NCBI RefSeq assembly: GCF_003473485.1
Contig: NC_053042.1
Location: forward strand, 8,886,501 to 8,950,500
Source: Medicago truncatula
Taxonomy: Eukaryota; Streptophyta; Magnoliopsida; Fabales; Fabaceae
Length of the DNA: 64,000 nt
Direction: 5' to 3'
In this document: piece after piece, positions 1 through 64,000 of the stretch
How positions within the stretch are numbered: position 1 is the stretch's first letter
Layout of the letters: every line of letters starts with the position of its first letter
Notes under the pieces: generated by a model
The model's database searches: none
Seen by the model: only the letters and a program-made list of their open reading frames with translations
Told to the model about the DNA's origin: nothing
Translations under genes and position numbers: made by a program

Positions 1-1682
1 AAAAGCCACATTCATATTCGGTCCTTCAGCAACAAAACCTTCATCGTCGAGCCAAATGCCAGCAAAAGCACCGGCTTCTTCTGCCTCCATCTTTGATAAC
101 ACATTTGGAAGGTAATTCACACTCTTAGTGATTGCAAACTTGGGATGTTTTATTGGAATAGACGAAGTAATGACTTTAACTCCTCTGGACTTAACTGATG
201 CCACGGCCGGTGACATATCCTGTATTACAATTGCATAAAGTGCTGACTGGTGGCAGCCGGAGGGAGAGAGCTGAAAATCACCAGGTCCTGCTGATAACCA
301 ATATCTTAGTGCTCCTTTTCTACATTTGGAAGCACTCACAGTTTGTATGAGAATTTTTCGTATACTTTCACGATCAAATGGTGGGTCTATTTTAGACCTT
401 GATGCTGAATTTAGAAAGCGATCAAGGTGTTGATCTAGCTCGTACAGATATCTATTATGTACAAAAAAATATTAGCTGACACCTTTAGTTTTCAAAGTAT
501 AAAACTCGATGTCAAAAGAGTAGTTTTCAATGTGCGACAGAAATGACTAACCCGTCCATTATTGCTGCAGTATCAAAGACACCATGGCCTCTATGGACCA
601 TGTGGTCATCCATAGGAATAACCATAGCTTCTGGATCAATTGTTATCCCACCAAAAATACTAGAGTACATAGCAAGGTATTGCTGCTTTCCCTTTATCTT
701 TTCTCTGAATATTTTCATCCTTTCATAGGCCTTATGCATGCAAAAGAGGGGGTAAAAAACATGTATTAATAGTAACGCCAGAGTAGCATACTTGGAACCT
801 ATATTAATAACAATAAGATTTGAACCTATATCATGTAAAATGCAGGTTGGTCCAACCGCATATCAACAACAAGATTAATCTAATGGCTTGGTCCAACCAA
901 ATGTCGGTAGTTGGATTGTTCTAACGGTTGAGAGTATATCTCTCAACCGTTAAAATAATCCAACGGCAGACATTTGAATGGATTGAACTAGTATATCTTC
1001 GCTTCTTTTTTACTTACAATTGAATTTCTTTCTCAGGTCATTGCTAACTAAGGGCACTTGTTTTTTTTTTTAGAAGCTAAATTAGCTCACCCAAATTGAC
1101 ACTGGGGAGGGTCGAACCTAAGTTCCAGAGGAGAAGCACACTCCCAGGTCACAAGTCAATACCATCAGGTCAACCCAAGTGGTTTACTAAAGGCACTTGT
1201 TAAGAAGACAAAAAAGGAAATAATTGACGAGTTTAATGAAACAAAAGTCAATTTTCAAGATAAAATTTCCTTATTAGACTTCTTAGCATTTCCTTCTCTT
1301 ATTTGACATAAATAATTGAATTAAAAGAGAGTAAGGAAGATAAATAATGAAGTATAGAGCATAAAAGTACAAAAATGTTAGAGCTGACCTCGGAGCAAGA
1401 TAAAAGAGGAACACCATCAGGTTTATTGGAATCTGCAATGTAAAACCATAGCATAGCACTATTAATAATCATTATTAGCATAATAATAATAATAATAGTA
1501 ATAATTAATTAAACAAGTACTTATGCAGTTAACTAACTATTATTGAGAGCATTGATTTTTGTGACGTGGCGATGGAAATTGATGAAGTGATGTTGTTGAG
1601 GATAGGAAACATGATGATGATGATGGTGTGATACTAATGAATTTAGGTTTTGTGAATGTGGAATCAATCTGATGCATGCCAT
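1..1682 (-). CDS. Class IV PLP-dependent aminotransferase, plastid D-amino-acid transaminase / aminodeoxychorismate lyase-like (5' part, cut by window edge)
   Basis: Exons on the minus strand: 1682-1538, 1432-1389, 730-552 and 451 to the left edge; phases join correctly and give residues 1-273. The start at 1682 (MACIRLIPH) was chosen because only this frame reaches the GTTAGT donor at 1537 and joins exon 2 in frame; an overlapping longer ORF at 1788-1540 is in another frame and hits a stop. Residues 1-50 are rich in His, Ser and Asn with few acidic residues, as in a plastid transit peptide, and include six consecutive His encoded by an (ATG)n microsatellite. Seen motifs: DDHMVHRGHGVFD (substrate loop), YLYELDQHLDR, RYWLSAGPGDF, and ITKSVNYLPN with the expected PLP-binding Lys at 232, then EGPNMNVAF. 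The family (Arabidopsis At5g57850 group) acts in D-amino-acid transamination and/or the p-aminobenzoate branch of folate synthesis. The C-terminal part lies outside the window, so the two activities cannot be separated here. Confidence 0.9.
1061..1186 (-). mobile_element. tRNA-derived SINE-like retroposon in intron 2 of the aminotransferase gene
   Basis: Read on the minus strand it has a box B-like GGTTCGACC and ends in a poly(A) run (poly-T on plus from 1061). It is flanked by near-perfect direct repeats ACTAAGGGCACTTGTT (1047-1062) and ACTAAAGGCACTTGTT (1186-1201), 15/16 identical, as expected for a target-site duplication. Confidence 0.7.
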
Positions 1683-1994
1683 TGAATTTTACAGAATTGG
1701 AATGATGCAATGATCTGTTGATTCCTCTATTCTTTTGTAAATGATGATTAGGAAAACAAGGGAGGTAGTTGATATATTGAATAAACACTCTTTAGGCTAG
1801 CTCTATAAGCAAAGATAGGTAGATAAAAATATTAATAAAATATGCATGGTGGTTTCTAAAATAGTACTATCAAACTTGATGGAATCTCACAAATGGACAT
1901 ACTAGTATGACAAAATCATAACGATCACGACATTTTATTTTTCACTTTAGTAGTTAAAAACTTCGTACTTCACGATGATTTAAAAAATAATGGG

Positions 1995-2418
1995 TTAAAT
2001 AACTCTTAAATATATAACATTTGATTTTAATCTCCCTAAAATATTTTTTAGGCATTTAGTCCCTCTTAAATTTTGCATATTTTTCAATAAAATTTTAAAA
2101 AGATGAGTAGAAAATTATGATAATATTTTCCAAAAAAAAATTAGATTTTTTTAACAAAAATTTAATATGAATATTTTAGCACTAGAAACATGAAAATTCA
2201 TATTTAATTCATGGTTTGTTAAAAAATTCTATTTTTTTAGAGCTTGTCGCACATATTCTACACATTTTTGGAAAATTTCATTTAAAATATAAATGTTAGA
2301 CATGAGTTGACTAAAAAGCAAGGACTAATTTAATTGATGAAAAATTTTGGAGGGCCAAAAACCTAAGGAATATTTTATGGATACTAAAATCAAATGTTGG
2401 CATCATTTACTTATTTAA
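1995..2418. mobile_element. Non-autonomous DNA element (MITE-like) with about 70-bp inverted ends
   Basis: The left end TTAAATAACTC with inner ACATTTGATTTTA pairs with the reverse complement of the right end (inner TAAAATCAAATGT, end TTATTTAA). Pairing continues imperfectly for about 70 bp through AAAATATT and a stretch containing the word GGCCAAA. No internal ORF. A relative with similar ends lies at about 19028-19428. Confidence 0.6.
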
Positions 2419-2437
2419 CACAAAAATAATCGACTAT

Positions 2438-2439
<2 letters not shown>

Positions 2440-2499
<60 letters not shown>
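2440..2499. repeat. (AT)n microsatellite, about 60 bp
   Basis: Uninterrupted TA dinucleotides; likely polymorphic in length. Confidence 0.95.
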
Positions 2500-2501
<2 letters not shown>

Positions 2502-2993
2502 CATATCGCTATGAGACAAATTTTAACATGGACCATTAGTGTATATGGTCTATGCTGGATCATCATTAGTTTACCATTGGATTCAATATTCAAGTTCCAT
2601 AGGTTTCAAACATACATCATACACACCGAATCAAAATATTATCCATTTTACGTTACAACGAGTCTTCTTCTCATACGTGTAAAATCGCTAACACATTTGA
2701 CGTGTTTGGGTATGGGTTGAAACTCATTTAGTATGTGAATTTCACCGTTAAACTCTAATGTATAAAAACAAATTTGTGTGATAGACTACCTCTTGACATT
2801 TCTTGGAACGTGAGCGCTAAAAAATATTTTTATAACAGATTAAATAGATTCTTATCAATCATATAAATGAATACATTATAGAAAGTGACAACAAGTCTCC
2901 ATATTAAGGAAAATGTTATATAGACACCCAATATACAATCTACATCTTGATAGAGAAAGAAAGACAGAGTGATCTGATAGATGTAATATGTTA

Positions 2994-3247
2994 GGGCATC
3001 TTCATTGCTTGAATAATGTTGATGTTTCAAAATTATTTTTGTCCATAAGTGTTTTAATCTCTCTCTCCCTCCCTCCCTCTTGTTTTCTACTTTCTTTGTG
3101 ATAAATTGTTGCAAGAACGGAACTCTCCGGGGAAAACAGTTCTCCAACCTGGAATCCATATCATTCCACTTGAGCGTATTCTCAAGACTATAAGAACAAA
3201 AATACACCTTCTTATGGTCTTGAGAACAGTGTAACATTGAAGATGCC
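2994..3247. mobile_element. MITE with GGGCATCTTCA ends
   Basis: The left end GGGCATCTTCATTG faces the right end CATTGAAGATGCC, an inverted pair at 254 bp spacing. The 135-aa minus-strand reading frame at 3237-2830 runs through this element and has no family likeness, so it is not called as a gene. Confidence 0.5.
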
Positions 3248-4022
3248 TTTATTAATATGATGGAAAGAGAGAAGGATATGGAAAGAGAGAAGGATCTTGA
3301 ATAAAAGTTAAAGGTGAACAGCTAATCACTTACATATTAAACAAAGGAAAGCCTTCCTCACATTCAACTTGAGCACCAATGAAGAGATGGTGTCTCTGGT
3401 TGGGTGCCTTTACTGGTTACAACTCTGTTGACAGGTTTATCGTATCAAATTCTACTTTTATTCATTTGTTTCACATTCATTCCTTCTACTTTCTTGTCCA
3501 ATCCAAACAAAGCATTAGTAAATAAATTAATCGGCATCCACGATGCAAAACCAAAATTTGAGCAATTGAAGCATGAAGTCACACAAACACACGTTGCTTG
3601 AAAGGTCAACAATATAAGTAAAATGAGAATCGATGGTTATATTGAGTTTGATTCTACCAGTACCTATTGAAACAAGAAAAATAATCCAATTTCTTTGCTC
3701 TTTCTAATTCCTTCAGAATTACTTCATTTAGGCTTCTGTATAAGTCGATATCGAAGTTTTGAATCGGGAAAAAAGCCGAATCATATTTTGTAATTGTAAT
3801 TTGCTTATTACAAGAAGAATTTTAACAAGAGATTTGATCTCAACTACAAATCATGTCTGACCAATGTAGGAGCTGTAAACGAATAACTGATCTTACAAAT
3901 AATACAAACATACACCTAACGAAGCTTGACAATGACGACTGTAATTATAACTGAAGCCATGCATGATTGTGACACTGGACTATCTACAATCTTTCAACAA
4001 ATGTGAAGTATTTGAGAAACTT

Positions 4023-7000
4023 TCATAGCCGACTATCTGAGGATTTGCTGCTATCACCTTTCTCTGGTGTTCCGCATTCACTAAAGTCAAGCACGCGTCG
4101 CTCAACCTAAGGAAATAAAATCCCATTAAGCTATAAGATATTGTCAAAAGTAAGGGTTATCAGAAATGATCTTTCACTGCATTTGCTTTGGAAACCACAT
4201 ATAATACTCATAATTGCGAAAACAGTGGAAAGATTAAATATTGCATGGAAAACAAGGGAAGTAAGCATAGTTCAGGATAGGACTGTTATCATTAAATTCA
4301 ACTTTACCAAAGCATTTGAAGTCAATTTAGAATTGTTCGCGCTAGGACTATTATCGTTTCCGGATGCATCTTTAGGTACTGCTTTAGGAGTATCATTTTT
4401 CAAAAGCTCCTGTGCATTTTCATATGTAGCAGCAGTTTGTTCACCGACTTGTTTTAACAACCCGATAGCGTCGTAGCTTCTTTCACCTTCTGGGCTCTTG
4501 AAAAATCCAAAATCCTGAGAACATGTTTACTGTTTTCAGCAGGTCAAAATTAAAATATGTTTCAAGATTATGTACTTATCCAACAGAACCTGAAGTACCT
4601 CAATTCTAATTTCAGTATTGGGGCTACAGAGAAAAGTATTCCTGAACCAAGGAGATGATTTCCATGCAGAAGGTGATTCAAAACCTTTCATGAAAGGTGT
4701 TCCACCAAATCTACAATCAAAGAAGCAGACAGTCAGAAACAGTGTGACTTCTTGCAAATAACAATAAGCAGAAAATTAATTTTCAGATGCCCCACAAAGA
4801 CTACAAAACTGTGGAGGCAGCTTAAACAATTAGCAATAATACTATAGTGTTAAGTTTCAATATCAAAATGTTCTGCACAATCAGTTAAATGCATCCAAAA
4901 TAAAATTATTCAATCGATATCAATAACAAGAAATTTCAAGAACATTACATGCTATAGGTTTCAAAACCTCCATCATTTTTACTTTGATCCCCTGAACTAT
5001 CCCCTGGAGCTTTTACACGATTAACAGAAACTGTAAGATTTTCATGCTCCTTTGCACGAACACAAGGAGAGCTAAACCTGCATGGATTCTCATAAGATAA
5101 TTTTGAAGGGATGCTCTGGTTTGGAGCTGTTTCCGAGCTCCTATTGTTCAAGTTTCTGGGAGTTCTAACACTAGAACCTATAATTCTATCTCTAAAACCA
5201 ACTTGATCAGATGAATATAATGAAAGGTCGTTCCTATCATGTTCAGACAAAACTCCAGAAGATTGTAGCACCTGATAAACACGACAAAAGGAGTGAAAAA
5301 GTAATCTAACAAAGAAATGAGACAGGGGAGGACAGAGGGACAAGTAACTCCAGATTACAATAAGAGGAGATGAACTATGCAAGTACTTACAATCTCAGTA
5401 GCAGCAGCATCAATCTTCATTTTAGAATCAACGTCAAAATGTCGCTGCTTAACCTTACCAGGAGAATTACCGTCAAGAGCATCTCTTTGAGACTTCTTTT
5501 CTTCCAAAATTGCCGATTTAATTGTCTCCTCTACTTGTTTACCTTTATCAGCTTGTCCGCAATTTTCTTTATCGTCATCAAAACCAGAAGCCCCAGAGTT
5601 TTGCTTTTGCAATGAAGATGGAGAAAGTATATCTGGTTCCAAACTAGAAAAAGCTTTCGACAAAGAGGATGCCATGTCAGTCTCATGTTTCTTACCTATT
5701 CTTTTATCTGAAAGTGGCGATAACAAATCTCGGCATCGTTTCTTTAATATTGATGGTGTACCCGCAAAAGTTTTAGCTGCACTTTTCAATAATGCTTCAG
5801 GACTATCATCGCGAGAAGGCGAGTCCCACAACCTTGACGGAGTCATACAGTTCATAGAAGACATCATAAACTGGCGGATACCCAGAGGACTAAATTCTTG
5901 CTGCATATCACCCCCAGATTGTACAAGATCACAGCTCAGGAAAGGAATATCCAAGCTTGGAAAACGGGGAGGTTCATAACATAGTGCTCCATTGCCCGCC
6001 TTTTCTGTGTGCATGTTTGGCTTTGGCATTTCATCTGTTGGACAACAGTTTTGATTAACATCTTGCATTACTGCACTATCTATAGCATCAATACAATGAG
6101 AACTGGATATGTCATTGCCATAAATGAAGTTATCAGGTGCTCTGGAGCCAAACTGCTGATTCTCAGGCTCAGCAGAATGAACTGGATGGTTAGATTGGGA
6201 GGATGACATTCCTTTGAAGTTATTAGAACACTGAGGACAAGTTAATGGCAGAGTTGAGGTTCCACCAGTTACGAAAATCGAAATATGACATGATTGACAA
6301 ACAAATGCAGGGTGACCAGAAAATTCAACAGTACCAACACCATTATTATAATCTCCATGGATAAAACGTCTATCATTATTTGCCTCTGAAAACAGGACTC
6401 TGCAACATTCATCATCAGATATCAACATATGATCTGGTTTAGCAGAATCCATAGATGTAGCTTCCATGTGCATTGAAGCAGCTAAACCCACTGAAGTCTG
6501 ATATGGAACATTCACCAAGTCACGTATTCCACTAGGATCTGTACAATCTCTTTGCATCTGCGGAGAGTCATTCCCTAAGTCCATTGATGAAATATTGGGT
6601 AAGGAATGTAAGTTAAGGTGGTGATTCTCTTTAATGGAATTTCCAGGTTCATGTGAGTATTGGTCATTGAATTCAGAAGAGCATGCCTCATGATGAGCAA
6701 TTTCTGGAATGCATATAGTAACATCGTCAATTGAGTCGTCAATTGATACAAGATATGGCTCTGAACAGGATGCTTGACTTGGACTATGATCCATCCCAAG
6801 ACTACATTCTTCATTTGGTCTATTCTCCTCTTCAGGTTGTAAGTCAACACTGGTTATCTCTCTAGTGGATGGAAAGTGGAGAGCATTAGCTGACTCATGA
6901 CTACACTCTAAAACTTCATCTCCTTCAATCCGCTGAAGAGCATTCTCATCTTCATTACATTGCAACCTTGAAGATGTTGCAACCATTGATTGGCTTGGAT

Positions 7001-9891
7001 TTCCAACATGAGGTGCAGATTGCAATTGAGTAAGCAAGCCTGAAGCCAAGTAAGAATCCAATTTCTTTTTGACTGAACTGTTCCAGTGGTTTTTAATAGC
7101 ATTGTCTGTCCTGTTTCCATAGAAGTACAAATACTCAATAAATCTAAAAGCATGTTGATAAGCAGAACACTGAGAATGAACTAGAACTTGACATGAAAAA
7201 ACCAGGGCACTGATGACATCGTATGGATCCCCTGTAGGTTACTACAGGAGTAGGACGAAATGATAAGATCTTACTTTAATAATTAAAATTTAAGAATTTT
7301 ATTGTCTCTTTCTCATACCAGAACCTGTGGTACTTCGGTATCTGATGAAATCAGTCCCAGAACACATATGATTAAAAACTATGACCGCACACAGAAGCGA
7401 AGCATGTTCCATATTCTCATTCTCAATAGAAAAAATTTATTTACCTTCCAGGCAAAAACTTTGTTAATTCAGCCCACTTGTTCCCATAAATCTGATGAGC
7501 ACGTATTAGAGCCAACTCCTCTTCCTGTGTCCATGCTTCCTTGTTTATAGCAGGATTAAGATGATTATGCCACCTAATAAGATTTTAGAAATTATTATTA
7601 ATAAAAAGTGCACCATCCCTCCAAATATATTTCAAAATCAATCCTACAATATGATTTATAAACGTCACATGTTGAGGATTATAGGCTTACGGTTATGGAA
7701 GAAAGAGAAAACGGAATACTTTAAATATTATTCTATGTGTCGTGTGTGGTTGCGTGTATTTTCTAGTACTCTACAGCTGGTTCTATATTTCATTATTTAT
7801 TTTTGCTTAGCCGTTTTGCAATTAGTCTGGTAGGTAAGTCCCTTAGTTAGCTAGTCCTAGGCTTCTCTAGTAACTGCTCTAGAGTGTAAGAATCATTTTC
7901 AAAAATTTCAATGCAGAATTAAATTCCATTCTCCACAAAATGTAATATGGTTACCAAGTTTAAGGACATTCTAAAGTTAATAAAATGAAAATATTATTGA
8001 TAAAATAGTGATGTTAGAGAAAATTTTCTACAAACTCGCTAACTAGGCTATAAGGATAGAGATACTCCAAAATATTCTAAAAATGCAATTATAAATCTCA
8101 TAAGTCACGACATACTCTCCAGTTAATCTAACAAGGTTACAAGGATAAACAGTCATGAGATACTTGCTAACTAGACCATACCTTTCTCGACATTGCTTTC
8201 CAATACGTCCAGGTAAATGTTGTGCGATAGTTGACCACTTCTTAGGCCCATATTTGTTCACCAATTCAATCATCACGTCATCTTCCTATTAACATATTTG
8301 GATTAGTAGATATCTAACTAGAAAGTTGATATAATCCAAGGCAACATCAAAACAATGTGGAAAACAGTGACTGAACTGTAGCATGCTAAAAGAAGCTCTA
8401 ATAGCAGTTATTGGTTTATATAGGTAAGATAAAAACTAAAAGAGAGAAAGAACCCCTTCTACATATAGAGATATCAGAATAACACAAGACAAAAGGAATG
8501 TATATGACTGACTACCTCTTTAGACCACGGCCCTTTAACAAGTTCAGGATTCAACACTTTCTGCCACCTATGTAAGCATTGCACATCAGTTCTATCCTTG
8601 AAACACTCCGCTTCAGACACACATAAGTAGCAATTAGACAAGTTATGAAACAAAATGTATCAAAACAAAGATGCATAAGCCAAACACTGCTATAAGAAAG
8701 TTATCATGTAGATAAATGAACCCACCTAAAACAATAGCTAACGAAATATGAGAGAGTAGAGCTACAAAACAGGTTTTGAAGACCTAAAGATTGGTTTTAT
8801 GCTCTATAAACCAAACACTCAATACGAACATGTCACCCCAACATGACAAAGTTTTTTATTTCATTTAAACCTATGCAATTAAGTCTACGAATTTGTAACA
8901 AGAAACTCCAATGAGGTACATAACTTAAGAATGGACACATGCAATGTGCACTTAATATTGCATTCAATGGTGATAGGTCACAAATAATTTCATATATAAT
9001 CAAAATGAATAAGTTCAAACATCAATGTTCTACCTATTTTTTTCCAATTTTTTCCTTGGAAACGCTGAACAGCCTTTCGCAATGTCTCATCCTGAAGAAA
9101 AAAACATAAAAATAAAGGTAAACCAAGTTCAGATTTTCTAGTATGAGTAAAAATCATCATCAAACGGAAAAATATTATGTTGTTTGAGTATCCAAAACAT
9201 CACCTCCTCAGGAGTCCATTGCCCTTTTGTTGAACGCCTTGTAGGACCAGTAGTTCTCCTACAAATAGATTTTTAACGATTAGCAAAAACTTCCTTAACC
9301 CCATCATCAAAGTCTCAAACAAGAAGAAACTTAATATGGCTAATATGGCTACCTATGGCCTACTACAACTCACACCTATCAATATCAGCAATTTAGCATC
9401 AGTGATTCAATGAAATGGGAAGACACAAACAGTGCAAAGACTAGGCATGAAGATAACTATAACTTTGAAATGGAACTTTTCAATCTTCATTCCTCACCTA
9501 TTACAATTCAGTAACTTTGCCCCTAGAAGAGAGCATGTTTATAAATCTCATTCCATTTAGAAAGAATTTTCAACTCTTCAATGATTAATATGTCGATTAT
9601 TAAGAGGCTAAAAGTACTAGACACCAACCAATAATGCCTTGTAGTTATAAAGACACAGAAGGAGCGTCGATAATAACCGATCAATCTAATCGTTTATTGC
9701 TAATCGAGAGAATTATACAATTTCTCCATTAAAAATTAGAGTTTTATAGTTGCCATCCAATCTAGACAGATTCAAAAGAAGAAATTGATTGCAGAGTTTT
9801 ATGCTTACCCATGTAATGCTGCTCTAACTTTCTCAACACTATCAATGGGCCCATCCCCTTGAGGAACGGCCATTTTTCGTTCACCGTCCAT
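4023..9891 (-). CDS. MYB3R: MYB3R (R1R2R3-MYB) transcription factor, 989 aa
   Basis: Eleven exons: 9891-9809, 9258-9204, 9091-9034, 8610-8516, 8285-8182, 7573-7445, 7110-5391, 5271-4949, 4710-4599, 4514-4308, 4106-4023 (2970 nt including the stop, in phase throughout). Three MYB repeats sit at about residues 39-87 (R1), 91-139 (R2) and 143-190 (R3), with the spaced Trp series (W42, W62, W81; W94, W114, W133; W146, W165, W184). The long exon 7 carries the plant MYB3R C-terminal block (PPRFPSLDIPF, LGIRQFMMSSMN) and many Ser/Thr-Pro sites (DSPSRDDSP, GTPSILKK, LLSPLS), plausible cyclin-CDK targets. The protein ends VERRVLDFSECGTP and stops at 4025-4023. Family role: nuclear factors that bind MSA elements of G2/M genes. 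The length is close to the activator-type MYB3R4/MYB3R1 group; activator rather than repressor function is inferred. Confidence 0.96.
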
Positions 9892-10760
9892 AATTTGCTA
9901 GCATAAAAGTACAAAAGCATACCCCAATTCCCACTCTGCTACAAATCATTATAATTACAACCCCCTCTAAAGTGCAGCAAGATCAAATTCCTGCAAAAAA
10001 AATACAAACACACCAACTAATTAAAAAAATTAATAATCAATCAAAATATAACACAATTCAACATTGCAAATCAACCAAAATTTAATTCCAACAATGAAAC
10101 AAGCACAGGAACTGAAAAAAAAAAAAAAATTATAATCAATCTACACAAAAAACAATTCAACATTGTAAATTAACCAAAAATTAATAATATATTAACAAAC
10201 CCTAATAATTATATCACACACACCCAATAGCTTAATTATAAAGCTGCTATAGTGATTTGTAAATCACATTTCAATAATTGAAAAAACAACTATGAGTGAG
10301 TGAGATTAGTCAACTCTGAACACAAGAAAACACACACAAAAAAATTATAAAAAAAATTAAAAAAAGCAAATTCAAATTTGAGATATGAGAAATCAAATTC
10401 CAAAAATTCAACACTGAATAAAGCAAATACTATAATCAAGCATAAAAATCACGAAAATAATAAAATTAAAAAACAATTCATCACAGAAATGAAAACTCAC
10501 CGAACAGAATTTGATGAAACCAAAGACAAAGAAATCAACAATTCGCATATCTTCAGATCCAAGAACAAAGAGATTTTCGATTTTCAAACCAAAAAATGTA
10601 ACAGTGTAGTTAGAAGAATCGAAACGGAAGAAGAAGAAGAAGAAAGAGAAACGTTGGAAGTTGTTGTTAAGGTTGGTGGTGTTTTTGTTCAAACATAAAT
10701 GGCGGAAACAAGTGTATTTGAAAACCCTATAATAATGCTTTTTCGTTTGTTCTTCTTTCT
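9892..10760 (-). other. MYB3R 5' leader region with probable leader intron
   Basis: Upstream of the ATG at 9891 a T-rich stretch ending GCAG (minus strand, near 9990) looks like an acceptor, and CG|GTGAGT near 10497 looks like a donor, suggesting a leader intron of about 0.5 kb and a leader exon at about 10498-10710. A short (GAA)n run lies in that exon. The overlapping 106-aa plus and 94-aa minus reading frames at 10378-10698 are low-complexity and not called. Confidence 0.5.
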
Positions 10761-10862
10761 TGTTCGATTCTCTTCTATTGTTTTTTGTTTTTCCTCTTCA
10801 ACAACTATTTAATGTAACGTGTATGTGTTGTGTCTTTTTTCCTCTTTTCAATTTTTCAAATG

Positions 10863-10873
10863 TTTAACGGCCA
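10863..10873 (+). promoter_or_regulatory. MSA-like (mitosis-specific activator) motif upstream of MYB3R
   Basis: TTTAACGGCCA matches the published MSA consensus YCYAACGGYYA at 10 of 11 positions, including the AACGG core. It lies about 150 bp upstream of the inferred leader exon. MSA is the binding site of MYB3R proteins themselves. Confidence 0.5.
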
Positions 10874-11004
10874 ACTTTTCTTAATCACACCAATTTTTCC
10901 ACACATTAATCATATTTTGTTTAACAAAAATTATTTTATTTTGTAATAAAAAATGTTTTTTTTTTACAAGTTTCATTTTTTATAGTGATTATGGTTAGAG
11001 TTGT

Positions 11005-11171
11005 GTTATTTGAACATATCATGTGACAATTTTTGCGACAACCAAAATTTTATAAAAGAAATGAGGTATTGGCACAAAAACCAAAGCAATAGAGAGAGAA
11101 AGTAAAAAAGGTAATGTAAATATGAGAGAGAAAGTTGTCACAAAATTGTCAAAAATGATTGTTCAAATATC
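11005..11171. mobile_element. MITE, family with (T/G)ATATTTGAAC ends
   Basis: Left end GTTATTTGAACATATCATG, right end ATTGTTCAAATATC; inner arms ACAATTTTTG and CAAAATTGT also pair. Related copies lie at 32740-32886 and, in part, about 28966-29080; all hold an A/G-rich GAGAGAGAAAG core. Confidence 0.55.
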
Positions 11172-11561
11172 ATTTCTCTTATGGTTATTTACCATTTTTA
11201 TGTTTTTTACCGTAGTTTTAATGTCGACATATAAAGTAAAAAAGGGAAGTACTTGTTTTACTTTGAAAAATGTTGATGACTACTGACAATGAACCAAATG
11301 AATTGAACTTGAGCTGAAAATTAAGTCTGTTAACTAAATAAGTTGAACTTGAGCTAGACATAATTCGACTCGTTTGATTCATGAACTAGCTCCGTATTAT
11401 ATATATAATATACTTAATATGAGTATACAATTAAAATAGTTAACTAAATATATAAAATTTGTTACACAATACTAAGTCAACCGAGAAACTTGGAAGTGGA
11501 ACAAGGCTTCCTCTAGTATATTGTTTTTAAAGAAACTACCTGTAATTCTAATAAAAAAATA

Positions 11562-11880
11562 GGTAAAATTACACTTTTAGTCCCTTAACTTAATTTCAGG
11601 TAACAGTTTAATCCTTTATCTTTTTTTTTTCATTTGAATTTGGTCCTTTTTATCCATTTTTATATACATTTTCAAGCTTCAAATCTAATATTCTTATGCA
11701 AACATAGTCAATGATCATAGATTTGAAGATTGAAAGACCATAAGAAAATAAAATCATGAATTTTAAGCTTAAAAATTCATATAAAAATGGACAAAAGGGA
11801 CCAAATTGAAATGAAAAAAAGATAAAATGACTAAACTGTTACCTGAAATTAAGTTAAGAGACTGAAAGTGTAATTTTGCC
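11562..11880. mobile_element. Near-palindromic MITE, copy 1 of 2
   Basis: Ends GGTAAAATTACACTTT and AAAGTGTAATTTTGCC, followed by CAGGTAACAGTTT and AAACTGTTACCTG, so almost the whole 319 bp folds back on itself. It is highly similar to 36081-36394. Flanking 9-bp sequences match only partly, suggesting an older insertion. Confidence 0.85.
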
Positions 11881-13535
11881 TAAAATTTACGATAAGTTGT
11901 ATTTTTTTTCTTTTCTTACATTGAATTATTGTACTATTTAACGGTTTTCCTTCACTATTATTGACATTTACGCGAGTCTCATCATATTAACATGGATTTC
12001 TTCGTATTTATAAGATATGTTTGTCAACATATACATTTTTCAAATTAACAAACTATTATGGTGGAGTTTCCTTTTCTTATTTTTATTTTTCCAAGTCCCC
12101 CCATTTTTCTCTAGTGGTTAAAATATAATATAATTTACTTATAAAAGAATAGAGTTGGAATCCAATGATATCATGAGTAAGTCATAAGACTTACACCAAA
12201 CCAAATCTTAGTCATCCAATATAATGTATCAAATGATTCATAACATTTTATTATTCAAATTAAAATACCCTGATTGAGGCATGCGTGTGTGACTCCATGT
12301 TTGTTCTCTTCTCCAGCAAAAAAATTGGCGCAAAACTTAGACCAAACAAACATAGAAAAACGATAAGGCATAACAATGAAATTGTCTTCACACAACAATC
12401 AACAATAGCATCGTTCTCAAACAAACAAAGAGACACAAAGCAGACGGCGACAACAATAGAAATATAAATGTAAGTAATATTGATAATAAAGAAAGCGACA
12501 ATTAGTCAATTACATATATGATATATCCTAAATAGAGAACACAATTACTTAGTCAATTACATATATACCAAATATAATAGAAATGTCAGGTAGCCCGCAC
12601 ATATCGGATTTTCACTGCCTATCACTCGTGTCCCAGATTTTTTTTTTTTTTTTTTTACTGAATCGCTCGTATCCCAGATGTATCTGAAAAGTATCGGATA
12701 ATTGTTTTTTAAAAAAATAAAATTTAATATTCTTCTGATACGTATCGGGAAGTATCGATGCAGGATACGCAGGAATACGGTACTTCGTCTATTTTGAAGT
12801 ATTTGGGCTTCAGAGACCATCACTTAGCTAACTATATAAGAGCGGTTAAATTTAAAATTGTTGTCATTTATTTGTAAACAAAAAAAAAATCTGGGGTACC
12901 CAATCATTTTATAACACAAGGCACCCTGCTTCCAGCTTAAATCAACTACCATCTTAATAAAAATGACCTGACCTTAAAGTCTTAAACCTAGATTAACATG
13001 GGTTTAAAATGAAATGTGTTATGATAAAAGTAGAATGTTGGCAATGATCTAATGATTATAATTGATTGAAAATTTAAAACTTGTTGTCACTAGATTTTGA
13101 ACATATTTTAAAAAAATTATAGAAAAAATGCCACAATGTCATTTCATACATTATGAAGTTTTACGTTCTTTTGTGTGCACTATGTATGCCACAAACTGAC
13201 CTTACGTTCTTATATCACTTCACACATAAAAATTTATGGCTTGGTTTACCTACTAAGTTTAAGGTGCGTTTGTTTTACCTAATAACAATATACTACCAAA
13301 CTAACATTTGTTTGTTAAAAAAAACTAAAATACACACGTCAGTGTTAACTTACTAAAATTAATTCAAAAATAACACGAGAAAGTACTGTATAATTAATTG
13401 TTTTACATGCCCAATTGAAACTTAACTAAAAATACTGTTATCAACCAACCAAATCTGAAAGTAGCTGAGAACAAAATCAGGCAACCCTTGAAGCAGCTAC
13501 TAAACCGGCGTTGTTATAAATAACCCTGAATGCAG

Positions 13536-16500
13536 TTAATACTTTCTATATTTATTTTGGCGACCTCTTCCAGAATCATTGTCTCTATTACGTGAAAATT
13601 TGCCTCCTCTACCATACCTTCCTCCTCCCCTGAAAAGAGATTATATAATTAATATTCTAGTTCGAGTTTCACTACTTCCCAGTGATCCCAACAAATAGAG
13701 AAAAAAACATATTAAGGTTAAGAGATGGTTGCATTGCGTGCCACTTACCTTCCTCGGTTGCTGAAACTTTCTCTGCGTATATCTTGTTTACCACGAAGCT
13801 GGCTCCAGTATTGTTTTTCAGCTTCACCTGATTACATACCAATCAAGAATAAGTCTCGGCGTCTGTTTGGTTCAAACAAGAGGATATTTAATGAGATATC
13901 AATTTACATTTTAAATATTAGAACATTTTGTGAAATTTTCAATTCTCATGATATGAAGCGTGCTTATTCCATAAAAAAATCATTGTCACTGGAAACATTA
14001 AAAGAAAATACAGTAATTAAAACATGAAACCCAACTGATTGAAAAATTAGATGTAAAAGTAAAACTAACCTGTCACTGGATCTAGAGTAGCAATATAATT
14101 CTTCACAACTAAGCCCCCCTTTTCCGAAAGAGCTGCAGCAGCACGTGCTTTCTGAGCAGCTTCAGGTTCATCAAACCGAATGAATCCTGACTCATCTCCC
14201 ATATTGAAATCTATGTACTGTGCAATAAACAAGAATATAAAATCAATATACATGTCTTAAGCAAAGAAAAATTTAAAAAGTCAATTCTTAACAAAGATTA
14301 TTCAAAAAGTTACTTTTTAGTAATGTGAGTTAAAGATCTAAACCACGGTCAGGTTATTAAAGCAAAAGAAGGAAACTGTATCTTTCAAAAGTGCTAAAAA
14401 AGACAAGAGTTCTAAACAATAATAGATAGCTATGAAGTCATAGATAAATATCAAACCAAAGGAAGAAAGTCCCAACAGCTGGAGAAGGGGAAAAACCATA
14501 TTTACCTTAACATCACCAAACTTCTGAAAGACAACCTTCAAATCTTCACGTAAGACAACATCTGAGTCGTTCTTGAAAATAACAGCTGTTTTTTTCCCAG
14601 TTTCCTGGCCCTTTTCGACACCTTCAGTCACCTTTCCTTCACCTGCCCCATTGTTTTCTTGGCCCTTTTCTTCAACTTCGGTCTCCTTTTCTTCCTTCAC
14701 CCCATTTTTCTCTTGCTCCTTTTCTTCGCCTTCAGCCTCCTTTCCTTCGTTCACTCCATTGTTCTCTTTATCATTGTCATCATTTTCTGACATCTTTTGA
14801 TCACTTTCCTCAGCAGCAACTTCAGAGGGTTTTTGTTCATCTGTCTTGGTGACATCATTATTGTCATTGGCTTGTTGATCAGTGCTATTCTTTTCTGGAA
14901 CTTCATCTGAACTGCTCTTTAGTTTGAAGGCAATAACTAAGCCTTTAGGGTAGCTGCAACAACACAAATGAAGTCAATTAATTTGCTTTTATTTTATGGT
15001 TGGGGTACAGATTAAAAGAATTTCAGAATCTTACTCTTCTTCTGTATTGGTGTTATCCTCTTCGTGGTTTGAACCCACATTTTTACGAGATTTTTCATGC
15101 TTTTCTAATTCCTTTTCTCTTTCTGCGTCAAAGTCCTGCCTGCATCGAGTAAATATATATAATATTATTAGACAATTTATGCATATGCATATAGACAATA
15201 GACTGTATTACGCCCCAAAAATTCACAAGTTAGTAAAACCCCATTTTTGCAAGCTAAATGCAGAAATTGAAGTTTTTATACAGGGATGCCAGGAGAATCA
15301 TAATCACTCGCTCTAAAGCAACTACCATCAATTCCAGTTTTTTAATAAATATATATATTAATTGACACGTATTGTAATATATGTATTTGTCGAAACAATT
15401 TTGACAGAAAATATTGGATTATATACTCTTAGTTTTCTTCATATAAGACACTAATAACATACATCAGAAAAAAAAAACTTTATTTCATTAAAACTCATCA
15501 ACGGTCAGTAACTCAGTATTGAATCTATAAGCATGCTTACTTTGGCTTTAATTCTAGCTCAGCGCCTGCATACACTAATTTTTGCTTCAAAACATTTTGC
15601 ATTTCTTCATCTGATGAGAACTCAACAAGGGCAGTACCACAGAAGAACTTTTTGTCTCCAACATGACGGGGCAACCGAACACTGTTGACCTGAAATCAAA
15701 AACAAAAATGTTACATTTTTTGTTATACAAAATAATCAACTATTTTTTTATAATTCCAGACTATCCTCCAAACTATTTTTGTTAAATAAATATATAATTT
15801 AAAACCTTCAAATATTAACCAGGGGATTCAAATACCAGATTTATCTGAAAGAAATCTCATGTTTACCAAAATCATAGGTTATGCTTCAACTTTTCACCAA
15901 GAAATTTAATTAATATACATAAAGCATCATCACTCGGAGGCTAAGGTTAGCATACATGATGCATTCTGACTATAATAATGTTAGAATGTAAACCACGACG
16001 TTAACGTTAATATTTTTTTTTTGAAGGAAGCATTGATGTTAATATTACCTTGGCATATTGACCAAAGAAGGACTCCACTTCTTCAAGCTTCACAGTATAT
16101 TCAAATGGTGATGCAGCAATCGTTCTTATCTCAACCTGCTCAATTACCTCTTCTGGCTTGGGAAGTTCAGTAATCCTGCCAACTTTGCTCCCTGGAATGC
16201 ACGAATAGAATGACAGAAATAAGTAATAAGTTATGTGGTCATTCAACACAGAAACAAAATCTCACGTATGAGGTTAAATGTCTTCTTTTTCAATCTTAGT
16301 CTCACTCGCCCAAGAAACAAAATTTCAAGTGAGAAATAAACTAAACTTATGACCATCTACTCTTGTTTCAGAGCATAATCCGGAAAATTAATGATTCACT
16401 AAATGAAATTTATATCTATCGTGGTTTTCTTAATTAACGATAGATATAAATTTCATGTAGTGGATCATTAATTTAGAGTTAATCGAAGGTGACCTCGAAA

Positions 16501-18771
16501 TCAATGACCATACAACAGAACAGCATAAATCGAAGGTGACCATAGAACAGCATAATCTAAATTAATGGCCATGTATCGTTAATTTAGAGTTAGCAATAGT
16601 TTCAAAACATGAAATTTATGACCTTCATCATTAAAAATATAAACGTTGTAGAAATAAGAGATTCATATAAATATAGTTACTAGAGCTTTGCAAAGCAGTA
16701 TAGAAGGTGAAAGAAAACCACTATTGCTAACTTTAAATCAACCAGAACAGCAATCTCTCCTATTCTTAATTGGCTAGCAAAGTGAGAGGAAAAAACCACA
16801 CAACTATGTTTAATTAGAAGTTGCAGTAAAATAGATTCTTTAATCATGAATAGCACAAATAAATAACCTATTGCAGTTGCCTGATTAAAATGAATTTATT
16901 GCAAAACTAAATACAACAATTATACACAAAATGGATGAATGGATTCAAAAGAGAAAGAAACTGACCATCTTCCGATAGCTTGAGTGAAGCAGCATTTTTC
17001 AAAACTTCAGCAACAGCTTTGACAGTTTCTTCCTTAACATCAGCGGGCTTAGTATCATCAGCCAACTTAAGATGCTTTCGCATCCGATTGAAGGAACAAA
17101 GCAAAGCCAAACTAACCACTGTGTAGTTAGAATTTCAGTTAAGATCAACAACTAAAACAAAAACATGTTTAGCATTGATCAAATGAGAAGAAATTGGAAA
17201 GCTTATTTTCCCTGGTTTACATTTTGGTAGGATATCTCTGTAAGTGGGGCCTTTGGTACCACAGTGGCCCTACAGAGCATCCCAACAAACTATAGTCTTT
17301 AGGAGAAGTTGGCTCATATCGCGTATGTTATACTCCTGTTGTCAACATTGGGACCTGTGAAGCAACGACACAAACACGAACACTAGACACGATTCTGACA
17401 CATCAACACCGATGGTAATTTGAGAAAATACCAGAATTGGGTGCAATTACAGGTTTCGGTGTCAGACACAGACATGTGTGGGACACCGGACACGCTTTCG
17501 ATCAGACAAGTTTCGGTGCTACAAAGTTTAGGACTCTGTTAGTGGGTAACCTGTTGGTACATTTGTCAGCGCTTTGTGAGCCTTGAGACCTACCCTGACC
17601 CTAGTCAGCCCAAGGGACCCAACTCACCTAAACTTTTTTCTATAAAAAAAGAGTAATCTCCGCTAAGGTGCTTAGGTTGCAACTTAAACTCCTTACCCCT
17701 CCCCAAAGATGTGTTGTGGGGATTGAATAGCAGTCCCCCACAAGGTCAGCCGCTTACCAATCGAGTCACAACGACTAGGGTTTGCCTTACTTTTTATTGG
17801 TATTGACGAAATGAAAACCTCTTTCTCTTTTTATGTTTGTTACTAATTCTATGGTGCACAACTAATAGTGTCGTACCAGACAAGTTTTTTTCTTCACTAT
17901 TGGATCAAAAAGTCTCATCATATCTCACTTGATCCAATGGCGAGACTTATAAATTAAATGGTGGAAATAAACTTATATATGATACAACACCTATCTCACT
18001 TGTGCACCACAGAACTAACCCACTAAAACTGAATTGTATGGCTTGATTTTTCACGTACATATGAGAGTAAAGGCATACCCATTCCAAAAACAACAACAAA
18101 TGTAACTGCCAGATATCGACCTATGTTGCATAGGTACACAGGATATAGTACCCGGTATGATACAGCTACGAAAAATACAGCAATTTTAAAAAAATTAAAG
18201 TATGGGTACATCAATAAAAAAAACAAAAGTTTAGTTATATAATATAACATGAGAGCTAAAATGTTCAATTTACAACAAAAACATCAAAAAGTAAAAAATT
18301 AGAGAAAGCTACAAATTTCACTCAAAACAAGAAAAGTGGAGTCCGGCGCTACCAGACACTTACCTGGTACCGCCGGTACTTCACAATTTTCTGAAATGAT
18401 CGGTATATACACGTAACTATCTATCACTATCGTGTTTTATGTTGGCATTAAATAGTTTTCACTACCTTCAATTACATTAACAAAACCCTAGAAACCTAAA
18501 CCAAATTGATAACAAAACAAAAAGGTGAAAACAAAAAGGGGCAAAATGGTAAAAGGATACTTCCATCTTCACTTTCATTGACAGTTTTACTCAAGAAATC
18601 ATCTCTGGGAAGATTACTATCACTGAAATAAAACTCAACCTGTCGAATCAAAAACACAATTAGGGTAAATCAAAACGACATATGAGCAAAAAGGAAAACA
18701 CAAAAACGATGGTTACTAACCTGTCGAATAACTTTCTTGGTTGTTTCTTCGTCGAGTGAATGTTTCGCCAT
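13536..18771 (-). CDS. LA1: La protein (La motif plus two RRMs), 482 aa
   Basis: Ten exons: 18771-18721, 18639-18561, 17118-16966, 16191-16049, 15689-15541, 15139-15035, 14953-14506, 14217-14070, 13827-13749, 13629-13536 (1449 nt including the stop; all phases agree). The La motif spans about residues 4-90 (VEFYFSDSNLPRDDFL, DGMVSLALLCSFNRMR). RRM1 is at about 110-190 (FGQYAKVNSVRLPRH, GTALVEFSS). A long acidic linker follows, then a C-terminal RRM at about 346-435 (TAVIFKNDSDVVL, GFIRFDEPEAAQKAR). The basic Gly/Arg tail RGGGRYGRGG precedes the stop at 13536. La proteins bind the 3' UUU-OH of RNA polymerase III transcripts in the nucleus and also act as RNA chaperones. The linker has three tandem 18-residue repeats (290-343), making the protein somewhat longer than the roughly 430-residue Arabidopsis La1. 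Introns 2 and 3 hold repeats. Confidence 0.96.
14605..14766 (-). repeat. Three tandem 54-bp (18-residue) repeats within the La linker
   Basis: Residues 290-307, 308-325 and 326-343 follow the pattern E(N/K)NG-x-x-EGK-x-(A/T)E-x-x-EK-x-Q. All three are charged, probably disordered, and lie between RRM1 and the second RRM. Confidence 0.85.
16388..16471. repeat. Near-perfect hairpin in La intron 3
   Basis: A 35-nt left arm (16388-16422) and a 35-nt right arm (16437-16471) pair with two mismatches around a 14-nt loop. The arms share AAATTTATATCTATCGT in inverted orientation. Partial copies of the flanking words AATTTAGAGTTA and ATCGAAGGTGACC recur over 16470-16600. Confidence 0.85.
17640..17775 (-). 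mobile_element. SINE-like tRNA-derived repeat in La intron 2
   Basis: Read on minus it shows box A-like GTGACTCGATTGGTAAGCGG and box B-like GCTATTCAATCCC, with an A-rich tail (poly-T on plus near 17636). Just left of it (about 17340-17530) is a repeat rich in GTGTC/GACAC words, a relative of the one at about 25666-25815. Confidence 0.45.
17845..18016. mobile_element. 172-bp MITE in La intron 2
   Basis: The ends AATTCTATGGTGCACA and TGTGCACCACAGAACT are inverted repeats (14/16). An inner pair ATTGGATCAA / TTGATCCAAT extends the fold. I could not settle the target-site duplication. Confidence 0.65.
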
Positions 18772-19027
18772 TGATGAGAAAAAACTGGAGAGTGGCGGTA
18801 TGGGAGAGAAAGAGAAAGAGAGGGTGTAGGGTTTTGGAAAGAGTTTTAGGTCGTGTTTGGTTTTCGGAGGTTTTAAATATTCTCGTGTTCTAAATTTACT
18901 GTTCTAAATCGTGCTTGGATTTTTATTTTTTTTTTGGTCCATCGTGCTTGGATTTTCTATCCCAAGATAAAAAAATAAAAATAAAAACATGGTTAGACTT
19001 TAACATTCATTTTTGTATAAAAATAAA

Positions 19028-19428
19028 AGTTAAATATGTTTTTTATCTTATAAATGTTTTAACTTTTATCTTTAATTTTAAGTCAACTTATTGTATAATT
19101 CAAAATTTTGAATGATTTATTAAAGAATGTTCGGAATATTAAAATAATTTGAAAAAAAATAGATTTTTAAAAAATATTAATTAATATGAATTTTTAAGAT
19201 GTTTAATTCCTCATTTGTTAAAAAATTAAAACTTTTAAAAAAGAGAATTTTTTAATGTAGTAAACATGACTATTTTTTTTAAAAAAAAATTGTATAATAC
19301 ACGTGGGTTGACTTAAAAGAAAAGATCAAAAGTGGTGATATAAAACTTTTTGGACCAAAAGTTGAAAAAAAAAAAATAAAGAGACTAAAATGAAAAGTTG
19401 AAATATTTACGGATACAACAAACCCACT
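19028..19428. mobile_element. TIR element related to 1995-2418
   Basis: The left end GTTAAATATG with inner TTTTAACTTTTATCTTTAAT faces an inner AAAATGAAAAGTTGAAA and an end near ACAACAAAC in inverted orientation, separated by AT-rich DNA. Imperfect pairing; boundaries approximate. Confidence 0.4.
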
Positions 19429-19450
19429 TTCCCATAAAAATAAGGAAAAT

Positions 19451-19607
19451 GTTAACGAAAGCCCACAAGAGACTCTTTAAGAACTATAAGTGGTAAGTAT
19501 TTATAAAAATGCAAGTATTTAATGCACTAAATCGAAATATTTGACTTTTTTAAAGAATAATTGTTTATTTCGAAATGCTTAAAGAGTGTTTTAAGACACT
19601 TGCTAAC
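19451..19607. mobile_element. MITE with GTTAACGA...TTGCTAAC ends
   Basis: The left half (GTTAACGAAAG, AGACTCTTTAA) pairs with the right half (TTAAAGAGT, AGACACTTGCTAAC). A fragment of the same family (GCTAACGAGTGTCC, AGACACTCTTTAA) is at 24088-24118. Confidence 0.5.
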
Positions 19608-20279
19608 AAGATCCAAAAAATAATTAGAGAGTAAATCCTCGATTCATCATTTTTTTTTCTCGTGCTAAACCTCTGATTCCTATGAAAAAGGTACTAATGA
19701 TTCAGAGTTTGGTTGTGAGTTAAGTAAAACCTGACAAAATTGTTTTGCACATGAATAAAATTTGGATTATCTTGAACGATTCGTCATTTGGTTTAGCTCA
19801 TTAACCACTTGAGCCTTATCACCTGATTTCTCGATTCGTCATTTGAGATTATGGAGGTCGGACATTTACACCCTTAAAATTTGTGAACGAGGAGTGCCAC
19901 ACACGTATTTGGTGGAACTTATATAAATTTTAATCGATAGAATAGAATGTATTGATATGTATGTATTAGGGTATGTGCTCCTAATATTATTCATTTGGAA
20001 ATAGACAAAAAAATCGTGATTCTAAATTATACCGAGCAACACGATCCTTATGTTAACTTGCATCTAATTTAAGGTTATATTAGTATTGAATCGATATAAA
20101 ATGGTCAAGTTGATTCTAAAGGCGAGTGAATGGAATCTCAAACCTTTTTCATAAAAATTGAATATTCAATGAGATTCAATTTTCAATTAGGGCCTAACAA
20201 TCTAACAAATATTAGGTTTTAGAAGGAAAAAATTCACAACCTAGATTATAAAAATTAAAGTTTTAATTGATAGATATAA

Positions 20280-21080
20280 AGAGAAAGAACACATAGATAT
20301 ATAGTGGTTCACCTATACCAATGACTAAGTCAATTAAATTCCTTCGATAGCAAATGACAAGTGTTTAATACAATGTTTATACCAAAAATTGTTCCTTGAT
20401 AAGCTTCAACCTTGAACTTCAATCTTTGTGGGAATGAATCCAATTCTTGATCTCAAGAATTTCCTTCAAATCTTTATTGGAATCACTCTTGTCTAAGCAA
20501 GGCTATGAGCAACTAAACCATTGAGCCTCATTTGAATATTGACAAAATTTTGATTCCAAGATGAACAATTTGAATGAGAAACCCCAATTCTCAATTGAGG
20601 TGAAAGGATCACAATCCTCTACTCTAGGTAGCCAATTTTCCCCATATTGAAACCTTGAGAAAATCGCGCTCTAATGTACAAAGATTCAATCTAATCTAAG
20701 TAACTTTCAAGTATTCACAAATCATAAACAATTTCTAAGTGTTTTCAAAGAGATGAAGGAAACTAGTTTATGAGAAAAGAGTGAAGAAATTTAATGCATT
20801 TGAAAAACAGTGTTATGACTTATATAGTTTTTAGGAATAGAAAGGAATGAACTTTGTTAAAAAATAATGAAAATATAACTGAATCGATTCTACAAACATA
20901 AAGTTTTAGTGATTCGATTCACATATTCATAAAATCATAATAGTGAATCAATTCAAAGTTAAAAATGAATAGTAAATCAGTTCACATATTCATAACAATA
21001 GAGGAGTGAATCAATTCAATCAACAAAAAAAAAATCCTTCTTTTCTAAAACACAAAGTGAATAGATTCACATAGGAGACT
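20280..21080. mobile_element. Probable LTR-retrotransposon remnant with repeated GAATCGATTC words
   Basis: No coding capacity. From about 20870 to 21070 the words GAATCGATTC, GATTCGATTCAC and TGAATCAATTCA recur five or more times. Resemblance to LTR regions is inferred from composition and context; no paired LTR or primer-binding site was found. Confidence 0.3.
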
Positions 21081-21250
21081 ATAAATGTAATATGTTTATC
21101 AAACTTTTGTTTACAATTTTGTAAAACAAATATAACATTTTCAACCAAAAAATTGAAAATGTCAAAAACATTAATTTCATTGTTTTTAAAAGTGCATTAT
21201 TTAAAATTTGTTTTTTATACTTCCATATGTTTGTTAGAAATGAAATGGTC

Positions 21251-21671
21251 TTCCGATATCCTTCTTGCTGAGTTGTATGCCATTCATCAAGGGTTGTTGC
21301 TTGCTAAGGAGATGAACTTTCAAGAGGTTTTATGTTGCACAAATTCTCTCCATTGTGTTCAAATTCTTAAAGAGCTAACCCCTAGATTTTATAAGTATGC
21401 TACATTGATTCAAGACATCAAGGACCTCCTCAATCTTCATTGGCTAGCTTCCGTTGATCACACTCTTCGAGAAGGAAACAACTGTTCAGATTTCCTAGCT
21501 AAGACTGGTGCTTCTTCTACCTCGAAGTATGTTGTTCACACCTCCCCTCCGGCAAGATTATCTGATCTCTTAGCTTTAGACTCTGCGGGAACTTGGTTCC
21601 GTAGACTTCATTCTTTTATTTTTTTGTTCTCTTTTTTCCTTTGTTTCTCTTAGCTTTGTAACAAAAAAAAA
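21251..21671 (+). mobile_element. 5'-truncated LINE: RNase H-like (RVT_3) end with poly(A) and 13-bp target-site duplication
   Basis: An open frame encodes the C-terminal RNase H-like domain of a non-LTR retroelement (LLAELYAIHQGLLLAKEM, LHCVQILKE, HTLREGNNCSDFLAK) and ends TTTGTAAC followed by poly(A). The insertion is framed exactly by AAATGAAATGGTC at 21238-21250 and 21672-21684. At the usual catalytic position the protein reads CCTNSLHC rather than the common TDS, so Asp is replaced by Asn. The Met-initiated part upstream of 21251 is host flank, not element. Confidence 0.9.
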
Positions 21672-21806
21672 AAATGAAATGGTCATATATGCTACAAAGC
21701 TGAAAAATATTTTCAAAACGTAAACAGAGCCTAAACGGTATAGTGGAATTGCTTATGTCCTTATCATCATGTTGGATTTCTTTTCCTTAGCATATGAATA
21801 TTTATG

Positions 21807-22100
21807 GTGCGTTTGGTTTGCAAAACAGTAAATACTAGACATAACTGTATAAGACAGAACAACACAACACAAGATAGAAAAACACATAACAAATTTTTAT
21901 AGCATTGAATAATTTTTTTGTTTTAATTATATGATTTTTGGGGGACGAAATGCCATTTTGATATTTTAGACAAAAATATCAGTTTTTGTCATGTCCATTT
22001 CCTCCAGTTTGTCTTGTACCAGAAACAGTTTTACAAATCAAACATTGGACAATTGGAGTTGTTCTGTCTTGTCCTTCATTTTTTAGCAAATCAAACGCAC
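21807..22100. mobile_element. hAT-like MITE, 294 bp
   Basis: The ends GTGCGTTTGGTTTGC and GCAAATCAAACGCAC are inverted repeats (14/15). Inner words CAGAACAAC / GTTGTTCTG also pair. No coding capacity. Confidence 0.7.
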
Positions 22101-23007
22101 TCTTATAAGTCACCATTAGCTGCATGCATGATTATATAGTAGTCAATAGTAAGTCCGGTCCTTAGGGGTGTAAATAGCTCCACTGAACTAGGCCTCTCAA
22201 ATTTTGAGACTCAAAATATTTTTTTTATATAAACGCTTTAGTATAAGAGAAATATTACGAGTCAAATTGAAGATAGTTAAAGTCAATGTAGCTGAATTTT
22301 TCTCAACTATAAGTGAGACCATTTATGATTTAAAACTCCAACTAAATAACTAATTTTCTTTTTAAAATTATTAATTTAATTTAAAAGAAACACCTTAAGC
22401 ACGACAACTATTTCCTAGGGGCACTACCAAGGTAGTGCTCAATGCTCATAACATGAAAATGCTAGGCAAGCCACAAGCTCACCCACGACCACAATTTTAA
22501 ACGAGTAAATACAATTAGTCCAATTTTAACTGCCCACGATCCTAAGCATAGCAACATGATTGGTTCCTTTATTTTTCGGAATGAATTCACAATGCTCTCA
22601 TTCGAGACATATAGCATTGCTCTGAGAATTATTAGCCGAATCATCCATAACATGTTTCATGGAATATATATATATAATTGATGCCATAATGACACGACAC
22701 ATCTCATGGGGACAAACCAAATTCATAGCTTCCACTCTAATATATCATTAATAGCCTAAGTTCAAATAAAATAAGTCATCTCTTCTCTGCATGGTATGAG
22801 TATGACAGAACAGAACATATAACATGTAATCATTTATAGTATAGCTTCAAGTAATAAAAAATTCCCCAATCATTGTATATTGAGTAAAACAACATATCTG
22901 ACTCTTCGTGTGTGGAGAAGGCAAACAATAATAACGCCAAAACTTAGATAAATACATGAACCTCTCTATGCATCATATATATACTTGTAGAAAAAATTCA
23001 TCATATA

Positions 23008-26000
23008 CTAGTAGCAAAACTCCTCAAATCCCATGTATTCATTATTCTGAATCCTCTGAATCATGCGTGATATTCCTACTCCACCTATAGACAACCATAC
23101 AAGTGAAAGCCATGTTGTAAGCAAGTAGATTTCATAGAGAAATATGCATAGTGAAATGAAAGCTTAAAATGTAAAAACTAATTAGCAATCGTCATATTTT
23201 TCTCCGCAATGCGATTATTATGACGTTTTTAGAGGTCTCTGCAATCACATTGCAACCACAATTTTAGTCATATCAATAGCATGCATGTGTCTAGAAACAA
23301 ATTCTATACATGTTTTGGAGGCGTCCGCAACCACATTGCAATTTTTCGCGATGTCAAGAATATTTGACATGCACAATTTAAAATATTTGACCATAACATT
23401 CTCTTGATATAGTTAAATCAAACATGACAATTTGACTCATTATAACATATATAAGCATTACTTACCTAGTGCAATTGCACTAACAAGAATTGTGAAGGAT
23501 AAAACAAAGATAATCAAGGAAGCTCTTTGAAAGATATTGACAAGCTTGTCAATGATTTTCTGTCCTATGTATGCTGCAATGGTAGACACTAGGGTGAGGT
23601 AGAGAGCTGCAAATCAAGATGAAAGATACGTATTAGTATACATAGTTGAATTTTATGACCATATGTATATTTATAAAAATATGTGAAAGATGAAGTTTAA
23701 TTTTAATTACCATAAGGAACAGGAAAACGTTTCAAGAGGTAATACTGTGCAACAGATATAGATGCTGTGAATGTCATTCCTAATGAGGCTGAGGCACTTG
23801 CTAACTGCAAGATTATGAAATATAAGATAACTATATTTTGATCAATTTAGGCGATGATATATAGAATATACTAGTAGTAGGATTGGTCTCGTAAGTATAA
23901 CTCAAATGCTAAAAGACCGTAGGAATATTTGATACTAAGGCGCGCGAATTCAAACATGCAATTCTCTTGCTTCTCAATCCTTAGTGTGTGTTACACTCTT
24001 CTATGAGGATCCTAACTCATAATTATCATTCCAGGAATTATTAACTAAACCTACAACTACCTTATAATCTATTTAAAAAAAAAAAAATGCTAACGAGTGT
24101 CCTAAAGACACTCTTTAACAACTTTATTAGGCCATTGAATTGCATTCAATAATAATTAACAGTTTTTTTTGGGTCAAGTAGTCTGATGGCTAGAGCTCAC
24201 ATATTTAAACGTGGAGAAGAGGGTGTCCGGGGTTCGAACCTCGACCCCTGCATATAATACGCAATGTCGATCCCTATCAACTGAGCTAAGTTCACGGGGA
24301 TAATTAACATTGTTTTAGGAATGCCATGCTATGATCATTATTAGGCCAACCCAAAAAAAATGGATGCAAGTGAAAATGCATATTCTACTGGAATTTACCT
24401 GTGGAGCAATTCCCAATTCAATAAACAAAGGGCCCATGACAAATCCACTACCTACACCAAGAAGTCCACCTAAAATTCCAGCTAGCAAGGAACAAGAAAG
24501 TGATAGAGCTAGAAGATGCAAAGGCCAATGTGTGCCATGATCTTGTTTGGAAATAGTGATCTTCTTCCCTTGATATAGGCCTGTTGCTTGGTATAGAGAA
24601 ACCCCTACAGTAACTGGTATCTATAAAACAAAATTTAATTACTAAATTTGTAAGTAATTGTAAATTTGACACAGTAAAAGAAAGTGTACACAGTTACCTG
24701 TAAGAAAGTAAATATCCAGAATGTGATTGAACATCTAGTTGTATAATTCTGTTGAAAAGTGAATCCTTTTGATAATTAGTTCATATAGAAAAAAAGGGAG
24801 AGAATACATTAATACTAAAAGTTCTAAAAAAAATATGCGACCACGATCTAAGACGCAATATGATAGTTTTCGATATCTCCGTGACAACAACTGAAATCAC
24901 ATTTGACTATGATTTTCCGTGATATCAAAGTTCGTGAGGCGATCACAATTTAAAACCATGACTCCTATAAAAAAATTTACGAAAATAGGCTCCTCGTAGT
25001 TGGGATAACCTTGCACCTATCCGTTCAGTACATTGATGGCCGTTGGATTCAGATTGAACATTTCATAAAACATACAAATTTTGTATTTTTGTTCGTAAAA
25101 CCAAAGTACTGAGCTAGAATTCTGGATCGTCAATCTCAATCCAACGATCACGGAAGCACCCACTCTGTGATTTTAGAATATTCCCAGGTAGAGAATCTGA
25201 ATTTGGAATTTACCTTGGCAATCTGTAAGAGAAGGACTGAAAACCAAACAAAACAAAGAAGTCCAAATTCCTTCCAACGAATATTGCTAAGAATGGTCCC
25301 CTGGATTACGGTTACCTACATGCATTAAGAAATGCATCTTAGACATAATATTTAAATCATTTATGTCCATTTTTTTTTTTTTTGGTGTACTTCCAAATAT
25401 GATTTAAGCATTAGAAATGATTAATCTATATAAAGAAACAACAATATTAAAATATGGACATACTTGTTTAATTTCCTTTTCAGGCCCATCATCTGGACAA
25501 CTAGGTAGATACTTGTACTCCACATCTTCACTTGTAGTAGCTGGAAGAAAATGACAATATCATAATGATTAATAATTAATTGATACATATCTATTGAGTT
25601 TGTATCTTGTGACCATGTGGGAGGGAATTGAATGAATTGACTGAAAGCTCAGACACTCTTTGAATTAGGCGTGTCCTGATGTCGGATACGTGTCGTGTCC
25701 GACACCAATACATATAATTACATTAAATTATATGTTTTTCTCAAATTACTAGTGGTGCCGGCGTGTCAGTGTCTGTGTCATGTCCGATATCTGCGTCTGT
25801 GTCCATGCTTTATAGCTGAAAACTAATAATATATACACTCACCATTAGACTCCAAAGACTTCACAGCCTCCTGTGATTGAAAAAGAAAATATTAAAAATG
25901 TAGTTATAAATTAGTTTTTAACACCGACAGTGTATTAACCCACTTGAATTAGTCGGGTGGTAATGACCTGAACTATTGAAAAATGTAGTATTGATATACC

Positions 26001-27236
26001 TCTTTTATTATGGTTTCCTTATTCCATGTGTCAAGACCCTTTAAGTAAGCCCTTACTGATGTCACTGCAAGTCTCAATATAACAAATCAACCATATTAGT
26101 TACTAAGTGAAAAAATTTAAGTGGACTTTTTTGAAGTAGAAATTTTGTATAATTACCTATGAAGACAATAATTAGTAGAACAGTAATCATCCAATCTGCA
26201 AATACTACACTTAAAACAACCCCTATGCTAATACCAAGAATTATAACTGGTGCATTAAGAAGCACCAAATCATAGTCAATCATTGGTATGTCAAGTGTTG
26301 GATGCCTTAGCTTCAAATTGAAGAATACTGTTGATATTGCAGCACCAGTAACCATACCTAAAACAAACACAATAAATGGTCAAAAGCTCAAACATTTCAG
26401 TTTCAAAGTAGGTCCTAAAACAAATTTAGCTCGGTTGGAGCTCAGTAGCTCACTAGAGTCAGGGCAAACTTCAAAACTCAGAGGGCACTGACAAAAGTAC
26501 TTACATATTATCCACGAATAAAATTTTCACGCTAATAATGAGAATTGAACCCAGACTCTGGTGGCCTTATGGGTTATGAGTGAACTCCTTACCAACAGGA
26601 CCGTTTTTTACATCTTTTTACATCGATTAAAACTTCAATCGATGTAAAAACTTATTTTTTTAAATATTTTCAAAGAAATCTCAATTTCAAAGATCCATTG
26701 AGAAAAATCAGTTTCTAAAGAGGATAATTGTGATGGATATCTATTGACTTTGTCATGAACAACTATAGAGACTCTTACATTTTGAAATAGCAGTTGCTGA
26801 TTTTGCATCAAATCCAATAATCAAGATTAGCATTGGAACAAAGATGCCACCACCACCAACTCCACCTACACTTCCAAATGAAGCTCCAAAGATTCCAATC
26901 AAGGTACCAACAATGATTTGCCATCCAAGTCTTATATCCTATTAATGATTAAACAATCAAATTCTATACACAATAACACACATTTATATAAGGAAATAGA
27001 CACTTGAGAGAATTATTATATAGCAAAGTAGAAGAGATATTGTATTCAAAAGGAAATAATTGTAATAGATGCAAAACACTTACTGGCCAAACATGTTCAT
27101 TAGCTTTGACATGGTAATAAAAAGATTGTGCTTCATTAACTATCCATGATCTTTCTTCACTTTTGATGGTTCTATTAGCACAAAAGATGAGAAGAGCAAA
27201 CAAAAGAATGAATGAAAACAAAACCACATTTCTCAT
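23008..27236 (-). CDS. Sulfite exporter TauE/SafE family membrane protein, 456 aa
   Basis: Twelve exons: 27236-27084, 26938-26779, 26357-26157, 26064-26000, 25870-25843, 25540-25464, 25315-25214, 24748-24698, 24620-24399, 23804-23711, 23606-23466, 23084-23008 (1371 nt including the stop). The N-terminus [18 protein letters not shown] is a signal peptide or signal anchor. Two TauE/SafE half-domains follow, each opening with a glycine-rich membrane motif: [11 protein letters not shown] at 76-86 and [10 protein letters not shown] at 330-339. The hydrophobic stretches fit about 8-10 membrane segments. A hydrophilic loop (about 180-240) links the halves, and the C-terminus [11 protein letters not shown] is short and soluble. 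Family: putative anion or organosulfur permeases; substrate in plants is poorly defined and cannot be read here. Introns carry a SINE (24162-24299), a SINE-like element (about 26505-26600) and a GTGTC-rich repeat (about 25666-25815). A broken partial copy lies at about 29.3-29.9 kb. Confidence 0.95.
24162..24299 (-). mobile_element. tRNA-derived SINE in intron 9 of the TauE/SafE gene
   Basis: Minus-strand reading gives GTGAACTTAGCTCAGTTGAT (box A region) and GGTTCGAACC (box B), ending in poly(A). The 10-bp duplication ATAATTAACA lies at 24152-24161 and 24300-24309. Same family as 48837-48987. Confidence 0.9.
25666..25815. repeat. GTGTC/GACAC-rich foldback repeat in TauE/SafE intron 5
   Basis: The words CGTGTCC, GTGTCGTGTCCGACACC and GGCGTGTCAGTGTCTGTGTC recur with mixed orientation; a relative sits at about 17390-17510 in La intron 2. 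Boundaries approximate. Confidence 0.5.
26505..26600 (-). mobile_element. SINE-like tRNA-derived fragment in TauE/SafE intron 2
   Basis: Minus-strand GGTCCTGTTGGTAAGGAG and GGGTTCAATTCTC resemble polymerase III boxes A and B at the expected spacing. No target-site duplication established. Confidence 0.4.
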
Positions 27237-29254
27237 GACTCTTCAATGATGGAAAACTAGCCAGCTTGGAAAGAGTTAAAGCTTTGGTTGGAAAATGTGA
27301 GAGTAGAAATGGAAGAATAGCTGAGTGTAGTGATTATGGAGATTTTTTTGGATTATATATTACTATATGATTGCTTTTATTGATGGTGATTTCATGTGAA
27401 GTCCACTTCATTTTGATCACTTAAATTGACAAATAGATTTTGTTTAGATTAAACTATTGCCAAGTGTGTACATGTTTGAATCAAACTTGGGAAAATTGAT
27501 TTAGACCAAAAATTATTTTTTAAATATGCATGTGTATGTTTTAAAAAATTAATAATCATATTAAATTATGAAAATATATTTTTGTTCAAAGCTTGCATTT
27601 TAGGAAAACAAACATTTGTTAAAAGAAAATGTTTGGTAGACATATACCAATAGATGTATACCATAAGATCTTGGTATTTTATTTTTCTATTTTATACTAA
27701 TTATTTAGTAAAATATTTTATTTCTAATTAGGAATTAAATCAAATTATTTTCATAATTTGTAAAGAATTTGTTTTGAAGTATTATTACTTTAAAGAACAA
27801 TATTATACTATAGAAGTTAAAAATAGTTTCTATTTTCCCTAAAAAAAAATAGTTTCTATTTGTTTAAAGAAAGTTTTTTCCATCTGTAATATTTTTGTAA
27901 GTGCATAAATCTACACTCTCTCTACCGTTAATATTTTAACAATTCATGCGGTCGATGATCAATAATCGTTTGATCAAGATTAAATTTAATATTTTAAAAT
28001 ATAAAACAAATATTAAAGTTTTCTTATTTGTAGACCATCAATTTAACTGTTAATGATCCAGACTCTGTAAATGCAGGAAAATCTCAACTGCTGTATATCC
28101 AATTTCCAATTTTTCTCCCCAAACATGTAGTAAATTTGCCACATAATGCATGTGCACCTTTTTTTTTTTTTTTTTATCCTTCTTGAACGTAGTAGTTTTT
28201 TTTTTCTTCCTTCCCACAAATGAAGGTGGTAGTTGCTGGTAGTTCCACTTAAGAGATAGATTATTAATTTTCCATTCCCTGACTTAACTTAGGGTCCGGT
28301 TAATTATTTTTTAATTTATGAAAAATAACTTACGTAAATAAATAAATTTTTATGTTAATTTATAAAAAATTTATTAACGAATATTGTATCTTCATAAGCA
28401 ATTTTTTTATAAATAATTTTGATAAGTTTATAAATAATACATAAAATCTTATTTATCCTTTAATGAGTGTACGATAATGAATAATTGATACTTTAATGTG
28501 TGTTTAAGTGTGTAGAAAAATATATAAAGCTTTAATAAATGTGATTAACCGAAAATGTAGTACGAAGAAAGATAGAGAGAAAAAACAAATGTCCAAACAA
28601 ACATTACGGTTGATTATTAATATACAAAAGTTAACAAAAATTTCAAACTTTATTTGTTCTTCAAACGTAGTATCAAATGGTCCCGACATTCTGTTAGATG
28701 TTTAAGGTAGTGGGGTTGCTCATCAATATTCTTTATTAAGTAGTACTATAAGTTAAGCTTTTTTTCATTTAAGAAAATTATATTTTGTCAAAAAAAAAAA
28801 ATTTAAGAAAATTATTATGATGATTGCCAAAAAAAGAATACTAATAATTTATCCTCCTTTGTCGTTTGCACGTATGATCTTATCTTCATTTCAATCGATT
28901 ATAATAAATGAACGGGTACATATTATGGATAGCTAGTAGATATTTTTGATAAATGATATTTATACAATTATTTTTTGATATTTTTTGATAATTTTTGTGA
29001 CAATTTTCTCTCTCATACTCACATGATGTTTTTACTTTTTCTTTCTATTGCTTTGGTTTTTGTGTCAATACATCTTTTTCTTTGTAAAAAATTATGATTA
29101 TCATAAAAGTTATCAATTAAATGACTGTTGAATAACACAACTCATATTTTTTCCATCCACTTCACTGCTGTCTAATAAATACTCGTGTAACATGAGTTCA
29201 GAAAAAAAAAATTCAGCAAAACTTTTGATTCTATATAAGGAGTCGGTGGATATA

Positions 29255-29462
29255 GGTTGAAAAAAGGAAATCATTTCTAATGGATACAAAGCAGTTATTT
29301 GGCCAAACATGATGATAATTTGAATGGCTTTGCTTTCACATGATAGTATAAGATTGTGCTTCATCTATCCATGATGATTCCTCAATTTTGGTACTTCTAT
29401 TAACACCAAAGATGAGAAGAACAAACAAAAGAATGTATGAAAACAAAAACCACGTTTCTCAT
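29255..29462 (-). pseudogene. Relic of TauE/SafE exon 1 plus part of intron 1 (duplicated promoter/exon fragment)
   Basis: On the minus strand, ATG at 29462 begins MRNVVF as in the intact gene, then an extra A in the run near 29446 shifts the frame and a stop follows within about 20 codons. The end of the relic exon reads GGCCAAATAAC where the intact gene has the donor GGCCA|GTAAG, so the donor is lost. Similarity to the intact locus continues into intron 1 and into the promoter side (29463-29870 against 27237-27600), broken only by a small retroposon. No downstream exons are present. Confidence 0.85.
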
Positions 29463-29550
29463 GACCTTTAATGATGGAAAGCTAGCCAAACTGGAAAAAA
29501 GTAAACTTATTTTTGTTGAAAAATATGTAAAATGGAATATACTTAACTCA

Positions 29551-29614
29551 GTCTCTGTATCTTTTGTTTTTTATTAATATATATTTTTGTTTCTTGCCTA
29601 AAAAAAAAAAAAAA
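29551..29614 (+). mobile_element. 64-bp poly(A) retroposon with 16-bp target-site duplication
   Basis: The direct repeat GAATATACTTAACTCA lies at 29535-29550 and 29615-29630. Between them is a short AT-rich segment ending in 14 A residues. This is the signature of a severely 5'-truncated LINE-driven insertion. It interrupts the duplicated TauE/SafE promoter. Confidence 0.85.
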
Positions 29615-32600
29615 GAATATACTTAACTCAATTTACAATTACAAAGACTTTTAGATTATTATATGATGATTGATTAGAGAGAGTGATTTCAAGTGAATCT
29701 ACTTCATATCACTTAAATTGACCAGTTGATTTTGTTTAGATTAAACTATTATGTAGTGTGTGTTTGAATCAAAATTGGTAAAATTGATTTAGACCAAGTT
29801 TTTATTTTTATTTTTTTATGTGTTTTATTGTTATTATAATAATATTAAATTATGAAAGTACTCTTTCTTTTGACAGTGAAAGTACTTTTTGTTAAAAGCT
29901 TGTTGAATCACTTCTAAATGAAATGCTTTTAAGTAAAAACAATATTACTAAAATACAAAAGTTAAGACGGTTATTAACGATTTAGTTTGAAGTTTGCATC
30001 ATAGTTCTCACTTTCCAATATACTATCGACGTGATTTTTGTGAAATTATAATTGTAAACTTTCATGTATTCGTGCATTTATACCCTCCTGGACGCTCCAA
30101 AGAGGGGTTTAGTCTTGTAGTTATAAGATATTGAGTTCAAATTCCTTTGAGATAATAAACACTAGTTATTAGAACTACTTTACTTAATAAAAAATTCTTC
30201 TTAATTATATATATTAAAAATAATTCATTCTTGCTTTAGTTATCTTCTTCATTTGAATCATTCAATTATTATCCATGAAGGGTCCACAGAGCTAGCTTGT
30301 AGGTTTTCCTTACACTGCTTGATTGATATATTTCATATACTCGTGGAACATGAGTTTCAAAATTTTGTTTATTTTATAGTATTTCAAAAATGAAAAGTGA
30401 GAATAACAAGAATTGTTCGTTGAGTTTAGTTGAGAATCTGATCATAAATTCTTGTTGTTTGTAAAGCGAAGAAGGATAATCACTTACAAACCTGGATTTG
30501 CTGCTGCCATCAAATCAAAGCATTCACACAATCATACATTGGAGGCCGTTTAGTTAAGATTTAAAATTGCTATTCTTAAATTATATATTATAAAATAAAA
30601 ATTATAATCGATACATTTTAGATTGTTCGATCAAGATGGAATAGCTACATAAGAATTAACAGCAAGAAATAATTGATATAGTAAGCTCCAATTTGGTCAC
30701 GTACACACATTGGTATGATTGAAAAGTTCTCGCCACAATTTGAGCAACATACAGACGTGAAAATTCATATATCTAGTTTCTTAAGAGCATTATTGTCTGT
30801 GTTTATTTTGAGTTACTTCACGGAAACTAAACATCATGCGTCAATGTCAATTGAATAATTCATCCATACGTGATCATCTTTAGTTTCGATTGTGTGTATA
30901 CACATAAACGGTTCTGTTAAGAGTCTCACATCAGATTGATAAGACTCTTGTATCTATCTGATGTGGGACTTAGATTTTTCTCAATAGGTTTCTAATTACT
31001 TTATGGCATGCAATTTTTTCTTCAATATTATATTATGTACTTGTACAAATAAAGACATGTATAATATTTCTTTTGCAATAACGTGGGATATAATGGATGT
31101 GATCTATTTTAGAGTTTTTGATGGGTAATATGGATATTTTAATATGTAGTTGAGTTGTTTAAATATTTGGAAAATGTGAAATAATATATAAAATTAAATG
31201 TGATCTATTTAAAGAATCCATATAGGTATGATGAATGTGGGTGCTCTAATTATTTTTTTTTAAATGAAGATCGGTGTCCAAACTCAACTACATAGTTGCT
31301 CTTAATCTAATGCGATAATCCACCCAAACATTTCAGAATCCTTCAGAAGTCCCAATGATTACCTTTGTTAAATTCGTGAATTTCTTGTTGCAGATGAGAG
31401 TTCTTGAATAAATCTCATTGTTAGATTAGACATCTTCATCCGAGTGCAAATCAAAACCTCGCAGTTGTGTAGTTATGTATGAGTTTCAGATACTATTTAT
31501 CATTTTGTCTATTTAAAAAAGTCTAACAGTTTCTTTGCTCACATTAAGAGACTATTGAAATTTTGGGGTCAATTTTCTTCCACAATACTTGTTTTATTTT
31601 CACTTGATGCCTACTTTGAGTTCACATATATATAATGGAGATCATCTTTTTTTTAGTTGTAGAATTTTTTTTGAAGAACGTAAAAGAATATATTAATTAA
31701 TACTCAAATTCAAGGTGAAAGATAATCACATAAGGGAGTTTGCTTGCACATTAAAAATTCTTTTGGATACTGCTCAGATGATTCGTTGTTGAGTAAGAGG
31801 AGCAGGTTGTAAGAGACACATTGTACAAAGGAAAAAGATAGGTAGACACCATTTTTACGTATCTCTCATGTACATCTCTATGTGACACTGTGATAGGACT
31901 ATTTTAATAATTTCACATCACACTCTCACCCCCTCCCATCTCTTATTTCAATGTTTTTGTCACATGTCACAATTATACGTGAATATCAAAAGATATATGC
32001 CACCTAAAGGTGTCTACGTATAAAGGCTATTGTACAAAATACTTGTACTCAATGGTTGTTGCTTTGTTGGAGATGGACACACTTTATATATTACTTTCTT
32101 TACTGGACATTAATCACTAGATGATCATAGCTAGTGAGAAATCGACTATGCACATTCCTTTAATGTCATAAAATAACAAGCACCCGGTATTTTGCTCTTA
32201 GTGTAGTGACAAACACTCTTAGTATTACGTCTTTAAATAGCATACACTAGACAATTCTAGCTCTATTCTTCTTTGACTTTACTTGATAAGATGTTTATAC
32301 TTTTGCGTACTTAATAAAACGTTAGATGATAAAGTGTACTCACACACCAATTCCCTATTGCGATCACCAAAATGCTCTACAAGTAATAGTTAATTCCATT
32401 TTTCATAAACAAACCAAACACTTGAGATCAATTGTCACCTTATTCGTGAAAAATCTCAAACAAGAGTGATGTGTCCTCTACCATTAGAGTTTCCTCTTAT
32501 GAGTGGTTATCATATTTTTTCACCAAAGCTTTGTATCCAAAGCCCTCTATTAACTTTTAAGTTGAGCATGATTGATATCTATCAAACTCCAATTTGCGAG

Positions 32601-32739
32601 AGGGTGTTAAAGGAACCCAATACTATCGAAGAGAAAGGTCTGAACCTGCCAATTCTGCTATGACAGTTAGATTGTAGATGCCAGCTAAGCATGCTATTAG
32701 AGACAATCATTTCACGGGTTTCTATGTTTTTTTAGTAGT

Positions 32740-32886
32740 GATATTTGAACATCTATTTGAAAACAACATCTTTTCTCTCTCTTTTTATTGGTCAAAAATA
32801 ATGGAAAGAGAAAAAGTAAGAAAGAGAATAAAAATATAACGTGAGTAAGTGAGAGAAAATTGTCATAAAGCGGTCGTACAAATATC
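32740..32886. mobile_element. MITE, same family as 11005-11171
   Basis: Ends GATATTTGAACATC and CGTACAAATATC, with TCTCTCTC and GAGAGAAAA inner arms. 147 bp, no coding capacity. Confidence 0.5.
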
Positions 32887-33436
32887 ATTTCTCTTTTTTT
32901 CCCCTTCCTTTCTTGCAACCATTTTACTATGAATTCGGATGAAATAAATTATTATTCTATTAAACAAAGATGTGAAGCGAGCTTCTGGTGTTGGATCACA
33001 AAGACGATGAGTCCCTCACTTGATGGAGAGATATTGTGATAGCTCAAATGTAAGTTAAAGTCTCGCATTAGATGAAAGAGTTGAGGTTGAACAACATTCG
33101 AGTGAGAGGATCCATAAACGATGTGCTTCAAGATTTGGTGAAGATATGATGTCGTGGTTGCTCTTCGTCTTTCCACAATAGTATTAGAATCGTTGGTTTA
33201 GTGAAGAATTCAATCAACTATCTGTATTGAAATTTTGCATAACAATGATACTTAGAGAGTGTTTGGTAAAATTAAGCTATAATCTAACTGATACCTGAAA
33301 AGTTGGCTGATTAAAATTAAAGTGTTTAGTAAAATCAAATTTTTAAGTCATTAATAGATATAAAATGATATAAAAGTACATGTATATTTAATTTATATAA
33401 ATTATATGTATAAACATTTTTCAATATATATATATA

Positions 33437-34752
33437 GGGTGAGGATATTTTGACTCCAAGAGTAAGTGTAATATCTTACTCTAAATCTTGACCTTTAATT
33501 CTAATATTGGTTAATGGCTTAGATTAATTGATATGATAGACTTTAATTCGATTTTCTATTGTAGTCAACACTTATCACTACAAAATAACAAAACAATAAA
33601 TGTGTTTTAATTGCATGATTTTTTTTCTTCTTCCATTATTATTTTTTTTTGTTTCACGCAAAAATATTTTTTTAGTGTTAAATTAAAATCCTTTCCTTGA
33701 AATAAAAATTTCAAGATTCACTCATTCTATTCCTTCAAAAAAATTGCATAAGAAAAAAAAAAATTGCATATATTTTTTTATGCTAAAAGAATTTTTTTCT
33801 TCTTTTTCCTTCTCCCTTTACTTTTTTAACGCTAAAAAAATTGCATTTGTAAAATTCAAAGAATTGCATATTTATTCGTTCTCCCGTTACTATTTTTTAT
33901 ACGAATATTTTTTCTATTTCTTCATTATAGTCCTGATCTTTTCTTATGTTTTTTCGTAAATACACATTTTTGTACTAATCTGTCACGAAAAAAAAAGACG
34001 ATAGAGGAAGTAACCCTAGTCTTTTCTTATATCTAATTCATTTACAATAATTACATAAAAAAATAAAAAAATTTGTGTATTTTCTTATATAAATAACGAC
34101 AAATTAAAATAATCATCTCCATCGTAATTAGTTTTTGTTGTCACTGACATACATAGATGATGATGTTATTTGAGAAAGAGCTCAAGAATTCAACATAACA
34201 TAAAGAAAAAAAAAACACGTGAATCCAACATAACATAACAAGGGCTAAAAATTCAAAAACAAATTCGCAAAAATTGCAACATCGTAAAGAGGGTATATTT
34301 GGGCACACATTATGCCACTCAGATGCTTTGTAAATTACTATGTTGTGGATCCAAGCATGGCAATAAACCTGCATTTGAACATAAGTAAAATTAGTTATTT
34401 TAATCATTAATTTAAATTAAATAATAAAGACAACATGTACAAATGTAAGAACACTTACCTACACATGTATTAATCATGTTGAATTTTTATTTCAAGGAAA
34501 GGATTTTAATTTAACCCTAAAAAAATATTTTTGCGTGAAACAAAAAAAAGCAATGGAAGAAGAAAAAAAATCATGCAATTAAAAGACATTTATTGTTTTT
34601 TTATTTTGTAGTGATAAGTGTTAACTACAATAGAAAATGAAATTAAAGCATATCATATCAATTAATCTAAGCCATTAACCAATATTAGAATTAAAGGTCA
34701 AGATTTGAAGTAAGATATTATACTTACTCTTGGAGTCAAAATATCTCCACCC
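33437..34752. mobile_element. Long-TIR foldback DNA element, 1.3 kb (MULE-like)
   Basis: The left arm (33437 to about 33713) and the right arm (about 34482-34752) are inverted copies of about 270 bp, over 90% alike by eye; both start GGGTG(A/G)(A/G)GATATTTTG and share CTCCAAGAGTAAGT and TTAATTGATATGATA. The central 770 bp is AT-rich without a transposase. AT-rich 9-bp flanks (ATATATATA / ATATATATT) fit a Mutator-type duplication but are low complexity. Confidence 0.85.
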
Positions 34753-35749
34753 ATATATATTTATTTTTCTCTTGAAAATTATAAATATGATATTTGAACT
34801 TAATTGAGATGTTTTGTAACTAAATTCGCTCAAATTTCATATCTTTCTATTTTTTTAATGAAAAGTTGTATGTTTTATTTAAAATTGTAAATATGCGAAA
34901 AGAAAAAATAATAATGCTAAATATGTAATTTATTGTTTGACAAAATGCTAAATATGTAATATAAATCTAAGAGAAACCGTTTCAAAAATAAAATCAATAA
35001 AAAGAGCAACAAGGTAGTGCAAAATAATAACGTGGGTAGTTTATTTTTTAATACGGCCAGTTTTTGTTATAGAAAAATAAAAATAAAAATATTAAAGGTT
35101 TAAAATGAAAGAAAATGTAAAAAGTTAAAAGCTATAAGCTCAAAAGCTATTTAAAATAGTTTATCAAAAAATGCTATAAACTAATGAAAATAACTTTTTT
35201 ACCAAGGGCATCCCATTCTTTCAAAACAAACTTATAAGTTTATCTAATAAACTATAAACTAGCTTATTTGTGTTATCAAATACAGTTTTAGACGCTTACA
35301 AGTCTGGCTGACCAATATATAATGTGTCAATTAGAATAACCAACCACTATTCACACCTCTCCAATCTCCATCAACACCTCCAAACTTTTTTACATGCTTT
35401 TCTTGCAACTTCTCAACTGATTGATTCAGTTGCGATACTTCTCTGAAAAAAATGCGCTAGATTTTCATTCTCCATTTCTATGATCATCATTCCGTTGAAT
35501 TGAATTTCACAAGATCAATACAAACTTCTCAAGGTCATTCTCCGTAAGATTCTCTCCAATTTTTTCTAACTCTGATTCATCATAAATCTTCTATTTACCT
35601 ATTTATTACTTGTTTTTAATTTTTTTTTCTTTCTTATTCATTTTGGAATCTGCAAATGCTTAAGAAGGGTTAATCTAAATGGAAACACAATTGATTTTCA
35701 TGTATTGTGCCTCAACTAATTGTTGGATTGTTGAAATTTTAGAAGGAAC

Positions 35750-35960
35750 GATTAGTGGCATAAGCGCTTATCATGATAAACACTAATGTATAAGCTATTT
35801 TTACAACAAAAGATAAAATAAAGTTATATTGTTTTCTTATAGTAAGCTATCTTAGAGAGCTCTTATGAAAATAAGCTGAAAGTAGCTTATGAAATGTATC
35901 ATAGGCTGTTTGATAAGTTCTCCCAAATAGTTTCATAAGTGATTATGTCAGTAGATAAAT
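35750..35960. mobile_element. MITE with GCATAAGCGCTTAT-type end in SFT2 leader intron
   Basis: GGCATAAGCGCTTATCATG on the left and TTTCATAAGTGATTATGTC on the right are imperfect inverted ends; the interior contains repeated TAAGCT/AGCTTA words. Boundaries approximate. Confidence 0.45.
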
Positions 35961-36080
35961 TCGACTAAGGCAATTCAAAAAGACCCTGAGCCTTATATGC
36001 TACTAAATTTAGGACCATGTTGACTAAATCACAAGAATTCAGAAAGTTGATAATAATATTAAGTTTGTTAATAATTTTTT

Positions 36081-36394
36081 GGCAAAATTACACTTTTAGT
36101 CCCTTAACTTAATTTCAGGTAACAGTTTGGTCTTTATCTTTTTTTCATTTCAATTTAGTCCTTCTTGTCCATTTTCATATACATTTTCAAGCTTCAAATC
36201 TAATATTCTTATGTAAACATAGACGAGGATCATAGATTTGAAGACTGAATGACCATAAGAAAATAAAATCATGAATTTTAAGCTTAAAAGTTCATATGAA
36301 AATGGACAAAAAGGACCAAATTGAAATGAAAAAAAAATAAAGGACCAAACTGTTACCTGAAATTAAGTTAAGGGACTAAAAGTGTAATTTTGCC
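36081..36394. mobile_element. Near-palindromic MITE, copy 2 of 2, with 9-bp target-site duplication
   Basis: The ends GGCAAAATTACACTTTTAGT and ACTAAAAGTGTAATTTTGCC are perfect inverses. It is flanked by TAATTTTTT at 36072-36080 and 36395-36403. A 9-bp duplication points to Mutator-type mobilisation. Highly similar to 11562-11880. Confidence 0.9.
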
Positions 36395-36710
36395 TAATTT
36401 TTTTTAGGAGATGGAAATAATTTCTTTTCACCATGATATTTGTTGCTTGTTACATAAAAATATCTGTACAATAAATGGTAGAATTTTGGCAAAGAAATAA
36501 TTAATGCACTTGAAAATAATTGTCAAAACAGGGGTCAATTTTTTTTATCAAGAGAGTACTTTACTCGGGACAAAAGAAGGACAATCGACATGCCTATGAT
36601 GGTATTGAGATTTAGAATTGCCTTCTGGGATAATTTTGAAAATGTACTATAACTATTTGGTTTTATTTATTTTGTATCATTAAATCTCTTTCATTTTCAC
36701 ATTTCAATAG

Positions 36711-36788
36711 ATGTTGATGATTTTATTCTCTCCGAATTCTGTAGTGGCACTAGTGAGAGATAGTCAGATACCCTCTTCTTACATATAA
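36711..36788 (+). promoter_or_regulatory. Upstream ORF (25 codons) with stop overlapping the SFT2 start codon
   Basis: ATG at 36711 opens a frame (MLMILFSPNSVV...) ending in TAA at 36786-36788. The last A of this stop is the first base of the main ATG (36788), giving TAATG. If the acceptor at 36710 is used, the uORF begins at the very first base of the second leader exon. Confidence 0.6.
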
Positions 36789-39700
36789 TGTGGAAAAAGC
36801 TCGGCGAGTCTTTATCCGGAGATAATGAAGAGCAAGAGGAGAGCTTGTTGGGCGAGGGGTCAGGTGGACTAAGCTCCCTCACTACAACACAGGTGCTGTC
36901 AAAATTTTCACACCTGATGTAGCTGTTTGGGATTTTACTATAGCCAATTCAGTTCTAAGTTATGCCGCTTTTTCCTGTTGATTAAACAGAGAATGTATGG
37001 ATTTGCTGCTTGTTTGATTGCTGGTCTGGCTCTCATGTTACTGGTGAGAGAAATTTGTGCCTCCTTTTATGTCTATTTGATATTATGTATGCGATTTATT
37101 TGCCTTTTTATACGAGCAATTCATTATATTAAGTAATCAAATGGTTCAGTGCATAGCTTTAGTTGAATGGAATATAGATTACTTTTTTATAATATAGTCA
37201 TTGATATTATATTTTCACTGGTGATTTGAGGATTGAATGGTGTTTCTCTATGTTGAGAGTCCCCATATTGGATGAGATATGATCTGTAAATGTGTTTATA
37301 AGTAGGATACATCCATCACCTTACATTACAAGCCGGTTTTGTAGGATTGAATTAGACAAAACCCAAATTTTAAGACTCTGCGTACATTACTTCACCTAGA
37401 GAGTGAATACCCACAATTACATTTTTTCTGACATTTCATCTTCAAAAGGAAATTGTCCCACTATACCTGGAAAGTATAGCAATAGATTCATTTTGCTATC
37501 TCCATATCTTGACAGTCACTTTCTCAGCTTCGTTAGACGCTGCATCTTGCAAGAATGTTTGTAAGGGTTGGACCTTAACCATATAAATCTCTCAAGGACC
37601 TGCTTTTGTAGAAAACCATAATGGAATCGTCTGACAAGTGCTGAAGAACACGTCTAAAAAAATGAGAAAGTGGAATGTATTTAATGAAAAACACGACATT
37701 CAATGTACTGGGAATTTAAACAAGTTTGATTTTTCTTTTGTACTTTCCTTTCCCTTTTTAAATCCTTAAGAAGTACTTTTACCTATAGACTTTTGGTGGA
37801 TAAAATACCAGAGGAAGACTTTCTTACATGAAATAAGTGAAATAACCTGAATGCATGTAAAACCTTAAAAAAAAAAACCTACCATAACAAAATATTAGCA
37901 ATGATGAAGCAAAAGACAAGAGAACTGAACATTTCATTCTATCACTGGGTATGTTATTCAGGTATGGCTTCAACCAATACAGCTTAAGACTCTATTAGGT
38001 CATTTATTTCCCCAAATGCCTTGTTTTCTAGTCAAGGTTATGAGGTTTTTCCCCCCCTTCTTTGCATCTGTTTTCCATTTTGTGTCGCGAGCGTGTCAGT
38101 TATCAACAAAAATACAAAGTGCTTCCAGTGGCATGCAATAGCAACAGTGTGTTGGTAGGGCAGCTTGAATATGGACTACAGTGTGCATTGAAATGTTCAG
38201 CACGCATGTTTGTTTATTAGTTTCTTTTACTTCATGTTTTCACAACAATATACTTTCAACAAATACTTCTCATTTATGTTTTATACTAAACACTGAAACT
38301 TACGTCGTTCTATTTTTTTTTTAATTTGTCATTTTTTATTATATGGCATTCTAATTTCTTGTAAATGCTGTTTTTTTAATAAATAATTTTAATTCAGTGA
38401 TGTTCATGTACCTTACATTTAAACTATTGTCACCTTATTACTTGTATCTATGCTAAATACCAGTACTTCACCATTACCCATGCAATGTATTCCTTTCTTG
38501 TTTTCTTTTTCTCAAGTTGTTTTATGTGCTTCTGTGTGTGCATCATGAATGACTTTCATCATGTTTTCCCATACTAATTTGAACTAGCTTTACACTTTTC
38601 ATGAAGCATATTACCTTTATTTTGTTTCTTTCTTTACTTAGACCAGGAAAGATGCATGTCCAAATATGACCTCAAAGTTCTTCATATTTCCAAAATTTTG
38701 ACAGACCATCATCGAAATAAAGGAATTTGGTTCAACAAAAACTTCCTCATGCTACTTGGGATTGTTTAGGAGGACCAACTGATGTCATTTTGTTCCATTG
38801 GAAACTAGTTTTCAAAATTACAATTTAGTTCTTAGTCCATTTTAATGGTTATATTAGGATTCTTCTTGGTCTTCCTCTTTCGAGAGTTTTAGGGTTATTC
38901 TCCACGTAACTAACTCTTCTTCTTAGGTCCTCTATTGGCCTTCTCTGCAAATGTCCAATCCATATTATACTCAATTCCATCAATCATCTTTACTTCCATA
39001 TGTTCCACTGTTTTCTTTGCACTAGTACATGCATTCAACACTTAGCTTATGCTCTTGTTCGTGCTTTACTGCCGAAGCAGTTGGCTAAAATTTCTTTTGG
39101 TTAGTTTCTGTTAAAATATTGTTTTTTTACCATGTCAGCAATTATTTTAAGAAAATATTTCCCTGAATTTATGGAAGGCAATGCAAAATCGTGCTCACAA
39201 TGAGTTTTTGGAAAGCTTATTTGAGATCAATTTTAGAAGTATGTGTTTGTTGGGACATACAGATTTGACTTGCTAGTCTGGTTATGGTTAAAAAGCCATA
39301 AAATTTTGAAGTCTACTTGTATATCCATTATCCATAAAAACTCCCGTGATTTTGGAACTGTTTCTAAGTAAGAATGTTAACAGAAGTCCTTCTCTAGTGG
39401 TATCAAGAAGTACTTTCACTCTTTTCAAGTAACCTACCATTTCTTTGAAGCTTTTCCAACTTTTTTTCTTCCCCGGAAACCATGATAATTTGACTCATAA
39501 ATGCAATAGTGATCAGAAAAGATGTTGAATGTTTTACCTTGTGTAAATTATGATAGCTCGCACATATTTTCTTTAACTGTTTTCTTTCTATTTTGCAGTC
39601 TATGATTGTTTTTGCCAAACCCATCAAATTTGCAGTATTGTTCACCTTTGGCAACTTGTCAGCAGTTGGAAGGTAGATTAGTTTGTCCCCTATAGATCCA

Positions 39701-41048
39701 TGATAGTTTTAGATATAACTTTTTCCTAGCGATATACAAAGGCAAGATAATATTTTAGTTTTGGAATACGCTATTCAGTACAGAGTGTTGTCAAATAGAA
39801 GCTATAGCGGCACTATAGCACTGTATTGTAGTGGAATTTGAACAAACCGCTATTTCATGCGATCTGTGATTGACAACATTTGATTGATGTTTATTCATGC
39901 TATTCAAAAATTCAAATACTAATTCTTTTCATGCATATAATCACCCTCCACACCCTGACAAAATAAACGAAGTAAAGCCCTGCAAAGCTTTTCTGACTTA
40001 TTTGTCCTCTTCAATATTGGAACTTTTTCCTCTTTTTTTGATGTCTTCATCGACAAGACTGAATGTTGTTTTCATTTTCCTTTTCTTCTAATATCTAGGC
40101 AGGATGTGTTTTTTTATTCTCCTAGTTTTCTTCTAATATGTAAAGATGTAGTTAGTTGAGTGAATATGGTATTACAGCGGATCCAGTCATTTTTAACTTC
40201 TAAATTCCTGTATTTAGTTTAATTAATTAGTAGACCATCCAACTTTGGTTTGTATGTCTGGCAGTACAGCCTTTCTTCTTGGACCGGCACAACAAATGGA
40301 AATGATGTTTGACCCTGTTCGTGTTTTTGCAACAGCCATCTACCTTGGATGTGTAGTTATAGCCCTTATTTGTGCTCTCTTGGTAAACCCTACTCCTCTT
40401 ATCTCCAAAAACATATTATATTATATTAAGTTTCTATTTCTCTGGTATACTCGTAAACTGCTTTATTTAATATTCTCTTGAGAATAGTAAGGAAATTCGA
40501 AAAGTTTTCAGCTTTTGTCTACTTTCCTCATCTGATAATAGCATTTGTCTTTTCTTAAGAGAGAAACTCACTTTCGAGTGTAAAATAAGAATATCAACTT
40601 TTGATGGATAAATCGTTGGTTCATATTATATAAATATGCATACAAAATCATGAGCAAATCAAATCTTGATATACTTATTTGTTTTACACTCTACTGACTT
40701 TTGGAGGAGCCAAACACTACTTTTCATGTTTTGTAGATCCATAGCAAGGTGTTGACGTTACTTGCAATCATAATTGAGATCTGCGCCCTTATGTGGTAAT
40801 TTTCCCTTCAACAATCTTGTTTCCTGACATAAATTTGTGACATGCGATGCGATAATCAATTAATCATTTCTACAAATGAAGAACATTTTTCAAAGGAATC
40901 CTTTTCACAACATATATGTGTTATGCTTGTACTTATATGTGGATCACTAATAGTTCCAAGTTGTTACAGGTACAGCCTGAGTTATATCCCTTTTGCTCGA
41001 AGAATGGTTTCCGAGTTGATGATTAGATTATGTGATACAGAGCTCTAA
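36788..41048 (+). CDS. SFT2: SFT2-like vesicle transport membrane protein, 162 aa
   Basis: Six exons: 36788-36892, 36990-37043, 39599-39672, 40265-40382, 40737-40795, 40970-41048 (489 nt including the stop, in phase). A short acidic cytosolic N-terminus (MWKKLGESLSGDNEEQEESL, then a Gly/Ser/Thr stretch) is followed by four hydrophobic segments: about 38-57 (YGFAACLIAGLALMLLSMIV), 62-83 (KFAVLFTFGNLSAVG), 96-116 (AIYLGCVVIALICALL) and 119-142 (VLTLLAIIIEICALMWYSLSY). The tail is PFARRMVSELMIRL. This is the Got1/Sft2 fold; yeast Sft2 acts in retrograde traffic to the Golgi. The length fits plant SFT2-like proteins. The start at 36788 is preferred because the upstream frame ends there. Intron 2 (2.55 kb) holds a degenerate legume repeat at about 37250-37380. 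Confidence 0.94.
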
Positions 41049-43100
41049 ACCAAGAGAAAAACCTAGGATGCCTTATGTGGTCTGCAGTAGACATGGTTCC
41101 TCGGCGTTTGGATTTTGTGGACTAATTCGTGGTGAAGTTGGTATTGCCGATATTGATTATGAAGTTCAGATATTAGCTTTTTTGTGTGCCCATGAAGCTT
41201 CTTGTTGGCCTTTATTTGTAATTCATCTTCCATGCACCATTCTTTTCATTTCACTTAAAAAACGATAATGGATTGAAATTTTGTTTACACAAAGTTGTTG
41301 TAAAGGATATAAAGATTTTTTTTATTTTTTTAAAATGTTTTTTCTAAGAAATTTATAAATTTAGTATATTTGGAGTCCTTTGGTATTTGCTCCCTTTTTT
41401 CCTAAACACTGAGTCTAATATTGGCTCTTGTAAGTAAGTTCAATTAGAATCAAACGCTTGAAAACGAAATTCAACATCAACATTTAATGATATATTTTTT
41501 TTAAAATCAATTAGTCTTGTGACACTATCATTTTTTCTTTCTTTTATATTTAGCCCTTTTGTAGAATTTGTGTTAGTTCCACCACTTTCTTTGTGAACCG
41601 CGTCATTTTGTACTAGTTTTGTAGAAGATTGACTTGGTTGATTTGGAGTTTATTTAAGTAGCAATTTCCATTGTCTCACTCACAAGTAGAAAATTCAAAA
41701 GCTTGCCGTGTAATTATATTATAAACCACACAATGTACTTTGACTGACAACAACGATGACTTAGAGTCCTTATGAATATCAATTTCCAATCAGCTTAAAT
41801 GAACTATGATGTACATTGATTATGACTGAACAAAAATGTTTGGTGGTAGGGACGGCATGTGCAACATTTGTAGAAGTTGACTAAGAATTTTTAGCCACAA
41901 CAATCAACCCATATCATTTGAAAATGTCATGTTAACCCGTATCTCAATGTACTAATTAACAAAACACAAAAAATAAATTTTATATTTAAAAAATATTTTT
42001 TACAATTTCAAAATTTGAATACGCATATTCTAAGATATTATATATTTATTTCTTTAATAATGTTCAAAAGTATTTGTTAATATTTTTCTTTTAAAATGAG
42101 GTAAAATCATATGTTTGTTTTCTTACATTGCAGAGTGCAAAAGTAGTGAGTGATGATCGATTTGACGAGAGTTCAGGTTGGAACTAGGGACGGATGCACC
42201 TATATTGAATTATTTTATTTTTAGTCTACTCTTTGCAAAGTGTTTGTCCCCATAAAAAAAAATTAAATAATTTTATTTGTAAAGAGTTTGAATGCATAAT
42301 CATAAAAAGATGAATTATTAAATGTGTTTGTTTAAAAAGTATACAACAATTTTAAAATATAAAGACATGGAAAAAGCAATCCACTATTAAAAATTCTTGT
42401 TTGGTGACCAAGTTATTTCAATCGATCGCTAAAAGAGTTTTTTTTTTTTTTTTTTTTTTAAATCTGTAAAATTCAGCCTAAGATTAAACTAATTCGAAGG
42501 ATTAAATCCTATCGATCATTTGCAGAGTTCTATTAGATGGTCTTAACTCATCGAAATAAAGAACTTGAGACCTTGAGATTGAGATGAGTAATTTTAAGAT
42601 TTCAAATTAACCACTATGCCAACCCTACTGTATTGATAATTATAATTTAGTCTTTAAATCTGTCACTGCATGCCAAAATTTTGTAGTGATAATTATAATT
42701 TGTGGATGTTGTAGTATCTTGAATTTTTTAAATATATAATGATATAGTTTTTGTAATCTTTATTTTTTATAACGATAATAATATCATTATTTAATAGGTA
42801 AAGATGATTTTATTTTGTTTTGATATAGCATGGTGAATATGATTTGCACATATCACAACTGGACAGACAAATTTGGAAACTGTCCACCAATTGTCTTGTG
42901 GGTTAGCCAAGTCTTGAACATAACACATTGACTATATGTATTGCATACAATATTTTACTCACTTGTTTTATTTTTTCTTTTTAAAGGCATTCTGTTTCTT
43001 TTAAATTGTTGCATTTACATAGGAATTTTACTCCTATTCACATTTTTTTTAAGGAAAAGTACTTATAGTATTTCATTAGATATCAAATCGGTAATACAAT
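41049..43100. other. Intergenic between SFT2 and the receptor-kinase duplication
   Basis: The SFT2 3' flank, then AT-rich DNA. A poly-T run lies at about 42438-42459, and at about 42480-42640 there is a degenerate tRNA-like repeat. Two short frames right of 40840 overlap SFT2 exon 6 or its 3' flank and are not genes. Confidence 0.55.
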
Positions 43101-43131
43101 ATAGAATCTCAATATAACTTCGGGAGCTACC

Positions 43132-43980
43132 TTAAGATGTGGCTACCTGCACTAACGCATGAGCGACCTCATTCACTTGCCTCCTAATAAATTTGACATT
43201 AGAGTTTGTTAAAGAATTTTGACACAAATGGATACAATCATCCATAATGACACCAAATTCGGTATCACCTCTATTCCTTGCATAATAATCAACGACTTTC
43301 TTCCAGTCCACTTCAAAATCAATATTCGCTAATTCTAGCTCATTGATCCACTTCATAGCCTGATATAACCCCAAAGCTTCGCCAACTTCCACGTAGCATA
43401 AAAGTGTAAGCCATAGAGTTTTAGACAACACATAACACCCTTCCACATCTCGAATACACATACTTTTTTTTTCGAACAATCTCGAATACACATACTTATC
43501 CCTACTCTATTGATGGATGTTGAGAATGACACATCAACATTACATTTAAGCTTCCCAAATGCTGGTTTCTCCATCTTTGCTCTGCTGTTCTGTTAGTCTG
43601 ATGTACCATTAGACTGCAAGTCAGCTGTCGCGCTACTGCTGCTACTGTTATGCCTTGTACCAGCAGCTCTTGCATTTTGAGGTCTGTTCGCATCACAGCA
43701 ATCCTCTAATAAGTGCTTTTCGCGCTCCAGAATGCTGCTGTTCGTTTTTGTAGTTTGCTAACAAATTCTGAGATGTCTACTCTTCCACATGCTCGAAAGA
43801 ATTGTAGCGAAACTCTCAACTTGGCTGCTGTTGCCATATTGCAACATTGCAAAGATTACATCCTCCACACTTTGATATTGCTGAACCAAAGGCTCAAGAC
43901 TGCTCCAAACTCCACTTTGAGCAATGGGATGAGGGATAGTAGAACTCTAGAAGTTGGGTGCTTCAGTTCAAAAATATGAT
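43132..43980 (-). pseudogene. LINE remnant: RNase H-like domain, interrupted (unit 1)
   Basis: Minus-strand pieces in shifting frames read like the C-terminus of a plant non-LTR element: SGVWSSLEPLVQQYQS, ATILSSMWKSR, KPAFGKLKCNVDVSFS, then VGEALGLYQAMKWINELELA, GVIMDDCIHLCQNSL and VNEVAHALVQ. A stop (near 43597) and a 17-bp local duplication of AGTATGTGTATTCGAGA (about 43440-43500) break the frame. A near-identical copy lies at 51655-52440. Confidence 0.85.
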
Positions 43981-44179
43981 GTTGAGTGTCGAGGAAGAAA
44001 AATGAGACAATTTAGCTTGAAATAAAACTAATTTTATTATTTTATGATTTAGAGATTATTTTTTACAGAACAATGTTTAAGCGCACTACTCGCATACAAA
44101 CAACTTCTAAATTTTTACAAATTATTAAGATATTCAATTCTATCCTATGATGAGGGATTCAATAAATAAGTATCTTCTT

Positions 44180-46096
44180 TTATTCCTTAATCACTTCCAT
44201 TTGAAAAGTTCTTCTTGCCAAAGTGCGTTGATCATTAGTGGTTATGGAAGTCATCGAGTGAAAAGGATTAGGAGGCACAATTAACTCGATATCCTCTCCG
44301 GTTTCCAACATTTGCACAACATTTTTTATTGATGGACGATTTATCGGTTGCCATTGAATGCACCAAAGTCCAACAATTGCAAGTTTCTTTGCAATTTTAA
44401 GATCACCTTCATCCTCAATATGGATACGTATATCTCCTTCCAATAAGTTATGGATCCATTCTGGGTATAGCACATGAAAAGTTTCTGCAGACGTGTCTAC
44501 ATTCTTTCTCCCTCCAACCATTTCTAGCAACAACATTCCGTAACTGTAAATATCTGACTTAAGAGACACATTCCCAAAATTTCTTGATAGAACTTCAGGC
44601 GCCATGTATCCCAAGGTTCCCTTAGCAGCTGTCATGGACACAACGCTAAGATTCTTGGAACATAATTTGGCGAGACCAAAATCCGAAATTTTTGGCGTAA
44701 AGGATTCATCTAGCAAAACATTGTGAGGGTTGATGTCGAAGTGAATTATTGGATGGTTACAACCGAGATGTAGATACTCAATTCCTTTGGCAATTCCTAT
44801 ACCAATTTGTTGTAGCTTCTCCCACCCCATGAAATGGTCCTTGTTATCTGGTGGAAATATGAAGCTTTGTAGCGAACCATTTGGAAATAAATTGTAGACA
44901 AGAGCGCGGTGAATTCCATCTGCGCAGAAGCCAAGCAAACGAACCACGTTGATGTGGTGGATTTTGCCCATAATTCCCACTTCATTGATGAACTCTTTCC
45001 CTTCTCCCTCTGTACCATTGAGGATTTTCACCGCCACATGAATCTCACTCGAGAGCTTTCCTTTAAACACAGTTCCGTGAGCTCCTTCTCCTAGCTTTTC
45101 CTTGAACCCGTTTGTAATTCTTTTTATATCGGCATAAGAAAATCTAGTAGGTTTTTGTGCTCGATAATCCTCTAAAAACTTATCAACTCTAATTTGATCC
45201 TCTTCTTTCTTTCTAAAATAGAGATGTATCTTAAATAAAGCGATGAGAACCAGCCCCAAAAGAATTGAACCTAGAATAAAACATTAACTGTCAAATAAAA
45301 TTGTCTTCCAGCATAAATCGTCAAAGAAAAACATAAAACAAGTCTAACCTGTAGAGGCGTATATAAGAGATTTTGGAATTTGAATTGTTTTCCGTTTTTT
45401 GTTACAATCAAAACATTCAGTTTCGCCTTTGGTGCCGTTGTTCTTCCATTTGCATTTCATGCCATTTGCTTCGCACCTTGTACAATTATGTTTCGGCCAA
45501 CTTAAAGAGAGAAAATTATGCGTTAGGTCTGGTACCATGGTTGCCATATCGAACATCTTGACACATGATACAAGGTCCAACGAGAGGACACTTTTGTGAG
45601 AATTTGAAACGTAAACTGGACAGGTGATCATATCTTGCGACTCTTGGGATGTTTGATCATGGTTTCTCAAGTGTTGTTTCCTAACTGAAGAGCAATTGAA
45701 GAAAGACAATTTTGTCGTTCCTGGTTGTGGAAAAAATCGGTAAGGTAGAAATGATGAGTTGTTAAGTTTCAGAAACTTTTTAGGAATGCAATTGTCCGGG
45801 TCCATCACTGAAATTCGGTTTGATTCGTAGTCTATGTAATATACACGGAATTTGATTGGACCTGAAGTGGTAGAGAGGACCATCATGGTTTCCTTGTTTT
45901 CAGTACAATATAGGCAAAACTCAGGATGAGTACATTGATCTTGTGATGATTCCTCAACTAGTTGGAAGGGGAATCGAATATTTTGCAGATTGTGGTAAGG
46001 TCCACAAGATGATTCTCTGCACTCGTCAATACTGCTGCTTTTATGGATAAGCAGTAGTAGAAGCAGCAGCATGATCAAGCTATGTGCTCCTGTCAT
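44180..46096 (-). CDS. Receptor-like kinase A1 (LRK10L / GUB_WAK type), 612 aa, with Lys-to-Asn in the catalytic loop
   Basis: Two exons: 46096-45349 and 45270-44180, 78-bp intron. A signal peptide spans 1-22 (MTGAHSLIMLLLLLLLIHKSSS). A GUB_WAK-type Cys-rich domain follows (DECRESSCGPY, NIRFPFQL, CLYC), and a second Cys cluster (CTRCEANGMKCKW, TECFDC) precedes the membrane segment at about 251-268 (SILLGLVLIALFKIHLYF). Kinase domain: Gly loop GEGAHGTVFKG at about 310-320, VAVK Lys 331, catalytic loop HFDINPHN at 426-433, DFG at 446-448, then MAPE. HFD makes it a non-RD kinase, as is usual in this immune-linked family. The loop Lys (DIKPHN) is Asn 430 (codon 44731-44729), so phosphotransfer may be weak. 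Head-to-head with B1, 699 bp apart. Role and ligand unknown. Confidence 0.93.
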
Positions 46097-46795
46097 CCAA
46101 ATATTACAGGGTTTTCTTTTTTCAGCCCAAAAGAATGTGATAAGAAACCGAACTATGTTTGTTTCACACTTTTTCTGGGGTCGTTAATTTATCATGATTG
46201 TGACTGGTTTGAAAATAAAATGCATGAAATTAACCATATGAGACCAAGTCGTTTTTAAAAAATGAAATCAAATATTACCTGGCCGGACAAGCCTGGACTA
46301 AAAATTTAATGTCAACAATATAGTGCCATGTTAGGGATAGCAATGTCCCCAATGGGTAGGGTATTATAATGTCTGTTCCAATATTCGTGTTTGTAAAAAA
46401 TGCTTGTGTCCGAATTCATACCCACGTGGGCAACAACTTTAGTGTCCTTCCTCGTATCATATGAACATTTAAGCCCGTTTTCTTGTCCATTATCCACACT
46501 TTAACGCCAAAAAGATGATAAAAAAACACAGCAGTTGAATTTAAATATGATCCAAAATATAAAACTATCTAGAAAATTAATTTAAATTTTGAATAAATTT
46601 TTCCTTATAAATTTATTGGCAAGGGTATCAAAGAAATTTTCTAAATGTAAAGAACTAAAGATAAACTAATATATAAAGATCACAAGGTCGTTACTTTGCT
46701 TAATTAAAGGCACGCCAAATATGAACATAAGTTTCTAACATTTAATTTAATTTATTTGACCGTATACTTTCTCCATCAACAACAGTTTGGCCACT
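46097..46795. promoter_or_regulatory. Shared divergent promoter region between kinases A1 and B1
   Basis: 699 bp between the two ATGs; it must hold both promoters. Contains a repeat-like stretch (about 46310-46450, words GGGATAGCAATGTCC, CCCACGTGGG). Apart from about 60 bp next to the A start, it does not visibly align with the equivalent region of unit 2. Confidence 0.5.
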
Positions 46796-49700
46796 ATGTG
46801 GTGGATGAGAGTGATATTGGTACTGTTGCTGCCATTTTCGTTTCTATTCCAGCAAGGTACCTGCAGTGCTAGTACTGAGCAAGAGCATACTTGTCTCCCT
46901 TCATCTTGTGGTAAAATTTCAAACATAAGTTATCCATTTCGATTAAAAGATGATCCAATTCATTGCGGGGACAGCAGGTATGAGCTATCTTGTGCAAATA
47001 ATGTTACAACTTTATATTTGTATTCGGGAAAATATCATGTGCAATCCATCAACTACAACAATTTCACAATCAGACTGGTTGATCCCGGAGTTCAACAATC
47101 TAATTGCTCTTCACTTCCTCGCTATTTCTTGTCTCGATCGGATTTTTGTGATACTTACGAATATGAGGACAAACATTGCAAGGATCCATACCAAGCCGTG
47201 GTAGAAGAAGATCCAAGTGCCCTTCTTTTTGAGCATATAGTTTACTTGAATTGCAGCCATCAAGTGACTAACAGTCCTAAATATGTGAATACTTCTTCAT
47301 GTCTGAATTTGAACTCCAAATCCAAAGGGTATTATATATATGCTATGGCTGGTGATTTAATTGCTCAAGATTTTCAAGTTGGTTGTCATGTGAAATTGGT
47401 TACTCCAACTTCTTGGTCAGGTTTGCAAAGAAATCAAGTACTTTCCTATGATGTCATGCACAAAGCATTGGTATATGGATTTGATATTTCATGGTTCAAT
47501 CTTCCTTGTAAGAATCTTTGTGGGGATTCAGACTACTGTTCCTTCAACTATACCACCGAGAAACTTCATTGCTATCGTTTCTGCCATAATTTCTGGGGAG
47601 GAGATAGGGACGATCGTTTTTGCGGTAAAATATATTTATATTTGTCAATTTTATTTTGATTTTATTAACTCTAAACTTGTCTACCTTCACCTCAGTTAAA
47701 AAATTTAATTGCAGAATTTTTTTAATATCAATAAAAGGCTTATTTTTTTTGACGAAATTAAAACTTTAAGGGTATAACTACATATATATATATATATATG
47801 TTTAGGGTAGATTATTTTTTCTATAAAAAAAGTAGTATATCTTTTTAATATGTAAAATAAATTATTATTCACACACAATATGTCGAAATGCCAATAAAAG
47901 AAAAGAATAATTTTTTTAAAAGGAAAATAAGAATAATTTGTATTTTTTTTGTCAAAAAAAAGAGAATAATTTGTATTTTCTTTACCTAATCATCATATCA
48001 TAATAAATTTTAAGAAAGTGACATTTTCTTCCATTGTAAGGTGTTCGAGGGATATGGTATCAGCTTCGTGTATACGCTAAAGGTAAGAATTCTACATCGC
48101 CTAAATTTATAATAAAGGTAAGAGTTTTTTTTTTTTTTTTTTCCAGGTAGTCTAGCTAGAATTCACCTTATAAGATAAATAAGTGGGGTGTTCTGGGTTC
48201 GAACCTCAATCCTTGCATATAATAATGCATTATCCTACCAATTGAGTTTACATCACCTAAATTTAGAAATGTGGTTTTTTATGGTAAATTCTTAAATATC
48301 ACAATTTAGTTGAGTATAGGTAGCACAAATTTTTCTCTTAAATAAATTAATAAAAAATTATGATGATATGATATCATATTGAAAAAAAAATATTGAATGG
48401 TTAAACTAGAGATATGGACTTGATGATTGACTAATTATGATGCTCACTTTATATCAATTCAGAACAACTTTCTTTGTACATTATCTCATTCCCATTGTTA
48501 TATACTAAATCATTATTTTATCATCCATCGCCCTTTTATTCACTTAAGTTAATTGTTCATTGCAGATATTACAATCGCTATTTGGATAGGTGAGTTCTTC
48601 AATTATTCTGATGAAGAAATATTTTTTATTTGAATGATTTATTTTTCAAGAATATAGAAAGAGAAAAAACACCAGGTTTATTTTAGGAGAAATTACCAAC
48701 TCTAATTTTCTCTTGAAATCGGAGTATATAAAGGCTGAAAAATTCAAATGTACCATCTCTTATTCTGTAAAAATGTTATCTATTTTCATCTTTTAAATGT
48801 GTTTGTTTTAACTTGCTAATAAAATATGTAAAACATCCCCGTGAGCTTAGCTCAGTTGGTAGGGATATTGCATATTATATGCAGGGGTCGGGATTCGAAC
48901 CCTGGACACTCCACTTCTCCACAATTTAATTGTGTGAGTTCTGGCCACTAGGCTACTACTTGACAAAAAAATATATATATATATATATGTAAGACTCTTA
49001 TAGAGTACTAAACAAAATCTGCCTAAATTTTTGCTGCTATATATCTATTACTTTGGTATGTTTCAGGATTAATTGAAGTAATAAAAGGGCCAAACCTAAA
49101 ATATGAAGGTGATACAGAATATAAATTAGGATTACGCACAGGACGCTATGTTCTACCATCATTGGTTGCAGCTAGATTTCTGTTTGGGATGACATTATTT
49201 ATTGCCTTGTTGATATACAAATGGAAGAAAAGACATTTATCAATGTTTGATTATATTGAAATATATCTACAACAAGAAAACAATCTCATGCCCATTGGAT
49301 ATTCATACAAAGAAATTAAGAAAATGGCTAGAGGTTTCAAAGACAAATTAGGTGAAGGAGGCTTTGGCACTGTGTTTAAGGGAAAACTACGTAGCGGTCC
49401 TTGTGTGGCAATCAAGATGTTGGGTAAATCAAAAGGTAACGGGCGAGACTTTATAAGTGAAGTAGCAACCATTGGGAGAATACATCATTTGAATGTGGTG
49501 CAATTAATTGGATTTTGCACCGAGGGATCAAAACGTGCTCTTGTTTATGAGTTTATGCCTAATGGATCCCTCGATAAGTTTATTTTCTCTAAAGAAGGAA
49601 GTGTAAATATAAGCTATAGCCAAATTTTTGAAATATCGGTTGGAGTAGCTCGTGGGATTGCTTATCTCCATCATGGATGCGAAATGAAGATTTTGCATTT

Positions 49701-50316
49701 TGATATTAAGCCTCACAACATCCTTCTTGATGAGAACTTTACTCCGAAAGTCTCTGACTTTGGATTGGCTAAGCTATATCCTGTGGAGAATAGCATTGTC
49801 ACAATGACTGCGGCAAGAGGTACCATTGGATATATGGCTCCAGAATTGTTTTACAAAAATATTGGAGGAGTGTCCTATAAGGCCGATGTTTATAGTTTTG
49901 GGATGCTTTTGATGGTGATGGCAGGTAAAAGGAAAAACCTAAATGCCCAAGCAGAGCATTCAAGTCAGCTTTATTTTCCTTTATGGATTTATGATCAATT
50001 TGGACATGAAGGAGAAATAGAAATAGAAGATGTGACAGAGGAGGAAAAGAAAATAGTAAAGAAGATGATCATAGTGGCACTTTGGTGTATACAATTGAAA
50101 CCAGATGATCGCCCTTCAATGATCAAGGTAGTGGAGATGCTCGAAGGAGATGTTGAAAGCCTTGAAATGCCTCCAAAGCCAACCCTTTATCCACATGAAA
50201 CGGTTGTAGACGATCAAAGAACCAACCTTGACCAAACAATGTCGAGTGATGATTACACTAGTTCTTATGATTCTGTTGAAAGAGAAACTAGTTCTCTGAT
50301 AGAGAATATTGCTTGA
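46796..50316 (+). CDS. Receptor-like kinase B1 (LRK10L / GUB_WAK type), 711 aa
   Basis: Four exons: 46796-47624, 48050-48082, 48566-48589, 49067-50316 (2136 nt including the stop). The first ATG is at 46796 ([18 protein letters not shown] signal peptide); an in-frame TTG at 46787 is not a start. The GUB_WAK-like ectodomain has [29 protein letters not shown] and many N-glycosylation sites. Two tiny exons encode [11 protein letters not shown] and DITIAIWIG; an alternative acceptor 9 nt upstream of exon 2 (after TTGTAAG) would add three residues. The membrane segment is at about 328-345 ([18 protein letters not shown]). Kinase: GEGGFGTV at 391-398, VAIK Lys 412, HFDIKPHN at 506-513 (non-RD, catalytic Lys 510 kept), DFG 526-528, MAPE. 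Residue 579 is Val where B2 and the A kinases have Glu (GMLLMVMAG). The sequence fits a cell-surface receptor kinase; ligand unknown. Confidence 0.93.
48129..48255 (-). mobile_element. SINE (degenerate) in B1 intron 2
   Basis: Poly-T (48125-48142) then GGTAGTCTAGCTAGAA, and GGGTTCGAACC at about 48195, the reverse of the 48837-48987 element. ACATCGCCTAAATTTA (left) and ACATCACCTAAATTTA (right) may be its diverged target duplication. Confidence 0.7.
48837..48987 (+). mobile_element. tRNA-derived SINE in B1 intron 3
   Basis: Starts CCCCGTGAGCTTAGCTCAGT with box A and continues to box B GGGATTCGAACCC, ending TACTTGACAAAAAAATATA. ATATGTAAAAC before and ATATGTAAGAC after resemble a target-site duplication. 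Opposite in orientation to the SINE in the preceding intron. Confidence 0.85.
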
Positions 50317-50529
50317 ATGTTCACAAAAGCAAAATCTTATGTATCCACTTATTGTTTATTACACTGTTCTTATGTAATGCCTTTTCCACTACTGTGTTCT
50401 ACATCAAATGTTCGAAATAGTTTCTTCATTTGTAATTAATATGTAATAATGTTAAAATCTCATTCAACTGTGAACCTATCTATATGGTAATTTAGCATAC
50501 TGAACTATATTGGATAAATGGTGTTCTTT

Positions 50530-51060
50530 TTGTTTTTTTTTTTTAAATCAGCATATTTTATTAAACAGCCCCGGCACAAGTAGTGCCTAAAAGGCAAGAG
50601 GGCACATAAAAATCAGAACAACGAAACACCACAAAATACACACTAACAGCGGCCAAAAACAAAAGAAAAAACCACACCAGCAACTTCCACAAACTGTCAA
50701 ACAGGAAACCAATGGCAACATCAGTCGAAAGCCAATGACAGCAGCACAAAATACAAACGCCAGATAACACAGCTACCACACACTACCTCCTTTAAGCACT
50801 CTTTCGGGTTCCAACACCATTGATAATAAAGGCCTGACGCAATTTTCAACTTACTCAACGATCAATGCCAAGACAAACGCTTTATTTCATCAACTATCTC
50901 ATCAACTTCCACCGCCTTATCATTAAAAATTTGATTATTTTTATCTCTCCAAATATCCCAAATCACGGTATGCCAAATCATCAAATACCCTCTTTTGCGC
51001 TTATTTGAGCTCGCGCCATTCCTCCAACACTCAGCGTTTGGTTATTTTCCATCGGCAATT
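50530..51060 (-). mobile_element. LINE 3' end with poly(A), unit 1 copy
   Basis: Minus strand: KNNQIFNDKAVEVDEIVDE and FLFDSLWKLLVWFFLLF-like C-terminal sequence, then TTTAATAAAATATGCTGATT and poly(A) (poly-T on plus, about 50532-50545). Compared with unit 2 this copy has a 4-bp deletion near 51037 (CTCAGCGTTTGG against CTCAAGATTCCTTTGG) that shifts the frame. Confidence 0.8.
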
Positions 51061-51170
51061 AACTGCCGCAGAGCTTCAAACCTGGAATTTTCCATTCTAA
51101 AAAAATAACCACATCGATAGTTAACAACTGCCGGTTTAATTCATCGGTAGTTAACTACCGAGGGATTATT
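51054..51170. repeat. Cluster of TTAACTACCG palindromes (unit 1)
   Basis: Three related words: CATCGGCAATTAACTGCCG, CATCGATAGTTAACAACTG and CATCGGTAGTTAACTACCGA. The last is a near-perfect palindrome centred on GTTAAC. The same cluster is in unit 2. Confidence 0.75.
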
Positions 51171-51648
51171 TTCGTAAAATACTTGTGTTTCTTAGCAAAC
51201 ATTGAAGTGTGAACAGCAATATTCATGTTTACTTCCTTAAAATGGGCCAACTATAATATAAGAAAGATCCTATATAAATTCTTTATATAGAATTTAAGAC
51301 GCATAAAAACAATGTGTATGCTACCTACACTCCTACATTTTGCAAAACACACCGGCGTTTCCAAACTAATTATAAAAATAAGTTTTAAATTCTTAAAGGT
51401 AAAATAATTTGAATTTTGTAACTTAACCTGTTTACTTTGCAAAAACAATTTTTATTTTCATTTTCTCAATTCATGTTATTTTATTTATTAACAAAAAGAA
51501 AATTATACTTTTAAAAACGAGTTTATTTTCTTCTTGTTAAGAAATAAAACTAATACAAATTTTTTATTAAAAAAAACTAATACAAATTTTATTAAATGAA
51601 AATAGAAAAAACTTCCTTCATAAAGGACCTTAAGTTTTCAAAAACTTG

Positions 51649-51654
51649 AATAAA
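51649..51654. other. Duplication breakpoint with 6-bp microhomology AATAAA
   Basis: Sequence left of here matches the right edge of unit 2 (AAACTTG before 63558) and sequence right of here matches the left edge of unit 1 (TTTGACATTAGAG after 43191). AATAAA is present at all three places: 43186-43191, 51649-51654, 63558-63563. Confidence 0.9.
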
Positions 51655-52440
51655 TTTGACATTAGAGTTTGTTAAAGAATTTTGAAACAAATGGATACAA
51701 TCATTCATAATGACACCAAATTCGGTGATATCACCTTTATTCCTTGCATAATAATCAACGACTTTCTTCTAGTCCACTTCAAAATCAACATTCGCTAATT
51801 GTAGCTCATTGATCCACTTCATAGCCTGATATAACCCCAAAGCTTCGCCAACTTCCACGTAGCATAAAAGTGTAAGCCATAGAGTTTTAGACAACACATA
51901 ACACCCTTCCACATCTCGAATACACATACTTTTTTTTTTTTAACAATCTCGAATACACATACTTATCCCTACTCTATTGATGGATGTTGAGAATGACACA
52001 TCAACATTACATTAAGCTTCCCAAATGCTGGTTTCTCCATCTTTGTTCTGCTGTTCTGTTAGTCTGATGTACCATTAGACTGCAAGTCAGCTGTCGCGCT
52101 ACTACTGCTACTGTTATGCCTTGTACCAGCAGCTCTTGCATTTTGAGGTCTGTTCGCATCACACCAATCCTCTAATAAGTGCTTTTCGCGCTCCAGAATG
52201 CTGCTGTTCGTTTTTGTAGTTTGCTGAAAAATTCTGAGATTTCTACTCTTCCACATGCTCGAAAGAATTGTGGCGAAACTCTCAACTTGGCTGCTGTTGC
52301 CATATTGCAATATTGCAAAGATTACATCCTCCACACTTTGATATTGCTGAACCAAAGGCTCAAGACTGCTCCAAACTCCACTTTGAGCAATGGGATGAGG
52401 GATAGTAGAACTCTAGAAGTTGGGTGCTTCAGTTCAAAAA
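51655..52440 (-). pseudogene. LINE remnant: RNase H-like domain (unit 2 copy)
   Basis: Near-identical to 43192-43980 but keeps a longer minus frame at 52355-52059 (VQQYQSVEDVIFAILQYG, ATILSSMWKSRNLRIFQQ, SILEREKHLLEDWCDA) because unit 1 has a stop in place of that region's GAAAAA. It is still broken overall by the shared stop and local duplication. Confidence 0.85.
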
Positions 52441-52645
52441 TATGATGTTGAGTATCGAGGAAGAAAAATGAGACAATTTAGCTTGAAATAAAACTAATTT
52501 TATTATTTTATAATTTAGAGATTATTTTTTACAGAACAATGTTTACGCGCACTACTCGCATACAAACAACTTCTAGATTTTTACAAATTATTAAGATACT
52601 CAATTCTTTCCTATGATGAGGGATTCAATAAATAAGTATCTTCTT

Positions 52646-54547
52646 TTATTTCTGAATCACTTCCATTTGAAAAGTTCTTCTTGCCAAAGTGCGTTGATCA
52701 TTAGTGGTTATGGAAGTCATCGAGTGAAAAGGATTAGGAGGCACAATTAACTCGATATCCTCTCCGGTTTCCAACATTTGCACAACATTTTTTATTGATG
52801 GACGATTTATCGGTTGCCATTGAATGCACCAAAGTCCAACAATTGCAAGTTTCTTTGCAATTTTAAGATCGCCTTCATCCTCAATATGGATACATATATC
52901 TCCTTCCAATAAGTTATGGATCCATTCTGGGTATAGCACATGAAAAGTTTCTGCAGACGTGTCTACATTCTTTCTCCCTCCAACCATTTCTAGCAACAAC
53001 ATTCCGTAACTGTAAATATCTGACTTAAGAGACACATTCCCAAAATTTCTTGATAGAACTTCAGGCGCCATGTATCCCAAGGTTCCCTTAGCCGCTGTCA
53101 TGGACACAACACTAATATTCTTGGAACATAATTTGGCGAGACCAAAGTCCGAAATTTTTGGAGTAAAGGATTCATCTAGCAAAACATTGTGAGGGTTGAT
53201 GTCAAAGTGAATGATTGGATGGTTACAACCGAGATGAAGATACTCAATTCCTTTGGCTATACCAATACCAATTTGTTGTAGCTTCTCCCACCCCATGAAA
53301 TGGTCCTTGTTATCCGGTGGAAATATGAAGCTTTGTAGCGAACCATTTGGAAACAAATTGTATACAAGAGCACGGTGAATTCCATCTGCGCAAAAACCAA
53401 GCAAACGAACCACGTTGATGTGGTGGATTTTTCCCATAATTCCCACTTCATTTATAAACTCTTTTCCTTCTCCCTCTGTACCATTGAGCATTTTCACCGC
53501 CACAAGAATCTCACTCGAGAGCTTTCCTTTAAACACAGTTCCGTGAGCTCCTTCTCCAAGTTTTTCCTTAAACCCGTTTGTAATTCTTTTTATATCAGCA
53601 TAAGAAAATCTAGTAGGTTTTTGAGCTCGATAATCCTCTAAAAACTTATCAACTCTAATTTGATCCTCTTCTTTCTTTCTAAAATAGAGATGTATCTTAA
53701 ATAAAGCGATGAGAACCAGCCCCAAAAGAATTGAACCTAGAACAAAACATTAACTGTCAAATAAAATTGTCTTCCAGCATAAATCATTAAAGAAAAATAT
53801 AAAACAAGTCTAACCTGTAGAGGCGTATATAAGAGATTTTGGAATTTGAATTGTTTTCCTTTTTTTGTTACAATCAAAACATTCAGTTTTGCCTTTGGTA
53901 TTGTTGTTCTTCCATTTGCATTTCATGCTTTTAGCTTTGCATTTTGTACAATTTTGTTCAGGCCAACTCAAACTGACGGAAAGATACTGCACAAATATGT
54001 TTGACGTGTCAAACATTTTCGTACACGATACAAGGTCCAATGCGATGACACTGTCGTAGGAATCAGAAATGTAAATTGGACAGGTGATCATATCTTGTGA
54101 CCGTTGAGATGATTGATCTTCGTTTCTCAGGTGTCGTTTCTTAAATGAAGAACAATTGAAGAAAGATGATTTTGTTATTGATTCTGAATAAAATCGGTAA
54201 GGTGGAAATGAGGTCTTGTTAAGTTTCAGAATTTTTTCCGAAATGCAATTGTCTGGGTCCGAAATTGAAAGTTGGTTTGATTCGTAGTCTATGTAATCTA
54301 CAAAGAATATGAATGGACCTGAAGTGGTAGATAACACCATCATGGTGTTCTTGTTTTGAGTACAATATAGGCAAAACTCAGGATAAACACATTCATGTTG
54401 TGATGATTCCTTAACAAGTTGGAAGGGGAATCGAATAATCGGTTCGTAAGGTCCACATGACAATTCTCTGCACTCTTCATGACTGCTGCTGTTATTGATA
54501 AGCTGTAGTAGAAACAGCAGCATGATGAAACTGTGTGATCTTGCCAT
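52646..54547 (-). CDS. Receptor-like kinase A2 (LRK10L / GUB_WAK type), 607 aa, with Lys-to-Asn in the catalytic loop
   Basis: Two exons: 54547-53815 and 53736-52646 (1824 nt including the stop), 78-bp intron as in A1. Signal peptide MARSHSFIMLLFLLQLI; ectodomain ECRELSCGPY, IIRFPFQLV, CLYC; Cys cluster CTKCKAKSMKCKW; membrane segment as in A1. Over the last 359 residues it differs from A1 at only six positions (EILVAVKML for EIHVAVKIL, KNIS for KNLS, GDIC for GDIR, and the tail), whereas the ectodomain differs at many positions and is five residues shorter. The catalytic loop is again HFDINPHN (Asn codon 53197-53195); the Gly loop, VAVK Lys, DFG and APE are intact. Head-to-head with B2 across 1081 bp. 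Confidence 0.93.
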
Positions 54548-55628
54548 TCTAATGTTACAGGGATTTGTTTTTGAGCCTAAAAGAAAGTGATAAGAACCAA
54601 ACTCTAATGCTTCTTTTTAATACTACTCCCTCATTTTAAATGAACTTAATGTTTAATAGACACCCTAATTCATCGTTCATTCTACATCTAAGATGGATTC
54701 ATAGGAAATATGAAACCCATCCAAATATAGAATGGACGGATGAGGTGCCCACCAATCAAGAATGAAACAATTATATAGTGTGGGGGCTTATGCTCCACTA
54801 TAATTTGTGATTATTTTCTTCTACAACTATACATCATGTATTGACATTTGACAATATATTTGTTTACATATATAATATAAATAAATTGGTAAATTTTACT
54901 AGTGGCACACACCAAACCCACTCAAATTCAATCCAAACCTCAATTCAGCATTTGAACTTTTATGTGCAAGTCAAGTCCCTCCCTAATAAATAAAGGAAAA
55001 CTCAAACACCCCATGTGAAAATGTAGGGTGAGTGGTTAAATAAGTGTTTAGTTGTTTATGTATAGATGGATATTTTTATTGACGTTAAAAATGAGAAAAT
55101 CATTTAATATTTTTAGAATATAAAAGGCACGTTTGTTTTAGATTTAACAAAAAAAAATGGATTTTTCTTTGTATTTTTAAAAATGGATTTTTGAAAATTT
55201 ATTCAAAAATAATTTGGGATGTCAGGAGTGTTATTTAGAGATGGAGGGAGTAGCATTTATGTAAATATGGTCAAAGTAGATTATGTAATTATGTAATTAT
55301 GTAAATAGTAAACGTAGTCAAATTGTGATAATATCTATGAATGTTGTCGACGGGTCATATAAAAGAGATTGAAGAGTATAAAGTTAACAACGTTTTTTTT
55401 TTTTAAACCAAATATCCTCCGCAGGTAACTGTCGAGACTACTATCTTTAACTTTACGGACTCAAATGGACGACAAACTATTCCTAAAGTTTTAATGCTGT
55501 TGTTGATTAAGATATAAGAGACATACTTCATCTCACCAGGTTGGTTTGACAACGTCTTTATAGCCTTGTACGCACGCCATATCTGAACAAAGAAACACAA
55601 GCTTGAAATCAAAAACTGCTTCGCTACT
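54548..55628. promoter_or_regulatory. Shared divergent promoter region between kinases A2 and B2
   Basis: 1081 bp. About 60 bp next to the A2 start resemble unit 1; the rest does not. It contains a Stowaway-like element (54626-55250) and a poly-T-headed fragment (55393-55615) that may be a small retroposon. Confidence 0.5.
54626..55250. mobile_element. Stowaway/mariner-like element in the A2-B2 promoter
   Basis: Ends CTCCCTC and GAGGGAG with TA on both sides (54624-54625 and 55251-55252), the usual Stowaway arrangement. 625 bp, no coding capacity. Absent from the A1-B1 promoter. Confidence 0.65.
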
Positions 55629-58600
55629 ATGTGGTGGTGGGTGAGAGTGATATTGGTACTGTTGTTACCATTTTCACTTCTAATTCAACAAGGTAGCAGC
55701 AGCACTACAACAAGTGCTTGTCCACCTTCATCTTGTGGTAAAATTTCAAACATAAGTTATCCATTTCGATTAAAAGATGATCCAATTCATTGCGGGGATA
55801 GCAGGTATGAACTATCTTGTGAAAATAACGTGACAACCTTAAATTTGTATTCCGGAAAATATTATGTGAAATCCATCAACTACAACAATTTCATAATCCG
55901 ATTGGTTGATATTGGAATTCAACAAGATAATTGTTCTTCATTTCCTCTCTATTTCTTGACTCAATCTGATTTCTGTGTAAGATACAATTACGTGGACAAA
56001 TATTGCACAGATCCATACCAAGCCACAGCAGGAGGAGGAGGAGGAGGAGGTTCCAATGCCCATCTTTTTGAGCATATAGTTTACTTGAATTGTACTCATC
56101 GAGTGACCAACAATCCTAAATATGTGAATATTTCTTCATGTCTCAATTGGAGCTCTAAATCCCAAGGGTATTATATTTATGCTATGGCTGGTGATTTAAT
56201 TGCTGATGATTTTCAAGTTGGTTGTCATGTGATGTTGGTTACTCCAACGTCTTGGTTGAGAAACTTGCAAGGAAATGAAGTGGTTTCTTATGATGTTATT
56301 CGCAAGGCGTTAGAATATGGATTTGAGATTTCGTGGTTGCGTCATATTTTTCAAGATCGTTGCAAAGGTAGTACGCAATGCTCCTTAAACACTTCAACTG
56401 AGACGCTTCAATGCGTTTGCTTTTGCCGGAGTTTCTGGGGAACTTGGAGCGAAACTTGTGGTAAATATTACTTCACTCAACTTGATTTTCATTAGTTTAA
56501 AGATCATGGTCATTCACAATTTAGTCTTTGACAAAGCTTTGAATCATTAAGTTTAAAAATCCCTTGACTCAGCATCTTCCTGGAAAACAAACTAGAATAT
56601 TAATGGTAGCTCGACCGTGAATGATGGCCATCCAAAGACAGTCCAGAGTGATAACAAAAGTAGTAAGCCAATTCTCATCACTCATGATAAAATAGCCTTT
56701 CCAATTCCTCAACAATCATTCATTCAATAGGATCCCAGCACCAAAAGTTTGAGCTAATATTATGGATGCATTCACTATCATGTGTTAGTCTGCGCTAACC
56801 ACGATTTTCATTCGTAAGGAGACATTTTCCCGCAGCCTTCCAAACCAAACACTTCATCCTCTGCAAGCCCAACCATTTCCAAATCAAACGGTTCAGATCA
56901 CTATTAGAGTTATGATCGAAACCTCGAAAGGAGGAATATTCTGCTTTAGAAGAAAAAGAGCCATATGATGAACCCTGCCAAACCATTGTATCAAAAGTAA
57001 CCAAATCACCAGGTACATGCATAGCTCGAATCCTATGAATCACCGCAACAGAAACATAAGGTCTCAACCTATGTAGGTCCTGTCTATTGTTACCATCAAT
57101 GTACTACATGACCATTTTTTCCCTCTCACCTTAGTTATGATTACAATGTATAAATAAGTGACACTTTCTTCTATTTTTGGGTCGTGCAGGAATACGGTCC
57201 CAGCTGAGTTTCTACACTAAAGGTAAGAATACTTATATAATGTTAATATATCGATGTCATTTTTCCATTTATAAATAGGTAAGCATTTTTCTAAAAAATA
57301 TTGACCGTGTCTTTTTCCTTGATTTCATCATGTTCATATATATACAACAATAATATCCTAATGACCCTCCTACAATCATCAAATCATTATAGTAATATAT
57401 AATATTATACAATAAATATAGATAACCTCAGATCCCTAGATCCCTTGTCACTCAAAACTCTAAATTTTTATGACGTTTCCCCTCTTTTAGTTCTAGGAAA
57501 AAAAAAATGTGATTTTTAACTTTGCTTTATAGGCAAAACTAATATGATTTGAATCAAACTTTCAGATATTTTACTATGACTCGAATCATAGCATGATTGG
57601 AATAAACCCTTACAACAACACATGATGTGATTTTTCATTGCAAGATTTGAATCATGCTTACCCTTGTTCAAATTAACTTGTCCATAAAACTACTAGAACC
57701 CAGTTTCGACACCTGATTCGAATCAAAATAGCACTCCAATTACTATGATTTGAATCAACGCCTCTAGAAGCTAAAAAAACAATGGATTTTAAGCACAACT
57801 GTTCTCGAACATGACTCCAAATCAATAGTGATGTCAATTTAATTATCAACCATATTGTTAATATCTCCATCCTCAAGTTACTTTTCAAAATAATTGATCA
57901 AGTTTAAGTCTCTCTTAAACCTTGATCCAGTCACTGACCTCCAACCATCCTTTGTAACCTCACAATATTTTAAATTTGATTCTTCTTCTCTATCAATTTT
58001 CAGCTATCCTTGTATCTACCTGCACTTTGTAGTCCCACATGATTCATCTTTACCTCTACAACCCGCAGAATATCTACCAACCTCTTGAAGATCATGCATC
58101 CTGTTGCGAATTTAGGCTCAAAATCACACCAATGAAAAACAAATATGTGTGGAACAAAGGAAAGTAGTAACTAGTATCAAAGTAATCACAAGCAAAAACA
58201 ATAAAAAAAAACCTAGATCAAATCTAGGAATCAAAGTGAAAAATACAAAACCACAAGCAAAAGATAAAGAGATCTTAGAAATCGGTTGGGCCTAACACAA
58301 CCCCACTTGTGAGGTGAGGATTGCCCCCACTTATAAACACATTGTCACACCATCACCGATCCGATGTGGGACTCTTAACACACCCCCTCACGACCAGCAC
58401 AATTGGGTTTGGTTCGTGGACATAAATGGTGGGTGGCTTGATAGCAGGTGGCCCAATGGATATTGGAGAGACTCTGATACCATCTTAGAAATGGTGGTTG
58501 GACCTAACACAACCCCACAAAAACGGCTTATGAGGTGAGAATTGCCCCCACTTATAAACACATTGTCAGATCATGTCATGTCATGTCCGATGTGGGACTC

Positions 58601-61600
58601 TTAACAAGAGAGAAAAGAAACAAACATACCAATAAATGTTTACTCAATTCGGTCCAACTTGGCCTACTATGGGGGAGAGATTGATCTCTCCAATCCACTA
58701 TCAAGAGTTACAAAATGGTTACAAGAAATTAGCTTCAACGAACTCACAAAGAACAAACCCTAATTTCTACCATTTTCCAAATCTCACAAAAGAACAAGAC
58801 ACTATGATTTTCGCTCATCCAAGGTGTTTACAAACATTTTCCAACCCAAGATAACCTTTCAAGAAAACACTAATCAAAAGTCATCAACCCTAAAGTTACC
58901 TGCTTTGATATCCCTAGTTTCTCTCTCTTGAAGCTCTACCAAAAACATGAAGAATGAAGCCTTAAATAGTGTCCAGACCCCGAGGCATCGTGCCACATTT
59001 CCAGCCCATCATGCCACGTTGGAGTTGGTGGCAGTACAATACTTGATCTTATCTCCTGGATCGTGCCACGTTGCTCATGCATTGTTCAACGTTTCCATCG
59101 TGTCATGTTGCCTCTGCATCGTGCCACGATTTTTCCAGTGACAGCCTACCATAAACACACCCAAAATCGTGTCACGTTGCCCTGCAAACGTGCCACGATT
59201 TTTCCAGACTTCAACATCAATTTTGAGACACATTTCAACATATCCAACTACCCTGGGATTTTTAGGTGGCTCGATAAATTGTACCATAACCTCTTAAATC
59301 CCTAGAATGTTCCTTTTAGTCCCTTGAAAATCCACATGCCTCAGACTATCCGTAGATTTTGGGATAGTCCCACAAGTTGTACCATTATTTCTTCAACCCT
59401 CAAAATGCATTATGTACTATTGAATATTTCCTTGCATCCAACTACCTTTGTATTTAGAGATAGTCCTACAAGTTCCAAAATATGAGTTTCCTTGCTCTCA
59501 ATTGCTTCCCTGAAATTCCTCGGTTCCGAGTCTTGCACTTATGTAGCTTCAATTAGAGCATAACCCACAAAGTCTCCATAGAACCGCTTTGGTGAAACAA
59601 TATCCTCTATTTACTCATCTCTTACAAGACACGCACACATACACACACATGAGCCATAATTGATTGTCTTCTTCTACTCCAACTATTGGAAGATTCCACT
59701 TCTTCTACAACAGCTTCACACCATAAACCCTTTGATGACTCAACTTCTAAAAGTGTATATCCATTATGTCTTTTGAACGGATGTGAAATAAAATTCACAA
59801 CATTGTCCAGGAACATTATGTCTTTTTGGGATGACTCATGCTTATTGTTAACAATTTCTCTCAATTTCTCTCAAGTCCAGGAACATACCTCACATCTTGC
59901 AAATCATACTCATGCTTATCCGTTAATCTTTTCCCTAATGATTTCTAACTGCCCAAGATGTTAAAAATGTGTTTCCCAACCATAATAATTCACCAAAGAG
60001 CCCTCAATACTAAACCTGAGTTTCTATGGTGTTTCCCTTATTTTGGTTCTAGTAAAAGACTGATTTATAACTTCGTTTTTAAAGGAAAAACTGGCATGAT
60101 TCCAACCACTCTACCCTAGTTCAAATCAACCCCCACAATAACACCTGATCTAGTTTTTAAGTACATTATTCAAATATACTTACCCTGATTTTAATCAACC
60201 CATTTATTCACTTAACTTAAATTTTTATTGCAGATACTATCATCACTATCTGGATAGGTGAGTTCTCTTACCATTCTGCTGCAAAAAATATTTTACGAGC
60301 ATGATTTGTGTTTCCAAAATTTTTTTTTATGCAAAATAAAATAATTTTTTTTTCAGTTTCAGTTCATCAAAAATATTCGGGTGCCGTTTGTTTTAGATTT
60401 TTTAAAAATTACTTTTGTTGTAATACCAGAGTTATGTTTATGTGTGTCCCTGTGAGTTTAACTCAATTAGTATGTAAGGTTTGGGGTTCGAACCCCGACC
60501 ACCAGAAAAAAAAAAAGTTATGTTTATCGGTAGGCTATTCTCAGAAATAATTTTTTCTTTGAAAATGAGTTTGAAGTTGAAAAGAAAATAATACTTTGAT
60601 TAGCTTCTAAACAAAATTATTTTTAATAGAAGGGAAGGAAAAATATAATTTATGGTGTATGTGCTTTTTCAACCTATTAATGAAACACCATATTTTTCAG
60701 AGGATCATATTTCTATATACTATTTTTTCATTTTATAAGATTCTGTCTCTCCTCAAATCCAAAACCAACACTTATTCAATGTGTATTTTGTAAGGTAATG
60801 GCCTTAGTGTTTCCGAATAGTATATCTCTAATATAATCTGCCTAAATTTTTGCTGCTATATATCTATTACTTTGGTATGTTTCAGGATTAATTGAAGTAA
60901 TAAAAGGGCCAAACCTAAAATATGAATATGATACAGAGTATATAATAGGATTACGCACAGGACACTATGTCCTACCGTCCTTCTTTGCAGCTAGATTTCT
61001 GTTTGGGATGACATTATTTATTGCCTTGTTGATATACAAATGGAAGAAAAGACATTTATCAATGTTTGATTATATTGAAATATATCTGCAACAAGAAAAC
61101 AATCTCTTGCCCATTGGATATTCATACAAAGAAATTAAGAAAATGGCTAGAGGTTTCAAAGACAAATTAGGTGAAGGAGGCTTTGGCACTGTGTTTAAGG
61201 GAAAACTACGTAGCGGTCCTTGTGTGGCAATCAAGATGTTGGGTAAATCAAAAGGTAACGGGCGAGACTTTATAAGTGAAGTAGCAACCATTGGGAGAAT
61301 ACATCATTTGAATGTGGTGCAATTAATTGGATTTTGCACCGAGGGATCAAAACGTGCTCTTGTTTATGAGTTTATGCCTAATGGATCCCTCGATAAGTTT
61401 ATTTTCTCTAAAGAAGGAAGTGTAAATATAAGCTATAGCCAAATTTTTGAAATATCGGTTGGAGTAGCTCGTGGGATTGCTTATCTCCATCATGGATGTG
61501 AAATGAAGATTTTGCATTTTGATATTAAGCCTCACAACATCCTTCTTGATGAGAACTTTACTCCGAAAGTCTCTGACTTTGGATTGGCTAAGCTATATCC

Positions 61601-62135
61601 TGTGGAGAATAGCATTGTCACAATGACTGCGGCAAGAGGTACCATTGGATATATGGCTCCAGAATTGTTTTACAAAAATATTGGAGGAGTGTCCTATAAG
61701 GCCGATGTTTATAGTTTTGGGATGCTTTTGATGGAGATGGCAGGTAAAAGGAAAAACCTAAATGCCCAAGCGGAGCATTCAAGTCAGCTTTATTTTCCTT
61801 TATGGATTTATGATCAATTTGGACATGAAGGAGAAATAGAAATAGAAGATGTGACAGAGGAGGAAAAGAAAATAGTAAAGAAGATGATCATAGTGGCACT
61901 TTGGTGTATACAATTGAAACCAGATGATCGCCCTTCAATGATCAAGGTAGTGGAGATGCTCGAAGGAGATGTTGAAAGCCTTGAAATGCCTCCAAAGCCA
62001 ACCCTTTATCCACATGAAACGGTTGTAGACGATCAAAGAACCAACCTTGACCAAACAATGTCGAGTGATGATTACACTAGTTCTTATGATTCTGTTGAAA
62101 GAGAAACTAGTTCTCTGATAGAGAATATTGCTTGA
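55629..62135 (+). CDS. Receptor-like kinase B2 (LRK10L / GUB_WAK type), 712 aa
   Basis: Four exons: 55629-56460, 57190-57222, 60234-60257, 60886-62135 (2139 nt including the stop), same structure and phases as B1. Signal peptide [18 protein letters not shown]; ectodomain [19 protein letters not shown] and [10 protein letters not shown]. Seven consecutive Gly at 135-141 come from a (GGA)n run (56031-56050) absent from B1. The tiny exons encode [11 protein letters not shown] and DTIITIWIG. From the membrane segment onward the last 375 residues differ from B1 at two positions (Leu for Met in NNLLPIGY, Glu for Val in MLLMEMAG), while the ectodomain and the juxtamembrane part ([17 protein letters not shown]) are clearly diverged. 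Catalytic loop [11 protein letters not shown] and APE are intact, so an active non-RD kinase is expected. Confidence 0.93.
56570..57110 (-). mobile_element. LINE fragment (reverse-transcriptase zinc-binding region) in B2 intron 1
   Basis: Minus frame 57067-56795: [20 protein letters not shown] and [20 protein letters not shown], typical of the zf-RVT domain of plant LINEs. Further degraded coding similarity runs down to about 56570. B1 intron 1 (425 bp) lacks it. Confidence 0.75.
57480..60200. mobile_element. Inserted repeat block filling B2 intron 2
   Basis: About 2.5 kb not present in B1 intron 2. Parts seen: degenerate GATTCGAATCA words (57540-57760); a direct repeat of about 110 bp (58273-58380 and 58482-58605; words GCCTAACACAACCCCAC, CCGATGTGGGACTCTTAACA); and an island at 58985-59215 with seven copies of a CGTGCCACG-type word. 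No intact ORF or clear LTR pair was found. A nested retrotransposon remnant is the likely explanation. Confidence 0.5.
60449..60516 (+). mobile_element. SINE fragment in B2 intron 3
   Basis: CCCTGTGAGTTTAACTCAAT (box A region), then GGGGTTCGAACCCC (box B), then poly(A). GTTATGTTTAT at 60431-60441 and 60517-60527 looks like the target-site duplication. Internally shortened compared with 48837-48987. Confidence 0.75.
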
Positions 62136-62349
62136 AAGTTCACAAAAGCAAAATCTTATGTATCCACTTATTGTCTATTACACTGTTCTTATGTAATGCC
62201 TTTTCCACTACTGTGTTCTACATCGAATGTTCGAAAAAGCTTCTTCATTTGTAATTAATATGTAATAATGTTAAAATCTCATTCAACTGTGAACCTATCT
62301 ATATGGTAATTTAGCATACTGAACTATATTGGATAAATGGTGTTCTTTT

Positions 62350-62880
62350 TGTTTTTTTTTTTAAATCAGCATATTTTATTAAACAGCCCCGACACAAGCA
62401 GTGCCTAAAAGGCAAGAGGGCACATAAAAATCAGAACAACAAAACACCACAAAATACACACTAACAGCGGCCAAAAACAAAAGAAAAAACCACACCAGCA
62501 ACTTCCACAAACTGTCAAACAGGAAACCAATGGCAACATCAGTCGAAAGCCAATGACAGCAGCACAAAATACAAACGCCAGATAACACAGCTACCACACA
62601 CTACCTCCTTTAAGCACTCTTTCGGGTTCCAACACCATTGATAATAAAGGCCTGACGCAATTTTCAACTTACTCAACGACCAATGCCAAGACAAACGCTT
62701 TATTTCATCAACTATCTCATCAACTTCCACCGCCTTATCATTAAAAATTCGATTATTTTTATCTCTCCGAATAGCCCAAATCACGGTATGCCAAATCATC
62801 AAATACCCTCTTTTGAGCTTATTTGAGCTCGCGCCATTCCTCCAACACTCAAGATTCCTTTGGTTATTTTCCATCGGCAA
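62350..62880 (-). mobile_element. LINE 3' end with poly(A), unit 2 copy
   Basis: The open minus frame at 62880-62539 reads KRGYLMIWHTVIWAIRRDKN, IFNDKAVEVDEIVDEIKRL and GLYYQWCWNPKECLKE, then continues into the hydrophobic tail and poly(A) (poly-T on plus near 62352). This copy keeps the frame that unit 1 lost. Confidence 0.8.
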
Positions 62881-62990
62881 TTAACTGCTGCAGAGCTTCA
62901 AACCTAGAATTTTCCATTCTAAAAAAATAACCACATCGGTAGTTAACAACTGCCGATTTAATTCATCGGTAGTTAACTACCGATGGATTA
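62871..62990. repeat. Cluster of TTAACTACCG palindromes (unit 2)
   Basis: Same three words as in unit 1; here 62964-62985 is a perfect 22-bp palindrome (half-site CATCGGTAGTT) centred on GTTAAC. Confidence 0.8.
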
Positions 62991-63346
62991 TTTTCGTAAA
63001 ATACTTGTGTTTCTTAGCAAACATTGAAGTGTGAACAGCAATATTCATGTTTACTTCCTTAAAATGGGCCAACTATAATATAAGAAAGATCCTATATACA
63101 TTCTTTATATAGAATTTAAGACGCATAATAACAATGCTTATGCTACCTACACTCCTACATTTTGGAAAACACACCGGCGTTTCCAAAATAATTATAAAAA
63201 AAAGTTTTGAATTGTTAATGGTAAAATAATTTGAATTTTGAAACTTAACTCGTTTAGTTCGCAAAAACAATTTTTATTTTCATTTTCTCAATTCATGTTA
63301 TTTTATTTGTTAACAAAAAGAAAATTATACTTTTAAAAACGAGTAG

Positions 63347-63430
63347 TGTTGGCAATGGAGGGAAGATAGAATGCTATACAGGGATAATTCATTGTTTTAA
63401 AAAATGCAAAACAATTGTTCGGTTTACGAG
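63347..63430. other. 84-bp segment between ACGAG direct repeats, absent from unit 1
   Basis: In unit 1 the sequence reads AAAAACGAGTTTATT; in unit 2 ACGAG is followed by 84 bp and a second ACGAG before TTTATT. Either a short insertion with a 5-bp duplication, or a microhomology-mediated deletion in unit 1. Confidence 0.7.
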
Positions 63431-64000
63431 TTTATTTCCTTCTTGTTAAGAAATAAAACTAATACAAATTTTTTATTAAAAAAAACTAATACAAATTTTA
63501 TTAAATGAAAATAGAAAAAATTTCCTTCATAAAGGACCTTAAGTTTTCAAAAACTTGAATAAACCGGTGTAGTGAGGTGAGTTGGTTTTCAGGAAACAAA
63601 AATATTTTGAGTATTTTTGGAAATGAAAAATATGATTTGTAAAACCTAAGGGTGTAGGAAGCAATAACCCAATAACAAAGAGTTTAGGCAACAATAGCCC
63701 CATCCTTAAGCTCAAACCATTTGATATGCCCTAAAATATAATCTTGGAACAATTTCACTTAAATTCTTAGACGAGATAATTTTTGATAAAAATGATGAAG
63801 TGTGTGTTTGATTTCCCGTTTGCAAAAACACGTTTGCTTGTTTTCTGATGTATTCTTACCGTGATTTTCAGAAACTTTAAATACTAACTTTTACGCTAAC
63901 GTGGTTGTTTATCGTGATATCCATCAAACTCTGGTATGCAAACGCTGTACCAAACAAAGAAATATTTAAGTACAGTGGTGAATGGTGCATTCGAGTATAG

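Follow-up and report, generated by a model that had tools for sequence, protein, structure and literature searches.

How can two adjoining copies of a gene pair be almost identical in their kinase ends and outer flanks and yet strongly diverged in the sensing parts between them? The question is raised by a tandem duplication in the window, the 64,000-nucleotide stretch of Medicago truncatula DNA analysed here. In each copy, two receptor-kinase genes stand head to head, A on the minus strand and B on the plus strand. All four ectodomain open reading frames (ORFs; A1, A2, B1 and B2) match GUB_WAK_bind, with E values from 9.4e-12 (A2) to 2.1e-18 (B2). The two kinase ORFs that were scanned, A1 and B1, contain a protein kinase domain (E 5e-44 and 3.6e-46), with which the A2 and B2 kinases share 98.3% and 99.5% identity, respectively. 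Based on these Pfam domains, the A and B genes would be receptor-like kinases of the GUB_WAK_bind kind, which we take to be the family named LRK10-like or wall-associated-kinase-like. They resemble such kinases in combining a GUB_WAK_bind ectodomain with a kinase domain. They differ in that WAK_assoc, the C-terminal ectodomain half, was not recognised in any of the four ectodomain ORFs at E up to 0.001, a threshold at which a fast-evolving version may be missed.

Self-blastn and inspection of the ends reveal two direct, abutting copies that share only 6 bp of microhomology, AATAAA, at their junction; the same motif is present at both outer ends of the duplication (43186–43191 and 63558–63563). 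Direct copies that abut with little or no homology where they meet are the pattern of tandem duplication by illegitimate recombination. A duplicated unit had been placed at 45350–61010 by the first-pass annotation; the unit is real but larger, since homology between the copies runs out only at 43186 on the left and 63563 on the right. Had gene conversion or homologous unequal exchange made the arms alike, an old fringe would be expected at these edges, because homology stops there. The outermost edges are young instead: 8 of the 300 leftmost bases differ, and 2 of the 138 rightmost (P = 2e-19 and 3e-11, respectively, if divergence were 0.2).

Features of the two copies, with the basis of each assignment or the divergence measured in it
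Feature	Position	Strand	Basis or remark
Copy 1 (arms and core 1)	43186–51654		self-blastn, end inspection
Copy 2 (arms and core 2)	51649–63563		self-blastn, end inspection
Copy 1/copy 2 junction, 6-bp microhomology AATAAA	51649–51654		end inspection
Left arm, young	43186–44624		HMM: 23 neutral differences/1089 effective sites (0.021)
Old patch within A kinase exon	44627–45158		HMM: 25/115 (0.217)
Low-divergence island: membrane segment, A intron, end of exon 1	45161–45392		HMM: 4 neutral differences/118.7 sites (0.034)
Core 1: A1 ectodomain, divergent promoter, B1 ectodomain and introns	45394–49015		copy 2 counterpart at about 53860–60834
Diverged micro-patch, just outside B membrane segment	49106–49170		11 differences; 4/16.7 at neutral sites
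Right arm, young	49171–51654		41 neutral differences/1571 effective sites (0.026)
A1 exon 2, membrane segment and kinase	44180–45270	-	splice sites read, frame checked; Pkinase
A1 exon 1, ectodomain with GUB_WAK_bind	45349–46096	-	domain scan, splice sites, frame checked
B1 exon 1, ectodomain with GUB_WAK_bind	46796–47624	+	domain scan, gene model
B1 exon 2	48050–48082	+	alternative start 48041
B1 exon 3	48566–48589	+	
B1 exon 4, membrane segment and kinase	49067–50316	+	domain scan, gene model
A2 exon 2, membrane segment and kinase	52646–53736	-	splice sites read, frame checked
A2 exon 1, ectodomain with GUB_WAK_bind	53815–54547	-	domain scan, splice sites, frame checked
B2 exon 1, ectodomain with GUB_WAK_bind	55629–56460	+	domain scan, gene model
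B2 exon 2	57190–57222	+	picked for likeness to B1 among several open combinations
B2 exon 3	60234–60257	+	
B2 exon 4, membrane segment and kinase	60886–62135	+	

Between the young arms lies an old core. Neutral divergence is about 22–33% in the ectodomain core and 2.1% (left) and 2.6% (right) in the outer arms, a roughly tenfold difference. The near-identity first noticed in the arms holds for the kinase proteins, which differ at 6 of 359 residues (A1/A2) and 2 of 375 (B1/B2), and for the outer non-coding flanks, which differ at 22 of 990 aligned sites on the left and 38 of 1337 on the right, with six indels, one of them 87 bp long at 51516. The strong divergence reported for the ectodomain exons and the promoter is likewise borne out: between copies, dS is 0.27–0.30 and dN 0.17–0.18 for the A ectodomain, dS is 0.42–0.44 and dN 0.19–0.21 for the B ectodomain, and the divergent promoter can be aligned only in short stretches adjoining the two genes. 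The short introns had been described in the same terms, which proves too strong. The A intron differs at only 4 of 78 bases, and the B introns can be aligned around both small exons (47996–48093 with 57136–57233, and 48500–48653 with 60174–60320), where identity with the exons excluded is 47/65 (72%) and 92/123 (75%).

The left side was segmented at neutral sites with a two-state hidden Markov model (HMM) with preset rates of 0.025 and 0.25, and it is a mosaic with three switch points. The A arm, near-identical as protein, is not uniformly young: codons 34–211 of the A kinase have a dS of 0.256 (25 synonymous differences at 115.2 sites) with 3 non-synonymous differences, whereas dS is 0.011 in codons 212–359. 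The old patch differs from the outer left arm (Fisher p = 1e-14) and the low-divergence island from its flanks (p = 9e-8), both p values being optimistic because the partitions were drawn from the same data; under the strictest of the three switch rates used, the model merges the island into the old segment. In the non-coding part of the left arm differences are spread evenly (KS p 0.86). The identity of kinase arms at the protein level can thus mask mosaics at synonymous sites, a warning for similar comparisons. A separate observation concerns codons 121–180 of A2, which look A921-like at synonymous sites. Conversion from A921 was considered and rejected, as the amino acids do not follow. Four outgroups agree with A2 at 10 of the 13 differences in A codons 121–205 and are undecided at 3; A1 is therefore the copy with altered bases, and conversion from A921 is not claimed.

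On the B side, divergence steps sharply at 49015/49016, in intron 3 and 51 bp ahead of the kinase exon, rather than at the membrane segment itself, where the breakpoint had been expected; a diverged micro-patch follows, its 11 differences spanning 49108–49165, and only after it does the near-identical B kinase begin. The right arm is uneven. Divergence climbs towards the edge (27/600 sites differ in 50917–51516 vs 9/599 in 50317–50916; p 0.003, with windows chosen after the data were seen) before the young final 138 bp, and non-coding differences are not quite even along its length (KS p 0.04). Faster mutation of methylated repeats is not the full answer to this unevenness, as transitions in CG context make up only 5 of the 27 differences in 50917–51516. 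For the non-coding parts of both arms, the genome contains only two near-identical full-length places, which are the two copies themselves. Synonymous and intronic divergence is thus uneven along the unit and has a step between ectodomain and kinase, as is looked for in an exchange of the kind known from the OAK cluster. The sharp steps foreseen by the first-pass annotation, which had put the left one at the junction of A exon 1 and its intron, are real, but a single left breakpoint is replaced by the mosaic. Under any model the old patch, young island and micro-patch require extra conversion or crossover events.

Comparison with other gene pairs sets B1/B2 apart: its ratio of ectodomain to kinase dS is 31, against 0.68–1.77 in 20 other B pairs. 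The corresponding A1/A2 ratio for the whole kinase is 2.36, inside the 5–95% range of other pairs (0.71–2.42); in the A pair the step is visible only within the kinase, and the whole-kinase control does not distinguish it. Ectodomain dS is the same between B1 and B2 as between B1 and B904 (0.415); the cores thus match separate cluster units in age. In trees the two cores cluster together, for B only moderately (support 81–90).

The sensing ends thus parted long before the copying, and the copies therefore appear to join two versions of the locus. Based on these sequence comparisons, we favour, with a probability of roughly 0.55, the reading that an illegitimate exchange brought into tandem two haplotypes alike in their arms but different in their old cores. 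The two-gene unit would have existed in the population in two forms on different chromosomes. Both forms would have had the same outer arms (the A kinase end, the B kinase end and the non-coding flanks), and they would have differed in the core, which comprises the two ectodomains, their shared promoter region and the B introns. Descending from lineages about as old as separate cluster units, the cores probably gained their common arms via unequal crossing-over or conversion that switched within or beside the kinase exons. An illegitimate exchange at the 6-bp microhomology between two such chromosomes would then have placed both forms in tandem, the two cores presumably being on different chromosomes until that time. 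The locus is known from one genome, from which an allelic origin of the cores cannot be demonstrated. The uneven right arm, the moderate grouping of the B1 and B2 ectodomains and the unexceptional A whole-kinase ratio are further points that fit this reading less well.

Haplotype exchange is the best supported of the three explanations that the first-pass annotation had offered. Replacement of the core from a third paralog is a possible but clearly less probable route. Here a whole unit would have been duplicated first, after which conversion from a sister unit replaced the core in one copy, with tract ends in conserved kinase exons. The same structure would result, and kinase stretches, where dN is lower than in ectodomains in the pairs compared, are natural tract ends; in the OAK cluster, a 2.7-kb tract ends 60 bp into the kinase sequence (PMC3136440). 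However, the assembly holds no near-identical donor for the parts of the core searched (45350–46350 and 53810–56495), both of which have their closest counterpart in the other core, at 81–82%, and the two cores cluster together in trees, for B with moderate support. The donor would have to be lost, be on another haplotype, or match only other parts of the core (the core 1 promoter past 46350, the B1 ectodomain and introns, and the core 2 introns). The uneven right non-coding differences are also unlike a single young age, which is a weak argument.

Unlikely is an old tandem duplication in which both arms of one copy were homogenised by gene conversion and the cores escaped. Tandem copies do convert one another, the short tracts of the left mosaic indicate that short exchanges took place, and divergence is somewhat higher towards the right edge. 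What disfavours this explanation is the youth of the arms at either edge of the duplication, where an unconverted fringe would be expected. It is quite improbable that the assembly has placed two haplotypes of a heterozygous plant end to end. The copies do resemble divergent versions of one locus, but the window is free of any base other than ACGT, the precise 6-bp junction is far too short for an assembly overlap, and the assembly, with 159 late-nodulin matches, presumably represents the inbred A17 reference. Diversifying selection confined to the ectodomains after an ordinary duplication, already doubted by the first-pass annotation, is refuted in spite of dN/dS being higher in the ectodomains (0.46–0.57) than in the kinases (0.06–0.17) of the two pairs, by the steps at synonymous and intronic sites and by the lack of any such step in the 20 other B pairs.

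In the joining of haplotypes that we favour, a receptor cluster can carry two sensing versions together in one genome rather than as alleles, and the ages of the duplication and of the sensing parts are about tenfold apart. This kind of event has a precedent in the OAK cluster of Arabidopsis thaliana and is a known route to receptor variation in plants. PMC3136440 describes OAK as a tandem receptor-kinase cluster shaped by duplication, deletion and gene conversion, in which allele divergence is concentrated in one extracellular region, the remainder being alike, and a conversion tract begins close to the start codon and reaches the beginning of the kinase sequence, with a new promoter recruited. 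The present locus is similar in being a tandem array with a diverged extracellular region amid similar sequence. In contrast to OAK, a lone malectin-like/LRR gene for which population alleles are known, it has two head-to-head GUB_WAK_bind genes with one common differing core, and both versions stand in tandem in one genome, known from one assembly. Across 15 Medicago assemblies synteny is reduced at receptor-kinase clusters, this locus not being named in the part of that report consulted (PMC5369179). In open-licence literature, searches for Lrk10/Tak10 and head-to-head Medicago LRK10 genes found nothing, and no title among the matches listed was on this locus.

A movement of the core as a two-gene block would indicate that A and B act as a pair. 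We entertain, as a doubtful extension, that the two head-to-head genes are inherited as one recognition module, their ectodomains and promoter being swapped and retained jointly as a cassette between constant kinase arms since the receptors work as a matched pair. If so, the array would store matched sensor pairs, in a manner comparable to that of a self-incompatibility locus, and the window would present two versions of the module side by side. A linked receptor-kinase pair is found in the same legume: NS1a and NS1b of Medicago truncatula are linked malectin-like LRR kinases that act as a pair and show sequence polymorphism. They are unlike the GUB_WAK_bind genes A and B, for which joint action is only hypothetical. 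Within the shared promoter region, core 2 contains pieces of dispersed repeats at about 55029–55215.

Self-comparison of the window (C1:8886501-8950500) reveals a direct tandem duplication, in which 43186-46154 matches 51649-54603, the right arms of the two copies match each other (49016-51522 and 60835-63344), and a right-most stretch, 51517-51654, matches 63426-63563. Copy 1 ends on the AATAAA with which copy 2 begins, and the same six bases lie at both outer ends. This overlap at the junction therefore sets the limits of the copies. The left edge of the duplication, 43186-43463, lies inside a dispersed repeat of ~280 bp, with at least tens of matches (68-77%) among those listed; the ORF holding it resembles a retrotransposon RNase H piece.

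Limits of the two copies of the tandem duplication
Feature	Position	Basis
Copy 1	43186-51654	Self-comparison and AATAAA overlap
Copy 2	51649-63563	Self-comparison and AATAAA overlap

Each copy carries a head-to-head pair of receptor-kinase genes: gene A, with two exons on the minus strand, and gene B, with four exons on the plus strand, all exon models being predictions from sequence. The predicted A models are open from ATG to stop (612 and 607 residues) with a 78-bp GT-AG intron. The B genes allow several open combinations of exons, and alike ones were picked for B1 (711 residues, or 714 with an alternative exon 2 start) and B2 (712). A GUB_WAK_bind domain is found in all four ectodomain ORFs, and a protein kinase domain in the A1 and B1 kinases. 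From the arrangement, one might guess that A and B act together.

The copies consist of near-identical arms (outer kinase ends and non-coding flanks) around a diverged core (both ectodomains, the promoter between them, and the B introns). The first-pass annotation had counted 6 differences in 359 residues between the A1 and A2 kinases and 2 in 375 between B1 and B2, and a recount gives the same numbers. It also proposed looking for sharp steps in neutral divergence. On the left side, a two-state HMM with preset rates, run on non-coding and synonymous sites, does place abrupt changes, but as several segments rather than one step: 0.021 in the arm (43186-44624), 0.217 in a patch of the A kinase exon (44627-45158), 0.034 in an island (45161-45392), and 0.247 over 45394-46154. 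A switch rate of 1e-3 or 1e-4 gives these four segments, and 1e-5 fuses the patch, the island and 45394-46154 into one old segment, 44627-46154 (0.180). Thus the A kinase, at 98% protein identity, holds a patch about as old synonymously as the ectodomain, which purifying selection hides.

Within the patch, A1 and A2 show 25 synonymous and only 3 non-synonymous differences. Their non-synonymous/synonymous ratio is below that of A1 and A921, a related kinase gene elsewhere, across roughly those codons (Fisher p 0.008, counts entered as 3/26 and 27/45; p values here rest on partitions drawn from the same data). At the 28 differing sites of codons 34-211, outgroups agree with A2 at 14 and with A1 at 7, and are undecided at 7.

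On the right side, the copies are identical over 49016-49105, followed by a micro-patch (49106-49170) with 11 differences in all. Divergence is 0.013 over 49171-50316 and 0.028 over 50317-51654. The right arm is uneven, with 27 differences in the 600 positions of 50917-51516, still far below core divergence, and an 87-bp indel adjoins its last 138 bp. Upstream of 49016 the B introns are, by their divergence, old. Their earlier description as strongly diverged or unalignable stands as to divergence, but stretches do align in places, at 72-75% outside two small exons. One member of an inverted repeat pair (24164-24317 and 48820-48971, 81% alike), the latter, lies in B1 intron 3 and resembles a tRNA-derived SINE in its motif; a seemingly similar insertion lies in B2 intron 3 near 60440-60505.

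Control pairs set the scale of these differences. For A-type genes, 23 of 30 fetched loci were used (7 had short or missing parts), and 86 of 253 pairs had usable dS in both regions, giving a median ectodomain/kinase dS ratio of 1.2 (5-95% range 0.71-2.42). The whole-kinase ratio of A1/A2, 2.36, falls within this range because of the hidden old patch; over codons 212-359, kinase dS is 0.011 versus 0.27-0.30 in the ectodomain. Seven B-type genes with both parts give 21 pairs, of which B1/B2 has a ratio of 31 and the remaining 20 have 0.68-1.77.

The ectodomain dS of B1/B2 (0.415) equals that of B1/B904, and B2/B908 is hardly higher (0.429), B904 and B908 being related genes elsewhere. Kinase dS of B1/B2 is 0.013, the nearest other relative among the 7 B genes being at 0.25. 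In trees, A1 and A2 group by ectodomain (ultrafast bootstrap 100, 6 genes) and by kinase patch (99, 6 genes), as do the B1 and B2 ectodomains (81 with 5 genes, 90 with 8). The likeness of ectodomain dS to that of other unit pairs, together with these groupings, argues that the cores are old lineages, of an age of the order of separate cluster units, and probably sisters. The arms are, on these estimates, about ten times younger.

Homologous exchange or conversion between old tandem copies, confined to their shared stretch, would be expected to spare a fringe of old sequence along the outer margins. The leftmost 300 bp hold 8 differences and the rightmost 138 bp hold 2; in the left non-coding arm the differences are spread evenly as far as its end (KS p 0.86). 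The unevenness of the right arm is evidence the other way, though its divergence stays far below that of the core. It is reasoned from these young edges that the copies were made recently, so the cores would have differed already at joining, or one was replaced soon after. The genome searched for a core donor comprises 429.9 Mb in 42 contigs, and DNA searches score the best candidates only. Among these, the A1 ectodomain stretch 45350-46350 has no match closer than core 2, and core 2 stretch 53810-56495, short dispersed promoter repeats aside, none closer than core 1, both at 81-82%, these two stretches being the parts of the cores that the search covered. A donor for those searched parts would therefore have to be absent from this genome. 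Among the best candidates scored, the left non-coding arm is near-identical at full length in the two copies only (97%; next match 77%), and the right one is full-length in these two only (97-99%), with shorter pieces elsewhere. The core 2 promoter contains repeat fragments (55029-55215) that match at least 26 other places among those listed, at 76-91%; insertions like these contribute to the failure of the two promoters to align.

A mechanism consistent with this structure would begin with an older array of related units. There, crossing-over or conversion that switched within the conserved kinase exons or beside them would have yielded chromosomes carrying one unit each, alike in their arms but not in their cores. 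Both forms would then have met in a heterozygote, and illegitimate exchange at the 6 bp microhomology visible at the junction would have joined these putative partners in tandem. The pattern of a young island and a micro-patch points to additional short exchanges at some stage. On the evidence of one genome, the two cores may formerly have been alleles.

Within a list of 113 candidates scored out of 2056, the window pair has the left-most place in a related-kinase cluster on the same chromosome. Between 8.93 and 9.56 Mb of that contig (C1), from the end of the window onwards, the 44 listed kinases of both types, classed by their identity with the A1 kinase and leaving out a few fragments outside the scored list, form 15 neighbouring A/B head-to-head pairs. 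Shuffling gives a mean of 5.5 and reaches 15 in 0 of 20,000 shuffles, so pairs in this orientation recur in the cluster. Such neighbours also occur, among the kinases listed, on C3 (9.69/9.71 Mb) and C4 (35.67 Mb). Some cluster pairs are decaying, as A917/B917 (C1:9170298-9171383 and 9180875-9181997) shows: two in-frame stops interrupt the kinase of A917, and that of B917 is broken. At C6:16.608-16.628 Mb, four A-type kinases stand in tandem at 5956-bp steps; three are virtually identical over the kinase and ectodomain stretches compared, and the fourth is at dS ~0.02. Across the genome, 159 matches to the late-nodulin family (E up to 0.001) point to a Medicago-like legume.

Among the open-licence papers listed, none deals with the Medicago locus itself. 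In the Arabidopsis OAK cluster (PMC3136440), most of the difference between alleles falls in a single extracellular region, the remainder being alike; conversion between two of its genes has also left a 2.7-kb tract that ends 60 bp into kinase sequence. Here, by contrast, one differing core is common to two head-to-head genes, and both core versions lie in tandem within one genome.

Self-comparison of the window also reveals two self-complementary inverted-repeat elements (11548-11889 and 36072-36407, 92% alike), an inverted pair (33423-33717 and 34476-34765, 93% alike), and a perfect palindrome of 62 bp (2439-2506), all of which are probably small transposons.
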